From Paenibacillus oceani (lineage in GTDB: Bacteria > Bacillota > Bacilli > Paenibacillales > NBRC-103111), in NCBI RefSeq assembly GCF_014705615.1, contig NZ_JACXJA010000020.1, forward strand, positions 62,001 through 126,000: 64,000 bases of DNA, read 5' to 3'. Position numbers and translations under genes: made by a program. Each line of letters starts with the position of its first letter. Within the stretch, counting starts at the first letter, position 1. Below, piece after piece: positions 1 to 64,000 of the stretch. Below the pieces are notes generated by a model. That model worked only from the letters and a program-made list of their open reading frames with translations. It had not been told where the DNA came from and ran no database searches.

Positions 1-1767
1 CCGCTCCCATTGCCCGGTCATCTCGGGCGAGGTGAGCAGCTCGATGCCCGCGCCGCGGATCAGCTCGACCGCGGACCGCCCTTTCTGCGTGATGGCGATC
101 CGTTTGCCCTGCATCGTCACATAGCCGACGTTTTTCAGCCGCTCGATGATCGCGGCCCGCGTCGCCGGCGTGCCGAGGCCGCCGTCCTTCATCGCATCGC
201 GCAGCTCCTCGTCCTCAAGCTGCTTGCCGGCGCTTTCCATCGCCTTCAGCAGCGTCCCTTCCGTATACGCCTTCGGCGGCTGCGTTTCCTTTTCCTTGGC
301 CGCCGAATCGCGGCAATGCACCGGATCGTCCGCGTTCAGGACGAACGGAGTCTCGACCAGCTCTTCCTCCGGCTCGTTCGAATCGCCGCCTTCCCCGTCT
401 TTTCCTTCGGCGTTTTTCCCGCCTTTGCCGCCCGACTTTTTGCCGGTATCCTTGGCGCTTGTTTTGTCGTCTTCGTAAATGACTTTCCAGCCGAGACTGA
501 GCAGCTGCTTGATCGTCGTCTTGAACGTTTCCTTTTCGACCTCGGTTAAGATCGAATGCACCTTGTACTCCGCAGGCGGGTAAAAGTGCGACAGGAAGCG
601 CCGGATAATAAGATCGTACAGCTTCTGCTCATCGGGGCTCAGCGAACCGGCCCGTTTGGCCGTCGGCAGGATGGCGTGGTGATCCTCGACCTTGGCGGGG
701 TTGCAGACCGCCTTGTTGTTTTTGTGCACCAGCCGCTTCTCGGCCCCGCCGGCCAGCTTCTCGTACGGTGTGCCCCGCAGCGCGTCGAGCGCCCGGTGCA
801 TCTCGGGAATATTCTGCTCGTTCACATAGTTGGAGTTGGTCCGCGGGTACGTGATGACTTTATGTTTCTCATACAGAGCTTGGGCGATGTCGAGCGTCTT
901 TTTGGCGGGGAAGCTGAATTTGGCGTTGGCCTCCCGCTGCAGCAAGGTCAAGTCGTACAGCCGGAACGGATATTCTTTCGTATCCTTGACCTCGTAGCTG
1001 GCGACAGCGCCGGGCTTGCCCTTCACCTTGGCGGCGAGCGCTTCCGCTTTCTCCCGGTCCGTAAGCCGAACCCCCTGCCACAAGCCGCGATAGGACGTCT
1101 CCTGCTGGTCGAAAAACGCCTCGACCTCGTAAAACTTCGCAGACGTAAACGCCTCGATCTGCTTTTGACGGTCATACAACAGCGCGAGCACGGGCGTCTG
1201 TACGCGTCCGACCGACAGCAGCTCGTTATGCTTCGTCGTGAAGGCGCGCGAGCCATTCATCCCGATCAGCCAATCGGCTTCGCTCCTGGCGCGGGCCGCC
1301 CGGGTCAGCGGCTCGTACTCGCTGCCGTCCTTCAGCTCCGCAAAGCCGCGGCGGATCGTCTCCGGGGTCAGGTCGGAGATCCACAGCCGCCGTACGGGCT
1401 GGCGCAGCTTCAGATGCTGCTGGATGTAAGCGAAGATCAGCTGGCCTTCGCGCCCGGCGTCGCATGCGTTGACGATATCCCCGCAGTCTTTGGCCAGCGT
1501 CTGGATGACCTTGAGCTGATCCTTGGTTCTCGGGTTCGGCAGCAGTTTGAACGAATCGGGTACGATGGGCAGATCGTTGAAGTTCCATTTCTTATATTTT
1601 TCATCGTAATGGTCAGGTTCCGCGAGTCCGATCAGATGGCCGATCGCCCAAGTAATGACGTAACGCTCTCCTTCGAGATGCGTGCGCTTGTTGGCCGCTT
1701 TCGGTTCGATGGCGGCGGCGATATTGCGGCCCATGTCCGGCTTTTCAGCGATAATTAATGTTTTCAA
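1..1767 (-). CDS. topB: DNA topoisomerase III (partial, C-terminus beyond window)
   Basis: Type IA topoisomerase that relaxes or decatenates DNA through a transient 5'-phosphotyrosine single-strand break. I translated this by hand from the minus strand; 589 codons are visible. The N-terminus MKTLIIAEKPDMGRNIAAAI is the TOPRIM strand, followed by the acidic motif NACDAGREGQLIF. The catalytic tyrosine is Y307 in ITYPRTNSNYV; most relatives have YPRTDS, so Asp to Asn here is a small oddity. A charged, Gly/Lys/Glu-rich linker (about residues 430-465) precedes a conserved segment containing GTPATRAAIIERL. The start is TTG (1765-1767) with GGAGG eight bases upstream; the nearby ATG runs straight into a stop. 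Transcribed divergently from the LhgO gene. TopB rather than TopA is inferred from the N-terminal sequence and the missing zinc-finger region in the visible part. Confidence 0.93.
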   Translation of the reverse strand, partial: MKTLIIAEKPDMGRNIAAAIEPKAANKRTHLEGERYVITWAIGHLIGLAEPDHYDEKYKKWNFNDLPIVPDSFKLLPNPRTKDQLKVIQTLAKDCGDIVNACDAGREGQLIFAYIQQHLKLRQPVRRLWISDLTPETIRRGFAELKDGSEYEPLTRAARARSEADWLIGMNGSRAFTTKHNELLSVGRVQTPVLALLYDRQKQIEAFTSAKFYEVEAFFDQQETSYRGLWQGVRLTDREKAEALAAKVKGKPGAVASYEVKDTKEYPFRLYDLTLLQREANAKFSFPAKKTLDIAQALYEKHKVITYPRTNSNYVNEQNIPEMHRALDALRGTPYEKLAGGAEKRLVHKNNKAVCNPAKVEDHHAILPTAKRAGSLSPDEQKLYDLIIRRFLSHFYPPAEYKVHSILTEVEKETFKTTIKQLLSLGWKVIYEDDKTSAKDTGKKSGGKGGKNAEGKDGEGGDSNEPEEELVETPFVLNADDPVHCRDSAAKEKETQPPKAYTEGTLLKAMESAGKQLEDEELRDAMKDGGLGTPATRAAIIERLKNVGYVTMQGKRIAITQKGRSAVELIRGAGIELLTSPEMTGQWER

Positions 1768-1984
1768 TGCATGTCCTCCGGTACGGTAGTAGCTTGTCCC
1801 GTCATCTTCGATCAACCTCCATACTATCATAAACCGGGCGGATGCGTCAGGGGGAGATGAGCGTGCGCACGTGAAGACAAGCAGCCACAAAAAAATTTGC
1901 TGACAGGGATAAGAGGCCACTTCTGCCTGTTGGTTTCCGTGTACAATGAAGGGAGTCACTCGAAAGTCAGAGGAGGACGTCCTA

Positions 1985-3229
1985 GTGAAGCGGTACGATT
2001 ACTTGATTGCAGGCGGCGGCATTATCGGACTGACGATTGCGCGGGAATTGAAGCGGCGTTATCCCGAAGCCCGGATCGCCGTGATCGAGAAGGAGCCGGA
2101 TGTGGCGAAGCATTCCAGCGGGCGGAACAGCGGCGTTTTGCACGCCGGGTTTTATTATACGGCCGACAGCCTGAAGGCGAAATTTACCCGGGACGGCAAT
2201 GAAGCGATGCAGGCGTATTGCCGGGAGCACGGTCTGAAGCTGAACCGGTGCGGGAAACTGGTTGTAGCGACGGACGAGTCGGAGCTGGCCGGACTGGAGG
2301 AGCTGAAACGGCGCGCCGAGCGTAACGGCGTCGAGCTGATCTGGGTCGATGAAGAGGAGACGGTGCGAATCGATCCGAACGTGAAGACCTTTAAGAAAGC
2401 TCTCTATTCGCCGAATACGGCGTCGGTCGACCCGGTGGAAGTGTGCATGTGCATAAAAAAGGAAGTTGCTTCGCAAGGCGTCGACTTTTTCTTCGATACG
2501 GCTTACGCGGGGCATAAAGGCGATACGATCCTGACGAACCGCGGACCGTTCGGCTGCGGCTATTTCATTAATTCGGCCGGCCTGTACGCGGATAAAGTGG
2601 CTCACGACTTCGGCTTCGGCAGGAAATATACGATTATACCGTTTAAGGGTATCTACTTGAAATACGCCAAAAACAAGTCGGATGTCCGCACAAACATTTA
2701 CCCGGTGCCGAATCTGAACAATCCGTTTCTCGGCGTCCATTATACGAAGACGGTGGACGGAAGCATCAAGATCGGGCCTACGGCGATCCCCGCCTTTTGG
2801 CGGGAAAACTACAAAGGGCTTCACCGGTTCAAGATGTCCGAGTTTTTTCAAATTTTATTTTATGAAGCTAAGCTGTTTTGGACCAACTCGTTTCATTTCC
2901 GGAGGCTGGCGGTGGAGGAAATGAAAAAATATAACAAAGCGAACTTTATCGGGCTCTCGCTAAAAATGATCAAGCAGCTCGACCCTAAAGGGTTCGGAGA
3001 TTTTCTGCGGCCGGGCATCCGCGCCCAACTGCTCGACAAACAAACGCTGGAGCTGGTTCAGGATTTCGTGCTGGAAGGCGACAGCCGGTCGATGCATATT
3101 TTGAATGCCGTATCGCCGGCCTTCACCTGTTCGCTGCCTTTTGCCGCCTACGTGGCGGATCAGATTGAAGAGAGACGGGCCGCCGCACCCGCTGCGCCGT
3201 CTTCACAAGGAACGCCTGTGCTGCGCTAG
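1985..3229 (+). CDS. lhgO: L-2-hydroxyglutarate oxidase-like FAD-dependent oxidoreductase
   Basis: Predicted flavoenzyme oxidising L-2-hydroxyglutarate to 2-oxoglutarate, donating electrons to quinone or oxygen in known relatives. The 414-residue protein opens with the Rossmann FAD motif (DYLIAGGGIIGLTIARELK), followed by the family signature HSSGRNSGVLHAGFYY around residues 40-55 and a C-terminal FAD-contact region near PAFTCSLPFA. I chose the GTG at 1985 because AGGAGG lies eight bases upstream; an in-frame ATG at 1946 has no such site and would add 13 unlikely residues. It stands alone, convergent with the glycosyltransferase genes. DAO-family members are hard to separate by sequence, so a glycerol-3-phosphate-like or glycine-oxidase-like substrate is a weaker alternative. 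Confidence 0.85.
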   Translation: MKRYDYLIAGGGIIGLTIARELKRRYPEARIAVIEKEPDVAKHSSGRNSGVLHAGFYYTADSLKAKFTRDGNEAMQAYCREHGLKLNRCGKLVVATDESELAGLEELKRRAERNGVELIWVDEEETVRIDPNVKTFKKALYSPNTASVDPVEVCMCIKKEVASQGVDFFFDTAYAGHKGDTILTNRGPFGCGYFINSAGLYADKVAHDFGFGRKYTIIPFKGIYLKYAKNKSDVRTNIYPVPNLNNPFLGVHYTKTVDGSIKIGPTAIPAFWRENYKGLHRFKMSEFFQILFYEAKLFWTNSFHFRRLAVEEMKKYNKANFIGLSLKMIKQLDPKGFGDFLRPGIRAQLLDKQTLELVQDFVLEGDSRSMHILNAVSPAFTCSLPFAAYVADQIEERRAAAPAAPSSQGTPVLR

Positions 3230-3318
3230 CGGTTTCGGTGTAAAGAAGAGGAAAGCGGGCTGCGGTCTCCGGAGCTCGGGTAATCTGGCGGCGGCATCCG
3301 GACAGCCGAGCACCGGCG

Positions 3319-5052
3319 TTACCGCAGCTTGTATATGTAATGCTCCGATCCGGCTTCCAGCTTCGGATACCGCTCTTCGAGCGTCCGTCTGAGCAAGCCG
3401 TCCGGATCCCCGTCGATGTAGCCTTTTAACGGCACGAAATAAACGGCTCCCTCCCTTACGAAGTAATCGAGCTCCGCGACCGTGTCGCCCGGGATCGAAT
3501 TCGTCACCCGCCAGCCGGCTCTGTGGGAAGCGTTCAGCAGAGAAGGATCATCGGTACCGGTGACGATGAGATCGTCGGGTTCGGTCAGGCGCTCTACGAC
3601 CTCGGCTTGGCGAATAAGCTCATCGTTCTGGATGCCGATGACTGGCGCGACCTGACGGTAACTTTCCGCGCTTATGACGGCTAAGACTGCCACCGCACAC
3701 AAGCCCGCTGCGAGCCGGGAACGGTTGGAAAAACCTCTCCCATTGCCGCCCCGCCGCCTCCGGTTCGGGTCACGGCTGAGCGTGATCCATAGCTCCAGCA
3801 CCCCCGCAGAAAGCAAGGCGATCAGCGGTCCGGCAAAAATCATATAATAAGGGAAGCGGATGACCGCTACAATCGTTGCGAGCTCGGCGGCGATCGCCAG
3901 TGTCCAGATGAGCAGGGGGAAGTCTCTTCTACGGACAAGGAGCAGGACCAGGCCGGCCGCAGCGACAACCAGACCGGTCCACGTAAACGCTTTCGGTATC
4001 TCGGTGGCAAAAAACTGCCGAGCTTCCGACGACCACGCCGCCGTCGCAAATCGCGGAACGATATGTTTGGAGGCGATGCCCGAGACGAACGTCGATTCGG
4101 CTAACGTTCCGAGCCATGCGTAATAGACGTATGGCGGCAGCAGCGAGAGCAGGGCAAAGCCCCATAGCTCCAGCCGCTTGAACACGCCGCCTCTGTACTT
4201 GGCGATCACCATAGCCAGCATCGGGACACAGACGAACATTGTCGGAATTTTCTCGCATATCGCAAGTGATGTGAACAGGGCGGCGGCCAGCAGCAGGCTC
4301 CGCTTTTCTTTGGCGATCCATTCCGAGAACCAGTAAAACGCCCCGGTATAAAAAAACAACGCCGCCGATTCGGGCATAATCGCCCGCGAATACAACAGAT
4401 TCAGGGGCAGCAGTCCGTATAGCAGCAAAGCGAACAGAGCTGCTGCAGCCGAATAACGCCTCGCCGCGATCCGGTATACGAACCAGGCCGACCCGATGAA
4501 AAACGCGACCGGCACGATCCGGGCCGCAATATAACTGTAGCCGAACAGCTTGTACAGAATGGCGATCAGAAACGTCGTAATCTGCAGCTCCAGCTGCGCA
4601 TAGTTGGGCATTGGCCCCTGGTAATTCAGTTGGGGATACAACACGTTAAATCGACGCTCGACGAAATTGCGGGCCATTGCTTCCGTATCGGATTGGCGCC
4701 AGGAATCGTAGCCGAACGGCGAGTCGCCGATGTGCGGCAGCCGGATCGCGAGCAGGAACAGAAGGACCATCACCGTCAAAGTCCGATGTGTGAAGAGCAG
4801 CTCCCATAACGAACGAACGTTCATTTGTTTCACGGTAGGACGAAGTGGATATTCCGCCGCTTTCAGCGCTTCCGAAGGAGCGAGGGACCGCCGGTCCGGA
4901 TCAGACCTGGCGTCCGGGTAACGGATGGATGCGGCCTGTCCGGTATGTTCGGTATGACCGGTCTGCCTGGTGTGTCTGGCCTGCTTGGTGTATCCGGCCT
5001 GTCCGTCGTGTCTGGTTCCATTGGAAGGCAGTTTATGTTCGTTGTTCTCCAC
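3319..5052 (-). CDS. GT39/ArnT-like membrane glycosyltransferase
   Basis: Integral membrane protein of about 577 residues with many hydrophobic helices (the first after MNVRSLWELLFTHRTL). It carries the luminal Asp/Arg segment FGYDSWRQSDTEAMARNF typical of PMT/ArnT-like (GT-C fold) transferases, which use polyprenyl-phosphate sugars to glycosylate lipids or proteins outside the membrane. A soluble domain of about 150 residues follows the last helices. The start is uncertain: GTG at 5052 has GGAG just upstream and overlaps the preceding GT2 gene by 20 bp, while ATG at 4824 would remove the odd hydrophilic N-terminus. That N-terminus contains a degenerate Thr/Gly/Gln/His repeat. Cotranscribed with the GT2 gene, which probably makes the lipid-linked sugar donor. 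Confidence 0.78.
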   Translation of the reverse strand: MENNEHKLPSNGTRHDGQAGYTKQARHTRQTGHTEHTGQAASIRYPDARSDPDRRSLAPSEALKAAEYPLRPTVKQMNVRSLWELLFTHRTLTVMVLLFLLAIRLPHIGDSPFGYDSWRQSDTEAMARNFVERRFNVLYPQLNYQGPMPNYAQLELQITTFLIAILYKLFGYSYIAARIVPVAFFIGSAWFVYRIAARRYSAAAALFALLLYGLLPLNLLYSRAIMPESAALFFYTGAFYWFSEWIAKEKRSLLLAAALFTSLAICEKIPTMFVCVPMLAMVIAKYRGGVFKRLELWGFALLSLLPPYVYYAWLGTLAESTFVSGIASKHIVPRFATAAWSSEARQFFATEIPKAFTWTGLVVAAAGLVLLLVRRRDFPLLIWTLAIAAELATIVAVIRFPYYMIFAGPLIALLSAGVLELWITLSRDPNRRRRGGNGRGFSNRSRLAAGLCAVAVLAVISAESYRQVAPVIGIQNDELIRQAEVVERLTEPDDLIVTGTDDPSLLNASHRAGWRVTNSIPGDTVAELDYFVREGAVYFVPLKGYIDGDPDGLLRRTLEERYPKLEAGSEHYIYKLR

Positions 5053-5839
5053 TTTGCTCCGGCACCCCCGTGAACTCCGGTCCGGTTTCGGCTGATGGCA
5101 GCCTGACGGCGCGCACAAGCCGGAAATAACCGGCGACGGTTTGCTTCACGTTCATTTTGCTGCGGCCTTCCTTCAAGAAATATTCCAGCGTAAGCGGCAC
5201 TTCCCCGGCTTTCACCCCGACGCGGCCGAGCTTGGCGATAATTTCGGCGGTGCAGGCAAAACCGCTTAACGTAATCAGACGATCGTGATACTCCCGGATC
5301 GCCTTTCGAATGATCCCGGCTGTGTAAGCGCGGAAACCGCTCGAATAATCGTTCACTCCGTCGATCGGGAAGAGCAGCCTGAAAAAGAGCCGGGCTCCCC
5401 GGCTGTACAGCTTGCGAAGCAGCGGCAATCCGAGCTCCCGTCCTCCCGGGACGAATCTGGAGGCGACGACGAGATCGAGCTGCTCGTTTTTTAGCTTTCG
5501 GACCATCGCCATGATGAGATTCGGGTCGTGCGTATTGTCCGCATCCAGCGTCACGAGAATGTCGCGGTCTTCATAGTGTCGCACCATATGCCCGAACATC
5601 GTGTTCATCGCTTCGCCCAGACCGCGGTTGGCTTCGTGAACGAGCAGGCAAGCTCCCGGAAACTTGCCGGTGAAGTCGGACAGAAGCGTCCTCGTCTGGT
5701 CTGTGCTCCCGTCATCGACGAAGACGAGATGCAGCGAATCGCCGAGCTTTATATATAGCCGTTCCAATTTGACAAACAGCTTGGGCAGTGCTGAAGCTTC
5801 ATTATAAACCGGCATGCCGACAACGATTTTACAGCTCAT
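5033..5839 (-). CDS. GT2 family glycosyltransferase (dolichol/polyprenyl-phosphate mannosyl- or glucosyltransferase-like)
   Basis: Cytoplasmic GT-A enzyme transferring a sugar from a nucleotide sugar to polyprenyl phosphate, by family resemblance. Visible motifs are VGMPVYNEASALPKL at the N-terminus, FVDDGSTDQT (DDGS, nucleotide binding) near residue 40, VTLDADNTHDPNLI (DAD-type metal site) near residue 95, and GVNDYSSGFRAYTAG later. The start ATG at 5839 is preceded by GGGAG; upstream in-frame codons give a sequence unlike the family. Its end overlaps the start of the GT39-like gene, so the pair forms one unit: GT2 makes the lipid-linked sugar and the membrane enzyme uses it. No terminal transmembrane helix is evident in this protein. 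Confidence 0.85.
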   Translation of the reverse strand: MSCKIVVGMPVYNEASALPKLFVKLERLYIKLGDSLHLVFVDDGSTDQTRTLLSDFTGKFPGACLLVHEANRGLGEAMNTMFGHMVRHYEDRDILVTLDADNTHDPNLIMAMVRKLKNEQLDLVVASRFVPGGRELGLPLLRKLYSRGARLFFRLLFPIDGVNDYSSGFRAYTAGIIRKAIREYHDRLITLSGFACTAEIIAKLGRVGVKAGEVPLTLEYFLKEGRSKMNVKQTVAGYFRLVRAVRLPSAETGPEFTGVPEQSGEQRT

Positions 5840-5999
5840 GTGCAGGGCTCCCGAGGTCGTTGATATGCCACAAACAAGCCGTTTCCTTAAGGCTGTAAAC
5901 GTTTCATGGCATTCATAACCAGAGTTCCCCAATCCGGAAGGAACTAAACTTATCACCATCTTGCGTGGAAGTTCAACTCAACATGAGAGGCGCGCCAAA

Positions 6000-6731
6000 C
6001 TACAGATCGAGCGTCAACTGCTCATGCGTGTTGCGATCTGCGTCTGGACGACGTACGTTTCCGTCGGCATCGATATTCAGCAGCTGCAGCCGGGTCAAGC
6101 GGACCGACAGCGCAGAGATCGATACGCGAAAACATTCGGCGAGCCCGTATAAATGGGAGAGGTGAATTTTCCCCATTTTGCGCAATTGACCGACGGTACG
6201 TTCCATCATCGGGCGCGGCATGAGCAAACATTCGGCGAATAGGTCGGCCTGGACTTCCTCGGGCGGTTTTCTGGAGGTGCTCCGGCAATAGTAGGGGCGG
6301 ACCGGCTCAAGCCTTGCTGTCGCCGTTTCGTGTAACGCTCCGTCTGTGTTCAAGCTGCCGGACCGACCGGTCGGACCGGTGTCGCGGAGGCGGAGCCGGT
6401 AAGGCGTGCCCGAGGAGTGAAGCACCCAATGACCCAGCTCGTGGGCCAAGGTAAAGTGATAGGTGCCGATCTTGCTGTCGAACAGCTCGCGGTGCGTTTC
6501 GTTCAGCACGATTCGTCTCTCCGTCGGCAGGATGGCGGCCATCACGATTCCGTCCGGGTCGAAATGATCGATCGGTTCCCAGCAAATGTGCAGGTCGAAA
6601 TGAAATTCGACGATTTCTTCAATCGGCACGTTTTGGACCCGCTTCTGGTGCGGATCGAAGCCGTAGTCGGTCAGGATGCGCTCGGTCAGCAGCTCCATCC
6701 GTTCCTGCGTAATATATTTCGCCGTCGTCAC
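6000..6731 (-). CDS. ImmA/IrrE family metallopeptidase
   Basis: Predicted zinc metallopeptidase of the ImmA/IrrE (COG2856) family, 243 residues. The catalytic motif HELGH is clear in YHFTLAHELGHWVLH, with a downstream acidic segment (EEVQADLFAECLLMPRPMM) supplying the third ligand. Start is the GTG at 6731, which overlaps the stop of the XRE gene (GTGA overlap) and has GGAGGAGG upstream. Such proteases cleave or inactivate the XRE-type repressor encoded beside them, as with ImmR/ImmA of ICEBs1. Here no integrase, excisionase or conjugation genes are near, so the pair is probably a chromosomal stress switch and not a mobile-element immunity module. The C-terminal 50 residues resemble a small helical domain with no assignment. 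Confidence 0.88.
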   Translation of the reverse strand: MTTAKYITQERMELLTERILTDYGFDPHQKRVQNVPIEEIVEFHFDLHICWEPIDHFDPDGIVMAAILPTERRIVLNETHRELFDSKIGTYHFTLAHELGHWVLHSSGTPYRLRLRDTGPTGRSGSLNTDGALHETATARLEPVRPYYCRSTSRKPPEEVQADLFAECLLMPRPMMERTVGQLRKMGKIHLSHLYGLAECFRVSISALSVRLTRLQLLNIDADGNVRRPDADRNTHEQLTLDL

Positions 6732-7075
6732 GAAGGTTCGTCCTCCTCCGGCTCGCTTATAATATCCTGAATTTTTTTCCATTGAGCGGGAGAGAGGTCG
6801 GAAGCTTTTCTAAGGAAGACGGGCACCTCTCTATTTTCTACGATGAGTTTTTGAAAGCTGGTAGGCACTTTTTTGGCGGTCAAAATAAGCTCTTCCGGTT
6901 CTGCGCCGAGCACTTCGGCGATGCGGATAATTTTATCCTCGGCCGGAGGGTCCATCGTGCCGCTTTCGATTTTGCTTATATACGTAAAGTCGATCCCTAC
7001 CCAATCGGCGAGCTGCCGCTGGGTTACTTTTTTGTTCTTGCGCAATTGGCGGAGTAAAATGCCGAATTCGCTCAT
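6728..7075 (-). CDS. XRE-family helix-turn-helix transcriptional regulator
   Basis: 115-residue DNA-binding repressor. Residues 1-65 form a Cro/CI-type HTH (LLRQLRKNKKVTQRQLADW, then GIDFTYISKIESG). The tail ends in an acidic stretch (EPEEDEPS). The start is the ATG at 7075 with AAAGGTGGT seven bases upstream; an in-frame GTG twelve bases earlier lies inside the ribosome binding site. Translationally coupled to the ImmA/IrrE protease by a 4-bp overlap, which is the usual repressor/antirepressor-protease arrangement. Target genes cannot be deduced; autoregulation of its own promoter in 7076-7270 is likely by analogy. Confidence 0.9.
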   Translation of the reverse strand: MSEFGILLRQLRKNKKVTQRQLADWVGIDFTYISKIESGTMDPPAEDKIIRIAEVLGAEPEELILTAKKVPTSFQKLIVENREVPVFLRKASDLSPAQWKKIQDIISEPEEDEPS

Positions 7076-7272
7076 AGTCGCTACCACCTTTCGTTGCTTT
7101 TAATTGTACGGCCGTTGAGGAATATGTCAACAAAAAACAATCCGCCTTCTGCCCGGAGACGGGTTTTGAAGCGAGCCGGGGGATCGGGTCATTCGGGAGG
7201 GAAGGCCCGGTTTGTAATGGCGCTTTTGCACTGCTATAGTGGGGGGAAGAAAACGCGCAAGGAGGAGCCGCA

Positions 7273-8694
7273 TTGTTTCAAGCAGACGGACAAGTCCGGA
7301 TTACGATTGTGGAGACCAGCGATTTGCACGGTAGCTTGCTTCCCGTAAGGCTGGCGCTGAGCGAGCTGAAGTTCGACGCTGCGGTGATCGGCAACCACGA
7401 ATTCAACTACGGTCTGGACGTGCTGAACAAAGCGATAGGGGAGTCCGCGTTTGCTTGGCTGTCGGCCAATATCGTCAGAGAAGGGACGGAGGAGCCGGCT
7501 TTCGGCAGGCCTTATGTGATCCGGGAGTTCGGCGGGGCGACTGTCGCGGTTCTCGGGCTGACGACGCCGTATATTCCGAACTGGGAAAATCCGAGCCATA
7601 TTCAGGGACTCGATTTTATCGACGCGGTCGAAACGGCGAAACGGTGGGTCCCCTACTTGCGCGAGGAACGGAAGGCGGATGTCGTCGTTATCTCGTATCA
7701 CGGCGGATTCGAATCGGATCCGGTTACGGGAGTAGCCTCGGAGAGGCAGACGGGGGAAAATCAAGGCTACCGGCTGTGCATGGAGGTGTCGGGCATCGAT
7801 GTACTGCTAACCGGACACCAGCACCGGGAATTGGCTGGCCTAACGATTAACGGGGTGACGATCGTGCAGCCGGGCCATCTGGGTCAGCAAGCCGGAATCG
7901 TCAAGCTGACACTGGAGAAGTCCGGCGGCCGTTGGCGGGTAGCGGACAAAAGCTCGGAGCTGCTGAGCGTAAGCGGGATTGTGCCAGACCCGGATATCGT
8001 AGCATTGGCCGGACCTTATGAAGCGGCGGCCCAAGTCTGGCTCGATACGCCGATCGGCACGATCGAGGGGGATATGACGGTTCGCGACCCGCTGTTGATC
8101 CGGACGAAGGACAATGCGCTGATCGAGTTTATTAATAAGGTGCAGATGGAGACGTCCGGAGCGGCAATATCGAATACCGCGCTGTTCACCGACGATTCGC
8201 CGGGGTTCCCGGCTCAAGTGACGATGCGTCATATCGTATCGAACTACATTTACCCGAATACGCTGAAGGTGATCCGCATTACCGGACGGGATATGGCGGC
8301 GGCTTTGGAGCGGAATGCAACCTATTTTACGGTTGGAGACGACGGGGCGATCCGAATCAATCCGAAGTTTGCCGTGCCCAAGCCGCAGCATTACAACTAT
8401 GACATGTGGGAAGGGATCGAATATACGCTGGACGTATCGCGTCCGGAAGGAAGCCGCGTCGTCAGACTGACCCATCGCGGACAGCCGGTCGACCCGGACG
8501 GCGAGTACGACGTGGTGATGAACAATTACCGCGCCGGGGGCGGCGGCGACTATACGATGTATGCCGGCAAGCCGGTGGTCAAAGATATTCCGATAGACAT
8601 GTCCGAACTGATCGCGAGCTACATCCTTGAGCGCAAGACGGTGAAAGCCACGGTGGACGGAAACTGGGAAGTGGTGACGGGCTTCCGGGGGTGA
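7273..8694 (+). CDS. 5'-nucleotidase/metallophosphatase family protein, apparently lacking an internal N-terminal segment
   Basis: Resembles the bifunctional UDP-sugar hydrolase/5'-nucleotidase (YfkN/CpdB-like) family but is cytoplasmic here: 473 residues with no signal peptide. The first metal motif TSDLHGS (near residue 15) is followed after only about 17 residues by the GNHEFNYG motif. Family members normally have some 45-50 more residues there, holding the DNGD/GD metal-binding motif. The later motifs SYHGGFE and TGHQHRE and the C-terminal 5'-nucleotidase domain (from about residue 255, with NNYRAGGGGDY) look intact. Start TTG 7273 follows AAGGAGGA at good spacing. Because the reading frame is uninterrupted, this is either a real in-frame deletion with likely loss of catalysis or an unusual variant. 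Confidence 0.8.
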   Translation: MFQADGQVRITIVETSDLHGSLLPVRLALSELKFDAAVIGNHEFNYGLDVLNKAIGESAFAWLSANIVREGTEEPAFGRPYVIREFGGATVAVLGLTTPYIPNWENPSHIQGLDFIDAVETAKRWVPYLREERKADVVVISYHGGFESDPVTGVASERQTGENQGYRLCMEVSGIDVLLTGHQHRELAGLTINGVTIVQPGHLGQQAGIVKLTLEKSGGRWRVADKSSELLSVSGIVPDPDIVALAGPYEAAAQVWLDTPIGTIEGDMTVRDPLLIRTKDNALIEFINKVQMETSGAAISNTALFTDDSPGFPAQVTMRHIVSNYIYPNTLKVIRITGRDMAAALERNATYFTVGDDGAIRINPKFAVPKPQHYNYDMWEGIEYTLDVSRPEGSRVVRLTHRGQPVDPDGEYDVVMNNYRAGGGGDYTMYAGKPVVKDIPIDMSELIASYILERKTVKATVDGNWEVVTGFRG

Positions 8695-8913
8695 CATTCG
8701 CCCCACGCTCCCCTCATCCCAGCCTGGTCGCGTGCAGGCGATGGTAGGATGTGATGCCGCCGCCCGGCTGCCTGATGGTAGTCGCCTTGCCGCAGGGCAG
8801 ACGCTGGGGCGGAAATGCCAGCATCACTTATTCATGCTGCCCGTCCGGAGGTTGGACACGCCGTGTGTGCTTGCACTTTACAGTGGTAGTCGCGCGTTGA
8901 GCGGAAAATACTC

Positions 8914-10185
8914 CTACAACCGGAAAATGACCGTTTTCCGCTTTAAGTCTTCCGATTCGCTGCGAAGAACGTCGGAGGAAGCGGCAATTTCCTCCATCAC
9001 CGCAGTTTGTTCCTGGGTCGCCCCGGCTACCCGGGTGGCGCCAGCGGATATGGTCTCCGCAATGTCCGCAATCCCCTTTGCCTCCTCGAACGTTCGCTGG
9101 ATCTGCTCCGCTTGACCGCTCATATAGCTGACGATGCTTTGCAAAGCTTGCGCCGTTTCTTGAGCGGAGGACGTTATTTCCGACAAAGCCCGGCCGGCTG
9201 ACTCGCCCTTGGACGTCTCCGTACGGATCAGCCGCACCTGGTTGTCCGTTTCGCGGACGACGACGTCGGTTTGAGCTTGCATTTGCCGAACCAGCGTATG
9301 GATCTGCTCCCCGGCCTCCGAGCTGGTAGCGGCCAGCTTGCGGATCTGCTCCGCGACGACGGAGAAGCCGAGTCCGTGTTCCCCGGCATGAGCCGCTTCA
9401 ATGGAAGCATTTAGCGCAAGCAGCTGCGTCTGTCCGGCGATTTCGCCGACGAGGGTGGAAATTTGTCCGATCTCCTTGGCATGCTGATCCAGCTTGCGGA
9501 CGATGCTGAGCGTTCTTTCGCTAGTCTCGGATACGTCCTCCAAGCCTGCGACGAGCGAACGGAACGTATCCCCGCTGTCGGTAATCGTACGGACCATCGT
9601 GTCCGACAGCTCGATCGCATGCTCCGCCTGACGGTTCACCTCTCCGGCCGTTTCGGTTACCCGCTCCACCGAATGAAACATCGACTGCGCGGAACCGGCC
9701 TGACTGGAAGCTCCCTCCGCTACTTTATCGATCGTAAGGGCGATCGTCTCAATCTGTTGAGTCGCCTGACCGATCGCAGAGCTGAGCGAGTTCGCGCTCC
9801 GGTCCGCGATCGCGACGTTATCCGTCAAATCGGAAATGATCTGCCTCAAGTTCCCGAGCATCGTCCCGAAGGAGCGATGCAGGCGCATAATCTCGTCGTT
9901 GGACCTATATTCCGGGATCGATACGTTCAAATTCCCCGTCGCCGCTTCATCCACGACAGCCGTTAAACGAAGGAGAGGTTTTATTAACACTTGCGCGGCC
10001 AGCCAGCCGAGGAAGCTCGTCCACAAAATGCCCAAGACCAGAATGCTGCTGACGTAAAGCCAGTCGGCCATATTTGGCGCGATCAGAGGCTTTAGCACAA
10101 AGATGAAAAAGGCGCTTGTGCCGTATGTAATAATGGAAACTGCGGATATGCCGAGCACTAATTTTCGGACAAGACCGAACCTCAT
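8914..10185 (-). CDS. Methyl-accepting chemotaxis protein without a large sensory domain
   Basis: Chemoreceptor of 423 residues. Two transmembrane helices (about residues 8-30 and 42-65) are separated by only about 10 residues, so there is no periplasmic-type ligand domain. They are followed by HAMP ([19 protein letters not shown]) and a long MCP signalling coiled coil, whose hairpin tip near residues 240-270 reads [19 protein letters not shown]. It would signal through CheA/CheW and could sense membrane state or internal cues. Start ATG 10185 has GGAGGA upstream. No chemotaxis genes are adjacent. The 217 bp between it and the convergent nucleotidase-like gene contain nothing I recognise. Confidence 0.93.
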
Positions 10186-10478
10186 GACAGTTCCTCCCTC
10201 AAAATTGCGCGGATTTGGCGCATTATAGTTTTATTATACTAGAGCCGGGCGGGATGGAGTGTGATAAAAGTCACGAATTTCCGTCATTCGGGTGAAAAAC
10301 GGATGATTTTCGACAGTATTCCTCAATAGTTGATCGGCATTATGCGACTAATTGTGGTAGAATTCCATTTGTGATAAACGTGCGTGAGAAGACGAAATGA
10401 AACGGAACTAACCCTTGGCGGTACTTGTGAGATACAGGGGGAAATAACCGACAAGGAAGTCCGGCAGGGGGCAGGCTG

Positions 10479-12305
10479 ATGGAGAGACGGAACATGGAGG
10501 TGCGGCGTTTGCAAAGCGGGAGTACGGGGCCGATTATCATTCCTTTGGGCGATGCTTGTGCGCTTGTACGGTTTGGGGAGCGGATCGAGACCGAGACAAT
10601 TCTAAATGTGCGCGGTCTGGCGGGCCGGCTGGAAACGGAGCCGTTTCCGGGCTTCCTTGAAGCGGTACCGGCTTATGCGGCTCTGGCGATTTATTACGAT
10701 CCATGGATCGTATACCGGAATTGGAGCGAGCAGGGGGAACAAGGGAACATTAATTCGCCGTTTGAAGCGGTATGCGATGCCGTGCAAAGTTTGTTGGAAA
10801 GAGGCGGAATTGCCGATACGGCCGAGACGGAAACGATAGTTATCCCGGTATGTTACGGCGGCGATTACGGGCCTGATCTGGAGGCGCTCGCGTCTTGCCG
10901 CCAGTTAGGTGCAGAGGAGGCTGCGGCAGTTCATGCGGGTGCCGACTATGTCGTCGCCATGATCGGGTTTACGCCGGGATTTCCATATCTGGCGGGACTC
11001 CCCGATGAGCTGGCGACGCCCCGCCGGGATACGCCCCGTCCGCTAGTCGAGGCAGGCAGCGTCGGGATTGCCGGGACGCAGACCGGCCTGTATCCGCAGG
11101 CCACGCCGGGAGGCTGGAACCTGATCGGGCGGACGCCGCTGGCGCTGTTTCGCCCTCACGATCAGTTGCGGCCGTCTTTGCTGCGGCCGGGGGACCGGGT
11201 CCGCTTCGAAGCGATAACGCCGGAGCGGTTCGAGGAGCTGGCGGCGTCCGAGAATAAGCTAGGACAAGAGCAACCCCCTGCCGGCGGTTCGGCGGTTGTT
11301 ATAAAATCCGGATTGCTCGCCACCGTGCAAGATGGCGGCCGTCTCGGTCATCAGCGCATCGGCGTCTCCGTATCCGGTCCGATGGACGGCTTCGCGCACC
11401 GTACGGCGAACGCGCTCGTCGGCAACGCTCCGGATGCGGCCGCGCTCGAGCTGACGCTCGCCGGCTTCGCGCTCCGGCTGGACGCCGACTCGCTCGTCGC
11501 CGTCACCGGCGGCGGCGCGCTGCCGACCGTCGACGGCCGCCCGCTGCCCGCGTGGCGCCCCGTCTTCGTCCGCCGCGGCTCCGTGCTCGCCTTCGCGCGA
11601 GTTGCGGACGGCTGCCGCGCCTACCTCGCGGTCGCAGGCGGCTTCGCCGTGCCTGCGGTGCTCGGCAGCCGCAGCACGCACGTCCCCGCACGCCTCGGCG
11701 GCCTGGAAGGACGTCCCCTGCAAGCCGGGGACGTCCTTCCGCTCGGCGCGCCGGGTGCGGCAGCCGCCGGATTGCTTGCGGCGCTGCGCTGGCAGGCCGG
11801 GAACGCGGCTTGGGCGCCCGCCCCATGGGGCGTCAGCCCCTACGCGCTTCCGGCATATAACGACCATCCGGTCGTGCGGATAACGCGGGGGCCCGAGTAC
11901 GAACGATTTACGCCGGACAGCGCTGCGCGGTTTGGCGATACGGCGTTCGTACTGTCGCACCGCTCCGACCGGATGGGCTGCCGGCTGGAAGGGCCGCAGC
12001 TTCGCATGGGCCTTTCCGGCGGAGGGAGCATGCTTTCCGAGCCGGTGGCGGCCGGAACGGTGCAAGTGCCGCCGGACGGTTATCCGATCGTCCTCATGGC
12101 GGACCGCCAGACGACAGGCGGATATCCGAGAATCGCCCAGGTGGCGGAGGCGGATATGCCGGTGTTGGCCCAATTGCGGCCGGGCGAGACGGTCCGCTTC
12201 GAATGGATCAGTACGGACGAATCCCAACAGCTGCTGCTGATGCAGAGGCTGGAGGAAAACCTGATTCGCGCGGGTATCGCCCTTCGGATGCGGGAAGAAG
12301 CGTAA
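10479..12305 (+). CDS. Fused 5-oxoprolinase subunits PxpB-PxpC (KipI-KipA-like)
   Basis: 608-residue fusion. The N-terminal half (about 1-255) is PxpB/KipI: VAMIGFTPGFPYLAGLP and GIAGTQTGLYPQATPGGWN. The C-terminal half (about 265-600) is PxpC/KipA: VIKSGLLATVQDGGRLGHQ, VSGPMDGFAHRTAN and DRMGCRLEGP. In the three-part ATP-dependent 5-oxoprolinase, PxpB and PxpC cooperate with PxpA (LamB/YcsF family) to open pyroglutamate to glutamate; no pxpA is present in the window. In B. subtilis the homologues KipI and KipA also modulate the sporulation kinase KinA, so that is an alternative role. ATG 10479 and ATG 10494 are both possible starts. A patch around 11450-11830 is far richer in GC than its surroundings. 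Confidence 0.87.
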   Translation: MERRNMEVRRLQSGSTGPIIIPLGDACALVRFGERIETETILNVRGLAGRLETEPFPGFLEAVPAYAALAIYYDPWIVYRNWSEQGEQGNINSPFEAVCDAVQSLLERGGIADTAETETIVIPVCYGGDYGPDLEALASCRQLGAEEAAAVHAGADYVVAMIGFTPGFPYLAGLPDELATPRRDTPRPLVEAGSVGIAGTQTGLYPQATPGGWNLIGRTPLALFRPHDQLRPSLLRPGDRVRFEAITPERFEELAASENKLGQEQPPAGGSAVVIKSGLLATVQDGGRLGHQRIGVSVSGPMDGFAHRTANALVGNAPDAAALELTLAGFALRLDADSLVAVTGGGALPTVDGRPLPAWRPVFVRRGSVLAFARVADGCRAYLAVAGGFAVPAVLGSRSTHVPARLGGLEGRPLQAGDVLPLGAPGAAAAGLLAALRWQAGNAAWAPAPWGVSPYALPAYNDHPVVRITRGPEYERFTPDSAARFGDTAFVLSHRSDRMGCRLEGPQLRMGLSGGGSMLSEPVAAGTVQVPPDGYPIVLMADRQTTGGYPRIAQVAEADMPVLAQLRPGETVRFEWISTDESQQLLLMQRLEENLIRAGIALRMREEA

Positions 12306-12957
12306 ACAAGGACCGGGGATATCTGGACATTGACCGCGCTGTTCGCCTGTAAATTCCGCAAAGAGATACAAATTTCCGGGTTTGCGGAAAAAGGTGTGCG
12401 GCGTTTCTGTGCGAATGAGGCCTATAGCCGATCCTGTTACCCACGTAAAGGTTGGCACAACTAACGACCACAAGTTGCGCTCCATCCAAACCATAGCCCC
12501 GAGTCCGCCGTTTTTCCTATAGGGGAGCGGGATCTGTCCCATGAATGTTCGTAGGGTAAGGGAACGTCCCGATTTTCAAACTTGAGGACCTCAAATTTCA
12601 CTGTGAAGTGGAAGCGGAGGTCTTTTTTCTCAAGGAAAACCGGTCCTAAAATGGGGCGCAAAAATCGCCAAAAAACTGTGTAGACAGACCTTTTCGTGAA
12701 ATAGGATCGCCCCTCATCCGCTTACGTCCCTGGACAATCGACCGTATTCCCGCTAATCATCTTTACAGCCGGCTCACCTCTGACGGTCCAAGCTCCCTGC
12801 GTAGCTTGCCGCCTCCGCTCTCCCGCTCGCTCCAATCCCTTGCAACCCACCCCCACGTGAGGCTTGCCGCCTCCGAGCTCCAGCCCCCCACTCGCTCCCA
12901 GCTCCCGTTGTTCTCACCCCTCCCTTGCAATCGCTACGCCACTGCTGTGCCTCACAA
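12306..12957. other. Intergenic region between pxpBC and the hydroxybutyrate dehydrogenase
   Basis: About 650 bp with no convincing gene. It contains an inverted repeat TCCGCAAA/TTTGCGGA (around 12353-12389), a terminator-like hairpin (12587-12628) and, further right, a cytosine-rich stretch. That stretch holds two direct copies of GCTTGCCGCCTCCG (12804-12817 and 12862-12875) and two copies of TCCCTTGCAA. The paired repeats lie about 110-180 bp upstream of the predicted sigma-54 transcription start, where enhancer-binding activators normally bind, but their function is only a guess. Confidence 0.5.
12587..12628 (+). terminator. Rho-independent terminator downstream of pxpBC
   Basis: GACCTC (12587-12592) pairs with GAGGTC (12617-12622), with a further TTTCAC/GTGAA-type inner pairing, followed by TTTTTT. 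It sits about 280 bp past the pxpBC stop, so a long 3' untranslated region or another short transcript would be implied. Confidence 0.55.
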
Positions 12958-12974
12958 TTGGCACGATACTTGCA
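12958..12974 (+). promoter_or_regulatory. Sigma-54 (SigL) -24/-12 promoter
   Basis: TTGGCACG-ATAC-TTGCA matches the sigma-54 consensus YTGGCACG-N4-TTGCW at every defined position, with the required ten bases between the invariant GG (12960-12961) and GC (12972-12973). Transcription would start near 12985, 43 bp before the GTG of the hydroxybutyrate dehydrogenase. An AAA+ enhancer-binding activator is obligatory for such promoters; none is encoded in the window. Confidence 0.87.
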
Positions 12975-13027
12975 GCACCACTTTATGAAAATAAAGCGCG
13001 GCATCAGCCGCAAAGGAGGCGCAAACG

Positions 13028-13804
13028 GTGCTGAACAACCGGGTTGCATTTATTACAGGCGCAGCGAGCGGAATCGGGCTGCAGATAGGGAAAGCTATGG
13101 CAGAGGTTGGAGCCGATGTGGTGCTAACGGATATCGATGCAGACAAGGTGGAGGCGGCGGCGGAACAGTTGAGGCTGTCAGGGTTGTCGTGCGCCGGCAT
13201 CCGATGCGACGTGACGATCGAATCGGACCTGATGCAGGCGATCGATGAAGCCGTCAAGCAATTTGGAAGGCTGGATATTCTAGTGAACAATGCCGGCATG
13301 CAGCATGTTGCTTTATTGGAGCAGTTCCCGACCGACGTGTTCGAGCGGATGGTCAAGCTGATGCTGACCGCTCCTTTTATGGCCATGAAGCAAGTGCTGC
13401 CTGTCATGAAGAGTCAGCGGTACGGACGCATTTTGAATATGGCGTCGATCAACGGCGTCGTCGGCTTTGCAGGCAAAGCGGCTTACAACAGCGCGAAGCA
13501 CGGGCTGATCGGGCTCACGAAAGTAGCGGCGCTGGAAACCGCGGCGGACGGCATTACGGTAAATGCCCTCTGCCCGGGATACGTGGACACCCCACTCGTC
13601 CGCAATCAATTGGAGGATTTGGCGCGCAGTCGCGGTATCGGACAGGACCGGGTGCTGGAGGAAGTCATCTATCCGCTGGTCCCGCAGCGCAGACTGCTGT
13701 CAACCGACGAGATCGCTGACTATGCCGTGTATTTGGCCGGAGATAGAGCGGGGGCGATAACGGGGCAAGCGCTGTTAATCGACGGAGGGTATACCGCTCA
13801 ATAA
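13028..13804 (+). CDS. 3-hydroxybutyrate dehydrogenase (SDR family)
   Basis: Predicted NAD-dependent oxidation of (R)-3-hydroxybutyrate to acetoacetate, a step in use of ketone bodies or PHB. The 258-residue classical SDR shows the nucleotide motif TGAASGIG (10-17), NNAG near residue 88, catalytic Ser in ILNMASINGVVGF and the YNSAK pair near 155-159. CPGYVDTPLVRNQLEDLA is typical of 3-hydroxybutyrate dehydrogenases (compare B. subtilis YxjF). GTG start 13028 with AAAGGAGG seven bases upstream. It follows directly after a sigma-54 promoter, suggesting activator-controlled induction by a carbon source. Other SDR substrates cannot be excluded. Confidence 0.88.
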   Translation: MLNNRVAFITGAASGIGLQIGKAMAEVGADVVLTDIDADKVEAAAEQLRLSGLSCAGIRCDVTIESDLMQAIDEAVKQFGRLDILVNNAGMQHVALLEQFPTDVFERMVKLMLTAPFMAMKQVLPVMKSQRYGRILNMASINGVVGFAGKAAYNSAKHGLIGLTKVAALETAADGITVNALCPGYVDTPLVRNQLEDLARSRGIGQDRVLEEVIYPLVPQRRLLSTDEIADYAVYLAGDRAGAITGQALLIDGGYTAQ

Positions 13805-13914
13805 TCGGCTGAGCTTGCTAGGTGTCTTTGAATCGGATTCCATATATTGAACTTATGCTCTTGCAAACAACTGGTGCGTTATTTTCGTTTCGCATAACAT
13901 GACCAAAAAAGAAG

Positions 13915-13943
13915 TTGACCCTTGCTTTTCGTTTTCGTAAAAT
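13915..13943 (+). promoter_or_regulatory. SigA-type promoter of the dehydratase-peptidase unit
   Basis: TTGACC (13915-13920) and TAAAAT (13938-13943) are separated by exactly 17 bp. A second possible -10, TATAAT, lies at 13947. The promoter is bracketed by direct copies of ATATATTGAAC at 13842-13852 and 13965-13975, a possible regulator site. Confidence 0.6.
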
Positions 13944-13995
13944 CAATATAATGATTATTGTTTAATATATTGAACCGAGGTAAGGGGAGAGCGTC

Positions 13996-15729
13996 TTGAA
14001 ATTACGCAGCAGTGAATGGTTCGAAAATGATAACGCCGAATTGACGTTCCAACACCGCTCCGCCATGCGGGCGATGGGCCACAACCCGGAGTCGTTCGTC
14101 GGCAAGCCGATCATCGGGATCTTTAATGCATGGAACGACTTCAACAGCTGCAATTATCCACATAAGGAATTGGTGGAGCATGTCAAACGGGGCGTGCTGC
14201 TCGCGGGCGGATATCCGATCGAGATGCATACGATTTCTACGCCGGCGGATTTCATGAAGCCTTCCGATCTGATGTACCGCAACCTGCTCTCGATGGATAT
14301 AGAAGAAAGCATCCGTTCTCAGCCGATCGACGGCGTCGTGCTGCTGTGCGAATGTGACAAGACGGTTCCGGGGCAGTTGATGGGCGCAGCCAGCTGTGAC
14401 TTGCCGACTTTGCAGCTCGCGGCCGGTCATCGGTCTTCCGGCAGCTTCCGCGGGAAAACGGTCAATTATGGAACGGATCTGTGGAAATACTCGGACGATT
14501 ACAAGGCCGGGCTGCTGTCGCATGATGATTGGAAAGAACTCGAGCAGTCGATTTCGTGCAGCCTTGGCGGATGTCCGGTCATGGGCACCGCTTCGACGAT
14601 GAAAAGCATGTCCGAGATGCTCGGTATGATGCTGCCCGGAACGTCAAGCATTCCGGCGACGCACGCTTCCCGGAAAATGGCTGCGGAATCGACGGGCAAA
14701 CGTATCGTCCAGATGGTTAAAGATCACCTGACACCTTCGAAGCTGATGACCGAATCGGCTTTTCATAATGCAATTAAATTGCTTGCCGCCATCGGCGGCT
14801 CGACGAATGCGGCGATCCACCTCACGGCGATAGCCGGACGTTTTGGCATCCGCATTCCCATCGAGCGTTACGAGGAACTGACGGAGGGCATCCCGCTGAT
14901 GGTGAATTTGCAGCCGAGCGGAACGCACAGCATGGACGACTTCTTTCAGGCGGGCGGACTGCAGCGGGTCATCCGCAATCTGCTGCCGGTGCTGGACAGC
15001 GATTGCCTGAGCTGCACGGGAGAGACGATTGCCCGGACGTACGGCCGCGAGCTGCCGAGGTTCCAAGGGGAAGAAGAAGTAATCGCTACGCTTGAAGCAC
15101 CGTTCAAGGAACAGTCAGGACTTGCCGTGCTTAAAGGCAACCTCGCTCCGCAAGGCGCGGTGATCAAAAAATCCGCCGTTTCTCCCGAGCTGTTCAAACA
15201 CCGGGGGCAGGCGGTCGTCTTTAACGATTATGCCGACATGCTCGAGCGCATTGACCGCGATGATCTCGATGTAACGCCGGACAGTGTGCTTATTCTGCGC
15301 AACTGCGGACCGATCGCGATGGGAATGCCGGAGTGGGGGCAAGTGCCGATCCCGCAAAAGCTCCTGAAGCAGGGTGTCCGCGATATGGTGCGGATCAGCG
15401 ATGCCCGGATGAGCGGAACGAGCTATGGTGCCGTTATTTTGCACGTCGCTCCCGAAGCAGCTATCGGCGGACCTCTCGCTATTGTGCAAGATGGCGACTG
15501 GATCACGACCGATCTTGAACACTCGACCCTCCAGCTCGAACTGCCCGATGAAGAGATCGCAAGCCGGATGGCGGTTTGGACGAAGCCGGAGCCGCAGCAC
15601 AAGCGGGGATACCCGCGTCTGTTCGCCGAACATGCGCTGCAGGCGCCGGAAGGCTGCGACCTCGATATTTTGCGTCCGAACAGCAAGGAGGAGGCCGTCT
15701 TCGTTCCTCCGGTAGTAGGCAGAGGGTGA
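13996..15729 (+). CDS. IlvD/Edd family dehydratase, probably for a sugar acid
   Basis: [2Fe-2S]-dependent dehydratase of 577 residues. Likely cluster cysteines are C52 (NSCNYPH), C120 (CECDKTVPG) and C193 (LGGCPVMGTASTM); the catalytic serine lies in DARMSGTSYGAV. The sequence looks closer to the pentonate/sugar-acid branch (L-arabonate or D-xylonate dehydratases) than to dihydroxy-acid dehydratase of isoleucine/valine synthesis, and there are no ilv neighbours. Dehydration of an aldonic acid to a 2-keto-3-deoxy acid is therefore inferred. TTG start 13996 with GGGGAG upstream. The M20 peptidase follows after 37 bp, so the two are probably cotranscribed. Confidence 0.85.
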   Translation: MKLRSSEWFENDNAELTFQHRSAMRAMGHNPESFVGKPIIGIFNAWNDFNSCNYPHKELVEHVKRGVLLAGGYPIEMHTISTPADFMKPSDLMYRNLLSMDIEESIRSQPIDGVVLLCECDKTVPGQLMGAASCDLPTLQLAAGHRSSGSFRGKTVNYGTDLWKYSDDYKAGLLSHDDWKELEQSISCSLGGCPVMGTASTMKSMSEMLGMMLPGTSSIPATHASRKMAAESTGKRIVQMVKDHLTPSKLMTESAFHNAIKLLAAIGGSTNAAIHLTAIAGRFGIRIPIERYEELTEGIPLMVNLQPSGTHSMDDFFQAGGLQRVIRNLLPVLDSDCLSCTGETIARTYGRELPRFQGEEEVIATLEAPFKEQSGLAVLKGNLAPQGAVIKKSAVSPELFKHRGQAVVFNDYADMLERIDRDDLDVTPDSVLILRNCGPIAMGMPEWGQVPIPQKLLKQGVRDMVRISDARMSGTSYGAVILHVAPEAAIGGPLAIVQDGDWITTDLEHSTLQLELPDEEIASRMAVWTKPEPQHKRGYPRLFAEHALQAPEGCDLDILRPNSKEEAVFVPPVVGRG

Positions 15730-15766
15730 GACGGCTTATATTCGACGAGAAGAGGAGCGCTGCACC

Positions 15767-16930
15767 ATGTCGGCACAATTGGATCAAGTCAACATCGACC
15801 GGGTGATCCGGGATACGCTGGAGCTCGTACGCATTCCGAGCAAGACGGGAAATTCGAAGGACGTAGCGGACCGGCTGGAGCAGATGTTAAAGGAAGTCGG
15901 CTGCTTGGTCGAACGATACGAGTTTTACCCGAACAACCCTACGCTGGTTGCCGTGTACGGAGAAGATAACGGCGGCAAAACAATCTTGTTTAACGGCCAT
16001 ATGGACGTGATCCCTCTGGATCATGCCGAGCCCGAGGTACGCGACGGCCGCATTTACGGCAGAGGCACCAATGATATGAAAGGCTCGCTCGCCTGCTTTC
16101 TGGAGACGATCCGGGTGCTTCAAGAGTCGGGAACGGTACTGCCGGGACGGCTGATGCTCGTATCCAACAGCCTGCACGAAAGTCCCGGAGGGCGCGGGGA
16201 AGACCTGATCGCCCTGACGGAGCGGGTTCCGCTGAGAGCCGACGCGGTTGTCGTTATGGAAGGGGCTACCACGGAATGTACCGTAGCCCAGCTCGGGTCC
16301 GCGACGTTCGAGATTACGATCGAGCGCGACGGGGAGCCGAGCCACCAGCTTCATACGGCGCCGGGGACGCCGCATCCGATCTCGGTCGCGGCCGAGGTGG
16401 TGGGGCTGCTGGACCGTTGGAACGTGGAGCTGGAGAACGACTATATCGAAGATATCGGGTACGCTTCGTATTTCGTCGGCTCGATTCATAGCGGACAGTT
16501 TTACAACCAGATGCCGAACAAAGCCGAAATCGTCGGCGTGAGAAGGTACAATCCGGTCCAGAAGTACGAAGACGTGGAAAGCATCATGCGGGGCGGTCTG
16601 GATGAGCTGGCGGCGCGTTACGGGGTGCGGATCAAGCTGGATCTGAAAAAAGTCCGCGACGGTTACCGGCTCGACAAGGACAGCGAGGCCGTTGCCGCTC
16701 TGCGCCGCGCCGTCGTGGCCGTACGAAACGTCGAGTTCCCTTCGGTCGGCAAAAAGCTCGTCACCGATGCCGGGATACTGGCGAACGCGCTCGGCGTCCC
16801 CGCCCTGTGTCACGGACCGGACCAGCTTACCGCGCATGGCGACGTGGAATATGTGGAGATCCGCGAGCTGGAGCTGACTGTGCAGGTGTACGCCCGGTTT
16901 GTCCGGGAGTTTATGGGCATTCTGGCTTAA
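15767..16930 (+). CDS. M20 family deacylase/peptidase (ArgE/DapE-like)
   Basis: Predicted zinc-dependent amidohydrolase of 387 residues. It has the first metal motif GHMDVIP (H78, D80), the bridging Asp in GTNDMKG (D103), a dimerisation-like insert in the middle and a late His in CHGPDQLTAHGDVEY. The usual catalytic DEE is replaced by HES (137-139), keeping one Glu but not the second acidic ligand, so metal use or substrate may differ from classical ArgE or DapE. ATG start 15767 follows AAGAGGAG. It lies downstream of the dehydratase in the same direction and ends in a clear terminator. The substrate is not recognisable. Confidence 0.82.
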   Translation: MSAQLDQVNIDRVIRDTLELVRIPSKTGNSKDVADRLEQMLKEVGCLVERYEFYPNNPTLVAVYGEDNGGKTILFNGHMDVIPLDHAEPEVRDGRIYGRGTNDMKGSLACFLETIRVLQESGTVLPGRLMLVSNSLHESPGGRGEDLIALTERVPLRADAVVVMEGATTECTVAQLGSATFEITIERDGEPSHQLHTAPGTPHPISVAAEVVGLLDRWNVELENDYIEDIGYASYFVGSIHSGQFYNQMPNKAEIVGVRRYNPVQKYEDVESIMRGGLDELAARYGVRIKLDLKKVRDGYRLDKDSEAVAALRRAVVAVRNVEFPSVGKKLVTDAGILANALGVPALCHGPDQLTAHGDVEYVEIRELELTVQVYARFVREFMGILA

Positions 16931-16967
16931 CTATCGGCAATAATTTAGACAGGCTTCAGCAATGACG

Positions 16968-17000
16968 GCCGCCGGGATGAATGGTTCCGGCGGCTTTTCT
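16968..17000 (+). terminator. Terminator of the dehydratase-peptidase unit
   Basis: Perfect 8-bp stem GCCGCCGG (16968-16975) and CCGGCGGC (16987-16994) followed by TTTTCT. Confidence 0.85.
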
Positions 17001-17043
17001 AAATTTATCAGAAGTATATCGTGGGAGTGGCTCTATATAACGG

Positions 17044-17079
17044 TAAACGCCAGCGTCAAAAGACACCGGTAGGCGTTTA
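17044..17079. repeat. Hairpin-forming inverted repeat
   Basis: TAAACGCC (17044-17051) and GGCGTTTA (17072-17079) form a perfect 8-bp stem with a small inner GTC/GAC pairing. The following TCTTTG is a weak T-run, so this could be a second terminator or a structured RNA element. Confidence 0.45.
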
Positions 17080-17150
17080 TCTTTGAAAGAAAATCAATGT
17101 TTAAGTATGATCACCGTGTTGAATCGTAGATGGGCCCTAAATGTAACCAT

Positions 17151-17338
17151 ACTCTAACGGACATGGTGGAGGCAATTTCGCTAAAAAACAGTGTTTAAAA
17201 ACGTAACGGTCATCACAGCGCTTATATACTCCGAAGCACCTCCTAAAGTGACACTTCCCACCAAATAGCTGCATCAATGTCCGTTAGAAATCCAATTAAT
17301 TGAATTCACCACAAAACGGCCGCTGTGTCCGTTAGAGT
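17151..17338. repeat. Inverted TGTCCGTTAGAGT sequences, possible small mobile repeat remnant
   Basis: ACTCTAACGGACA (17151-17163) is the exact reverse complement of TGTCCGTTAGAGT (17326-17338), enclosing about 160 bp without a gene. A third, partial copy TGTCCGTTAGA is at 17278-17288. A 13-bp perfect terminal inverted repeat around a short non-coding core fits a MITE-like remnant or a clustered regulator site. Confidence 0.4.
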
Positions 17339-17459
17339 TTTTGTTCATGATTTCGATTGATGCGCAGCTGTAAGCGACGTTTCGAAAAAACATGTATTCC
17401 GTAAAGATTACTTCCTGCAAGGAGAGTATAGCTATAAATAATCTTTCCTGTTGCCGGGG

Positions 17460-17488
17460 TTGATGAAATAAGCCGTATCCCATATAAT
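17460..17488 (+). promoter_or_regulatory. SigA promoter with overlapping dyad, start of a long leader
   Basis: TTGATG (17460-17465) and TATAAT (17483-17488) with exact 17-bp spacing. GTATCCC (17475-17481) and GGGATAC (17506-17512) form a perfect dyad across the -10 and start site, a likely operator or a 5' RNA hairpin. It would drive a leader through the 14-codon ORF at 17604 to the terminator at 17709. Confidence 0.6.
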
Positions 17489-17603
17489 TGTAGTGTTACC
17501 AAAAGGGGATACATTCACTTAACCGCCGCCAAGCGGGTTCGGAGTGATGACGACCCTTGAAGTATCGACCAAAATCATCCTAGGTGAAAGGAGGCGTTCG
17601 GCA

Positions 17604-17648
17604 ATGCAAAAGTTTGTCAACGAAAAACAAGAGGTGTACCGCTTTTAA
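17604..17648 (+). CDS. Possible 14-residue leader peptide
   Basis: Fourteen codons encoding MQKFVNEKQEVYRF, preceded by the strong site AAAGGAGG at suitable distance. It sits between a good promoter (17460-17488) and a terminator-like hairpin (17709-17734) upstream of the CD3324-family gene. The arrangement promoter, tiny ORF, terminator, gene is that of a translation-controlled attenuator, but the peptide has no run of one regulatory amino acid. Only the ribosome site and position argue that it is translated. Confidence 0.35.
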   Translation: MQKFVNEKQEVYRF

Positions 17649-17708
17649 CCGAATACGACCTATCTTAACCTTCACCTGATGCGCATGTTATACATACGAC
17701 GACACAGG

Positions 17709-17734
17709 CACGATGCGGGTTATCGTGTTTTTTT
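17709..17734 (+). terminator. Terminator or attenuator in the leader of the CD3324-family gene
   Basis: CACGAT (17709-17714) and ATCGTG (17722-17727) form a 6-bp stem followed by seven T residues. It lies after the 14-codon ORF and before the next ribosome binding sites. Confidence 0.6.
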
Positions 17735-17816
17735 GTTCCCTTTTTCGGGACGAATCCGCCGCTCGCGGCTGATCGGACGGCAACGTACGATCCCATTCTA
17801 AATAGGAGGTGAGAAG

Positions 17817-17918
17817 ATGAAAGCGCTCGTTAACGTTGGGTCGGTTCTGGAACCACACATTCAAGAGGAGGTTTTCATCAATGAGTTACAAAAACGGAAA
17901 GGATTTTCTTCCGCCTAG
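17817..17918 (+). CDS. Possible 33-residue small ORF overlapping the CD3324-family gene
   Basis: Thirty-three codons starting at ATG 17817 (MKALVNVGSVLEPH...), with AGGAGG at good spacing. It runs out of frame into the start of the CD3324-family gene, overlapping it by 38 bp. It may be a translated leader coupling ribosome entry to the downstream gene. No homologue is recognised, and chance occurrence is possible. Confidence 0.35.
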   Translation: MKALVNVGSVLEPHIQEEVFINELQKRKGFSSA

Positions 17919-18171
17919 CTTATTGAAGGAATTACAAAAATACATTCAAGGCGAGCTTGTTTATATACCGAAAATCGGGCAAACCCGTGCAGGCTGGGGC
18001 GAGAATAACGGAACACGGACACTGATCGAGAAGCGCAACCGCGAGATTTACCAGCTGTACAAAAACGGCAGCAGCGTAGTCGAGCTGATCCAGCGGTTCC
18101 ATCTGTCCGAGGACAGCATCCGTAAAATTATCGTCAAAACCCGGGATCTGGTGCAAAATGTAGCGAAGTAA
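17881..18171 (+). CDS. CD3324 family protein (putative small DNA-binding protein)
   Basis: 96-residue protein beginning MSYKNGKDFLPPSLLKELQ and containing YIQGELVYIP, the pattern of the CD3324 family of Firmicutes. The second half (RNREIYQLYKNGSSVVELIQ, then FHLSEDSIRKIIVK) reads as a helix-turn-helix, so DNA binding is plausible. Function is not established. ATG 17881 has AGAGGAGG at proper spacing. It is preceded by an unusually long structured leader and followed by its own terminator, so it is probably transcribed alone. Confidence 0.8.
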   Translation: MSYKNGKDFLPPSLLKELQKYIQGELVYIPKIGQTRAGWGENNGTRTLIEKRNREIYQLYKNGSSVVELIQRFHLSEDSIRKIIVKTRDLVQNVAK

Positions 18172-18208
18172 AAGCAGGACGCTAGCCGTCTTGCTTTTCT
18201 TTTTTTTT
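18171..18208 (+). terminator. Terminator of the CD3324-family gene
   Basis: AAGCAGGACG (18172-18181) pairs with CGTCTTGCTT (18187-18196), followed by a run of T residues. Confidence 0.85.
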
Positions 18209-18283
18209 GCCGCCCACATCGCGAAGGAAATGATATAATAATTCCAGAACTTATGTACTGGCAGAATGGGTGGGGAGAGCAGC

Positions 18284-18661
18284 ATGACGGTCAAAACGAT
18301 TTTACTTGCGGACGACGAAGCGTCGCTCCGCTTCTTGCTTACGGAGACGCTGGCGGATGAAGGGTATGCCCTCTCGGAGGCGGAGGACGGGCGGCAGGCG
18401 AAGGAATGGCTGGAGGCGGAGACGTTCGATCTCGTGATCCTCGATTATATGATGCCGGAGCTGACCGGGGTGGAAGTCTGCGAATGGCTGCGCGGCTCCG
18501 CTTCGCCGAATCGGGACATTCCGGTTATTCTGCTCACGGCCAAGGCGCTTGAGAAAGATAAAGAACGGGCCAAAGCGGCGGGCATTACGTCTTATATCGT
18601 GAAGCCGTTCAGTCCGCTTCAATTGATCGACGACGTCGGCAAACTGCTGGGCGACGGTTAA
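18284..18661 (+). CDS. Single-domain response regulator (CheY-like)
   Basis: 126-residue stand-alone receiver: acidic pocket ADDEASLR, phospho-acceptor D54 in VILDYMMPE, conserved Thr in LLTAKA and Lys in IVKPFS. No output domain. The ATG at 18284 follows GGGGAGAG. It is the first gene of a three-gene set (22 bp before the hybrid kinase), and probably shuttles phosphate in that relay or is a target of the Hpt domain encoded by the third gene. TATAAT at 18234-18239 could be the -10 element, but no good -35 is seen. Confidence 0.9.
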   Translation: MTVKTILLADDEASLRFLLTETLADEGYALSEAEDGRQAKEWLEAETFDLVILDYMMPELTGVEVCEWLRGSASPNRDIPVILLTAKALEKDKERAKAAGITSYIVKPFSPLQLIDDVGKLLGDG

Positions 18662-18683
18662 CCGGCCGGGAAAGGGACAAGCC

Positions 18684-21600
18684 ATGATTCCACTACCATC
18701 CAAAAGTGTAGCTTCCAAAGTGTCGCTTCTCATCGTGCTCGTCATGACGCTGTTCGCAGCTGTCGTGCTGTCGGCCGGATTGCTGATGAACAACCATATT
18801 ACGGGGACGCGGGAGAAGCTGGAACTGGAGCTCCAGGATCAGGCGCTGGTCGAGAAGCTGCACAGCGAGTCGCAAGCTGTCGTTTCCGATTTGAGGGCTT
18901 ATTTGGCGTTCGGCCGGGAACAATTTTTGAATGAATTTTTACATAGGCAGCAAACGTTCGGGGAGATGCTCGATCAAGTGTCCGGGCGATTCCAGAGCCG
19001 CGATTACGGAGAGAAGTATACGGATTCGTGGGACGCCATCCGCGAAGCGTGGTCGAACTACCGGAACTCCAGCGCAATCGTGATCGAACTGAAGAAGAAC
19101 GGCGATATGGAAAAAATCGAGCAGATGTCCAGCACGACGACGACCGGAAGTGTAACCGAGATGAGCCGCAACTTCAATACGATTCTGGCTGCCCAGACCG
19201 AATCCGTCGAGCGTTGGCTGGACGACAACCGGAGACGGACAGACCTGCTCATCCTGCTTCCCTTGTTCGCCGTGGCAGGGGCGGCTGCTGCAGGACTGCT
19301 GCTTGTGATTTATTTGAGAAGCAGCGTCATTTCTCCGATTATCCGGGCGGATCGGGCTGTTAATCAGATCGCCGGAGGCGAATATGTGGAGCTTGCCGTC
19401 AGTTCGCGCCATGACGAGCTGGGGAGGCTGGAGCGCGGCATTAATATCATGTCCCGTGAGTTGAAGCAGCGGCATGATGCGCTGCAGGAGTCGAACAAGG
19501 AGCTGATCGACCAGCGGGACTTGCTGGAAGCGCAAAACGAGGAAATATCCGCCCAGCAGATCGAGCAGCAGGAGATGCTGTTCAAGCTGACCGACCGCGA
19601 GCGGGAGCTGGAACTGATCTCGAGCTACCAGGAGAAGCTGGCCGGCCATGTGGAGATGAGGGCGTTTCTGGACCATTCGGTTACCGCGCTGCTCCAGGCG
19701 CTCCATCAGGATTCGGCCGTGCTGATCGCGCCAAATCCGGAAACGTCCGAATACGACGTCATCTATGCGTACGGTTATCCCGAAGGCGCCGTTCCGGCTT
19801 CCTTCAAGGAACTGTTCGGCCCGAGCCGGCGTACGCTGGCGGAGAAGCAGCCGCTGTACCGCAACCGGCCGCTGGATTCGGACGAGCGGGGCATACATGG
19901 CGGTTACGCCTACGCCCGGGATCAGTATTATCCGCTGCTGGACGAGCAGTCGAGTCCGATCGGGCTGCTCCTGCTTACCGCCTACGGGGCAAACGAGGAG
20001 AACGATACGCAGCACCGGCTGGCGTACGGGCTCGTCCGTCAGTTTGCGCTTGCATTCACGGCTCAGATGACGAACGAAGAGCGCCGCAAACAGGCGTATC
20101 TGCTCGAGGAGCTGAACGAAGAGCTGTCCCAGGAGCGCGACGGTCTCCAGCAGCAGCGCGATCTCGTCCGCAGAATCGTCGAATCGATTCACGAGGGCAT
20201 GGTGATGTGCGACCGGAATGGGCGGATCGTCTTCTCCAATGAGCGGATGAACGAAATGTTCGGGTTCGACCGGTTCGCCGGCTCGTCCGTGCTTGATTTT
20301 TGCCGCTACCTGGAAGCGGGGATGCCGGGCAAAACGCGGTTGTGCGACTTTACGGAAGCCGTCATGAACGGATCGATGGACGAGCTTCAGGAGCGCTTCA
20401 CGATCAGCCGGGAAGACGGACGGGAACGGCATTACGAGTTGTATGTGAATGCAATCCCTGATCCGGTCGAGCATACGCCGAGCTACCTGTTCGTCTTCCG
20501 CGACCGGACGAGCGAAGAGATGGCCGACGAGATGAAAAACGAATTCATCAGCATTGTGTCGCATGAGCTGCGTACGCCGCTTGCGACCGTGCTCGGATTT
20601 ATGGAAATTTTGCTGCACCGCGATATCGCCAAAGAAAAGCAGAAAAAGTATATGGAGACGATCTACAAGGAAGCGAACCGGCTGTCGAACCTGATCAATG
20701 ACTTTCTCGACCTCCAGCGGATGGAGTCGGGCAAACAGACGTATCAGATGGTGCCGGCCAATCTGTCCGCCATCGTCCGCGATGTGGCCGAGCAGTGGCA
20801 GGGCAAGCATAATCACCGGGCCGAGCTCCACATCGAGCCGGATGTGTTCGTCACGGCCGATATCGACCGGATGACGCAGGTGATGCACAATCTGATCAGC
20901 AATGCCGTCAAATATTCGCCGGATGCCGACAAGATTGTCGTGAAGCTGCGGAAGGACGAGGAGCATGCGGTCGTCGAAGTGCGGGATTTCGGTCTCGGCA
21001 TCCCGGAGGACGCCAAGGAGAAGCTGTTCTCCAAGTTTTACCGGGTGGATAATTCCGACCGCAGGCAGATCGGCGGCACGGGACTCGGACTCGCGATCGT
21101 CAAGGAGATCGTCGATTCTCATAACGGGACGTTATCGTTCGATTCGGAGCTCGGCCAAGGCTCGACGTTCCGGGTCCGGCTGCGGACGTACAGCGTCTCC
21201 GGCCTGGGAGGCAAGGTCGTCATCATAGAGGACGACGAGAACTTGTCCAAGCTGATCGCCGTAGCGTTCGAGAAGCTGCAGTCGCCGACGGTCCGCATCC
21301 GCAGCGCCGAGGACGCGATCCTGTCGCTGCGGGATACGTCCGACCGGGCGCCGCTGCTGTGCATCGTCGATATTCAGCTGGAGGGGGCGAAGTCCGGCTG
21401 GGACTTTATAACGGAGCTGCTCCAGCATCCGGTCTATAGCGGCACTCCGGTCATCGTATCTACGGTGCTGGAGCCGCCGAAACATTTTCTGGAGACGGAG
21501 ACGGGCAAGTTTTTGCGCAAGCCGTTTACGATCGACCGTCTTCTGGAACTGGCATCGGGTCTTATGGAACGGACTCCGCACCAAGCGTCGGTCGTCTTCC

Positions 21601-21722
21601 CGGTTCAGGACGAGGCGGCGGTTGCCGCTGCGCTGGAGCAAAAAGGGCTGCGGGTAGCGGATCTGAAGATTAACCGGGACACCATTGAAGTGGAAGTGAA
21701 GAAACATGACAGAGACGAATAA
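18684..21722 (+). CDS. Membrane hybrid sensor histidine kinase (HAMP-GAF-PAS-HisKA-HATPase-REC)
   Basis: 1012 residues. TM1 about 8-33 and TM2 about 187-212 flank a 150-residue helical extracellular domain (CHASE3-like), then HAMP (213-265) and a coiled coil with EEISAQQIEQQEM. A GAF-like region (about 325-470) and a PAS region (about 495-620) follow. HisKA has His627 in FISIVSHELRTPL. The ATPase domain has N box NLISNAVKYSPDA, DFGLGIPED and GTGLGLAIVKE, and the C-terminal receiver has D896 in CIVDIQLEG. It probably phosphorylates its own receiver and then the Hpt domain of the next protein. The next gene overlaps its 3' end by 17 bp, indicating coupled expression. The signal sensed is unknown. 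Confidence 0.92.
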   Translation: MIPLPSKSVASKVSLLIVLVMTLFAAVVLSAGLLMNNHITGTREKLELELQDQALVEKLHSESQAVVSDLRAYLAFGREQFLNEFLHRQQTFGEMLDQVSGRFQSRDYGEKYTDSWDAIREAWSNYRNSSAIVIELKKNGDMEKIEQMSSTTTTGSVTEMSRNFNTILAAQTESVERWLDDNRRRTDLLILLPLFAVAGAAAAGLLLVIYLRSSVISPIIRADRAVNQIAGGEYVELAVSSRHDELGRLERGINIMSRELKQRHDALQESNKELIDQRDLLEAQNEEISAQQIEQQEMLFKLTDRERELELISSYQEKLAGHVEMRAFLDHSVTALLQALHQDSAVLIAPNPETSEYDVIYAYGYPEGAVPASFKELFGPSRRTLAEKQPLYRNRPLDSDERGIHGGYAYARDQYYPLLDEQSSPIGLLLLTAYGANEENDTQHRLAYGLVRQFALAFTAQMTNEERRKQAYLLEELNEELSQERDGLQQQRDLVRRIVESIHEGMVMCDRNGRIVFSNERMNEMFGFDRFAGSSVLDFCRYLEAGMPGKTRLCDFTEAVMNGSMDELQERFTISREDGRERHYELYVNAIPDPVEHTPSYLFVFRDRTSEEMADEMKNEFISIVSHELRTPLATVLGFMEILLHRDIAKEKQKKYMETIYKEANRLSNLINDFLDLQRMESGKQTYQMVPANLSAIVRDVAEQWQGKHNHRAELHIEPDVFVTADIDRMTQVMHNLISNAVKYSPDADKIVVKLRKDEEHAVVEVRDFGLGIPEDAKEKLFSKFYRVDNSDRRQIGGTGLGLAIVKEIVDSHNGTLSFDSELGQGSTFRVRLRTYSVSGLGGKVVIIEDDENLSKLIAVAFEKLQSPTVRIRSAEDAILSLRDTSDRAPLLCIVDIQLEGAKSGWDFITELLQHPVYSGTPVIVSTVLEPPKHFLETETGKFLRKPFTIDRLLELASGLMERTPHQASVVFPVQDEAAVAAALEQKGLRVADLKINRDTIEVEVKKHDRDE

Positions 21723-23448
21723 CACAGACAGTCTGGACAAAAAGCGTAAAAACGAACGGCTGATGCGCGAAGGGAAAACCCGGTTTCTGGCCGAACTGGA
21801 TAAGCAGATCCGGGATATGGAACGGTTGCTCGAGCGGATTGACCTCGACTTTGACGAGAGCTGCCCGAACCAATTGTACCGGCATGTCCATACGCTCAAA
21901 GGAAGTGCCCCGATATTCGGCTTCGACAGCATCGGCGCCGTGGCGCAGTCGCTTGCCGAGGAGTGGGAGTGGACGCAGGAGGAGACGGAGCGGGAGCCGT
22001 CCACGCCGGCGGCCCACTTGGCCAAGCAAAGCGTACTGAACAGCAAAGCGAGCCTGATGCAGTTGAAGATGGAGCTGATCATCCTGCAGCGGCAGCAGCA
22101 GTTGACCGTGCAGCAGGAGCAAGGCTTCCGTCAGCTCCAGACGGGACTCGGCAGCAAGCTGCTGGTCATCGACGACGACGATCTGCTCCGCTCGTTTCTG
22201 GTCAGACGGCTGGAGCTCGACGGGTATACCGTCCATGAAGCGGATTCCGTGGAACGCGCCAAGGGCATGTTGCACGACGACGTCTACGATCTGATTTTGC
22301 TGGACCTGATGATGCATCCGCAGTCGGGTTACGAGCTGTTCGATCATTTGAAGGAAGATCCGACGTTAAAATGGCTTCCGCTTATCGTTCTCTCCGCGCG
22401 CTGCGACGTCCATGACAAAGTGCGCTGTCTGCTGCTCGGCGCGAACGATTACGTGACGAAGCCGTTCCAGTACGAGGAACTGGCGGCGCGCATCTACAGC
22501 CTGCTCTCCCGTACGAAAAGCTTCGAGCAGCTGGCGTTCCGCGATCCGCTTACGGGTGTGTACAACCGCCGCTACTTCGATCATCAGGTCGAGCTGGAAC
22601 TGCAGCGGATCGCCAGATATCCGGTCCCGATCTCGCTCGCCTTTATCGATATCGACCGGTTCAAGACGATTAACGACAGCTACGGCCATGCGATCGGCGA
22701 TCTCGTCCTGCAGGGGCTTGCGCATTTGCTTCAACAGCATTTGCGCCCGACCGATATTTTGGCCCGCTACGGCGGGGAAGAGTTCGTCGTCGTGATGCCG
22801 AACACGACCGGAGAGCAGGCAGCGCAGCTGCTGAACAGCGTGCTTCAAGTGACGAATAAGCAGCCGGTCGCGCAGTATGAAGGCCAGTCGTTCTCGATCA
22901 CCTTCTCCTGCGGCGTATCCGAGTGGACCGCGGGTTTGCCTACGGCACATTGGATCGCGCTTGCTGATGAAGCGATGTACCGGGCCAAGCAGCAGGGACG
23001 GAATCGTGTTCTGCAATCTTGCGGCAGCATAGAGCCGGGCACCGCGTCAGTTCTGGAGGCGCCGCCGAAGCTGAGGCGCGTACTGGTCGCCGACGATGAC
23101 AGCATACTCCGCTCCATTTTGGTAGCGCGTCTGAAGCAGTTGCCTGTCGAAGTCGCGGAAGCGAGCGACGGGGAGGAAGCGCTGGCATACTTGTCCGCGC
23201 ACGGGGCCAATCTGTGTATCCTCGACGGGGTTATGCCCAAGCTGGACGGATTTGCGCTGCTGCGCAAGCTGAAGTCCGACTCCGGCGACCGGTACAGGCA
23301 TGTCCGGATTCTTATGCTCTCGGGCAAGAAGCGCGAGGACGATATCGCTCTGGCATTGCGGCTCGGAGCCGATGAGTATATGTCCAAGCCGTTTTCGCTT
23401 GTCGATCTGGAGATGCGGGTGAAGCGTCTGCTGGAGCTGGAGAGCTGA
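21706..23448 (+). CDS. Hpt-REC-GGDEF-REC phosphorelay diguanylate cyclase
   Basis: 580-residue cytoplasmic protein joining a phosphotransfer domain to c-di-GMP synthesis. Hpt: H62 in HVHTLKGSAPIFG. REC1 has D200 in LILLDLMMHP. The GGDEF domain contains FRDPLTGVYNRRYFD and the active site GGEEF (356-360), with an intact I-site RPTD (347-350) five residues before it, implying product inhibition. REC2 has D507 in CILDGVMPKLDG and Lys in YMSKPFS. The order suggests that phosphate from the upstream hybrid kinase reaches Hpt, then one or both receivers, which tune cyclase activity. ATG 21706 lies inside the kinase gene. Function inferred from domain content; all key catalytic residues are present. 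Confidence 0.92.
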   Translation: MTETNNTDSLDKKRKNERLMREGKTRFLAELDKQIRDMERLLERIDLDFDESCPNQLYRHVHTLKGSAPIFGFDSIGAVAQSLAEEWEWTQEETEREPSTPAAHLAKQSVLNSKASLMQLKMELIILQRQQQLTVQQEQGFRQLQTGLGSKLLVIDDDDLLRSFLVRRLELDGYTVHEADSVERAKGMLHDDVYDLILLDLMMHPQSGYELFDHLKEDPTLKWLPLIVLSARCDVHDKVRCLLLGANDYVTKPFQYEELAARIYSLLSRTKSFEQLAFRDPLTGVYNRRYFDHQVELELQRIARYPVPISLAFIDIDRFKTINDSYGHAIGDLVLQGLAHLLQQHLRPTDILARYGGEEFVVVMPNTTGEQAAQLLNSVLQVTNKQPVAQYEGQSFSITFSCGVSEWTAGLPTAHWIALADEAMYRAKQQGRNRVLQSCGSIEPGTASVLEAPPKLRRVLVADDDSILRSILVARLKQLPVEVAEASDGEEALAYLSAHGANLCILDGVMPKLDGFALLRKLKSDSGDRYRHVRILMLSGKKREDDIALALRLGADEYMSKPFSLVDLEMRVKRLLELES

Positions 23449-23455
23449 GCCTTGC

Positions 23456-23494
23456 CGCCCGCGCCTGATCGAAGGTTGCGGGCGTCTGTTTTTT
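23456..23494 (+). terminator. Terminator of the phosphorelay operon
   Basis: CGCCCGC (23456-23462) and GCGGGCG (23478-23484), then TCTG and six T residues. Confidence 0.6.
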
Positions 23495-23639
23495 AGTTCG
23501 CGGTCTCTTCAACAATTTCCCTTTTCTTGTCGCGGGTTCCAGTAGTATGATGGGAGGGGAGGTTATGCTCTGCAGGTCTATCGCAAGCGGTCATGACCGA
23601 TGAACAAAACCGACATTACGGAAGAAACGGGGGAATGGA

Positions 23640-24449
23640 ATGATATACGTTTTGGCCATCTTCGGAGCTGTTGCCGTTTTAATCTACTTGTTCTACGGGA
23701 CGATCCATGTGGAAGTGACGGAAACGAAGGTGAGCTCCGATCGTGTGAACGGAGAATTGCGAATTGTTCAAATATCCGATCTGCACGGTCGAACTAAATT
23801 TTGGAGCGGTACGGTCGGGGATATCGTCGACTCGCTTAAGCCCGACATCGTGTGCGTAACGGGCGATCTGTTCAACAAGCTGGAGCAGCTTCCGGAAGTG
23901 ATGAGGGAGCTGACCGGGCTGCGGTGCACGTACGTTTATTTTGTACCGGGCAACCATGAATGGGAGGAGAAAACCGGATTTCGCAAGCGCAAGCTGACCG
24001 AGTCGGAGCATATCGACGTCTTGCGCAAAATCGGCACGCGCAACATTCGGGTGCTTGCTAACGACGGCGAGCTGGTCGAGATGAAAAACTCGAGAATCCT
24101 CGTCTACGGCTTCGATAATTCGGTATACGGACGGGAGCGCTACACCCCGCCGCAAGAGCAGCTGGAAGGGGCTTTCCGGCTTACGCTCGGCCATTCTCCG
24201 GGGATCGTCAGGTGGCTCGACCAGCGGTCGATCGGCTACGATCTGCTGCTGGCCGGCCATACGCACGGAGGGCAGATCCGCTTGTTCGGCAAGTCTTTAT
24301 GGCCCTACAACCGCTACCACACCGGGCTTAAGGAAATGAAGCCGGATCAGCATGTCTATGTAAACCGCGGACTGGGAACGGTCCATCTCCCGCTGCGATT
24401 CGGATGCCGCCCGGAAATTGCGCTGATCCGGGTCACCGGCAAACCGTGA
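23640..24449 (+). CDS. Membrane-anchored metallophosphoesterase (YkuE-like)
   Basis: 269 residues: an N-terminal hydrophobic anchor (residues 1-20) and a calcineurin-like phosphoesterase domain with all five motifs, ISDLHGR, VTGDLFN, VPGNHEW, LGHSPG and AGHTHGGQ. Relatives hydrolyse phosphodiesters; B. subtilis YkuE is a cell-wall-associated metallophosphoesterase. ATG 23640 with a G-rich site just upstream. It stands between the phosphorelay operon and DUF2203 and has no obvious functional partner. UDP-2,3-diacylglucosamine hydrolase activity is unlikely in a Gram-positive. Confidence 0.85.
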   Translation: MIYVLAIFGAVAVLIYLFYGTIHVEVTETKVSSDRVNGELRIVQISDLHGRTKFWSGTVGDIVDSLKPDIVCVTGDLFNKLEQLPEVMRELTGLRCTYVYFVPGNHEWEEKTGFRKRKLTESEHIDVLRKIGTRNIRVLANDGELVEMKNSRILVYGFDNSVYGRERYTPPQEQLEGAFRLTLGHSPGIVRWLDQRSIGYDLLLAGHTHGGQIRLFGKSLWPYNRYHTGLKEMKPDQHVYVNRGLGTVHLPLRFGCRPEIALIRVTGKP

Positions 24450-24507
24450 TTGGATTCGCCTCCCTCCTTTTGGTACAATCGAAGCTGGGAGGCGATGGAG
24501 ATTGGAG

Positions 24508-24903
24508 ATGAAGTGGTTTACGCTGGAGGAAGCCAACGCGCTGCTGCCGACGATCCGCGAGGAGCTTGCGGCGGTTCAATCGATCGCAAAAGAGTATGAG
24601 GAGCGTTATAAGAGGCTGATTCAGTTGAAGGAGAAGGCGGGGGTCCGGCGCGATGAGCAGTCCGATCCGTTTTTTACATTAGAGTGCGAACTGGAATTCA
24701 GTCAGATTGAAGCGAGAGCGATCATCCGGAGCATTCACAGGAAGGGCGCCCAGTTGAAAGATCTGGACATGGGCCTGATTGATTTTCCGGCTATTCTGGA
24801 CGGAGAGGAAGTCTTGCTCTGCTGGCGGCAAGGGGAAGACCGCATTACGCATTGGCACGGATTTAACGACGGATTTTACGGCAGAAGGCCGTTAAACGAA
24901 TAG
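24508..24903 (+). CDS. DUF2203 domain protein
   Basis: 132-residue soluble protein of the DUF2203 family: N-terminal WFTLEEANALLPTI, a helical middle, and a conserved C-terminal core reading MGLIDFPAILDGEEVLLCW and HWHGFNDGFYGRRPL. The function of the family is unknown; the invariant His/Asp/Arg residues in the last 30 positions suggest a binding or catalytic site. ATG 24508 has GGAG seven bases upstream; a TTG at 24502 in the same frame is an alternative. The ycnJ-like gene begins 42 bp later and may be cotranscribed. Confidence 0.88.
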   Translation: MKWFTLEEANALLPTIREELAAVQSIAKEYEERYKRLIQLKEKAGVRRDEQSDPFFTLECELEFSQIEARAIIRSIHRKGAQLKDLDMGLIDFPAILDGEEVLLCWRQGEDRITHWHGFNDGFYGRRPLNE

Positions 24904-24945
24904 GACGAGATGGTCTTAGAGACAACGAGGGGATCGAGCAGCGAC

Positions 24946-26580
24946 ATGAATCTTATGAAGCGATGGCTTGTTGCAGCGGCGATTATGCTATTCGGCGCCG
25001 TTCTGTTGATTTCGCCGGAGCGGGTGTCCGCGCATGCCGTTTTGACGAAGGCGGTGCCGGAGGCGAACAGCCAGCTGAATACAGCGCCGGAACGAATCGA
25101 GCTTACGTTTAATGAACGGCTTGAAGCGGAATTGTATTACATCAAAGTTTTTGATGAGATCGGCAGGGAAATATCCGACCGGAAAGCGACGCTAAGCGGC
25201 GACCAGAAGGCGATGCAGCTGGAGCTGCCAAAGCTGTCGAACGGCCGCTATACGGTTACCTATCACGTCATCTCCGCAGACGGGCATCCGGTAGAGGGCA
25301 CCTACGTGCTGTCGATCGGTCCCGGTTCGGAAGGAGCGCTGATCGCTTCGCCGGAATCGCTGCACGCCGGGCATTCGCTCTCGGCGGATATGAGCGTGTA
25401 CGACATTTTGAAATACATATCCCGGATCGCCTATTTCTTCGGGCTGCTGGCCGTGGCGGGCTGGGTGTTCTGGGGAATCGCGGCCGGACTGAACCAATCC
25501 GCGGTTAGCGGATACTACCGCAACGGTTTGCTGAGCGTGCAGCGCACTCATTTTTTGGCGCTGATCGCGTTCGTTTATTTTCATTATCAGGATCTGCTTG
25601 GCGACCAAGGGTTTGGCGAGTTGATCGGACTGTTCACCGGTACGTGGGTCGGCCGTTCGTGGCTGATTGCGTTCGTGCTGTCTCTCGTCGGCTTTGCGAT
25701 GCTTGGCCGGTCGAAGGCCGGGGACGCCGTATGGATCGTTCTGCTGCTTGCCGCCAAAAGCGTCAACGGGCATGCGATGGGCTATGAACCGCGGGTGTTG
25801 ACTGTATCGCTCGATTTCATCCACCTGCTGGGCGCCGCCATCTGGGTTGGGGGGCTACTGCTGATCGTGCCGGCGTGGAAGAAAAACAGAACGTGGATCG
25901 ACAGCTTCCTGCCCGTATTTTCGAGGTACGCCCTGATCTCGATTATCGTGCTCACTTTGTCGGGCACGGCGACGACGCTGCTGTATTTGCCGGGGCTGAA
26001 CTATTTGCTTTATTCGCAGTGGGGCAAGCTGCTGATCGCCAAAGTCGTGTTTGTCGTGCTGGTTATTCTGATGGCTGTCGGAATCCGGATGGCGATGAGA
26101 GGCCGCAAGGAAAAAGATTTACGCGACATGGTGAGGATGGACTTCGGTGCGATGAGCATCATCGTCGTGCTCGTCGGGTTGCTTACCTTTATCAGTCCGG
26201 TGCCGCCGAATGAACCGCTATATTGGCACCAGATGGGCGAGAAGGTGCATGCGACCGTACAAATAACGCCGAAGGTGCCGGGGGACAACCGGTTCCAGGT
26301 GGACGTCTGGCTGCCGAAGGAGCTGGACAAGCCGAAGCGGGTTCAACTGAAGCTGCACAATCTGGACAATCCCGATATTGCGCCGATTGAAGTACCGCTT
26401 GCGGAGCACATCAACGATCAGGAAGATGCCGGATTCACGGCGGACGAGACGTATGGCCAGTTCAGCTACAAAGCCGAAGGACCTTACCTGCCGTTCGCCG
26501 GATTGTGGAAGCTGGAGTTCCGCCTGCTGGATAAGAATGACGACGAGACCGTATACACGGAACAAACGAGACTGTATTAA
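24946..26580 (+). CDS. ycnJ: Copper transport protein with CopC and CopD domains (YcnJ-like)
   Basis: About 544 residues. A signal peptide ends in RVSAHA, and the mature N-terminal His begins a CopC domain (HAVLTKAVPEANSQLNTAP) with a second copper-ligand segment ISADGHPVEGTY. Then come about eight membrane helices of the CopD domain (YFFGLLAVAGWVFWG; DFIHLLGAAIWVGGLLLIV with conserved His) and a C-terminal extracellular domain of about 130 residues. B. subtilis YcnJ imports copper under copper limitation, and the same is inferred here. Start chosen at ATG 24946 with GAGGGG upstream. Ends in a strong terminator that separates it from the two-component system. Confidence 0.88.
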   Translation: MNLMKRWLVAAAIMLFGAVLLISPERVSAHAVLTKAVPEANSQLNTAPERIELTFNERLEAELYYIKVFDEIGREISDRKATLSGDQKAMQLELPKLSNGRYTVTYHVISADGHPVEGTYVLSIGPGSEGALIASPESLHAGHSLSADMSVYDILKYISRIAYFFGLLAVAGWVFWGIAAGLNQSAVSGYYRNGLLSVQRTHFLALIAFVYFHYQDLLGDQGFGELIGLFTGTWVGRSWLIAFVLSLVGFAMLGRSKAGDAVWIVLLLAAKSVNGHAMGYEPRVLTVSLDFIHLLGAAIWVGGLLLIVPAWKKNRTWIDSFLPVFSRYALISIIVLTLSGTATTLLYLPGLNYLLYSQWGKLLIAKVVFVVLVILMAVGIRMAMRGRKEKDLRDMVRMDFGAMSIIVVLVGLLTFISPVPPNEPLYWHQMGEKVHATVQITPKVPGDNRFQVDVWLPKELDKPKRVQLKLHNLDNPDIAPIEVPLAEHINDQEDAGFTADETYGQFSYKAEGPYLPFAGLWKLEFRLLDKNDDETVYTEQTRLY

Positions 26581-26597
26581 TAGCGGAAACGACGGGG

Positions 26598-26646
26598 AAG
26601 CTCCCTTGCCTGCTGCGCCTTGGCGCGCCTCGCAAGGGAGCTTTTT
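26598..26646 (+). terminator. Terminator after ycnJ
   Basis: Perfect 12-bp stem AAGCTCCCTTGC (26598-26609) and GCAAGGGAGCTT (26632-26643), followed by T residues. Confidence 0.9.
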
Positions 26647-26736
26647 AAGAAAGAAAGGGTAAGAGTGTTAAGTGAAGCTGAGCTCAGTTGAGCCCTAGCG
26701 CACAAGAAAGCTGCACGGCCAAGAGGGGGGACGCGT

Positions 26737-27552
26737 TTGTCGCTGCAAAGGCTGAAATGGTTTACGATTCTTCTTCCGGCGATCGTAATCGGCGGCTTCG
26801 AGCTGATCCGCCACGAGTTTATGCTCCATTATTTGTCGATGGAGGCCGGGAACTTTTATATCATCGCCTTGACCTTGCTGTTATCGTACTGGTTTTCCAA
26901 CTGGATGTTCCGCAAGATCGAACGGATGAACGCTACGCTGGCCGAGGAGCAGTCGAGACGGGCCGTTTATGAAGAGAGGGAGAGGCTGGCCCGGGAGCTG
27001 CACGACAATATTGCTCAGGTGCTGTTTTTCCTGAACGTGCAGCTGAAGCAGGGCAAGACGGAGGAGGCGCGGTCGGCCGTATCGGAGATCGATCATCATT
27101 TGCGTCAGGCGATCTTTAATCTGCGCTCGCTCCCCGAGGACGGCGTGTCGTTCCCGGATCGTCTCGGCCGGTGGCTCCGCGAATGGAGCGTCCTATCGGG
27201 CGTCGAGGTGGACCGGCAGGGGGAATGGACGGCAGGGCTGTTCCACTCGTCCGAAGAGGTTCAGCTGTTCGCGATCGTCCAGGAAGCGTTCACGAACATC
27301 CGCAAACATTCCAAAGCGGACCGGGTGCTGCTTGTGTGGGAGTACGATTATGACGGTGCAGGAAGCTGGAGGCTGACTGTGCGCGACAACGGAGTGGGCA
27401 TGAAACCGGCGGCTGCGGACTCCAGCAAGTACGGAATCCCGATGATGCGGAAACGGGCGGCCGAGCTGGACGCCGACCTGACCGTCCGGAGGCTGGAAAG
27501 CGGCGGGACGGAATTGCGGCTGGCAGGAAGAAAGGAGCGTGTGATGCCATGA
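26737..27552 (+). CDS. NarL-type sensor histidine kinase (HisKA_3)
   Basis: 271-residue membrane kinase with two N-terminal helices (about 9-27 and 38-58) and hardly any extracellular loop, then the phospho-acceptor in ERLARELHDNIAQVLFF and an ATPase domain with EAFTNIRKHSKA and DNGVGM. TTG start 26737 follows AGGGGGG. Its stop overlaps the start of the response regulator gene by 4 bp. The compact sensor suggests detection within or near the membrane. Position between ycnJ and ycnI suggests, without proof, a link to copper or envelope stress. Confidence 0.9.
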   Translation: MSLQRLKWFTILLPAIVIGGFELIRHEFMLHYLSMEAGNFYIIALTLLLSYWFSNWMFRKIERMNATLAEEQSRRAVYEERERLARELHDNIAQVLFFLNVQLKQGKTEEARSAVSEIDHHLRQAIFNLRSLPEDGVSFPDRLGRWLREWSVLSGVEVDRQGEWTAGLFHSSEEVQLFAIVQEAFTNIRKHSKADRVLLVWEYDYDGAGSWRLTVRDNGVGMKPAAADSSKYGIPMMRKRAAELDADLTVRRLESGGTELRLAGRKERVMP

Positions 27553-28223
27553 CGCCATACCGCGTATTGATCGCGGACGACCATCCGCTTGCGCGCAAAG
27601 CGATTCGCAGCCTGCTGGATGAGGATGACTGGTTCGATACGGTCGGCGAAGCTTCCGGGGGAGCCGAGGCGGTCGCCCTATGCGGCAATCTGCAGCCCGA
27701 TCTCGTGCTGATGGATATCAACATGCCGGATATCAGCGGGCTGGAAGCGACCCGCCGCATCAAGCAGACGTACCCGCACATCCGCGTCGTTATGCTTACG
27801 GTCTCCGACCATGTAGCCGATCTGTTCACTGCGATCCAGTTTGGAGCCCAGGGCTATTTGCTCAAAAATATGGACCCGGACGACTGGATGCAATATTTGC
27901 ACGCGCTGCTGGACGATAACTCGGAAGTGTCTCGCCAGATGGCGGACAAGCTGTTCCAGCATTTCCGGGGAGGGGCGAATCCGGTCTCGTCCGAGCCGGA
28001 TGCGGCGGTGCTGACTCCGCGGGAGCGGGAGCTGGTCGCTTGCGTGGCGGCCGGCGAGACGAACCGGCAAATTGCGGAGCGGCTTGTTATCGCCGAGAAT
28101 ACGGTCAAAAACCACATTAAAAATATACTGGATAAACTAAGTCTGGAAAACCGGGTGCAGTTGACCGCTTACGCAGTGAGACAAGGGCTGACACATATCG
28201 GTCATAAACGTGCCGAAAAATAG
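27549..28223 (+). CDS. NarL/FixJ-type response regulator
   Basis: 224 residues: receiver (ADDHPLARKAIRSLL, phospho-acceptor in LVLMDINMPD, conserved Lys in YLLKNMDP) and a LuxR-type HTH (LTPRERELVACVAAGETNRQ then VIAENTVKNHI). ATG start coupled to the upstream kinase gene. It probably controls its own operon and possibly the adjacent ycnI gene, which begins 81 bp after its stop in the same direction. Confidence 0.93.
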   Translation: MTPYRVLIADDHPLARKAIRSLLDEDDWFDTVGEASGGAEAVALCGNLQPDLVLMDINMPDISGLEATRRIKQTYPHIRVVMLTVSDHVADLFTAIQFGAQGYLLKNMDPDDWMQYLHALLDDNSEVSRQMADKLFQHFRGGANPVSSEPDAAVLTPRERELVACVAAGETNRQIAERLVIAENTVKNHIKNILDKLSLENRVQLTAYAVRQGLTHIGHKRAEK

Positions 28224-28304
28224 CCCGGTCGAGTCATTCTCACCCGTCCGCTTTTTGGGTACAGTAAGAAGTGCTGACAAACATGCGGGAGGGGTTGTAG
28301 AAAG

Positions 28305-28928
28305 ATGAAGAAGACAGGATCGCTGATCGCGGCGTGCCTGCTGGCGATGATGCTGTTTGCAGGCGTGGCCAGCGCGCATGTAACCGTGCTGCCGAACGAG
28401 ACGGCGCAAAATAAATATGAAGTATTTACGGTGCGGGTGCCGAACGAGAAAGAGATTGCGACGGTTAAGGTGGAAGTGAGATTTCCGGCAGGAGTAACCG
28501 TTTCGCGCTTCGAGCCGAAAGCGGGATGGAAATACGACCTGACCAAGGACGCCTCCGGTAAGATTACGAGCGTCATCTGGACGGCTACCGGCGAAGGGCT
28601 TGGCGCTACCGAATTCGGCGATTTCAAAATGTCCGGCAAGGTGGAGAATGACGCCAAAGATTTGTCCTGGAAAGCGTACCAAACCTATAAGGATAACAGC
28701 GTGGTCGAGTGGGTGGGAGCGGAAGGCTCCGATAAGCCGGCATCGGTGACGAAGGTGAAGGCCGCAGCGGCGGGAGCCGACTCGCACGGTCACGACACGG
28801 GAGCCGCTCCGGCGGAAGAGACTGGAAGTGCTGGTTCCGAATCGAAGCTGCCGCTTTACTTGTCGATCGCGGCGGTCGTGCTGGGCGCCTTGTCGCTGCT
28901 CGTGTCTCTTATTAAGAAAGCGAAGTAA
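28305..28928 (+). CDS. ycnI: YcnI family copper-binding protein (DUF1775)
   Basis: 207 residues: signal peptide ending GVASA, mature N-terminal His (HVTVLPNE) that is a copper ligand in B. subtilis YcnI, DUF1775 beta-sandwich (about 28-150) with the conserved W in GWKYDL, a His-containing Ala/Glu-rich linker (SHGHDTGAAPAEE), and a C-terminal helix plus KKAK anchor. Presumed extracellular, membrane-tethered copper metallochaperone for YcnJ. ATG 28305 has GGGAGGGG upstream. In Bacillus it is directly beside ycnJ; here a two-component system lies between them. Followed by a strong bidirectional terminator. Confidence 0.9.
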   Translation: MKKTGSLIAACLLAMMLFAGVASAHVTVLPNETAQNKYEVFTVRVPNEKEIATVKVEVRFPAGVTVSRFEPKAGWKYDLTKDASGKITSVIWTATGEGLGATEFGDFKMSGKVENDAKDLSWKAYQTYKDNSVVEWVGAEGSDKPASVTKVKAAAAGADSHGHDTGAAPAEETGSAGSESKLPLYLSIAAVVLGALSLLVSLIKKAK

Positions 28929-28960
28929 AGAAACTTGGTTTCGCATATAAGTTCCAATAA

Positions 28961-29005
28961 AACCCGTCCATCTCAAGCATCGCTTGCTTGAGCGGACGGG
29001 TTCTT
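28961..29005. terminator. Bidirectional terminator between ycnI and the solute-binding protein gene
   Basis: AACCCGTCC (28961-28969) and GGACGGGTT (28994-29002) enclose an inner TCAAGC/GCTTGA stem; flanked by AAAA on the left and TTCTT on the right, so it can act on both strands. Confidence 0.85.
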
Positions 29006-29100
29006 AGGTAGAATATTCCGAATACGCCCTTGCGGGAACTGGAGCCCGAGAAAGTACCCGAGTTAGCGCTGGGCACTCGGTGTGTACGCTGGATCCCGTA

Positions 29101-30420
29101 TCATTTTTGTAGCTTCTGTTGCTCGGCTTCTTTGATTTTCAGGTTCAGCTTCTCATCGGCTTCGCGCAATGCGGTGTTCACATCTTTCACTCCACTTGCC
29201 ACCTGGATCATCGCTTGTGCGATAATACCGTGTCCGTCCGCATATTGATCGGTTTTGAGGCTGGGAATAGCCGATTTATTCGATACGAGCGCCTTCACGT
29301 TTCTGTCCTTGTACCCAACAACGTCTTGCCCGAACGCATCACGTACTTTATTGCTTGTAAGGACAGGAAGGACGCCTTCTTTCGCCTTCTCCAGCTGATA
29401 CTCCTCGCTGGTCAAATAAGTCATGATGTCGAATACAAGTTCTTTGTGCTTGCTCATGCTGGTTGGGAAAAATGCCAATGGGTTCCCTTGGGTACCTATG
29501 CCAGGCGCATCTTTAAACACTGGTGATGTAACCATGTCCCAGTTCGCCGTAGAAGAAGGCGGTACGGCATAAAAGTTCATCGCTGCTACATGCTCGGTAT
29601 GGAATCGTTTGCTAGGTGCGTCCCATGTCCAGCCTTTGCTTAAATCCATCCCCGAAGTTTGGAAAAACCGGGTAATGTTACTGGTTAAAGCTGTCCACTT
29701 CGGATCGCTGCTGAACATGGCTTTGTTCGTAGCCGGATCGATGTAGCTGGCTGAAAGCTGGTTGAACAACGAATAGGCAACGAAATCGGTTACTAGACCG
29801 TAGTATTGCACGCCTTCCTCCGTCCTGGTAAGCTTACGTGCCAAGTCGTATACTTCATCCCACGTCATGCCGTCTTTCGGATAGGCCACTCCAAATCGGT
29901 CGAATAGGTCTTTATTGTACATTAAGGCAAAATTACTTGTACTAACAGGCAAACCGTATAGCTTCCCTCCGGGTGTGAGCCCGCGCATTCCTTCGATGAT
30001 GTTCGGCTGTATATGAGACAAGTCATATTTTTTTGTTTTGATTAGTTCCTCTATGTCATATTGCAAATCGAATATCTTTACTACATGATTGAAAGAAACC
30101 GCTTGTACGACTACGAAGTCGATGGTTTGGTTCGTACCCAGTACGGCGGGAATATCCACCCCCCATTTGGCCCCTCCTACATAATCGAACGATACGTGAG
30201 GGAATTTTTTTTGAATATCGCTTCCGAATTCTTTTGTAAACTGTTCCAACGATCCGTTTGAAGCTGGTGTGAACACCGTTAACGTCACGGGCTTCTGCTG
30301 CTGCTCGGGTACAGCTGGAGATTCGGTTGTCGTCTTCCCTTCGCCCGAACATGCCACAGAAAGTATGGCTAATAAACACAGGATAATGATAAGCTTGGCG
30401 GCTTTTTCGAACTTGCTCAT
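29101..30420 (-). CDS. ABC transporter solute-binding lipoprotein (family 1, paralogue A)
   Basis: 439 residues, extracellular lipoprotein: lipobox LSVAC with Cys24, then a Thr/Pro/Gln linker and a bilobal sugar-binding fold (LTVFTPASNGS; YNKDLFDRFGVAYPKDGMTWD near residue 170). ATG 30420 follows GGGAGG. It is divergent from the first AraC gene, which probably controls it. It shares the segments FPHV, YNKDLFD-FG and MTWDE with the proteins at 33964 and 62215, so the three are paralogues. No membrane permease genes lie next to it, and the shared bidirectional terminator follows. Substrate unknown; oligosaccharides inferred from the neighbourhood. Confidence 0.9.
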   Translation of the reverse strand: MSKFEKAAKLIIILCLLAILSVACSGEGKTTTESPAVPEQQQKPVTLTVFTPASNGSLEQFTKEFGSDIQKKFPHVSFDYVGGAKWGVDIPAVLGTNQTIDFVVVQAVSFNHVVKIFDLQYDIEELIKTKKYDLSHIQPNIIEGMRGLTPGGKLYGLPVSTSNFALMYNKDLFDRFGVAYPKDGMTWDEVYDLARKLTRTEEGVQYYGLVTDFVAYSLFNQLSASYIDPATNKAMFSSDPKWTALTSNITRFFQTSGMDLSKGWTWDAPSKRFHTEHVAAMNFYAVPPSSTANWDMVTSPVFKDAPGIGTQGNPLAFFPTSMSKHKELVFDIMTYLTSEEYQLEKAKEGVLPVLTSNKVRDAFGQDVVGYKDRNVKALVSNKSAIPSLKTDQYADGHGIIAQAMIQVASGVKDVNTALREADEKLNLKIKEAEQQKLQK

Positions 30421-30539
30421 TTTAAAACCTCCCTGATCGTTTAGACTGGAACTTCTCGAAAAGCAGATTACGTACCAATATTCAATTCATGGGACGCCGA
30501 GTATAATAAAGATAGAGCCGGAGAGAAGGAGGCAACGAA

Positions 30540-31469
30540 ATGGCCCTGTATCCGTGGTATGAAGATGTGTCAACGGTATCCGATTCGGAAGAGCAGCAGC
30601 TTGCGTTCGTTATCTCAAAAAATTCGATAAAACGTTTCTATCCGCTGCACCATCATGATTGCATGGAGCTTTCCTTCGTCGTGGAAGGGTATGGGTACGA
30701 GAACGTAAACGGCAAGAGTCATCTTTTACAGCCCGGTACCGTCTCCATTTTGTTGCCCCATCATATCCATGAATTTCAAAACAACTCGAAAGTGCCAATG
30801 CAATTATACTGCTGCATGTTCGATATGAATCTTTTGTTCGGTTCCTCTTTCGACTCTGTGGTAGGCAGGTATGTATTAAAGACAGGAACGCTGCTCCCCT
30901 CGCACTATAAGCTAAATTCGTCTCAAACATCGGACGTGAAACGGATCTTGGATGAACTGCTCGAGGAGTATAACGGATTGGAATTCGGGAAATACACGCT
31001 GATTCGTGGCAAGCTGATCGAGATGCTTATCGTGATCTTGCGGACCCGGTTGCCTTATGAGCTGAATCACAACGACCCTCAGCTGATTTCCGATCTGAAC
31101 GCGACTGGTAAAATCGTAGAGATTGTACAGTACCTTCATTTGAATTATCGAAAATCGATAAATTTGAAAGCGTTGTCTACCGAATTTGGGCTAAGCATTC
31201 CTTACATTAGCCGTCTATTTAAAGAACAGACCAGCCAAAATTTTATTGATTATTTGCACGCACTTCGAATTAAAAGAGCACTGAGTCTTCTGGCAATGAC
31301 GAATATGTCGATACTGGAAATATCGATTGATGCGGGATTTGAGCACATAAGCACCTTTTCCCGGGTGTTTCGTGAAACGATCGGCATCCCGGCCAGCGAA
31401 TACCGAGACCTCAAGCGGCAATCGATTCGCGACTGGATAAACGATACGACGATTGGGGCCAGCGAATAA
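30540..31469 (+). CDS. AraC family transcriptional regulator (cupin sensor), copy 1
   Basis: 309 residues: N-terminal cupin-type sugar-binding domain with paired histidines (FYPLHHHDCMELSFV and LLPHHIHEF), the unusual CCMFDMN segment, a helical linker, and two C-terminal HTH units (LKALSTEFGLSIPYISRLFK; ILEISIDAGFEHISTFSRVF). ATG 30540 with a GGAGG site. Divergent from the solute-binding protein gene at 29101-30420 across a 119-bp shared promoter region, so it is likely its activator or repressor. The downstream regulator is a close paralogue. Confidence 0.92.
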   Translation: MALYPWYEDVSTVSDSEEQQLAFVISKNSIKRFYPLHHHDCMELSFVVEGYGYENVNGKSHLLQPGTVSILLPHHIHEFQNNSKVPMQLYCCMFDMNLLFGSSFDSVVGRYVLKTGTLLPSHYKLNSSQTSDVKRILDELLEEYNGLEFGKYTLIRGKLIEMLIVILRTRLPYELNHNDPQLISDLNATGKIVEIVQYLHLNYRKSINLKALSTEFGLSIPYISRLFKEQTSQNFIDYLHALRIKRALSLLAMTNMSILEISIDAGFEHISTFSRVFRETIGIPASEYRDLKRQSIRDWINDTTIGASE

Positions 31470-31662
31470 CCTCATACAAAGTCCGGTTTGTCCATGCAAG
31501 CGACCCCCCTCTTGATCTTGTATTATTGATGCATCCTCAATATAACAATTATGGTATAATTACATATTTCATTTTTTATTTCGAATGGGTCATTATTATC
31601 GGAATTCCATCCCAACCCGGTCCTGTATAAACGAAGCAAATCGGCATCCAAGGAGGTTGCAT

Positions 31663-32577
31663 TTGCCCATGTACCCGATTTTTCAAGATGTGTTGATTGC
31701 AGATCATGCCGAAATTGATCGTCTTCCTTTTTTTATTAACAAAAATAGGATTTACGGTTTATGTCCCCTTCACTATCATGACTTTATGGAACTGTCCCTT
31801 GTATATGAAGGAACCGGAACCGAGATCGTGAATGGGAAGCGTCATCGTATGCAGCCGGGTACGGTATCCGTTTTGCTGCCGCATCATGTTCATGAAATTC
31901 ATACGGAAGGAAACGCTCCGATTCGGTTGTATTGCTGTATGTTTGACATGAACTTTATTTTCGATTCGCCGTACGATGCGGTGTTCAAGAACTACTTGCT
32001 AAAAACGGGAACTCAGCTTCCATCCCATTATGATTTGAATGCTGAGCAATCAAAGCGTGTCGGACAGATTTTGGAGCTGCTTTACATGGAATATCGGGGC
32101 ACGGCCTTCAGCAAACATTCGTATATCCGCACCAAATTGATCGAGGCGATTGTGTACATCATAAGAACCCGTATGGACCACATTAATCCGAAGCTCAAGG
32201 ATGGCCAGACGATTCGCGATCCAGTAACGGCTAACAGTATAAAAGAAATGGTGCAATACGTTCATGTTCATTATAAGGAGGCGTTATGTCTAAAAGTGTT
32301 ATCCGAGAAATTCAGTTTTAGCGTTCCGTACATCAGCCAGCTATTCAAAGAACAGGTGGGGCAAAATTTTATCGATTATTTGCACGCCTTGCGAATCAAA
32401 AGAGCGACCAGTCTTCTGGTCAGGACCCGGATGTCCGTACACGACATAGCCCTTGATGTTGGCTTCTCGCATATTCGCACGTTTACCAGAGTGTTTAGAG
32501 AGGTGACCGGTCTGTCAGCCCGGGAGTACCGCAATCAGAAGCGTCGAGCGATCGAGTCTAGTGAAGTTGATCGCTAA
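31663..32577 (+). CDS. AraC family transcriptional regulator (cupin sensor), copy 2
   Basis: About 305 residues. Collinear with the preceding regulator throughout: ELSLVYEGTGTEIVNGK, LLPHHVHEIH, LYCCMFDMNFIF, FIDYLHALRIKRATSLL. The best site AGGAGG (31651-31656) favours the TTG at 31663; ATG 31669 in the same frame is possible. TATAAT at 31555-31560 may be its -10. The pair probably arose by duplication and may respond to related sugars. HTH helices are complete (LKVLSEKFSFSVPYISQLFK). Confidence 0.9.
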   Translation: MPMYPIFQDVLIADHAEIDRLPFFINKNRIYGLCPLHYHDFMELSLVYEGTGTEIVNGKRHRMQPGTVSVLLPHHVHEIHTEGNAPIRLYCCMFDMNFIFDSPYDAVFKNYLLKTGTQLPSHYDLNAEQSKRVGQILELLYMEYRGTAFSKHSYIRTKLIEAIVYIIRTRMDHINPKLKDGQTIRDPVTANSIKEMVQYVHVHYKEALCLKVLSEKFSFSVPYISQLFKEQVGQNFIDYLHALRIKRATSLLVRTRMSVHDIALDVGFSHIRTFTRVFREVTGLSAREYRNQKRRAIESSEVDR

Positions 32578-32678
32578 ACTTCGGGGTAGCGGCTGGAGCC
32601 CGATCCCGTTCCCTTCATTCGAAAGAAGAGAAGCTTTTCTAAAAGAGTTGGCGGGGAAAGGGGGAGTGTAACGTTATA

Positions 32679-33575
32679 TCACGAAGTTGGCGCGGAGGAG
32701 GGACTTAGCTTGTCTGCGTTAGTGGTGAGCCGCAGCGCATATTCCTTCGGGGAACAGCGGTTGTAGCGCTTGAATAGCTGATAAAAATGAGTCATGTTCG
32801 TTATGCCGACTTTTTCAGCAATTTCTGTAATTTTGGCCTGTTCAGTGAGAAGCAGCCGCTCTGCTTTTTTGATTCTTTGAATGTTGACATATTGGACGAA
32901 CGACAATCCGATCGTTTTTTTGAAATATTTCGAGAAATAATGATAGCTCATGTTTGTCATTTTACTAATCGTGTCCATTTCGATTTTATCGGACAAATGC
33001 CGTTCGACATAGTCGAATACTTGGCGCAGATTGGAGGCGGGCGGCAGCTCGCGATTCTCCCCCTCTTCCTCGCTTTCGCTGCGAAGGACAGAAAGCAGCA
33101 GCTGCTTGACGTACAGGCCGATCGCTACCTCGCTGCCTCTTCGCCTGCAGTGCATTTCATGGTATATGCCGCTAATCGCTCGGCCTATGTCTTCCCGCAG
33201 TTGGGGCACAGTGTGGAACTGCTCGTTAAACCGGCTGAGGGGGCCGTCGATCTCATAAAGTGTCCGGTAATAAAGCATGACGGACGGGTCGGAATAAGCA
33301 TTCAAATCGAAATGCAAGGTCAAATAAATAACCTTTTCCGATACAACGGTCCAAGTGGCATGCGGCTGGGACGAGCCGACTAACAAAACGCCCCCTGGCC
33401 CCAATGTGTATACCTGCTCCTGCACGCGTATTTGAAGGCTCCCCTCCTGAATGTACAGCCATTCCAATTCACGATGATAGTGCCACAACCGGAGCAGAGG
33501 CTCTCGGATTTTCATATGTTGATTCACTTTGATGCACAGCATAGCGTCCTGATAAGGAATACGCTCATCGTACAT
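32679..33575 (-). CDS. AraC family transcriptional regulator, third type
   Basis: 298 residues: cupin N-terminus (LWHYHRELEWLYIQEGSL, GSSQPHATW) and C-terminal AraC HTH pair (MDTISKMTNMSYHYFSKYFK; ITEIAEKVGITNMTHFYQLF, then PKEYAL). Clearly diverged from the two regulators upstream. ATG 33575 is preceded by a G-rich ribosome site. Divergent from the solute-binding protein gene at 33964 across 388 bp, and convergent with AraC copy 2. Likely controls the 33964-39989 polysaccharide unit. Confidence 0.92.
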   Translation of the reverse strand: MYDERIPYQDAMLCIKVNQHMKIREPLLRLWHYHRELEWLYIQEGSLQIRVQEQVYTLGPGGVLLVGSSQPHATWTVVSEKVIYLTLHFDLNAYSDPSVMLYYRTLYEIDGPLSRFNEQFHTVPQLREDIGRAISGIYHEMHCRRRGSEVAIGLYVKQLLLSVLRSESEEEGENRELPPASNLRQVFDYVERHLSDKIEMDTISKMTNMSYHYFSKYFKKTIGLSFVQYVNIQRIKKAERLLLTEQAKITEIAEKVGITNMTHFYQLFKRYNRCSPKEYALRLTTNADKLSPSSAPTS

Positions 33576-33963
33576 GATCCGCTCCCCCCCCTAATGTTGA
33601 GAACAAAATTTGTTATAAACCTGACAAACGCTGACATACAGCATTTCCTATACAAAGCTTATACTTGAATGTGTGGTGAGGTTCACTACGCTGAAAGTCC
33701 CCATGATATCTCCTGTCGCAGCATGTTTTGGCGTGAAATGGGTACGAAGTCAGACGAGTGTGGTGTGCACTATAGTCGAAAACGCTTACAACGTCTTACT
33801 TCATATTCCAACATGATCATGGATATGCAGTCATTATAAGCTGTTCAATGACAGAGGATCAACCCTAATGCGGACAGGCTTACAAGGAGGAAAAACTCGG
33901 ACGTGATGCTGGGGCGATGGAATTCGAAAGCAAGCTTACGATTGGAAAGGGGTCTAGAGGAAG
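33576..33963. other. Divergent control region of the polysaccharide locus
   Basis: 388 bp without a gene, between the third AraC regulator and the solute-binding protein. Contains a cre-like palindrome at 33777-33790. I see no certain -10/-35 pair. Confidence 0.5.
33777..33790 (+). promoter_or_regulatory. Putative cre (CcpA) operator
   Basis: CGAAAACGCTTACA matches the cre consensus TGWAANCGNTNWCA at all defined positions except the first base. It lies 174 bp before the solute-binding protein start, consistent with carbon catabolite control of this locus. Confidence 0.5.
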
Positions 33964-35286
33964 ATGAATAAAACCGTTTTGATGAAGGGTGTTATGTGCG
34001 CATTTCTTACGATCGCTTTGACAGCATGCGCAGCAGGACAGAAATCGGCGGAGCCAGGACCAAGCGGAGGCGCCGCCGACGCGGAAGTCAAGCAGCCGAA
34101 ACCGCCCGAGCCGGTGGACATTACTGTATTCAGTATTAACAGAACGACAGAGGACGCTTTTAACAAGCAGTACGGGGAGGCGATCCGAAGCAAATTTCCT
34201 CACGTAAATTTGAAAGTCGTAGTCAACGGCAAGGGAACGGGAATCCCCGAACTGATTGGCTCCAATACGCCAATCGACATTTTGTATGGATCTGTTGAAG
34301 GAATTTTTACGAACGTCATCGACTATAAGCTGCAATACGATATTACCGGACTGATCCAATCGCGCAAGTACGATCTTAACAAGCTTGAACCATCGATCGT
34401 AGAGTTGCAGCGCAAGCTTAGCGGCGGTAAACTGTACGGTCTGCCGGTATGGACGGCGACGTCGGGATTGTTCTACAACAAAGATTTGTTTGACAAATTC
34501 GGTCAGCCGTATCCAAAAGAGGGAATGACTTGGGATGAACTGGCGGAACTGTCGAAAAAAATGACACGGCTTGAGGACGGCGTCCAGTATTACGGGTATG
34601 TCACCGGCCCAGGGGCGCAAATGGCGACAAATCAGCTAGGACTCGATCCGATCGATCCAGTGACGATGAAGTCGAATTTCACTTCCGAGCCGTGGAAGCA
34701 ATTTATGCAAAGTATCGTGGACATATACAAAGCCTCGGGTCTTGCGTATAAGGCTGACGAGCTCGATGTGGCGAAAAGCCGAGCAGCATTCGAGAAAGAA
34801 TCGCGGGTAGCGATGTATACGAACTATAGCGGAGGAACGCCTCCGGAAACGATGAACTGGGACGTTGTCTCTGTGCCGAGTTATAAAAACGCTCCGGGCA
34901 AGGGGCCGCAGGTGTATCCGAACTACTGGTACGTATCGGGGATCAGTAAGCACAAGGAAGCGGCTTTCGACATTATCGCCTTCTTGAGCTCGGACGAGTT
35001 CCAGATTCCGCATAACCGGAAAGGCTATGCGACTGTACTGAAGGATGAGGCGATTAAGAAGCAATACGGACAAGATATGCCAAAATTCAAAGGTAAGAAC
35101 GTTGCAGCGATGTTCCCGAAACAGCCGGCTCCGGCGATGAACTACACGCCTTATGTGCGGAACGCTCAGAATGTATTCCAGAGCGCATTTCAAAAGCATA
35201 TGCTTGAGGGCATCGATCTGAATACGGTGATGCGTGAGGCGGCAGAACAGCTCGATAAACAGGTCATGGATGCTCAAGGCAAATAA
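33964..35286 (+). CDS. ABC transporter solute-binding lipoprotein (paralogue B)
   Basis: 440 residues, lipobox LTAC with Cys22, Gly/Pro/Ala-rich tether, then the sugar-binding fold (ITVFSINRTTEDAF; FYNKDLFDKFGQPYPKEGMTWDEL; MNWDVVSVPSYKNAPGKGP). ATG 33964 with AGAGGAAG upstream. First gene of the likely heparinase unit: a weak terminator and 101 bp separate it from the lyase-like gene. No permease genes follow, so it must use permeases encoded elsewhere or serve in sensing. Substrate is presumably an oligosaccharide released by the next protein. Confidence 0.9.
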   Translation: MNKTVLMKGVMCAFLTIALTACAAGQKSAEPGPSGGAADAEVKQPKPPEPVDITVFSINRTTEDAFNKQYGEAIRSKFPHVNLKVVVNGKGTGIPELIGSNTPIDILYGSVEGIFTNVIDYKLQYDITGLIQSRKYDLNKLEPSIVELQRKLSGGKLYGLPVWTATSGLFYNKDLFDKFGQPYPKEGMTWDELAELSKKMTRLEDGVQYYGYVTGPGAQMATNQLGLDPIDPVTMKSNFTSEPWKQFMQSIVDIYKASGLAYKADELDVAKSRAAFEKESRVAMYTNYSGGTPPETMNWDVVSVPSYKNAPGKGPQVYPNYWYVSGISKHKEAAFDIIAFLSSDEFQIPHNRKGYATVLKDEAIKKQYGQDMPKFKGKNVAAMFPKQPAPAMNYTPYVRNAQNVFQSAFQKHMLEGIDLNTVMREAAEQLDKQVMDAQGK

Positions 35287-35303
35287 CAATAAGAAGTGCA
35301 GGC

Positions 35304-35353
35304 ACCGCTGGAGACTAGACAATTACTTTGTCCAATTTCCGGCGGTTTTTTTT
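35304..35353 (+). terminator. Terminator after solute-binding protein B
   Basis: ACCGCTGG (35304-35311) pairs with CCGGCGGT (35339-35346, one G-T pair), with an inner ACAA/TTGT stem, followed by eight T residues. Partial read-through into the heparinase-like gene is possible. Confidence 0.7.
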
Positions 35354-35387
35354 ACAATAAGCTCGTAATGAGAGGGAGTGAACGATA

Positions 35388-38300
35388 GTGAAAGGTTTTC
35401 TGGGTACAGTTGCTGCCCTATCGGTGTTTTTGCTTAGTGTGGCGGCATTCCTTCCGGAGAAGGCTGAAGCGGCTTTGCAAAAAGTTACCTATCCATTCTC
35501 AGGCTTGACCTCCAATCCCGCCGATCCCAACTGGCGATTACTGGAGACCTATCCGTCCGACATGAGGATGGACGCGAATACGTTCCAGATGATCCGAAAC
35601 TCGGCGGTAGAACCGGCTAATGGCGAATTTATGAAAATTCGTTTCTATGTGCCCGAGGAGGGGCGTTACGATTTGCGGCTGACTCCTTATCGGTTTAACA
35701 TTCTGGGTGGTTATACGGATATATTAATTGACGGACAGCTGCTTGTTTCCGATTTCAGTTTTTATTCACCGACCGCGGTTATACCGGCTGAAGTCGTGTT
35801 AGCGGAGCAACTCTATTTGACCCAAGGGCATCATGTACTTGAATTCGCGGGCAAAAAGGGAGTGTTGTGGCCAACTTCCGGCACTTATCATTTGTACTTG
35901 TATTTGCGAAACTTCCAATTGGTGCCGCTGCCGGCGCTAGCCGATGTGCAGCTGTCTGCGGATGCCCAACAGATTATGGCGGGGCAGTATGTAAATGCGA
36001 ACGTAGCTGCCACGATGAATGACGGATCACCCGCCGATTTGCGGCAGGCATCGATTCAGTACGGCAGCGATAATCCGAATGTGCTGAGATTCGTGTCGGC
36101 CACGGGATTAATAGAAGCCGTCGCCCAAGGAACGGCTACTATGACGGCGACGGTATACTTGGACGGAGTGACGCGTACGGGCAGCAGGACGATTCAGGTC
36201 GAACCGTTCCATATGACGAGTGACAAGACGAGAAGCACGATCTATACGCCAGCGAAGGTAACCAATGCGAGGGCTAATGCGGCTTCGTATGATTGGGCGA
36301 GAAGTATAAGGGATACTGCGGTAGCCAAGGCGGACAATTATGTAGCGCTCGGATGGGAGTTTCTTTGGATCAGTGTTCCGCCACAGACGGTGCCGAGAAG
36401 TTATGCGGTCAATCAGCCGCTTGGCAGTCCGATTACCGGACTTGAAATCGACAAGTGGGGCAACTATCCGTACGTCGCCGATCCGGTAAACGAGCCTTGG
36501 AAGCTTACCGATCCGAGCAGCGGCTATAAGTTTCCGACGAACGACTTCGGCGCTTATTATGCCAGCGGGTTGGATGAACGGGGCATATTCCGGCCTGAAC
36601 TGGCAGATCGCAGCCTGCTTGTCAATGAATTGTACCCGGAGCGGGGGCCGACATGGGGTGTCGATGACGGGTACGGCTGGTATGACGAGAACGGGAATGC
36701 TTACACGTTTATCGCCTACTATACTCACTTTTATTTATGGTGGGGCAAGACGGGAATCGTTCAAGACGCGATAACGTCGCTGCGGGATGCTTACCTATAC
36801 ACAGGGGACAAACGGTATGCCCAGGCTGGAATCGTCCTGTTGGACCGGATCGCGGACGTCTATCCGTCACTGGATCTGAGCAAGTTCGACCGCAAAATAT
36901 TTTGGCATTCGGATATGAACAATGCTAAGGGGAAGGCGGTCGGCTCGATTTGGGAAACGGAGCTGGTCAAGCATTTCATTAGCGCTTACGACGCGTTTTT
37001 CCCGGCAATGGACGATATTACAGTGATGGACGACGTCATTGATTTTCTGTCGGCTAAAGGCCAGCAATACAAGCTTTCATTTAAAAATACGGTCACCGGC
37101 TTGCGTAAAAACGTAGAGGACGGCATCTTGAGGCAAGTGTATCCGGCGGTAAAAAATATGAGCATTTTCGGCAATACCGGGTTCCATCAAAGTGCGCTCG
37201 CTATGGCGGCCGTCGTTCACGATACGCTGCCGGAAACGAGAGAATGGCTCGATTTCAACTTCCGGACCGGTGAGGTTTTGCGAAATCCGCTTCGTTTGAC
37301 CGGCGGCAACATTCTGAACGGACTCGTCAATACCGTCGACCGTGACGGACACGGCAACGAAGGGGCCCCGAGTTATAATGCGGGCTGGCTGATGACGTAT
37401 CTGGAGGCGGCTGACATACTGCGCGGATACGATAAGTACCCGGAGGGCGACTTATACGAAAATGTGAAGTTCCGTAAAATGTTCGGTGCGATGCACGAAC
37501 TTATGATGTTGGACCGGTATACGCCATCGATCGGAGACTCGGCTTACACAGGCAATCCGCGTCTAATCTTGTACAAGGACCAGATGATCCGTGCGTTCGA
37601 AGTATACCGGGATCCGGTCTATGCGCAGCTGGCGTATTTCTTGAACGGTAATAAACTGTCCTCTGTGCACGGCGACATCTTCTCGGGCGATCCGGATGCG
37701 ATACGTGCAGATATTCAGGCTGTAATTGAGGAGTACGGTCCTTATGAAGCGGACAGCACGAACTTGTCCGGCACCGGCTTTGCTGCTCTGCGTGATGGTG
37801 TCCGCCAGTCGTCGCAGACGGGGAGCGGTATCCGTATGCTGTTTCCGGATCTTCAAGTAACCGTATCGAGCGCCGTATACCGTTATTTTGAAGCGTCATC
37901 CACCATTCAACTGGAAGCAAACGATCCGGGCCATTCGATCGCTTTCGCGTTTCCGATAGAGACCGGCGGGACTTATAGGGTCGATTTTCGCCCTTTCCGC
38001 GCGAATTCGTACGGAATATACGATGTGCGAATCAACAATGAGTGGGTAAAGCAAATCGATTTCTTCGGCTCCGATAAGGAGTTGGAGACGCTAGCCGAGA
38101 TGACGTTGCCTGCAGGAACTCACGTAATCTCCTTCCACAATGCCGGGAAATCTCCGTCCTCATCTAACTACAAGATGGGTGTGACCGAGCTTCGCTTGCT
38201 GGATACTTCCGAAGCGAACAACCCGCCCGATCAGGAAGCTGAGGATACGCAACGTGGGTTATGGATGTACTATGGCACAAGCCGGATACACGGACATAGT

Positions 38301-39989
38301 GACACGCTGAATCTGGGCATGCATGCTTTCGGTCTCGATATAGCGCCAGACCTGGGTTATCCCAAATATGCCGATGCGGTCGATACGCACCGTCACCAGT
38401 GGATGATCAATACGATCAGTCATAATACGGTGGTGGTCGATCAAACAAAGCAGCAGCTTCAGGATGGCGCACAGCCGAAACATTATGACGGGGACGGACG
38501 GGTAAAGCTGATCGATGTGGAAGCCCCGCTCGTGTATCCGCAGACGTCGATGTACCGGCGAACGACGGCGATGATTCAGGCAAACAGCGAGTTCTCTTAT
38601 GCGGTCGATTTCTTCCGTGTACAGGGCGGAACCGATCACCGGTACAGCTTCCACTCGATGGAAGGGGAAGTGGCTGCCTACGGCTTGAATCTGATCCCCC
38701 AAAATGACGGTCTTGGCAGCCCCGTTGGTTCTTATGCCGGAGCGGACGTTCCGTTTGGACCGGCTGCTGGCATTACGCAAGGCAAAGGCTACACGGGAAG
38801 CGGGTTCCACTGGCTGAAAAATGTGGAACGAGACTCCCAGCCGCAGCCGCAGTTCAGTGTAGATTGGAATGTACGCGATACTTGGAATATATACGGCCAA
38901 GGGGCACATGCCCCGACCGATACGCACCTCAGGCTAACGATGATCGGCGAGCTGGACGAAGCCGCGCTGGCTGACGGATTGCCGCCGGACAATAAGCCGG
39001 GCAACCCCGAGAAGATTCGGTACTTCATCGGGAAGCGCAGCGGTGCTAATTTGAACAGCTTGTTTACGGCGGTGATCGAACCTTACAAGGGAAGCCGCTT
39101 TATCCAGTCGATCAACAGTGTTGTCGTGCGCCATGGCGGAGTCGTCATCGATTCGCCTGATGTGAGGGCGGTCAAGGTATTGCTGGCAAACGGACGGACG
39201 GACTATGTCGTGTATTCACTCGATCCGGACAAAGAGTATGAGATCGACGGCAAGATCCGGTTCCGAGGATTCTTCGGCGTCTATTCCGAGGAAGGCGGCG
39301 AAGAAATATACGGTTATGTGCACGACGGTTCCTATATCGCGCCGATTACTGCGACTCCGTTCGAAGCTGCGGTCCCCCGAGTGACGGGGACGGTAGTCGA
39401 CTTTTCCCGCGGATTGTCGGTAAGCAATTATATCGATGTACAGATGTCCGTATACGGAGCGTACGAGCAAAGCTTGATCGGCAAATGGATATTTATCGAC
39501 AACGACGGAGTTCGCAATGCGGCGTATGAGATTAAGGATATTATCCCGCTCGGAGACAGCCTCTACCGGTTGTCGACCGGCGACGTGACGCTGGTTCGCT
39601 CATTTGCAGATACGTCGGATTTCAGCCAAGGTTACTTATACGATGTGGCGGTCGGCCGTCCTTTCCGTATCCCGCTTTCATCGGAGCGTATCCTTGCTCC
39701 TCCCGTAACCAACTCTCCGGCTACCATTGCGGGGATGAGCGGGCTGGTGAATCGTTATACGGAGAGCCGCGACATTCAGAGCGTACTGGCCGGACAGCTT
39801 ATATACAGGCTGGACATCATTGGTCTGCTGCTTACGCAAGGCCAGCAAGAAACCGCGCACATGTACCTGGACGATTTTCTTGCTTATATTCGGGATCCAT
39901 CGGTGCTGCAGCAGGGCCTAATCTCAGCTGTAGCGGCCGAGGCGCTGCAGCAATATGCCGAACGATTGACTGGTGATTGGTCAGACTGA
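35388..39989 (+). CDS. Large secreted heparinase II/III family protein, multidomain
   Basis: 1533 residues. Signal peptide with cleavage near AEA/AL at 28. In order: a jelly-roll, carbohydrate-binding-like region (about 40-180); a bacterial Ig-like Big2 region (185-270; SADAQQIMAGQYV and ATMTATVYLDG); an alpha/alpha toroid typical of polysaccharide lyases (about 275-720); a second jelly-roll-like region (800-905); and the heparinase II/III beta-sheet domain with HGHSD (968-972), HRHQW near 1001 and ISHNTVVVD. The C-terminal 90 residues look like a helical FIVAR-type module. It probably cleaves an acidic polysaccharide outside the cell; which one cannot be read from sequence. No S-layer or LPXTG anchor is visible. 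GTG 35388 with GGGAG upstream. Confidence 0.87.
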   Translation: MKGFLGTVAALSVFLLSVAAFLPEKAEAALQKVTYPFSGLTSNPADPNWRLLETYPSDMRMDANTFQMIRNSAVEPANGEFMKIRFYVPEEGRYDLRLTPYRFNILGGYTDILIDGQLLVSDFSFYSPTAVIPAEVVLAEQLYLTQGHHVLEFAGKKGVLWPTSGTYHLYLYLRNFQLVPLPALADVQLSADAQQIMAGQYVNANVAATMNDGSPADLRQASIQYGSDNPNVLRFVSATGLIEAVAQGTATMTATVYLDGVTRTGSRTIQVEPFHMTSDKTRSTIYTPAKVTNARANAASYDWARSIRDTAVAKADNYVALGWEFLWISVPPQTVPRSYAVNQPLGSPITGLEIDKWGNYPYVADPVNEPWKLTDPSSGYKFPTNDFGAYYASGLDERGIFRPELADRSLLVNELYPERGPTWGVDDGYGWYDENGNAYTFIAYYTHFYLWWGKTGIVQDAITSLRDAYLYTGDKRYAQAGIVLLDRIADVYPSLDLSKFDRKIFWHSDMNNAKGKAVGSIWETELVKHFISAYDAFFPAMDDITVMDDVIDFLSAKGQQYKLSFKNTVTGLRKNVEDGILRQVYPAVKNMSIFGNTGFHQSALAMAAVVHDTLPETREWLDFNFRTGEVLRNPLRLTGGNILNGLVNTVDRDGHGNEGAPSYNAGWLMTYLEAADILRGYDKYPEGDLYENVKFRKMFGAMHELMMLDRYTPSIGDSAYTGNPRLILYKDQMIRAFEVYRDPVYAQLAYFLNGNKLSSVHGDIFSGDPDAIRADIQAVIEEYGPYEADSTNLSGTGFAALRDGVRQSSQTGSGIRMLFPDLQVTVSSAVYRYFEASSTIQLEANDPGHSIAFAFPIETGGTYRVDFRPFRANSYGIYDVRINNEWVKQIDFFGSDKELETLAEMTLPAGTHVISFHNAGKSPSSSNYKMGVTELRLLDTSEANNPPDQEAEDTQRGLWMYYGTSRIHGHSDTLNLGMHAFGLDIAPDLGYPKYADAVDTHRHQWMINTISHNTVVVDQTKQQLQDGAQPKHYDGDGRVKLIDVEAPLVYPQTSMYRRTTAMIQANSEFSYAVDFFRVQGGTDHRYSFHSMEGEVAAYGLNLIPQNDGLGSPVGSYAGADVPFGPAAGITQGKGYTGSGFHWLKNVERDSQPQPQFSVDWNVRDTWNIYGQGAHAPTDTHLRLTMIGELDEAALADGLPPDNKPGNPEKIRYFIGKRSGANLNSLFTAVIEPYKGSRFIQSINSVVVRHGGVVIDSPDVRAVKVLLANGRTDYVVYSLDPDKEYEIDGKIRFRGFFGVYSEEGGEEIYGYVHDGSYIAPITATPFEAAVPRVTGTVVDFSRGLSVSNYIDVQMSVYGAYEQSLIGKWIFIDNDGVRNAAYEIKDIIPLGDSLYRLSTGDVTLVRSFADTSDFSQGYLYDVAVGRPFRIPLSSERILAPPVTNSPATIAGMSGLVNRYTESRDIQSVLAGQLIYRLDIIGLLLTQGQQETAHMYLDDFLAYIRDPSVLQQGLISAVAAEALQQYAERLTGDWSD

Positions 39990-40079
39990 TCCCCCTTCCG
40001 TATAATAATCGCCCTCCCGAGGATACTAAAAAGGATCATTTTGGTAAACGATAAGGGCGGTTTGCAGGAGGGATAATCG

Positions 40080-41402
40080 ATGATAGATCAAAAACGGTTT
40101 CGGAGAGCCGTGCAGCTGTTTACAGCAGCTGTAGTCCTCGTTGGGACGTTGTTCGGAATGTCGGCCGCGTACGTCGGTTCCAGAGAGTCCAAGTCGGTCG
40201 TGCGGGCAGAGCTTCCCAGTGATGGGGAAGTTCCCTTGAAAGCAGCGTTTTTGCGGCAAGGCGATTTATGGCTGCAGTCGGGTGAACGGGAGCGCCGGCT
40301 AACGGAGGGAGAGCAAGCCCATCAGCCGCTCTGGTCTCCGGACGGGCATTGGCTGGCCTATACGTCCGGGGAACGGACCATTCGACTGCTTCATCCGGCG
40401 TCTGGCAAGCGAATCGAGGTCGGCAGCGGAATAAGCTACGAGTGGTCGCCGGTCGCCAATCTGCTCGCTTTTCAAGACGGAGAAGTGCTTCAAGTAACAG
40501 ATGTGGCCAAAGCGGATGATGAGAAGTTTCAAAATGCGGCGCTCGGCGTAGGCAGCTACTCCTGGCTGCCGGACGGAAGCGGGTTTCTTGTTTCCACGGG
40601 GGCACAACTGCTGCCGGACGGATGGTCGGATTTATCCATCTACGAAGTGCCGTTCGTCTACGGGAAGGAGATGCAGAAGGCAAGGCTGGTCGTCCGGCTT
40701 CCAAGCCAGTCCAAATCGTTTTTTGCCGTGAGGACAAGCAAATTTAAATGGTCGGCCGATCGGAAATGGATCTCGTTCATAGCTGTACCGACCGCCTCGC
40801 TGTCGGCCGACAGCAACACACTGTGCGTCATGTACTGGAACGGCAGGAAGATCATTCCGGCTGGCGAAATGCTAAACTATGACGATTGGGTCGCGTGGTC
40901 GCCTAGGGGAGATCTGCTCGCCTTGATTGCAGGCAACGGTCGTGATGCGACGGCAGGCAAGAAGCTGACTGTCGAACGCCCGCCATTTCGCAAGCAGTCG
41001 GTTTATACGCCCCAAGGCTTTGCCGACCGCGACCCGGTGTGGGAGGATAGCCGGTATATCGTCGTATCCCGATTTCAGGAAAGCGCGGGCGGAGGCGCGA
41101 CACCTCAGCCGGGTGCGCCGCAGCCGTTTCTGGCACGGGTCGACGTGCAGGACGGTACGTCCGCTGCCCTACCTTCTCTGCAAGGGGCGTACGGCGATTA
41201 CCGACCGGTGTATATCCCGGCATCGCGGTATTTGTCTTGGATTCGCACAAATCGCGACACGTCTTCGGTCTGGATCAGCGGACCAGACGGCTCCGGTGAA
41301 CGGGAGTGGATCGGGAAGATGGATGTCGCTCCCGATTATTACGGCCATTTTGACTGGGCGGAGACGATCGATTGGTACGGGGACCGGGAGAGCGGCGAGT
41401 AA
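40080..41402 (+). CDS. TolB-like beta-propeller protein, membrane anchored or secreted
   Basis: 440 residues with an N-terminal hydrophobic segment (about 12-32) and then repeated propeller-blade motifs: PLWSPDGHWLAYTS, YEWSPVANLLAF, YSWLPDGSGFLVS, FKWSADRKWISF, VAWSPRGDLLAL. WD40-like/TolB repeats usually bind proteins or ligands. ATG 40080 with GGAGGG upstream. It may have its own promoter at the end of the preceding gene (TTGGTC 39977, TATAAT 40001, 18-bp spacing). A role in the polysaccharide locus is only suggested by position. Ends in a clear terminator. Confidence 0.8.
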   Translation: MIDQKRFRRAVQLFTAAVVLVGTLFGMSAAYVGSRESKSVVRAELPSDGEVPLKAAFLRQGDLWLQSGERERRLTEGEQAHQPLWSPDGHWLAYTSGERTIRLLHPASGKRIEVGSGISYEWSPVANLLAFQDGEVLQVTDVAKADDEKFQNAALGVGSYSWLPDGSGFLVSTGAQLLPDGWSDLSIYEVPFVYGKEMQKARLVVRLPSQSKSFFAVRTSKFKWSADRKWISFIAVPTASLSADSNTLCVMYWNGRKIIPAGEMLNYDDWVAWSPRGDLLALIAGNGRDATAGKKLTVERPPFRKQSVYTPQGFADRDPVWEDSRYIVVSRFQESAGGGATPQPGAPQPFLARVDVQDGTSAALPSLQGAYGDYRPVYIPASRYLSWIRTNRDTSSVWISGPDGSGEREWIGKMDVAPDYYGHFDWAETIDWYGDRESGE

Positions 41403-41426
41403 CGTACACGATACACAAGAAATGAG

Positions 41427-41466
41427 AAAACGGTCAACCCTTGGATTGGAGGGTTCGACCGTTTTT
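41427..41466 (+). terminator. Terminator after the beta-propeller gene
   Basis: AAAACGGTC (41427-41435) with GACCGTTTT (41457-41465) and an inner ACCC/GGGT pairing; T-run. Could also act for the convergent MFS gene. Confidence 0.85.
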
Positions 41467-41521
41467 ACTTTTTTCACTGTTAAAGATGCTGCTGAAGGAC
41501 GGTAGGTGCGAAACGAATCAG

Positions 41522-42712
41522 CTACCTGGCAGCCAGCCTCACGTTATCCCCTTCCTCTACCGTCTGGTTTCTCTTATCGGGAAACAGAGGACGAGAGAGG
41601 AGAAATCCGAAGCGCAGCAGCGCGATCAGAGCGAAGCATGCCCACAAAGGCATAACGGACAGCATAGCGCCTGCGATTAGAGGGCCGGCCGCCATACCTA
41701 ACTGCATCACGAGCTGGAAGTCGGAGAAGTAGGCCATTTCGGCTTTGTGCTTCCCGGCTTCTTCCATCATCATCGTTTGCGTCGTCACCTCGCTTACCGC
41801 CAGCATGAAGCCCGTCCATGCCTGCGCAGCGGCAAGCAGCCAGTACCGGTCGATTAACCCGTAGGGCAGCACGCTTACGATCATCCCGAGCAGGGCGGCG
41901 CGGTAGATGCGCACCGTGCCGAACCGTTCCATCAGACGGCGGACGAACGGAAGCGAGACTGCCGACAGGATGCCGGATGTGACGACGAAAAAGGCGATCT
42001 GCGAGTTGCTTAAGTGCAACATTTTGACGTGGTAGATCGTAAACAGCGGAGGGGTCATATAAATTCCCGCATTGTTGACCGCCATCCACCAGATGTTGCG
42101 GTCGCACTCCCGGAACAGCCGGATCGGCTGAAGTTTGATTTTCGTCTTCTCCCTCGGGGCAAGACCGGCGATCAGCGACATCCCGGCAAATGTGGACAAG
42201 CAGCCGACCAGCATCGAGACGACATAATTGTATGGAAAATAGGAATCGGTAGCATCCAGCGCAAAACCGATCAGCAGCCCTCCGGTCGTCGTGACGAACA
42301 GTGCGATCACCTTGATCCGGCTGAACAAGGAGGGGAACTGGTCCGGCTCGATAATGCGGCGCAATATCGCCGGCTGCTGGGCGGAGGTGACGATGACGGA
42401 TACGGCGTTGATGCTCCAAAATACGAGCAGCACCGGGATCGGATTCGGCAGCAGGATGGAAAGCGCCATGCAGATAAAGGCGAACTGGCGGATGTAGCCG
42501 CTCGTCAAAAACACGCCGCGCGTCACCGGCAGCTGGCGGGTCAGAAAAGCTAGAGACAGGGCGCAAAACAAAGCCGGGAGCGAGTTCGACAAGGCGATTT
42601 CGAAGTCGGAGGCTCCCAGACGAGCGATCAGCACGCCGAGAAAGGTGAAAAACGCGACGCTTTTAATGTTTTGCAACATAGCATCTAAGTAAATGCGCGT
42701 GGTCGCCTTCAT
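41522..42712 (-). CDS. MFS family transporter
   Basis: 396-residue membrane protein with about 12 hydrophobic helices and the central loop expected of the major facilitator superfamily (between SLIAGLAPREKTK and ECDRNIWWM). Cytoplasmic loop motif FVRRLMERFGTVRIYR resembles motif A. ATG 42712 follows AAAGGA; the 18 upstream in-frame residues are not needed. Convergent with the beta-propeller gene, so not part of that operon. Sugar or drug transport cannot be distinguished. Confidence 0.85.
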   Translation of the reverse strand: MKATTRIYLDAMLQNIKSVAFFTFLGVLIARLGASDFEIALSNSLPALFCALSLAFLTRQLPVTRGVFLTSGYIRQFAFICMALSILLPNPIPVLLVFWSINAVSVIVTSAQQPAILRRIIEPDQFPSLFSRIKVIALFVTTTGGLLIGFALDATDSYFPYNYVVSMLVGCLSTFAGMSLIAGLAPREKTKIKLQPIRLFRECDRNIWWMAVNNAGIYMTPPLFTIYHVKMLHLSNSQIAFFVVTSGILSAVSLPFVRRLMERFGTVRIYRAALLGMIVSVLPYGLIDRYWLLAAAQAWTGFMLAVSEVTTQTMMMEEAGKHKAEMAYFSDFQLVMQLGMAAGPLIAGAMLSVMPLWACFALIALLRFGFLLSRPLFPDKRNQTVEEGDNVRLAAR

Positions 42713-42766
42713 AGGAGGATGTCCTTTCCGATTATGCTGGTTCCTAAGGTGAATGAGGACAAACAA

Positions 42767-43030
42767 AGTTTAGCTTGTACCCGTAAGTGTACTCCCGCCA
42801 GATGTGAAAGCATATGGACATCTCTTGCAAAAAACATGGACGATCTGATCACCGGTTAATATGGATAACGGTAAGCAGTCGCCGGCATCGATTCCTTCAT
42901 TCGATACTGCACGCGCAAATACGGCAAGGCGCCCGACGGAATGTGCAGGCAAATGGCCGCGGAGAGAGGCAGGGAACCGGACGCCGTGCTGAACGTATAA
43001 CAAGACGTGGCCTGTGATTTGGCTCCCGCC
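42767..43030. other. Intergenic region upstream of the pheST promoter
   Basis: About 260 bp. No supported gene. One plus-strand frame ending at 43000 reads like a real peptide tail (RYCTRKYGKAPDGM...RGREPDAVLNV) but has no start or ribosome site and a stop just before it, so it may be a decayed small gene. Confidence 0.35.
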
Positions 43031-43059
43031 TTGCAACTTTGCACAATATTGCATATAAT
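43031..43059 (+). promoter_or_regulatory. SigA promoter of pheST
   Basis: TTGCAA (43031-43036) and TATAAT (43054-43059), spacing exactly 17 bp. Places the transcript start near 43066 and gives a T-box leader of about 400 nt before terminator read-through. Confidence 0.75.
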
Positions 43060-43065
43060 ACGAGT

Positions 43066-43470
43066 TAAATGCGACTTTCCCTTGCACGCAAGGTGAAGAC
43101 GGACATATGCAAATGCGACGACGGAGAAAAGTAAGCAGACGCCTTCTTACAGGGAGGGAGCGCCGGAGATTGAGAGTGCTCCTATGGAATCAGGCTGCCG
43201 AAGTTCGCTCCCGAGCAGTCCTTTGAAACCTTCCGCCAGACGGCGCGATTCGCGCACCGGATATAGGCGGACGGGCAAGTAGAGGGAACCGGTCCCGGGC
43301 CGTTAACCCGGCAAAGCGAAGACGACTTCGCCTTACGGAATCCGGCTGCTTCACGCGGCGGATGCGGGCATCTGCCGATTAGCGGATGATGCCGAAGCCG
43401 AACGGCTCGTCTTAACAAGGGTGGTACCGCGGCACTTTCGCCCCTTACAGGGATGAAGGTGCTTTTTGTG
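43066..43470 (+). ncRNA. T-box leader, Phe-tRNA responsive
   Basis: The conserved T-box AAGGGTGGTACCGCG is at 43417-43431, followed by an intrinsic terminator (43432-43467: GCACTTTC...GAAGGTGC then TTTTT). Upstream sequence is rich in paired elements and includes TTC in GAAGTTCGCTCC (near 43200), the probable Phe specifier. Uncharged tRNA-Phe would stabilise the antiterminator and let transcription proceed into pheS, as in other Firmicutes. The 5' limit is set by the promoter. Specifier choice is inferred partly from the downstream genes. Confidence 0.92.
43432..43467 (+). terminator. Regulated terminator of the Phe T-box
   Basis: GCAC-TTTC-CCCT...AGGG-GAA-GTGC stem followed by five T residues, directly after the T-box sequence and mutually exclusive with the antiterminator. 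Confidence 0.9.
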
Positions 43471-43597
43471 TTTTTGCGAAAGTTTCCGATCGGCATCGTC
43501 CTCGTATGGCTGACTATTGGCCAGTCCGAACCGAATTGCCGTACACGACCCTGAATCATGGATGACCGTGCGGGGGCTATAAGAAGGAGGAGCTACT

Positions 43598-44632
43598 ATG
43601 AAAGAACGATTGCTCGCGCTGAAGACGGAGGCGCTGCAGGAGCTGGAGCGGGTGGAGAACGCCCAACAGCTGAATGACCTCAGAGTCAAATATTTGGGGA
43701 AAAAGGGTCCGCTTACGGAAATTTTGCGGGGCATGGGCGCGCTAAGCGCCGAGGAGCGTCCGGTTATCGGCCAAGTGGCCAACGAGGTGCGCGGCGCTAT
43801 CGAGGAAGTAATCGAAGCGAAGCAAGCCGAATATGCGCAGGCGGAAACGGCCAACCGCCTGAAGGCGGAGATGGTTGACGTGACGCTGCCGGGCCGTCGT
43901 ACTGCCCACGGTGCGGTTCACCCGCTTAACAAGGTGATCCAGGAGATCGAGGACATTTTTATCGGCATGGGTTATTCGGTAGCCGAAGGTCCGCAGGTGG
44001 AGAAGGACTACTACAACTTCGAGGCTCTGAATCTGCCGAAGGATCATCCGGCGCGCGATATGCAGGATTCGTTTTATATTACCGACGAGATTTTGATGCG
44101 CACGCAGACGTCCCCGGTACAGATTCGTACGATGGAGAAACGCCAGGGCGCGGTGCCGATCAAGATCATCAGCCCGGGTCAGGTATACCGCCGCGACGAC
44201 GACGATGCGACGCATTCGCATATGTTTACGCAGATCGAAGGGCTTGTGATCGACCGCCATATCCGGATGAGCGACCTGAAGGGTACGCTGCTCCAGTTCG
44301 TTCAGGAGATGTTCGGTCCGCAGACGCGCATTCGGATGCGTCCGAGCTTTTTCCCGTTCACCGAGCCGAGCGCCGAGGTCGACGTCTCCTGTATGATGTG
44401 CGGCGGCCAAGGCTGCCGGACGTGCAAGAAGACCGGCTGGCTGGAAATTCTCGGTTCCGGCATGGTGCACCCGCGGGTGCTCGAGATGTCCGGTTACGAT
44501 CCGAACGAATACAGCGGATTTGCTTTCGGCATGGGCGTTGAACGCATTGCGATGCTGAAGTATGGCGTGGACGATATCCGCCATTTCTATACGAACGATA
44601 TCCGGTTCCTGAAGCAGTTTGTGCACATTTAA
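43598..44632 (+). CDS. pheS: Phenylalanine-tRNA ligase alpha subunit
   Basis: Catalytic subunit of the (alpha beta)2 enzyme that charges tRNA-Phe. 344 residues, normal length: N-terminal coiled coil (about 1-85) for tRNA binding, then the class II core with motif 1 ([14 protein letters not shown]), motif 2 ([17 protein letters not shown]) and motif 3 ([17 protein letters not shown]). ATG 43598 follows AAGGAGGAG. First gene after the T-box leader and 30 bp upstream of pheT. Confidence 0.98.
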
Positions 44633-44662
44633 CGAGAAGCCGAGAAAGGGAGTGAACGGGAC

Positions 44663-47107
44663 GTGAAAGTCTCTTATCAATGGTTGTCCGAATACGTCGA
44701 TCTGAAAGGGTATACCGCCTCGGAGCTGGCGGAGAAACTGACCCGCAGCGGGATCGAAGTCGATATCGTGGAAAATCGGAACAAAGGCGTCACGAATGTG
44801 GTCGTCGGTTACGTCAAAGCGCGGGAGAAGCATCCCGACGCCGACAAGCTGAGCGTATGCACGGTCGACGCCGGACAGGGCGAAGATTTGCAAATCGTCT
44901 GCGGAGCCAAAAACATAGCGGCCGGGCAAAAAGTTCCGGTAGCGCTCGTAGGCGCCGAGCTGCCTGGTGATCTGAAAATCAAAAGAGCCAAGCTGCGCGG
45001 CGTCGAATCGATGGGAATGATCTGTTCGGCCAAGGAGCTCGGCCTGAATGACAAGCTGCTGCCCAAAGAGCAGCAGGAAGGGATTCTCGTGCTGCCGGAA
45101 GATACGGCGGTCGGCAAGTCGATCCTGGAAGTGCTCGGACTCGATGACGAGGTGATGGAGCTGGATCTGACCCCGAACCGGTCCGACTGCCTGAGCATGA
45201 TCGGCGCCGCTTACGAGATTGCGGCGATCCTTGGCCGCAACGTCGAGCTGCCGAAGGATGAGATCGGTCTCCACCCGTCCCAGACGAAGGTGGCGGACCA
45301 TCTGAGCATCGGCATTACGGCGGCTGAGCTTTGCAGCCGGTATGCGGCTAGACGGATTACCCGGGTAAAGGTCGGGCCGTCCCCGCTATGGCTGCAAAAC
45401 AGGCTGATGGCTGCAGGCATTCGTCCGATCAACAATATCGTGGACATCACCAACTACGTGATGCTGGAGTACGGTCAGCCGCTTCACGCGTTCGACGCGG
45501 ATCTGCTGGAGGGCGGGCGCATCGATGTTCGTCTGGCCGGCGAAGGCGAGAAGCTCGTCACGCTGGATGACAACGAGCGGTCGCTGGAGCCGCACATGCT
45601 GCTGATTACGGACGGTGTGAAACCGATCGCGCTTGCCGGCGTTATGGGCGGCGCCAATTCGGAAGTGTCGCGGGATACGACGACGATCGTGCTGGAATCG
45701 GCCAAGTTCGCGGGCGCGACCGTCCGCAAGACGTCCCGCCAGCTCGGACTCCGTTCGGAAGCGTCGCTGCGCTTCGAGAAGGAATCGAATCCGGAGGCCG
45801 TCATTCCGGCGCTGAACCGTGCCGCGTCGCTGATCGCCGAGCTGACCGGAGGCGAAGTGAACGAAGGGATCGTCGAAGCTGTAACGAAGGAAGCTGAGCC
45901 CGTATCGGTGCGCATCACACTGGAGAAAATCAACCGTTACCTCGGCACGGAACTGGCGATGCTGGAAGTCAAAGTGATTTTGAACCGGCTTCATTTCAAT
46001 TTCGAGGAGCCGGGAGCCGGAGAACTGAACGTCCGCATTCCGATGCGCCGCGGAGATATTACGAGAGATGTCGATCTGATCGAGGAAATCGCCCGTTTGT
46101 ACGGGTATGACAACATTCCTTCGACTCCGATTATGGGCGCGACGACCCCGGGATCGCTAACCCGCGAGCAGTCGTTCCGCCGCGTCATTCGCCGCTTGCT
46201 GACCGAAAGCGGGCTGCACGAGGTTATTACGTATACGTTCACGCATCCGGAGCAGATCGCGAAGTATAGCGGCATGTATCCGGAAGCGAAGCCGATCGCG
46301 CTGTCGATGCCGATGAGCGAGGAGCGCAGCGTGCTTCGGACGAGTCTCGTGCCTCACCTGCTGGATACGGCGGTGTATAACCGGAACCGCAACGTGGACG
46401 ATGTATCGATCTACGAGCTGGGCAACGTGTTCGTCACGTCCGAAGGACAACTGACGACGCTGCCGCAGGAGAAGCTGATGCTGGCGGCGATCTGGACCGG
46501 CCGGCGCGCTCCGGCGCACTGGGGGCATAAAGGCGACAAGGTTGATTTCTATGATATGAAGGGCGTATTCGAGAAGCTGACCGATTACCTCGGGTTGGAG
46601 TCGGTCGGTTACAAGAGTGCCGCTCCGGAAGGATTCCACCCTGGGCGGACGGCCGAGATCACGATTGGTGAAGGGGCGGGAGCCCGCGTCATCGGACGGA
46701 TCGGACAGCTCCACCCGGAGCTGCAGCAGGCCAAAGATTTGGACGATACGTATGTGCTCGAGGTGGAAGTGGAGCCGCTGATGGAGCGTGCTGATTTCCG
46801 CATCGAATACAAGCCGTTGCCTAGAAATCCGGCGATCGGACGCGATATGGCGATCGTCGTAGATTCGGGCGTTGCAGTAGGCGATATCCGGCAAACCGTC
46901 GAAGCGGCGGCAGGCGCCTTGCTCGAATCGATCGACGTCTTCGATATTTATACGGGAGAGCGTCTCGGACAAGGGAAGAAAAGCGTGGCGTTCGCGCTTC
47001 TGTACCGTCATCCGGAGCGTACGCTGACCGATGAAGAGGTCGGAGAGCAGCACGGCAAAGTTGTAGCCGCTCTTGAACAAACATTCGGCGCAGAACTGCG
47101 CAAATAG
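44663..47107 (+). CDS. pheT: Phenylalanine-tRNA ligase beta subunit
   Basis: 814 residues. N-terminal EMAP/OB tRNA-binding domain (VVVGYVKAREKHPDADKL), B3/B4 editing region, B5 domain (about 405-480), catalytic-like core, and C-terminal ferredoxin-fold anticodon-binding domain (YKPLPRNPAIGRDMAIVV onward). GTG start 44663 with GGGAG at suitable spacing. Forms the heterotetramer with PheS and proofreads mischarged tRNA. Ends in a terminator before zapA. Confidence 0.98.
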   Translation: MKVSYQWLSEYVDLKGYTASELAEKLTRSGIEVDIVENRNKGVTNVVVGYVKAREKHPDADKLSVCTVDAGQGEDLQIVCGAKNIAAGQKVPVALVGAELPGDLKIKRAKLRGVESMGMICSAKELGLNDKLLPKEQQEGILVLPEDTAVGKSILEVLGLDDEVMELDLTPNRSDCLSMIGAAYEIAAILGRNVELPKDEIGLHPSQTKVADHLSIGITAAELCSRYAARRITRVKVGPSPLWLQNRLMAAGIRPINNIVDITNYVMLEYGQPLHAFDADLLEGGRIDVRLAGEGEKLVTLDDNERSLEPHMLLITDGVKPIALAGVMGGANSEVSRDTTTIVLESAKFAGATVRKTSRQLGLRSEASLRFEKESNPEAVIPALNRAASLIAELTGGEVNEGIVEAVTKEAEPVSVRITLEKINRYLGTELAMLEVKVILNRLHFNFEEPGAGELNVRIPMRRGDITRDVDLIEEIARLYGYDNIPSTPIMGATTPGSLTREQSFRRVIRRLLTESGLHEVITYTFTHPEQIAKYSGMYPEAKPIALSMPMSEERSVLRTSLVPHLLDTAVYNRNRNVDDVSIYELGNVFVTSEGQLTTLPQEKLMLAAIWTGRRAPAHWGHKGDKVDFYDMKGVFEKLTDYLGLESVGYKSAAPEGFHPGRTAEITIGEGAGARVIGRIGQLHPELQQAKDLDDTYVLEVEVEPLMERADFRIEYKPLPRNPAIGRDMAIVVDSGVAVGDIRQTVEAAAGALLESIDVFDIYTGERLGQGKKSVAFALLYRHPERTLTDEEVGEQHGKVVAALEQTFGAELRK

Positions 47108-47117
47108 AAGGAAATAA

Positions 47118-47162
47118 GACCGTTCACATCGAATGATATAAGCGATGGGGACGGTTTTTTCT
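47118..47162 (+). terminator. Terminator between pheT and zapA
   Basis: ACCGT (47119-47123) plus CATCG (47127-47131) pair with CGATG (47143-47147) and ACGGT (47151-47155); T-run follows. Confidence 0.75.
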
Positions 47163-47233
47163 TTTTCCGCCGCAACCCGTCAATTTTCGACATGATCCGT
47201 GAACCTGTATAGGTTGGAAAGGGTGTGCCTATT

Positions 47234-50200
47234 ATGAGTACGGGCGATAAAATTAGAGTCACGGTCGATATATACGGAACAGAATATAAATTGATGGGCA
47301 GCTCCAGCAGCGGTTATGTCAAGAAGGTTGCGTCTTATGTAGACGAGCAGATGCACAATACGGCCAAAGTGTTTCCGCGATTGGATACACCCCGGCTTGC
47401 CGTGCTTGCGGCTGTTAATATGGCGGACGATTTTTTTAAGCTAGAGTCGTCGCTGGAGCAGGTTCAGCAGCAGATGGAAGGACTTCGGGGAGCCGATCAG
47501 CGGTGCGCGGAGTTGGAAGAAGAGCTTCGCCTGCTGGAGCAGTCGTTTGAGCAGGAGACGAACAAGCTGCGGGAGCGCGAACGGGAGCTGGCGGCTGAAA
47601 TCGGTCAGCTACGCGGGCGTGCCGAACGAAGCGAGCGCGAGCTCGAGTCGGAGCGGCAGAGCAGACAGGCGGCTGAGCAGAAAGCGGCCGGGCGGATTGC
47701 GCAGCTTCAGGAAGAGAAGCAGCAGCTGGAGGAAACGTTCCAGCTGAAGCAGACGTTGATGAAGGAGCAGGAAGAGCAGTTGCTGACCCAGATCGTAGCC
47801 GAACAGGAAGCGCACAAGCAGTCGGTTCAGGAGTTGAATGCGAAGGCGAAGCAGGCGCTCGATGCAGAGCGTCAGCAAAGTCGGGGCCAGCTTGAGGAGG
47901 AGCAACGCAAAGCACGGAAGGCGCTGGAGGAAGAGCGCGCCAAGGCAGCGCAGAAGCTGGAGCAGACGCTTGCGGAAGAGCGGGGCAAGCGGGAGCAGGC
48001 GCTGGAGCAGCTGCGCCGTCAAGGCCAGCAGGCGATCGAACAGGAACGTCTTCAAGGTCAGCAGGGGCTTGAACAGGAGCGGCAGAAAGCAGCGCAGGCG
48101 CTCGAGGAGGAGCGCAAAAATTCGCAGCAAACGCTGGAGGAGCAGCGCGGCAAGTGGCAGCAGACGCTGAAGCAGGAGGGCGAGAAAGCGCAGCAGTTGC
48201 TCGAAGCGGAGCGCCGGAAGCTGGAGCAGGAGCGCAAGCAAGTGCTGGAGGCTATGGAGGCCGCACGCAAGCAGTTCGAGCAGGAGCGTCAACAGGTGCT
48301 GGAGGAACTGGAAGCGGAGCGGCTTAGCGCGGCGCAGTCGCTGGAGGAAGAACGGAGCAAGTGGCAGCAGCAGCTTGCGCAGGCAGACGAATTGTCGCTG
48401 CAAACGTTGGAAGCCGAACGTCAGAAGGCGGAGCAGGAGCGTCAAAAGGTGCTGGACGAGCTGGCGGCGGAACGGGAGAAAGCCGAACGCGAGCGTCAGA
48501 AGGCTGAGCAGACGCTGCAGGAGGAACGCGCGAAGCGTGAGCAGCAGGTAGCGGAGGAAGTGCGCAAAGGCGAGCAGGCGCTCGTCGAGGAGATGCTGCG
48601 CGCCGAGGAAGCGCTGGAGCAGGAGCGTTACCAGGCGGCACAGTCGCTGGAGGAAGAGCGGAGCAAGTGGCAGCAGCAGCTTGCGCAGGCGGACGAATTG
48701 TCGTTGCAGGCGCTGGAAGCGGAACGTCAGAAGGCGGAGCAGGCGCGTCAGCAGTTGCTTGAAGCGCTGGAGAACGAGCGCAAGCAGGCCGAGCAGCAGC
48801 GACAGCAAGCTTTGCAATCGCTGGAAGCGGAGCGGCTTCAGGCGGAACAGGAGAAGCAGCAACTGCTGAAAGCGCTGGAGAACGAGAAGCTTAAATCGAA
48901 GGACGAACGTCAGCAAGCGTTGCAGACGCTGGAAGCGGAGCGTCGGAAATTTGCGAAGGAACGCCAACAGGCCGAGCAATTGCTGGAAGCCGAGCGCCAG
49001 AAGCGGGAGCAGCAACGTTTGCAGGCGGAGCAGGCACTGAAGGAAGAGTTGACGAAGCGTGAGCAGCTGGTGTCGGAGGAAGTGCGCAAGGGCGAGCAAG
49101 CGTTAGTCGAAGAGATGGTTCGTGCCGAGGAGGCGCTGGAGCAGGAACGGGTGAAGGCGAAGCAGGCGCTGGAGGAAGAGCGGAGCAAACGCCAGCAGGC
49201 TTTGCAGGCGCTGGAGGCGGAAAGCCTGAAGGCGGAGCAGGAGCGTCAAAAGTTCGAACAGGAGCGCCAACAGGCCGAACAATTGCTGGAAGCCGAGCGC
49301 CAGAAGCGAGAGCAGCAGCGTTTGCAGGCGGAGCAGGCACTGAAAGAAGAGCTGGCGAAGCGGGAGCGTCAGAAGGCGGAGGAAGTGCGCAAGGTCGAAG
49401 AGGCGCTGGAGGACGAAATGGTTCGCGCCGAAGAAGCGCTGGAGCAGGAGCGGCTGAAAGCGCAGCAGGCGCTTGCGGAAGAGCAGGGTAAATGGCAGCA
49501 GCTGCTAGCGCAGGAACGTCAGCAGGCCGAGCAGGCTCTACAGGAAGAACGGAGCAAGGGACAGCGGCTCCTGGAGGAAGAGCGTCGTAAAAGTGAGCAA
49601 ATTCTTGTTGAAGAGATTATGAAAGCCGAACAGACGCTGGAAGAGGCGCTGCATAAAGGGAAACAGTCGCTGGAGCAGCAGTGGAGCGACAAGGAGCGGA
49701 CGCTGCTGGAACGTATCGGCCAACTCGAACAGGTATACGAGGAAGAGCGGCGCAAAGCGAGCGAGGAACTGGAGCAAGCGCGTCTTCAAGCACAACGGGC
49801 GGTTGAACAGGAACGGCAGACTGCGGCAGCCTTTGCGGAGCAGGAGCGCCTGAAGATCCACGAAGCGCTGGAGGAAGAGCGTCTTCAAGGCATGCTCGCT
49901 CTGGAAGAGGAGCAGTTGAAAGCCGCTAAGGCTTTGGAGGAAGAACGTGCTAAAGCGGTTCAGGCTCTCGAAGCGGAGCGTCGTAAGGCGATGCAGGCCG
50001 AAGAAGAGCGCAAGAAGGCGGTACAGGCGCTTGCGGAAGAGCTGCGTAAAGCGAAGCAGGCACTTGCGGAAGAGCGTTCGATTCTTGAAGAAATGCTGGC
50101 AGAGGAACGTTCCAGAGCGAAGCAGGCTTTGGATGACGAACAGGACAGAGTCGGGCGGATTGCCGAGCAAGCGCGCGCTGAATTCGAACAAACGCTGAAG

Positions 50201-50758
50201 GAACAGCAAAGGAAGTTCGAACAGGCGCTTGCGGAAGAGCGGGCGAGAAGCGAATCGCTGCTGGCGGATGAACTTGCGAAAGCCAGACGAGCTCTCGAGG
50301 AAGAGCGCAGCAAGGCTAGAATGGCTCTCGAAGAAGAGCGCAGCAAGGCCAAGCAAGCGCTGGAAGAGGAGCAACTGGTCGGGGAAATCGCCCTGGAGGA
50401 AGAGCGGGATGCCGCGCAGCGCAAAATCGTTTCGTTGGAGGCAGAGCTGTCCGGACTGCGTTCCCGGCTTGAGGTTGCGGCGACTAGCGTGCGGGATGAG
50501 CTGACGGCGGAGCGTGAACGGGCTGCCAAGCTGGAACAGACGCTCCAGAATGAACGAGCGGAGTTCGAGGCGGAGCGGGACGATATGCGGCTTTCATTCG
50601 GCCGGGAGTGCGGCAGGCTGAAGCACGAGCTGGAGCAGCTGCAAGATGAACGGCTGAAGGATAGCGAGCTGGTGGTGCAGCATCGCAAACTCCAGGAGGA
50701 ATACGCGAAGCTGCAAAACGAATTCAACGAATGGATTCAACTCGTTGAGAAGGATTAG
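47234..50758 (+). CDS. zapA: Giant ZapA-like cell division protein with about 1090-residue coiled coil
   Basis: 1174 residues. Residues 1-85 are a normal ZapA domain (DKIRVTVDIYGTEYKLMGSS, YVKKVASYVDEQM, RLAVLAAVNMADDFFKLE); ZapA binds FtsZ and bundles its filaments at the septum and is usually about 85-200 residues. From about 86 to 1170 the protein is almost pure Glu/Gln/Lys/Arg/Ala/Leu coiled coil with no Pro and little Gly. It is written in 11-residue units such as LEQERQKAAQA, LEEERKNSQQT and LEEQRGKWQQT (33-nt period, 48068-48232). Blocks of 303 and 306 bp are tandemly duplicated. ATG 47234 follows AAAGG; the in-frame GTG nine bases before lies too close to that site. It occupies the usual zapA locus (pheST-zapA-cvpA). 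It could act as a long spacer or lattice linker at the division site. Minus-strand frames within it are artefacts of codon bias. Confidence 0.88.
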   Translation: MSTGDKIRVTVDIYGTEYKLMGSSSSGYVKKVASYVDEQMHNTAKVFPRLDTPRLAVLAAVNMADDFFKLESSLEQVQQQMEGLRGADQRCAELEEELRLLEQSFEQETNKLRERERELAAEIGQLRGRAERSERELESERQSRQAAEQKAAGRIAQLQEEKQQLEETFQLKQTLMKEQEEQLLTQIVAEQEAHKQSVQELNAKAKQALDAERQQSRGQLEEEQRKARKALEEERAKAAQKLEQTLAEERGKREQALEQLRRQGQQAIEQERLQGQQGLEQERQKAAQALEEERKNSQQTLEEQRGKWQQTLKQEGEKAQQLLEAERRKLEQERKQVLEAMEAARKQFEQERQQVLEELEAERLSAAQSLEEERSKWQQQLAQADELSLQTLEAERQKAEQERQKVLDELAAEREKAERERQKAEQTLQEERAKREQQVAEEVRKGEQALVEEMLRAEEALEQERYQAAQSLEEERSKWQQQLAQADELSLQALEAERQKAEQARQQLLEALENERKQAEQQRQQALQSLEAERLQAEQEKQQLLKALENEKLKSKDERQQALQTLEAERRKFAKERQQAEQLLEAERQKREQQRLQAEQALKEELTKREQLVSEEVRKGEQALVEEMVRAEEALEQERVKAKQALEEERSKRQQALQALEAESLKAEQERQKFEQERQQAEQLLEAERQKREQQRLQAEQALKEELAKRERQKAEEVRKVEEALEDEMVRAEEALEQERLKAQQALAEEQGKWQQLLAQERQQAEQALQEERSKGQRLLEEERRKSEQILVEEIMKAEQTLEEALHKGKQSLEQQWSDKERTLLERIGQLEQVYEEERRKASEELEQARLQAQRAVEQERQTAAAFAEQERLKIHEALEEERLQGMLALEEEQLKAAKALEEERAKAVQALEAERRKAMQAEEERKKAVQALAEELRKAKQALAEERSILEEMLAEERSRAKQALDDEQDRVGRIAEQARAEFEQTLKEQQRKFEQALAEERARSESLLADELAKARRALEEERSKARMALEEERSKAKQALEEEQLVGEIALEEERDAAQRKIVSLEAELSGLRSRLEVAATSVRDELTAERERAAKLEQTLQNERAEFEAERDDMRLSFGRECGRLKHELEQLQDERLKDSELVVQHRKLQEEYAKLQNEFNEWIQLVEKD
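48329..48940 (+). repeat. Tandem duplication, 306-bp offset, inside zapA
   Basis: The segment encoding AAQSLEEERSKWQQQLAQAD (48329 onward) recurs at 48635, 306 bp (102 codons) later, with the first 35 or so residues nearly identical and later divergence. Confidence 0.8.
48959..49564 (+). repeat. Tandem duplication, 303-bp unit, inside zapA
   Basis: Two adjacent 101-codon copies (48959-49261 and 49262-49564), both starting ERQQAEQLLEAERQKREQQR and both containing EEVRK and MVRAEEALEQER at the same offset. Differences are scattered substitutions without frameshift. Confidence 0.85.
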
Positions 50759-50776
50759 TCGAGGGGCGCCGGGCGT

Positions 50777-51346
50777 ATGAGTATGAATGAACTCAATACG
50801 CTGGACATTATCGCCGCCGTGCTGATAGTCGGGGCTCTTGCTCTTGGCTACCACCGCGGCTTGATCGCCCAGCTCGTTTCCATCGTCGGCCTGTTCATCG
50901 CCTATTTGGCGGCTTACTGGCTGTACGATGACTTGGCCCCGATCGTAGGACGGTTTATTCCGCTTGACAAGCTTAAGGGTTATCAAGAGTACGCGTTTCT
51001 GCTCGACAGTATCAATTGGAACGTCTACTTTAACAATGCCGTTGCTTTTGCGGTCATTTTTATAGTTGTCAAAATCGGATTTACGATCGTCGGGCGAGTG
51101 CTACACTGGATCGCTTCGATCCCGGGCCTCAAGAAGGTGAACAAATGGAGCGGCGCCCTGCTGGCCTTGTTCGAGGTAGTAGTGCTGTTTACGATCGCGG
51201 TGCTTATCATGAGCATCATCCCTTCGGACTCGCTGCAAAAGACTTTGTCGGAGTCCAGCGCCGCCACTTTCGTTATGGACCGGCTGCCCGAGCTTGCAGA
51301 CCGGCTGCGGGAGTTGTGGAATCAAATTCCGGTGGATAGCGTCTAG
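50777..51346 (+). CDS. CvpA family membrane protein
   Basis: 189 residues, four predicted helices, beginning with NTLDIIAAVLIVGALALGY and containing RGLIAQLVSIVGLFIAYLAA, the CvpA/colicin V production family pattern (YshB-like in Bacilli). Family members are linked to cell envelope and division in several bacteria. ATG 50777 is 18 bp after the zapA stop, so it is translated from the same message. In Bacillus this gene is followed by polX and mutS2; here repeats and an IS-bearing segment follow. Confidence 0.9.
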   Translation: MSMNELNTLDIIAAVLIVGALALGYHRGLIAQLVSIVGLFIAYLAAYWLYDDLAPIVGRFIPLDKLKGYQEYAFLLDSINWNVYFNNAVAFAVIFIVVKIGFTIVGRVLHWIASIPGLKKVNKWSGALLALFEVVVLFTIAVLIMSIIPSDSLQKTLSESSAATFVMDRLPELADRLRELWNQIPVDSV

Positions 51347-51385
51347 ACGCGGCGCGAGCGTGGTGTTTATGGAGGATCGCGGTGA

Positions 51386-51705
51386 CCGCACAATAAGAGC
51401 TTCGAGCATCTCTTATTTGGCCCCGAGGCGCGGATTTCGGGGAAATAGAGGTGGCTGGAAGCTCTTATTTGGCTTGAACAGCCGGGAAATGGCCGGGTGG
51501 CCGCATAATAAGAGCTTCCAGCATCCCTTATTTGGCCCCGAGGCGCGGATTTCGGGGAAATAGAGGTGGCTGGGAGCTCTTATTTGGCTTGAACAGCCGG
51601 GAAATGGCCGGGTGGCCGCATAATAAGAGCTTCCAGCATCCCTTATTTGGCCCCGAGGCGCGGATTTCGGGGAAATAGAGGTGGCTGGAAGTTCTTATTT
51701 GCCTC
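51386..51705. repeat. 115-bp tandem repeats, each a long palindrome
   Basis: Three units start at 51386, 51501 and 51616 (period 115 bp; the last is incomplete). Each contains AATAAGAGCTTCCAGC and its reverse complement GCTGGAAGCTCTTATT around an inner CCCCGA/TCGGGG stem, so each can fold into a hairpin of about 80 nt. The left arm in unit 1 and the right arm in unit 3 each carry substitutions. No T-run follows. Position just after cvpA suggests an mRNA 3'-end structure or a MITE/REP-like element. Confidence 0.85.
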
Positions 51706-51732
51706 CGTTGCTTAGCCTAAGCTGGCTTGGTT

Positions 51733-52434
51733 TCAGCCTCCAGCGGCGAGCGGTAAGCCGCCGACTTCGAACAGCTTGCCGTTCGGCCCATGTTTGGGCA
51801 ACGAGGCCAGCGCTAGTATATCCGGCACCACGGCCGCCGGTTCTTGGCCGGTCGCGTGCATTTCCGTGCGGATTGTACCGGGGTTGTACATATTGGTCAA
51901 GATGCCGTGCGTGATTTCTTCTTCCGCGATCGTGCGGGTCAGCGTTTCGAGTCCGGCCTTGCTAACACTGTACGCGACGTAGCCGCCCGCTCCGTTCTCG
52001 GCGAGGCTGGAGGTGATATTTACGATCCGCCCGTATTTGCGTTCGCGCATAAGGGGGAGGCATGCTTTGGTCATCAGGAATGCACCGGTTAAGTTAACGG
52101 ATATTTGGTAGTTCCACGAATCCAACGAAGTATCAGCTACCGAGCCGAGTTCGACTACAGCAGCGTTATTGATTAACAAGTCGATGCGGCTGTAAGCGGT
52201 CCGGACAAATTCCTGCATGCGAAGAACGTCGCACTCTGAAGCGATGTCCAGGCGAAGCGCCTGAGACCGGCCTCCGGCGGATGCGATCAGACGGGCCGTC
52301 TCTTCAAGTCTGCCGAGCCTCCGCCCGCACAAGATAACGATAGCCCCTTCCTCCGCAAATCGTAAAGCGGTTGCCCTTCCCAATCCGGAACCTGCGCCAG
52401 TCACAACTGCAACTTTCTCAGACAGTATTCCCAT
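51733..52434 (-). CDS. SDR family oxidoreductase
   Basis: 233-residue classical short-chain dehydrogenase: TGAGSGLG cofactor motif, CGRRLGRLEE (Arg pair after beta-2 suggests NADP), NNAAV, catalytic SSLAENGAGGYVAYSVSK (Y and K four apart) and YNPGTIRTEM. ATG 52434 with AGAGGTGG upstream. Alone, oriented opposite to the mutS2-cvpA direction, in the accessory segment. Substrate not recognisable. Confidence 0.9.
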   Translation of the reverse strand: MGILSEKVAVVTGAGSGLGRATALRFAEEGAIVILCGRRLGRLEETARLIASAGGRSQALRLDIASECDVLRMQEFVRTAYSRIDLLINNAAVVELGSVADTSLDSWNYQISVNLTGAFLMTKACLPLMRERKYGRIVNITSSLAENGAGGYVAYSVSKAGLETLTRTIAEEEITHGILTNMYNPGTIRTEMHATGQEPAAVVPDILALASLPKHGPNGKLFEVGGLPLAAGG

Positions 52435-52559
52435 AATACCCACCTCTTTACTTTGTCTTTATCAAAATCATCTTAACAGAAATTTCCGGGTCCAGATAGA
52501 CGTTTACGGTATAAAAATTTTTGATGAAAATGGAAACAATTGTTTAATAAAGGATCGTG

Positions 52560-53460
52560 GGATGAAGGCCGTCCACAGGGAGAAAATCAACTAAAAGTAT
52601 GAGTGGGGACAGAGCGGGTGGTAAATGGGCTGCCCAAAAGCAAACGGAGAGGAAGTAAAGGGAAAGGGGAGGAGCTTGAGGGACGAAGAAAAAGCCGAAG
52701 GAACACAATAAAGAGCCGCAGGAGCAGGATATAGGGTCGAGGGGCGAAATAAAGGTCGAAGGAACGACGAGCAATAAAGTCGAAAAAAGAGAGATAAGAA
52801 ATCGAAGGAACGAGATAAAAGTCGAATGAAGCGAGATCAGAAAAGTCGGAGGAACGGGGCAAAAGTCGAAGGAAAGGAGTTAATCAGTCGAGTGAAGTTA
52901 GTTGAAAAGTCGAAGGAAAGGAGATAAACAGTCGAATGAACAACCTGGGTAAGTCAAAAGAACGAGACAAGAAAGACGAAAGATAAGGAGGAACGAGGTA
53001 AGAAATTGCAGGAATGAGCTGAAAAGTTGAAATAGTCGAGATAATGAGCCGTCGAAGGAATGAGGTGAAAAGTCGAAGGAATGAGGTAAAAAGTCGAAGG
53101 AGAGAGGTGCGAAGTCGAAGTCGAAGGAACAAGAAGAATATTCGAAGAAATGTGACAAAAAAGACGAAAGATAAGAAGAAAAGAGACAAGAAAGACGAAA
53201 GATAAGAAGGAACGAGGCAAGAAATTGCAGGAATGAGCTGAAAAGTTGAAAGAGTCGAGATGATGAGCCGTCGAAGGAACGAGGTAAAAAGTCGAAGGAA
53301 TGAGGTAAAAAGTCGAAGAGGGTGAGATAACAAGTCGAAGGGTGCGAGCTAAGAAAAGCCGAAGGGAAGAGATGAGAGTTGAAGAATCGCGATAAGAAAA
53401 GTCGAAGAAACGAGACAAGAAGTCGAAAAAGTGAGGGAGGAATTCAAAGAAAGTGAAATG
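52560..53460 (+). repeat. Purine-rich degenerate repeat tract, 21-bp period
   Basis: About 900 bp that is overwhelmingly A and G on the plus strand, with roughly two dozen GTCGA or close variants spaced mostly 21 bp apart (for example 53051, 53072, 53093, 53114; 53270, 53291, 53312, 53333). The unit resembles AAGTCGAAGGAATGAGGTAA. A 137-bp block (52964-53100) recurs with few changes at 53183-53319. Long minus-strand frames open in all three phases reflect strand composition, so I do not call genes here. Confidence 0.85.
53453..53460. repeat. Left target-site duplication of the IS element
   Basis: GTGAAATG directly before the IS; the same 8 bp follow the right end at 54945-54952. Confidence 0.85.
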
Positions 53461-53462
53461 GA

Positions 53463-53493
53463 GACTGTCAAGTAAAAAGTGTAACCTCTGAAA
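53463..53493 (+). repeat. IS left inverted repeat
   Basis: Pairs imperfectly with 54912-54942; conserved CTGT, GTG, AACCT and TGAAA blocks. Confidence 0.75.
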
Positions 53494-53517
53494 ACAATAT
53501 CTAGCTACTAGTGAGCC

Positions 53518-53637
53518 GCGACTTGACCTGGAGCCTCTGGCGGGCCCGGTGCACGCGCGATGGGCGAAGGGGGCCTTAGGGCCGTTCTCGCGCCGGGCGG
53601 ACAGCCTACCAGACCCGCCCCCTCCACCTCAAGTCGC
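53518..53637. repeat. GC-rich stem inside the IS element
   Basis: GCGACTTGA (53518-53526) and TCAAGTCGC (53629-53637) are perfect reverse complements enclosing a very GC-rich 100-bp stretch with further pairing (GGGCCCGG and CCGGGC). It lies just after the transposase stop. Confidence 0.5.
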
Positions 53638-53638
53638 T

Positions 53639-54856
53639 TTAGCGGACCTGAACGCGGTCTGGGTAACAGACAGTCAATTGCAGCAGGATTTGTCCCCAGT
53701 TCTGCACGCGTCCCGTCCATTTGCGCACGACGTCCATGGTGGCCAGATACAGCATTTTCAGCAGCGACTCGTCATGGGGAAAAATGCTCTTTCCTTTTGT
53801 CACCTTGCGTAATTGCCTATGATAGCCCTCGATCATATTCGTCGTATAGATCAGTTTGCGCAGCTCCGGCGGGTACATGAAAAATGTGGAAAGCTCGTCC
53901 CAATTCTGGCGCCAGGACTTCACGATTAAGGGGTACTTTTCTCCCCAGGTTTCTTCAAATCGATCCAGCTCCAGCAAGGCACTTTCCTCGGTTGCGGCTT
54001 TGTAAATGGGTTTCAGGTCGGCTGTGACGCGTTTGAGGTCCTTGTAGGCCACATAGCGGACCGAGTTGCGGATCTGGTGAACGATGCACTTCTGAATATC
54101 CGTTTTCGGGTAGCAAGCCGAGATCGCTTGGCTGAAGCCCGTCAAGTTGTCCACACAGACCAGCAGAATGTCCTGAACGCCACGGTTCTTCAGATCGTTT
54201 AACACGCTCATCCAGAACTTCGCCGACTCGTTCTCGCCGATCCAGATGCCGAGCACATCTTTGTTGCCGTCCAAATCGACCCCGATCACCATGTAGGCGG
54301 CTTTGTTCACAATCGCTCCATCCTGTTTCACTTTGAAATGAATGGCGTCGAGAAACACGACTGCATACGTCGGTTGTAGCGGGCGGTTATGCCATTCTTT
54401 AATCATGGGTATAATTTTATTGGTGACGTTGGAAATGAGCGTTGGGGATACTTCAATGCCATACAGCCCCTGCAAATGGTCCTGGATATCCCGGGTGCTA
54501 ACGCCTTTGGCATATAGGGCGGTAATCTGATCCTCGATGCCGGTGACGTTCGTTTGATTTTTCTTGATCACAACCGGCTCAAATTCACCCAGACGATCGC
54601 GCGGCACTTTGATTGCAAGATCGCCGTATTCGGTGTGAACCGTTTTTTCCCGATAGCCGTTCCGACTGTTCTTCGTCTCTTTGTTATGGTCGTAGGGGGC
54701 GTAGTCCAGTTGGGTATCCAGTTCCGCCTTCAGGGTGGCCTCCAGTACATCCTTGAACATCTCCTTTAAGGTCGCCTGGATCTGCTCCACCGACTGGAAT
54801 TGATGTTCCTTCACGAGTTCCTGTATCGCTTGTTTGCTCCAAAATTTCTCTGTCAT
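53639..54856 (-). CDS. IS256-family transposase
   Basis: 405-residue DDE transposase of the IS256/Mutator family, full length. N-terminal helical DNA-binding part (FWSKQAIQELVKEHQF), SRNGYREKTVHTEYGDLAI, first Asp in AVVFLDAIHFKVK, second Asp in VDNLTGF, and Glu in TNMIEGYHRQLRK. Conserved C/H segment CIVHQIRNSVRYV. ATG 54856 follows GGAGGG. No frameshift, so the element is probably active. Confidence 0.96.
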   Translation of the reverse strand: MTEKFWSKQAIQELVKEHQFQSVEQIQATLKEMFKDVLEATLKAELDTQLDYAPYDHNKETKNSRNGYREKTVHTEYGDLAIKVPRDRLGEFEPVVIKKNQTNVTGIEDQITALYAKGVSTRDIQDHLQGLYGIEVSPTLISNVTNKIIPMIKEWHNRPLQPTYAVVFLDAIHFKVKQDGAIVNKAAYMVIGVDLDGNKDVLGIWIGENESAKFWMSVLNDLKNRGVQDILLVCVDNLTGFSQAISACYPKTDIQKCIVHQIRNSVRYVAYKDLKRVTADLKPIYKAATEESALLELDRFEETWGEKYPLIVKSWRQNWDELSTFFMYPPELRKLIYTTNMIEGYHRQLRKVTKGKSIFPHDESLLKMLYLATMDVVRKWTGRVQNWGQILLQLTVCYPDRVQVR

Positions 54857-54911
54857 TTGGTTTTCCCTCCGAAATGGTCTGTTAGAACATAGTATGTCCC
54901 GTTTTGATTCA

Positions 54912-54942
54912 TTTCAAAGGTTCCACCTTTCATTTTACAGAC
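54912..54942 (-). repeat. IS right inverted repeat
   Basis: Reverse complement reads GTCTGTAAAATGAAAGGTGG; about 24 of 31 positions match the left repeat. Confidence 0.75.
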
Positions 54943-54944
54943 CC

Positions 54945-54952
54945 GTGAAATG
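54945..54952. repeat. Right target-site duplication of the IS element
   Basis: GTGAAATG, identical to 53453-53460. Confidence 0.85.
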
Positions 54953-55195
54953 AGAAAATCAGATGAAAGAACTTATTTCCTAAGAAACTCAGGGCAAACA
55001 AAACTAACGCCAAGAAGAAGGAAGATACCTATTAGACAAGTTCAAGTTTACCTTACACTTTGTATGACTCCCTTACTGACTTTCGCACTTTCTCCCTTTC
55101 ACCCTTTCTGACTTTCTCCCTTTCTCACTCTCTCGCTTTCACATTTTAATACTTTAACACTTTTAATACACATAACCACGACAACGTACAATAAC
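54953..55195. other. Intergenic region with pyrimidine-rich repeats
   Basis: 243 bp. 55080-55140 holds short repeats of the type ACTTTCTCCCTTTC. No gene seen. This looks like a continuation of the strand-biased low-complexity DNA interrupted by the IS, but with the opposite strand purine-rich. Confidence 0.5.
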
Positions 55196-55228
55196 AAAAA
55201 AACCTCCAAAACCTGACGGAATTGGAGG
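55196..55228 (-). terminator. Terminator of the CuA-type lipoprotein gene
   Basis: On the minus strand CCTCCAA pairs with TTGGAGG (7 bp) and is followed by seven T residues. Confidence 0.85.
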
Positions 55229-55273
55229 GTGTGGTACCACAAGCAGTAATGCGTCGCTTGCAGCGGTTATAAA

Positions 55274-55642
55274 TTATTCTACAATCAGCTTAGCTTTCAT
55301 AGTGCTGTGGCCGGTCCCGCAAGGCAAGCTGCAGATGATGTCGTAAGTACCTGCTTTGTCGAACGTAACGTCTTTCGATTTGTTGGTGCCTACGTCGATA
55401 TTCAAGCCGTTGATTTTGATGGCATGTGCGCCTTCTTTGCTTTCCAGCGTCACTTTCAGTGTGTCGCCTTTTTTCACTTTGTATTCTTTTTGGTCGAAGT
55501 CCCAGTTGGTTGCTACTATTTTCAAGTCGCCGGTAGCCGGTCCGGAAGCGGTGTTAACAGGCGCTTCTTCTTTTTTGCCGCAGGCGGCTACCACTGCCAG
55601 CACGGCGATCAGCGCGAGCAGGTACAAGATCGTTTTCTTCAT
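55274..55642 (-). CDS. Cupredoxin lipoprotein with CuA-type copper site
   Basis: 122 residues. Lipobox VVAAC with Cys21, then a cupredoxin fold ending in CSLPCGTGHSTM. C104, C108, H112 and M115, with H73 in GAHAIKING, match the ligand pattern C-x3-C-x3-H-x2-M of the CuA centre in cytochrome c oxidase subunit II. There is no transmembrane hairpin, so this is a free lipid-anchored CuA-like domain on the outer membrane face. It could be an electron carrier, a copper chaperone or a partner of a reductase encoded elsewhere. ATG 55642 follows GGAGGG. No oxidase genes are near. Confidence 0.88.
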   Translation of the reverse strand: MKKTILYLLALIAVLAVVAACGKKEEAPVNTASGPATGDLKIVATNWDFDQKEYKVKKGDTLKVTLESKEGAHAIKINGLNIDVGTNKSKDVTFDKAGTYDIICSLPCGTGHSTMKAKLIVE

Positions 55643-55790
55643 ACGGAATCCCTCCATAAGTGTAGTCCATCGGACTGTTGATCTTACGAGCTTCATTATA
55701 TCGAAATGGCGGGATAAAGTCAGTGACAGTCTCGTGAACCCTTAATGAAAAAGTTATGAACCTTTTTGTAAGTCTGGCTAAACCGCTTGC

Positions 55791-55814
55791 AAAAAAGCGG
55801 GAATTCGTTCCCGC
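55791..55814 (-). terminator. Terminator (distal) of the holin-like gene
   Basis: GCGGGAA and TTCCCGC around a 4-nt loop, followed on the minus strand by TTTTTT. Confidence 0.8.
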
Positions 55815-55909
55815 CTGCTTCCGGCATGAGCTGTTTGGAGTCCAATTCAGGGGGTCAGCCGTCTGTGTAACGTCCATCGCCTGAATCAAAAAGCCGCGCG
55901 CCGCGTATG

Positions 55910-55934
55910 CCAAAAGCCTGCCCGACGGGCAGGC
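55910..55934 (-). terminator. Terminator (proximal) of the holin-like gene
   Basis: Perfect 8-bp GCCTGCCC/GGGCAGGC with 3-nt loop, followed on the minus strand by TTTTGG, 20 bp after the gene's stop. Confidence 0.75.
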
Positions 55935-55954
55935 CGTTAGCACAGCGAAGCAGG

Positions 55955-56323
55955 TTAACGGGCTTCTTCCCGGTTGCCCTGTCCCGCATCGAACGGTGTT
56001 GCGATGGGGATGAACAGGTCGATGATCCCGATAACCAGCGCCGCCAAAATAGCACCGACAATCGTTACAGATACGCCGCCTACGACGAACTGGGCTAGCC
56101 AGATGACGGCTGCGCTCGCCAGAAAACCGACGATACCCCGGCCGAACGGTGTAATCCGCTTGCCGAAAATTCCTTCCACGATCCAACCCAATACCGCGAT
56201 GACTAAGGCGAGGAACAAAGCGCTCCAGAAGCCCCCTACGGCAAAATTCGGTACGATCCAGCCAACGAACATAAGCACGAAGGCCGCAACGATAAATCGG
56301 ACAACATGGCCAAGAAATCGCAT
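55955..56323 (-). CDS. Phage holin family-like membrane protein (four helices)
   Basis: 122 residues with four hydrophobic helices: FLGHVVRFIVAAFVLMFVGW, FWSALFLALVIAVLGWIVEG, GIVGFLASAAVIWLAQFVVG, and IVGAILAALVIGIIDLFIP. It matches the YvlD/four-TMS 'phage holin' family that is widespread on Bacillales chromosomes without phages, so a lytic role is doubtful; envelope stress is more likely. ATG 56323 with AAAGGAGG eight bases upstream. Two terminators follow. Confidence 0.82.
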   Translation of the reverse strand: MRFLGHVVRFIVAAFVLMFVGWIVPNFAVGGFWSALFLALVIAVLGWIVEGIFGKRITPFGRGIVGFLASAAVIWLAQFVVGGVSVTIVGAILAALVIGIIDLFIPIATPFDAGQGNREEAR

Positions 56324-56587
56324 GTACGCTTCCTCCTTTGGAATGGTTCGCATAAACGGCTCGAAGGCAGCTTGTATGGCAGCTGCATCCGTCCGAATGG
56401 CGGCGATATCGGTGCACCCTTTATTTTTGCCCTATCTTGTCGAGCTATGTAGTCCAATTATTGGCGGCGACCGATTGCGTCCGGTGGATAAAATAGGTCT
56501 AACCGTTCGTTCAATAGCTAATCCGGAACGCTTCGGATATAATAACTAACATACAGGTTTCGCGGATGGGAAGGAGTTTGAACGGTT

Positions 56588-58957
56588 TTGAACCCGAAAG
56601 TACTGCATACGCTTGAATATTATAAAATTCGTACGAAATTGGCGGATCACGCCGCTACCTCGCTTGGCAAATCGCGCGCCGAGTCGGTCGAACCGAGCTC
56701 GGACTTCGAAGAAGTCAAGAGGCTGCTGAAGGCGACGGACGAAGCCGTCAAAGTAGACCGGCTAAAAGGGGGCGCTCCGTTCGGCGGAATCCGGGACGTA
56801 CGGGCGGCTCTGCATCGGGCCCGGATCGGCGGGACGTTAAATCCGGCCGAGCTGCTGGACATCGCGAACACGATCGCCGGAGGCCGGAAGTTGAAACGCT
56901 TTTTGCAAACGATGGACGAGCATGAGCCGATCCCTTCTCTCGTAGAGGCGGCGGAACCGGTTAGTGAGAACCGGGCCGTCGAGGAGAAAATCAAATCGTG
57001 CATCGACGATCAGGCGGATGTTCTGGACAGCGCCAGTCCAGAGCTGTCCCGAATCCGCAGCGAGCTGCGCACGAGCGAATCGCGCGCCAGAGAAAAGCTC
57101 GAGCAGATGATCCGGACGCCATCCATTCAGAAGATGCTCCAGGACGCTTTGATCACGATGCGCGGGGACCGTTACGTCATTCCGGTCAAGCAGGAATACC
57201 GCGGCAGCTTCAGCGGCGGGATGATCCACGATCAGTCCGCGTCGGGCGCTACGCTGTTTATCGAGCCTGAGGCGGTAGTGACTTTGAATAACAAGCTGCG
57301 CGAGCTGAAGCTGAAGGAAGAGCGCGAGATCGAGAAAATATTGATCATGCTGACCGGCTTCGTCGCTGAAGCGGCGGACGAACTGACAGTATCGGTCGAG
57401 GCACTGGGCGAGCTTGATTTCGTATTTGCCAAGGCGGGGCTGGCCCGGGAATTAAAGGCGACGCTGCCGGTGATGAACGACCGGGGCTTTCTCAAGCTCA
57501 AAAAAGGGCGTCACCCGCTGTTATCCCCCGATCACGTCGTGCCGCTGGACGTGGAGCTCGGCAACCAGTTCGCCTCGATCATCGTCACCGGCCCCAACAC
57601 AGGGGGCAAGACGGTTTCTTTGAAGACGATCGGTCTGCTCAGCCTGATGGCGATGACCGGCATGTTCATTCCAGCTCAGGACGGCAGCCAGATGTGCGTC
57701 TTCGACGCGATCTACGCCGATATCGGCGACGAGCAGAGCATCGAGCAAAGCCTGAGTACATTTTCCAGTCATATGACCAATATTATATCCATTCTGAAAG
57801 GAATGACGCCGAAAAGTCTCGTTCTGCTCGATGAGCTCGGAGCGGGGACCGATCCGTCGGAAGGTTCGGCGCTGGCGATCGCCCTTCTCGAATATATTCA
57901 CCGGATCGGCTGCCGGGTCGTGGCGACGACGCACTACAGCGAGCTGAAGGCGTACGCCTTCGAGCGCAAAGGCGTCATTAACGCGAGCATGGAGTTCGAC
58001 GTGCAGACGCTCAGTCCAACGTACCGGCTGCTCGTGGGCGTTCCAGGCCGAAGCAACGCCTTCGCGATTGCGGAACGGCTCGGACTGCCCCGCCCGATTC
58101 TCGAGATGGCACGCGGACATGTCGACGAGGACGATCGCCGGGTGGAGACGATGATCGCTTCGCTCGAAGCGAACCGGGCTACGACCGAAGCCGAGCGAAG
58201 CAAGGCCGAGCAGATGCGCGCCGAGGTCGAGCGTCTACGTAACCAGCTGGAGGATGAGCGGGAGAAGTTCCGCGAACAGCGCGATAAGCTGATGGCCAGA
58301 GCCGAGGAAGAAGCGCGAGGCGCGGTAGCCAAGGCGCGCAGCGAGGCCGAGGAAGTAATCCGCGAGCTGCGGCGGCTTGCGCTGGAGGAACGCGGCGCGG
58401 TCAAGGAGCACAAGCTGATCGACGCCAAGCGGCGTCTCGACCAGGCGGTGCCGGAGCTGAGAGATAAGCGCGCCGTGCCGAAAGCGGCTAAGAAACGTGC
58501 GGAGACGATCGGCATCGGCGACGAAGTGCGGGTCGTATCGCTTGGCCAGAAAGGTCACGTCGTCGACATGCACGGCGAGACGGAAGCGACCGTACAGCTC
58601 GGCATTTTGAAAATGAAGGTGAACAAGTCGGATCTGGAGCTGATCAAGCCGGCGCAGGATGCAAAGCCGGTGCAGCAGGTAACGGCAAGCGTCAAGCGAA
58701 GCCGGGACGAGAATATCCGGACCGAGCTCGATTTGCGCGGCAGCAATCTGGAGGAAGCAATGATCGAGACCGACCGGTTTCTGGACGAAAGCTTCCTGAA
58801 CGGATTCGGCCAAGTGTATATCATTCACGGCAAAGGCACCGGTGTTCTGCGCACCGGACTTCAGGAATATTTCCGCAGGCACAAGCACGTCAAAAGCTAC
58901 CGGCTGGGCAATTACGGCGAAGGCGGAGCGGGCGTTACAGTAGTCGAGTTGAAATAA
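56588..58957 (+). CDS. mutS2: Endonuclease MutS2
   Basis: 789 residues, standard length. N-terminal helical core, ABC-type ATPase with Walker A GPNTGGKT (about 333-340) and Walker B LVLLDELGAGTDP, helical coiled coil (about 510-620; EAERSKAEQMRAEVERL), KOW-like segment and C-terminal Smr nuclease domain (ELDLRGSNLEEAM; YIIHGKGTGVLR; NYGEGGAGVTVVEL). Known members suppress homologous recombination and resolve collided ribosomes. TTG start 56588 has GGAAGGAG upstream. In relatives it follows cvpA and polX; polX is not present here. Ends in a strong terminator. Confidence 0.96.
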   Translation: MNPKVLHTLEYYKIRTKLADHAATSLGKSRAESVEPSSDFEEVKRLLKATDEAVKVDRLKGGAPFGGIRDVRAALHRARIGGTLNPAELLDIANTIAGGRKLKRFLQTMDEHEPIPSLVEAAEPVSENRAVEEKIKSCIDDQADVLDSASPELSRIRSELRTSESRAREKLEQMIRTPSIQKMLQDALITMRGDRYVIPVKQEYRGSFSGGMIHDQSASGATLFIEPEAVVTLNNKLRELKLKEEREIEKILIMLTGFVAEAADELTVSVEALGELDFVFAKAGLARELKATLPVMNDRGFLKLKKGRHPLLSPDHVVPLDVELGNQFASIIVTGPNTGGKTVSLKTIGLLSLMAMTGMFIPAQDGSQMCVFDAIYADIGDEQSIEQSLSTFSSHMTNIISILKGMTPKSLVLLDELGAGTDPSEGSALAIALLEYIHRIGCRVVATTHYSELKAYAFERKGVINASMEFDVQTLSPTYRLLVGVPGRSNAFAIAERLGLPRPILEMARGHVDEDDRRVETMIASLEANRATTEAERSKAEQMRAEVERLRNQLEDEREKFREQRDKLMARAEEEARGAVAKARSEAEEVIRELRRLALEERGAVKEHKLIDAKRRLDQAVPELRDKRAVPKAAKKRAETIGIGDEVRVVSLGQKGHVVDMHGETEATVQLGILKMKVNKSDLELIKPAQDAKPVQQVTASVKRSRDENIRTELDLRGSNLEEAMIETDRFLDESFLNGFGQVYIIHGKGTGVLRTGLQEYFRRHKHVKSYRLGNYGEGGAGVTVVELK

Positions 58958-58974
58958 CCGGCAATGAGCGCACA

Positions 58975-59020
58975 AAGACGCCTCCTGCTCCCTTCTTAGG
59001 TGAGTATGGAGGCGTCTTCT
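58975..59020. terminator. Bidirectional terminator between mutS2 and the sialidase-like gene
   Basis: AAGACGCCTCC (58975-58985) and GGAGGCGTCTT (59008-59018), 11-bp perfect stem; used for both convergent genes. Confidence 0.85.
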
Positions 59021-59061
59021 GCATAAGAACATAAGACAAGCTGGCGGACCATTCTGAGTCT

Positions 59062-60540
59062 CTAGATCGACCGGAAGTTTTCGATCCGGTGGAACGTTAT
59101 ATAGTTGGCGTTATGGAAGTTGTGCGCTCCGTTAATCGCCGTTCTCGAAGCGACCAGGATATCGTCCCCGTTGAACAGCCAGTCCACGTACTGGAATCCG
59201 ACCTTTTTGCAGTCTTCCGGCCACCCGTTATGCTCATAATCCAAAATATCAGCCGTGATGTGCCAATGCTCCAGATCTTCGGAATGAACCAGAGTCAGAA
59301 TGTTGCGTTGCGAGATGCTCGGGTTTGTTACCCGGTTAACCAACGACCAATATTTCGACGATTGTGCATCCCAATAAACGGTGAATTTCGACAAATTGCC
59401 GTGAAAGTCGATCACTTTGCCGAAAGAAAGCGAACGCTCCGGATGGTCCGTATCGGCGTACAACATAATGGCACGGCCGTAATTAGGCGTGCCCCCGTTA
59501 GTCTGGTAGCGAAGCAGGTTGACGAGCGTTCCGTCGGGCTTCACGACCGCATTGCCTTCCAGCAGTCCGGCCAGGTTGCCGCCGCCTACGGAGCCAGGCC
59601 AGTTCACATCGTATTTGAGGAACGGCATCGTCGTCCAGCTCGCGGGATCGAGCAGATCCGCATCCGCAGGGGCCGAGATGAGACCCGATGCGTGCGAGCC
59701 CGTCGTCCACGAGCCGTAGTCGATTGCCGTCCACAGTCTCCCCTTGTACTCGATGACCGGCATCGGCGCCTTGTGCGGTCCGCCTGCTTCCCGGCTTCCG
59801 GCCGGAATGATGACAGTCGGCTCGCTCCAGGTCGCTCCCCCGTCGTCCGAACGGCCGATCAGCAATGCTCCGTACTCCGTGCTTGTCGCCAGCATATAAA
59901 GCCGGTTCCGGTGCAGGAACAATTTCCCCCAGAAACACGGATACAGGAAGTTAACGAACGCCCACGTCTCCCCATCGTCCTCGCTGCGGCAAATAACCGA
60001 CGTATTCTGCCCTTCATTCCCCCAATAAATGTCGTGCGAAGCAAGCAGCACTCCGTTCTCCAGTCGGACGATCGAAGGGCTGGCAGGCGACCGGCCGGAA
60101 AACCCGTACGTGTAGTCCTCGGGATGAATGTAATTAACTACAATCCCCGGCACAACACCCGGACGGAACAGGCGAACCGGGCTGGACGATGCCGTTGCGG
60201 CACCTCCATCGCCGATGCTGTCCGTACGGGTAACCCATACTTCGTAATCCTGGTCGTTCTCCAGACCCGTGATCGTGATGCGTTCGTCCGAGGCGGATAA
60301 CGGTACATGCACCGCGTCATCCTGTCCCCGCAACCGGTATGTAAGCGAATACGCATGTCCGGTAACGGCGCCCGAGGACGGCGCGAAGTCTTTCCAATCC
60401 ACGCTCAAGCGGCGATCGCCGGGGGCTAGCCGCATAATATGAACGCTGCCATACGCCTTGGCCGACGGGGCGGCTGTTTTGTATAAATCTCTGGGGTCGG
60501 AATAATTCCAGCCTGAGTTGGCTGCATTGGTTCGATCCAT
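59062..60540 (-). CDS. Sialidase-fold (BNR) protein with N-terminal fibronectin III-like domain
   Basis: 492 residues. Residues about 30-125 resemble a fibronectin III domain (LSVDWKDFAP..., ITITGLENDQDYEVWVTRTD). The rest is a six-bladed sialidase-like propeller with Asp-box motifs SEDDGETWAF and SDDGGATWSEP. No signal peptide, so it would act inside the cell or on the surface by an unknown route. It may hydrolyse or bind an imported glycan; strict sialidase identity is not shown. ATG 60540 with AGGAGT upstream. Divergent from the IclR gene, with a GTTCT-N7-AGAAC operator near its promoter. Confidence 0.8.
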   Translation of the reverse strand: MDRTNAANSGWNYSDPRDLYKTAAPSAKAYGSVHIMRLAPGDRRLSVDWKDFAPSSGAVTGHAYSLTYRLRGQDDAVHVPLSASDERITITGLENDQDYEVWVTRTDSIGDGGAATASSSPVRLFRPGVVPGIVVNYIHPEDYTYGFSGRSPASPSIVRLENGVLLASHDIYWGNEGQNTSVICRSEDDGETWAFVNFLYPCFWGKLFLHRNRLYMLATSTEYGALLIGRSDDGGATWSEPTVIIPAGSREAGGPHKAPMPVIEYKGRLWTAIDYGSWTTGSHASGLISAPADADLLDPASWTTMPFLKYDVNWPGSVGGGNLAGLLEGNAVVKPDGTLVNLLRYQTNGGTPNYGRAIMLYADTDHPERSLSFGKVIDFHGNLSKFTVYWDAQSSKYWSLVNRVTNPSISQRNILTLVHSEDLEHWHITADILDYEHNGWPEDCKKVGFQYVDWLFNGDDILVASRTAINGAHNFHNANYITFHRIENFRSI

Positions 60541-60571
60541 GAGTACACACTCCTAATGTTTGTTTTGTTAT

Positions 60572-60588
60572 GTTCTCTAATTAAGAAC
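60572..60588. promoter_or_regulatory. Putative IclR operator, site 1
   Basis: GTTCT-CTAATTA-AGAAC, a 17-bp dyad followed directly by AATGTTCAT. Lies 32 bp upstream of the sialidase-like start codon. The reverse complement of the extended site matches site 3 closely. Confidence 0.65.
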
Positions 60589-60827
60589 AATGTTCATAAA
60601 ACTTCTTTCGGATCTAGCATAATGGAAGATGCTGCCGTTAGCAATACTTTTTTACCGACATTAAAAGTGCGGCAGGCCATTTGTGATCAACACTGAAAAA
60701 TTACGCAAAACCACTTTGATAAACAGGACATCTTCCTATAAGATAGAGGTAGGAATGAAACCGGTCCCGTGCTAGGATGCGGCACGAACAGCTTCCCTTC
60801 CCTACTATTTGTGGATACGAGGTAACG

Positions 60828-61580
60828 ATGATGGCAGAAGAAATCAAAGTGAAATCTTTATATAAAGCTCTTAGAATCCTCGAGTGCTTTAACGTCCATA
60901 ATCCGGAGCTCGGCATAACGGAAATCAGCGAGCAGCTCGGCCTGTACAAAAGCAATGTGCACAACATCGTCGATACGTTCGTCAAAGCGGGTTATTTGGA
61001 GCAAAATCCGGAAAACGAGAAGTATCGGCTCGGGATGAAAATTTTGGAGCTCGGCAACGTGATTTCAAGCAATATGAATATTCGCAAGCTGATGCTGCCC
61101 TACATGCAGGAATTGGCGGATTACACGAACGAGACCGTTTATTTGGGAATGCCGAGCGAAGCGGAAGTCATTTACCTGGATTCGTCTTCTCCCAAAAATC
61201 AGCTGTCCACACGGTCGATGCTTGGCGTAAAGGCTCCGCTGTACTGCACGGGGATCGGCAAAGCGATGCTGGCTTTTTTGCCGGAGATCACGGATTCGCT
61301 ATGCGCCAGAGGCCTTCGTAAATATACGGATCATACGATTACAGATCCGGCAGAGCTTCAGGCCGAATTGACGGCGATCCGAAGCCGCGGCTACTCGATC
61401 GACAACATGGAGCACGAGTACGGAATCAAATGCGTAGGGATGCCGATTCTGAACAAGAAGAGACAGCTCGTTGCAGGAGTTAGCGTATCCGGCCCTTCGT
61501 TGCGATTTGACGATGACAAGATTCGGGACTACGCCTTGAAGCTGGGCGAAATTGTACGGGCGATCGAAGAGAAGGTCTGA
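60828..61580 (+). CDS. IclR family transcriptional regulator
   Basis: About 250 residues: winged HTH (SLYKALRILECFNVHNPELG; ITEISEQLGLYKSNVHNIVD) and IclR effector-binding domain (TVYLGMPSEAEVIYLD; LGVKAPLYCTGIGKAMLAF; DNMEHEYGIKCVGMPI). ATG 60828 or the next codon 60831 has GAGGT upstream. It sits between a divergent sialidase-like gene and a downstream solute-binding protein, both carrying the same dyad in their upstream regions, so it is the obvious candidate regulator of a small catabolic regulon. Confidence 0.93.
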   Translation: MMAEEIKVKSLYKALRILECFNVHNPELGITEISEQLGLYKSNVHNIVDTFVKAGYLEQNPENEKYRLGMKILELGNVISSNMNIRKLMLPYMQELADYTNETVYLGMPSEAEVIYLDSSSPKNQLSTRSMLGVKAPLYCTGIGKAMLAFLPEITDSLCARGLRKYTDHTITDPAELQAELTAIRSRGYSIDNMEHEYGIKCVGMPILNKKRQLVAGVSVSGPSLRFDDDKIRDYALKLGEIVRAIEEKV

Positions 61581-61749
61581 GGCGGCCATGTCAAACAGTA
61601 AGTTAAAAAGGGGCGATACGGTACCGGAAGCGGATTTTTTCCTGCCGTCGGCTGTCCAGTAACGCTCCTCCTTCAAGCCAAAAACTAAATGTTGTATTAG
61701 CGAAATCGATGTGATAAAGTGAAGCTGACTACAACTTATACGGAACCCC

Positions 61750-61766
61750 GTTCTCCCACTGAGAAC
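61750..61766. promoter_or_regulatory. Putative IclR operator, site 2
   Basis: GTTCT-CCCACTG-AGAAC, same arms and same 7-bp spacing as sites 1 and 3. Confidence 0.6.
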
Positions 61767-61812
61767 ATAATGGTGAAACGGCTATATTTTTTTAATTAAC
61801 AAAATGAACAAT

Positions 61813-61829
61813 GTTCTTTATTATAGAAC
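61813..61829. promoter_or_regulatory. Putative IclR operator, site 3
   Basis: GTTCT-TTATTAT-AGAAC preceded by ATGAACAAT, so that the extended site resembles the reverse complement of site 1. Confidence 0.65.
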
Positions 61830-61869
61830 ATTTTGGGGGTGAGAAAACGGTTAACCGGATACGGTATGG

Positions 61870-62010
61870 AAACTGACGTATATGGACTGATCTGTATTTT
61901 GGATACTGACCCATAAGTACTGACGTGTATGAATATTGGCCTATCTGGATACTGTCGTGTATAGATACTGACCCATAGGTAATTGACGTCGTATAGAAAC
62001 TGTCATATGC
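61870..62010 (+). repeat. Degenerate 31-bp tandem repeats
   Basis: Units beginning near 61902, 61933, 61964 and 61996 share TACTG and CGT-GTATA blocks; GATACTGACCCATA occurs exactly twice, 62 bp apart. Confidence 0.55.
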
Positions 62011-62058
62011 AGCTTAAATGCAGCCATAGCGAAGTGGCTTTATCCCTTTCCTCCAATA

Positions 62059-62072
62059 TGTAAGCGCTACCG
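62059..62072 (+). promoter_or_regulatory. Putative cre (CcpA) operator
   Basis: TGTAAGCGCTACCG matches the cre consensus at ten of twelve defined positions, including the whole TGTAAGCGCT core. 143 bp before solute-binding protein C. Confidence 0.4.
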
Positions 62073-62214
62073 TTTCTGTAATTTTCGAAAGAAGTCGGGA
62101 TGCCGCCTGCCGACAGGATGTTAAGGATGGAATCGCGTAAGTGGTACGATATCGTTTTATTCTTCCCTCCAGTTTATTCTTATCCCACCATTATGAGATA
62201 AAGGGGACGTTACG

Positions 62215-63525
62215 ATGCGGAATTGTACAGCGAAGCTTCTGCTTGCGGGGATGGTTGCGGCAACTGGACTATTGGGCGGGTGCGGCGGAGGACAGAAGGA
62301 AGCGGCCGGGGATATTCCAGACCCGGTCAAAGCTCCCGATCCGGTTACGTTAAAGTTTTATACGAGGACGGTACTCGACGATTATGAGAAATACATCAAC
62401 CAGTATGTCAAAAAGAAATTTCCCCATGTGACTTTGCAGGTGGTGGAGAACAAAAAGGGCAGCACGATCGAAGAACTGATCGCCATGAACGATATTCCCG
62501 ATATTATATGGGAAGGGGTTACGAATCTGCAGTCTGTCCTGCCCCTGGAGATCGCTCAGGACCTCCGGCCGCTGGCGCAGAAGCACGGGCTTGACTTCGG
62601 CGTATACGATTCGAAGCTGGTGGACAGCATCAAGTCCTATTCCAAAAACGGCGAAGTGTATTATTTGCCTTATAACGTGCTGGCGTTTGCGCTCCACTAT
62701 AACAAGGATATTTTTGATAAATTCGGGGTTCCCTATCCGACGAACAATATGACCTGGGACGAAGTGATCGCGCTAGGCAACAAATTGACGCGTACCGACG
62801 GCACGGTTCAATACGTCGGACTTAAGTCGCCGATCAATCTGAACCGTCTGCAGATGCAGGCTTCCCTTCCCTATGTCGATCCGAAAACGGAGCAGGCCCT
62901 TGTGACGAGCGAAGGGTGGAAAGAGCTGTTTGAGACGGCGAAACGGATGTTCCCGAACCCGCTGCCGGCTCCGATCAAATCGCTGGGCGATTCGAGGAAC
63001 GAGTTTACGACGGCCAAGACGCTGGCCATGCTGCCCGATATTTTGCTTCTGCACAATACGGACATGGCAAAGCTGGAGAGGGAAGGATTCAAGTGGGATT
63101 TCGTCACGTATCCGACCTTTAAGGATAAACCGAACGTAGGCCAGGGGCTGTTCTCGGACGGATTTATTTTGACCAAGGGCAGCAAGCATCAGGATGTGGC
63201 GTTTCAAATCGTTTCCTATCTCAGCACGGACCCCGAGGTTCAGCTGGGAGCGACGAAAGATGGCAGAATCACCGGTCTGAAAAAGGAAGAGATCCGCAAG
63301 CAGGCGTTCGCCAACAATGAGCTGGCCAAAGGCAGAAACACGGCGGCGCTGCTCGGCCAATCGTATCCGGTTCCGGCCCCGTCCAGCGTATACGACCGTG
63401 ATGCCGCAAGCCTCGTCAACGGAAAGTTGCTTGCCTTTATCAACGGAACGCTGGATGTGAATACGGCTTTGAGAGAAGCGCAGGATCTGGTGACCAAAAA
63501 AATCGCGGAGAAAAAGTCGCAGTAA
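62215..63525 (+). CDS. ABC transporter solute-binding lipoprotein (paralogue C)
   Basis: 436 residues, lipobox LLGGC with Cys23, then the sugar-binding fold (LKFYTRTVLDDYEKYINQY; ALHYNKDIFDKFGVPYPTNN; MTWDEVIALGNKLTR). ATG 62215 follows AAAGGGG. Third paralogue in the window (others at 29101 and 33964) with FPHV, YNKD-FDKFG and MTWDE in common. No permease gene adjoins it. Its upstream region carries two IclR-type dyads and a cre-like site, so it is probably induced with the sialidase-like gene and repressed by preferred sugars. Confidence 0.9.
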   Translation: MRNCTAKLLLAGMVAATGLLGGCGGGQKEAAGDIPDPVKAPDPVTLKFYTRTVLDDYEKYINQYVKKKFPHVTLQVVENKKGSTIEELIAMNDIPDIIWEGVTNLQSVLPLEIAQDLRPLAQKHGLDFGVYDSKLVDSIKSYSKNGEVYYLPYNVLAFALHYNKDIFDKFGVPYPTNNMTWDEVIALGNKLTRTDGTVQYVGLKSPINLNRLQMQASLPYVDPKTEQALVTSEGWKELFETAKRMFPNPLPAPIKSLGDSRNEFTTAKTLAMLPDILLLHNTDMAKLEREGFKWDFVTYPTFKDKPNVGQGLFSDGFILTKGSKHQDVAFQIVSYLSTDPEVQLGATKDGRITGLKKEEIRKQAFANNELAKGRNTAALLGQSYPVPAPSSVYDRDAASLVNGKLLAFINGTLDVNTALREAQDLVTKKIAEKKSQ

Positions 63526-63583
63526 CCAATGCCGATCGAAAGGAAGCTGCGGCTCCGACTGCGGCATCGTCCTATACGGTTCA

Positions 63584-63607
63584 AAGAAGCCTCCGGGCTT
63601 CTTTTTT
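63584..63607 (+). terminator. Terminator of solute-binding protein C
   Basis: GAAGCC (63586-63591) and GGCTTC (63596-63601), T-run following. Confidence 0.75.
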
Positions 63608-63754
63608 CTGTCTGCAACGCCACCCGCCTGTCGGTCAGCCCCCGGATAGATACAATTTTTACAAAGGTATAAACTGATTTGCGCCGGCTCTTCGGCCGGG
63701 TCTGTATTCGGCTTCTCCGTCTTATGTTAGAATGGGAGAAGATGGAGGTGGATC

Positions 63755-64000
63755 ATGAGCAAATTTTTCTTGTTCGCGTTGTTGTGGTGGCTTGTAGGCA
63801 ATCCGTTTTTGGCGCTGATCGTCCTGCTTGTCGTCTTGTACTTCATAGACCGGAGATTCATCGGACTCTCCCCCAGCCTGACCGCGCCCTTGCGCCGCAA
63901 CCGGCGGCTGTCCCGCCTGAAGCGCGAGCTGCTGGTGTCGCCGCACAATGCGACCGGCAAGCTGGAAGCGGCCCGATTGTATATAGAGAAAGGGAAGTAT
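63755..64000 (+). CDS. Membrane-anchored protein, likely TPR-containing (partial)
   Basis: 82 codons before the right edge, ATG 63755 with GGAGGTG upstream. The protein starts MSKFFLFALLWWLVGNPFLA, a double hydrophobic segment (about 3-36), then a basic stretch and SPHNATGKLEAARLYIEKGK, which resembles the beginning of a tetratricopeptide repeat. I cannot name it. The TPR suggestion rests on this short stretch. Confidence 0.65.
   Translation, partial: MSKFFLFALLWWLVGNPFLALIVLLVVLYFIDRRFIGLSPSLTAPLRRNRRLSRLKRELLVSPHNATGKLEAARLYIEKGKY

Follow-up and report, generated by a model that had tools for sequence, protein, structure and literature searches.

Canonical ZapA assembles through its C-terminal helices into a dumbbell tetramer whose two ends carry the heads that bind FtsZ (PMC12216130). 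In E. coli, a ZapB layer lies 37–48 nm inside FtsZ, with MatP about 30 nm further in (PMC4388696), and both proteins are restricted to enteric bacteria (PMC7188993). ZapB in enteric bacteria and ZauP in Caulobacter are ZapA-attached coils that extend or organise the Z-ring (PMC4388696, PMC7188993), while EzrA, which is long and helical and associates with the Z-ring in Gram-positive bacteria, combines an N-terminal transmembrane helix with spectrin-like repeats (PMC8687745). The ZapA of Paenibacillus oceani shares its head, its pheT–zapA–cvpA locus, its single copy and its post-head helix with the ZapAs of Bacillus, Escherichia, Pseudomonas and Klebsiella (PF05164; PDB 2MMV and 1T3U/1W2E; cryo-EM with FtsZ, PMC12216130). 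However, ordinary ZapAs are 81–197 aa as whole proteins among the matches listed, whereas the post-head helix here runs to about 1090 residues and, unlike the ZapA of other Bacilli, ends in an added tip motif. The closest solved extended relative is the ZapA-like coiled-coil protein 3HNW (138 aa, E = 5.6e-5), in which a ZapA-like head likewise precedes a coiled coil longer than that of ordinary ZapA; its tail, however, is about one twentieth as long, and the match is limited to query residues 10–119. ZapB and ZauP are separate proteins, whereas the coil here lies covalently within ZapA, and ten full-length ZapAs of the order gave no Pfam match to the ZapB domain. The protein is also distinct from EzrA (PF06160), which has no match in the source genome, its N-terminus being a soluble ZapA domain.

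The gene lies in the window, the stretch of 64,000 nucleotides that was analysed, among the following features:

43598..44632, forward strand: pheS (TIGR00468)
44663..47107, forward strand: pheT, the upstream neighbour of zapA (TIGR00472, E = 6e-267)
47234..50758, forward strand: zapA, rod-tailed form, 1174 aa (ATG at 47234, stop at 50758)
47234..47488, forward strand: ZapA head domain, residues 1–85 (Pfam PF05164 over residues 9–82, E = 8.7e-19)
47489..50683, forward strand: rod spacer, about 1060 residues, a proline-free, charged, amphipathic helix with 11- and 18-residue units and internal segment duplications
48415..49501, forward strand: three-copy 262-nt segment duplication in the tail (48415–48676, 48937–49198 and 49240–49501; 72–83% identity to the reference copy)
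50684..50755, forward strand: conserved C-terminal distal tip, RKLQEEYAKLQNEFNEWIQLVEKD, an order-specific motif
50777..51346, forward strand: cvpA, the next gene downstream of zapA (PF02674, E = 1.6e-27)
56588..58957, forward strand: mutS2, the end of the ancestral pheST–zapA–cvpA–mutS2 neighbourhood

As the original prediction held, this is the zapA orthologue at its canonical locus, flanked by pheS, pheT and cvpA, with 18 nt between its stop and the cvpA start; of the loci examined, 43 have a recognisable cvpA following zapA. An alternative in-frame start (GTG) lies at 47225. The 1181-aa frame is intact, with no internal stops, and no second ZapA was found in the 8.05-Mb genome (99.9% complete). 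The gene is thus the sole zapA, and the two observations that the original prediction had set against itself, a stop or frameshift and a second zapA, are both absent. The genome is a draft of 94 contigs, in which the exact tail length could be off if repeats were collapsed.

The N-terminus was described beforehand as about 85 residues of normal ZapA, and the domain evidence agrees. Residues 1–89 score 68.1 bits against PF05164 (cut-off 23.8), which places the domain within ZapA, and residues 4–81 match the solved ZapA 2MMV (E = 4e-16). By homology, the head would bind FtsZ. Across the order, head conservation reaches 3.15 bits per column over the segment starting 'LAVLAAVNMADE'. The full-length 1174-aa protein, by contrast with its isolated domain, has no Pfam match and scores 79.4 bits against the 80 required by NCBIfam. 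All ten full-length ZapAs of the order that were tested fell below the NCBIfam threshold, three of them also below that of Pfam. That full-length members fall below these standard annotation cut-offs is the probable reason why the group has gone unnoticed. We found no described long ZapA and no study of a Paenibacillus ZapA in the open-licence papers searched.

What had been presented as one oversized protein is real in its length but is an order-wide character, shared by the spore-forming Paenibacillus and its relatives. ZapA was present and single in all 22 genera of the GTDB family of the window and in all 49 genera sampled in the order; by genome, 103 of 105 in the family and 293 of 300 in the order carry one ZapA. 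The comparison with relatives that had been suggested found a long ZapA in most genomes of the family (median about 814 aa), together with the conserved tip. Most ZapAs of the order are long, and complete ones span 138–1883 aa, with spacers of about 20 to about 1780 residues and a roughly 34-fold range in tail length. Assemblies break inside the tail at 5 of 80 loci; proteins running off contigs (L062, L063, L092, L118 and L138) and L079, apparently frameshifted relative to its sister L080, were left out of the comparison. At 1174 aa, the P. oceani protein lies far outside the compact format of ZapA (about 80–200 aa with a short C-terminal coil), a departure in architecture with homology kept. 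The rod-tailed ZapA with a conserved tip is a new form of ZapA.

The extremely long coiled-coil tail that had been foreseen is evident in its composition: residues 86–1143 contain no proline (0 of 1058), and the hydrophobic period of 3.635 residues is coherent (spectral power 34.5, with no more than 10.6 in any of 500 shuffles). The description of a near-uninterrupted coiled coil holds in so far as the helix is proline-free and in phase, but the rod is a patchwork of units 11 and 18 residues long (33-bp and 54-bp units at the DNA level), not a uniform heptad coil, and the last 25 residues or so form a separate motif. Large hydrophobic residues make up about 19% of the tail. Pairs of E at i with K or R at i+3 are enriched (118 versus 48), and local stabilisation of the kind seen in single alpha-helices (SAH) is therefore likely; an SAH (ER-K) rod was nevertheless rejected as the main description, the hydrophobic stripe being strong and coherent. 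AlphaFold2, run as the original prediction had advised, returned more than 90% helix with a few breaks, at modest confidence (pLDDT 63, from a three-sequence alignment). The claimed reach of about 160 nm, at 0.1485 nm per residue, holds only for an unbroken helix. The protein sequence shows no evident transmembrane segment.

Tails across the order retain this character. Only 23 of 53,931 residues in 75 tails are proline, 59 of the tails having none, and the hydrophobic period is close to either 3.5 or 3.64. In close relatives from other genera, tail dN/dS is 0.07–0.21, and these tails are under purifying selection. Tail length is near-constant among close relatives, even at dS of about 0.3: the median difference is 0.01 log2 units at head identities of at least 95% and about 1 below 55%. 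Indels between close relatives of 11, 7, 119 and 147 aa are in helical phase; one of 79 aa is out of phase, so a strict rule that all indels keep phase was not upheld.

At the distal end, the motif L..EY.KLQ.E(Y/F)NEWI.L(V/I) occurs 9–23 residues before the stop in all 75 complete ZapAs of the order, with L-10, L-3, E0, E3 and W4 invariant. Conservation is confined to the two ends of the protein: the tip reaches 3.16 bits per column, matching the head segment, and the middle 1.1–1.25 (background about 1.2). Even the shortest member (138 aa, with a spacer of about 20 residues) has the tip. In a class-wide scan, a tip profile gave one match in each of 28 order genomes and no convincing match in any of the 272 genomes outside the order. 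Within the source genome the tip is confined to ZapA, and a shared C-terminal signal was accordingly rejected. The original prediction had passed over this motif. Conserved core positions are Y/Y/Y-F at a and L/L/W at d; K-4, N2, E3, I5 and L7, at b, c, e and g positions, are also conserved, which points to an interface reaching beyond a plain two-stranded coil. As a caution against the docking role proposed below, the tip could simply be a coiled-coil end cap or a tetramerisation element.

We propose, with somewhat better than even confidence, that ZapA here is a long-reach Z-ring tether or crosslinker built of a head, a lineage-tuned rod and a distal docking tip. The only ZapA of the genome would have been remodelled such that its N-terminal 85 or so residues, an ordinary ZapA head, bind FtsZ filaments, as homology suggests, while some 1060 residues, dimerised in parallel, form a two-stranded helical rod acting as a spacer of up to about 160 nm. 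Rich in aromatic residues and with conserved residues on its surface, the short coiled coil of the tip would anchor the distal end of the rod to a fixed partner, for which a protein of the divisome, nucleoid or membrane and a second ZapA rod are the candidates. Rod length in each lineage may have been set as helical repeat units were gained and lost, with selection maintaining helicity. A single fixed bridging distance is hard to reconcile with the 34-fold range in tail length. The spacer or linker role suggested at the outset fits, and the conserved tip narrows a long rod to a spacer with two functional ends.

Another account, which we regard as unlikely, keeps the ordinary job of ZapA over a longer distance: the tip would be a relocated tetramerisation site, with parallel dimers joined tip-to-tip or antiparallel along the rod, heads at both ends, and the rod setting FtsZ filament spacing. 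Assembly through the C-terminus is ancestral, as in the canonical dumbbell (PMC12216130), conservation at b, c, e and g would suit a four-helix bundle, and the shortest members (138–178 aa) are near ordinary ZapA in size. However, full antiparallel pairing along the rod would set the tip against the head-proximal helix of its partner, yet this helix is at background conservation, and the ladder of Glu at g (E-14, E-7, E0), together with Q/K/R at e, speaks for parallel rather than antiparallel self-packing of the tip. Moreover, filament spacings of 160–320 nm would exceed the scale of the Z-ring. As a special case of the tether we favour, possible but doubtful in our estimation, the rod would replace missing coiled-coil factors (EzrA or a ZapB-like layer) and tie the ring to nucleoid or membrane. 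A single 160-nm rod could span the ZapB–MatP distances of E. coli (PMC4388696); against this case stand the ten order ZapAs without a ZapB match and the lack of an evident transmembrane segment. Besides its absence from the source genome, EzrA is weak across the family (at most 73 bits), while most other Bacilli score 230–670 bits among the matches listed; but several other families of Bacilli without a strong EzrA match (f28, f41 and f47 among them) have short ZapAs, so EzrA loss is not sufficient. With EzrA absent or weak in the order but likewise in families with short ZapAs, the correlation is unspecific, and EzrA was rejected as the thing replaced. The best 'EzrA' match in the family (L037) resembles, by eye, a TPM-phosphatase-domain protein.

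Neutral or selfish growth of a slippage-prone tail by unequal crossing-over, tolerated for being helical and with no function that depends on its length, would account for the 33-bp and 54-bp units, the segment duplications, the range of 138–1883 aa and the assembly breaks at 5 of 80 loci. We consider it improbable in view of the low dN/dS, the near-absence of proline, the constancy of length among close relatives and the tip that all 75 complete proteins retain beyond the tail; no comparable growth of ZapA outside the order appears among the matches listed. That the gene is an artefact, whether a misassembly or a fusion of zapA to an unrelated coiled-coil gene, would be conceivable given the repetitive sequence and a draft of 94 contigs, but long in-frame ZapAs stand at the same locus in more than 100 independent genomes, some complete in a single contig, which refutes it in substance and leaves it a negligible chance.

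At the level of the order, we tentatively suggest, at rather less than even confidence, that ZapA has come to serve the division ring as a physical ruler or tether, in which FtsZ-binding and docking ends stay fixed while evolution retunes a rod of about 8 to about 267 nm; it would link the Z-ring to a specific partner, perhaps in the septal machinery or at the nucleoid terminus, and do work of the ZapB or EzrA type. For asking how far Z-ring crosslinkers separate filaments, and whether the ring is physically tied to the nucleoid beyond enteric bacteria, the order offers a natural length series: orthologues in hundreds of species whose ends stay constant while the spacer varies. Whether ring width, ring–nucleoid distance or cell width tracks rod length could be read directly from spacers compared or exchanged in a tractable Paenibacillus, and the conserved tip lends itself to the capture of a missing division partner.

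The window's zapA gene comprises an uninterrupted open reading frame whose 1174-aa product carries a ZapA domain at residues 9–82 (PF05164, 68.1 bits, E=8.7e-19), with 2MMV as the nearest solved ZapA (E=4e-16). The gene and its neighbors are:

44663–47107, plus strand: pheT, upstream neighbor of zapA
47234–50758, plus strand: zapA, from ATG 47234 to stop 50758, with an alternative in-frame GTG at 47225
50777–51346, plus strand: cvpA, downstream neighbor of zapA
51733–52443, minus strand: short-chain dehydrogenase, between cvpA and mutS2
53639–54856, minus strand: Mutator/IS256-type transposase (PF00872, E=1e-119), between cvpA and mutS2
56588–58957, plus strand: mutS2, beyond the dehydrogenase and transposase

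The domain match, intact frame, and neighbors bear out the original prediction of a ZapA domain with a very long tail at the pheT/cvpA locus. The surrounding frame runs for 1181 aa without a stop, and no other ZapA was found when the host genome (8,047,219 bases, 94 contigs, 99.9% complete) was searched; thus, neither circumstance named beforehand as speaking against that prediction, a stop or frameshift in the tail or a second zapA, obtains. The dehydrogenase and transposase (51733–56417, minus strand) break the usual pheST-zapA-cvpA-mutS2 order. Elsewhere, the window encodes a 1533-aa protein (35388–39989, plus strand) that combines a heparinase II/III-like domain with a FIMAH domain at the C-terminus and also gives a weak bacterial Ig-like match.

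Residues 86–1143 of the protein contain no proline and consist mostly of E/Q/R/K/D (~60%) and A+L (~27%). Their hydrophobic residues recur with one period, 3.635 residues (power 34.5 over 1058 residues, whereas 500 shuffles reached at most 10.6), which stays at 3.58 to 3.68 in each 150-residue sub-window. Autocorrelation of the sequence is strongest at spacings of 11, 22, and 33 residues, followed by 18; the underlying DNA has 33-bp and 54-bp repeat spacings and duplicated segments of 262 and 200 nt, each in three copies, with the exact repeat number possibly altered by repeat collapse in this draft genome. The single period, autocorrelation peaks, and DNA spacings together mark a helical stripe that is nearly straight and composed of 11-residue (three-turn) and 18-residue (five-turn) units. 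Pairs of Glu/Asp(i) with Lys/Arg(i+3) number 118, against 48 expected; given the hydrophobic content and coherent stripe, a coiled coil is favored over an isolated charged helix. AlphaFold2, using a three-sequence alignment, predicted a beta-hairpin and helix for the head and >90% helix from there to the last residue, with a few breaks and a mean pLDDT of 63. The helix content agrees with the anticipated continuous rod of ~160 nm, which the breaks and mean pLDDT leave plausible rather than proven.

The nearest named relatives of the host are Paenibacillus flagellatus and P. mesophilus, and since both belong to Paenibacillales, we take this to be the host's order. Within the genus (five genomes), ZapA frames span 1181, 511, and 1583 aa, two further frames being cut by contig ends. 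Exactly one ZapA is encoded in 103 of 105 family genomes, including 71/71 good-quality ones and 22/22 genera, with a median frame of 814 aa, quartiles of 556 and 1141, a maximum of 1892, and 36 frames >1000 aa. Across the order, 293 of 300 genomes (49 genera, 12 families) have a single ZapA; among the matches listed, families f1, f2, and f11 have mostly long ZapAs, and the other small families mostly ZapAs of 160–425 aa, with one of 699. Among the higher-scoring matches, ZapAs listed from the class outside the order (150 matches) measure 81–196 aa, though a rare long one may occur there, and those from the rest of the phylum (48 listed) 89–197 aa. Long ZapA is an order-wide trait, not a one-strain oddity: the giant size first noted is real, and most ZapAs of the family are long. 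In one genus of family f27 (genomes G350, G400, G502, and G542), the ZapA match holds an in-frame TAA, possibly reflecting a frameshift, a pseudogene, or a match running past the stop.

Between close relatives from other genera of the order (pairs that exclude the window's own protein), tail dN/dS is 0.07–0.21, and no substitution gains or loses a proline; 75 order tails contain 23 prolines in 53,931 residues. Tail lengths differ by a median of 0.01 log2 units where heads are at least 95% identical, even at tail dS ~0.3, and by ~1 log2 unit where heads are <55% identical. Indels between close relatives of 11, 7, 119, and 147 residues match whole helical turns; one of 79 residues is off phase. 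Helical rod character is kept across the order and detailed geometry is not, since some tails show the classical heptad period of 3.50 and others, as in the window, one of 3.64. This is the pattern that would be expected of a selected spacer rather than of a binding surface or junk repeat.

The tail ends in a conserved tip (RKLQEEYAKLQNEFNEWIQLVEKD in the window protein). Of 80 order loci plus the window, translated, six were truncated at contig ends or carried a frameshift, and the same motif closes each of the 75 complete proteins (138–1883 aa), its EYNEW core beginning 9–23 residues before the C-terminus. With the Glu of EYNEW as 0, L-10, L-3, E0, E3, and W4 are invariant (75/75), E3 and W4 partly by construction because the core was located through a pattern requiring the E-W pair, itself present in every complete order protein; this pattern did not constrain the remaining columns. 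Near-invariant are Y-6 and N2 (73 each), E-7 and K-4 (70 each), L7 (69), and I5 (67); position 1 is Y57/F16/H2. The tip is as conserved as the head (3.16 vs 3.15 bits per column), with 1.1–1.25 bits along the tail, including the stretches that adjoin head and tip. A genome search found the motif in no host protein other than ZapA. Among 300 class genomes, a 27-column tip profile matched once in each of 28/28 order genomes (E 1e-8 to 1e-13) and, in the 272 others, gave nothing beyond two marginal matches (E~0.009). Heptad positions a (Tyr, Tyr, Tyr/Phe, Val), d (Leu, Leu, Leu, Trp), e (Gln/Lys/Arg), and g (a ladder of Glu) would suit a parallel two-stranded coil. Conservation of K-4, N2, E3, I5, and L7 on other faces, needless for a plain coiled coil, leads us to infer a further interface.

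EzrA was not found in the host genome by profile search, and the order genomes searched have either a weak EzrA match or none. Taking the place of EzrA is by itself insufficient to explain the tail, because EzrA is likewise weak or absent in families with short ZapA. Families f28, f41, f47, and some other Bacilli families have no strong EzrA match and short ZapAs, which suggests loss or strong divergence of EzrA over a clade wider than the order. At comparison locus L037 (1150–3834, minus strand, genome G015), an 894-aa protein, TPM-phosphatase-like at its N-terminus and helical in its C-terminal part, exceeds the Pfam EzrA cut-off (73 bits); such weak matches, ~820–910 aa, recur through the family and could be mistaken for EzrA.

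Domain, locus, and copy number make the window protein a ZapA; its architecture sets it apart. We found no description of a long ZapA, or study of any Paenibacillus ZapA, in open-licence papers. Long ZapAs have likely been overlooked because full-length members miss annotation cut-offs: of ten order proteins tested, all missed the NCBIfam equivalog cut-off and three the Pfam one.

We propose that the head binds FtsZ, as its homology implies, and that the tails pair in parallel, as suggested by the hydrophobic stripe and the geometry of ZapA dimers. Judged by length, the resulting rod would set the tip at a lineage-specific distance, ranging from ~8 nm (shortest protein) to ~267 nm (longest) and amounting to ~160 nm in the window protein; the conserved tip may then dock on a partner or another rod. 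The main rival is that the canonical role is kept and the tip may be a moved tetramerization site, since the C-terminal helices of canonical ZapA already tetramerize it into a dumbbell (PMC12216130); a full antiparallel rod is disfavored by the unconserved head-proximal helix, where the tip would pack. Returning to the docking spacer, in E. coli separate ZapA, ZapB, and MatP layers join the ring to the chromosome, with ZapB lying 37–48 nm inward of FtsZ and MatP another ~30 nm in (PMC4388696); both ZapB and MatP are reported to be confined to enteric bacteria (PMC7188993). The window ZapA is not a member of the ZapB or ZauP families, but it perhaps works as ZapA plus ZapB or ZauP do, in one chain: by analogy, one long ZapA could span an E. 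coli-type ZapB/MatP distance.
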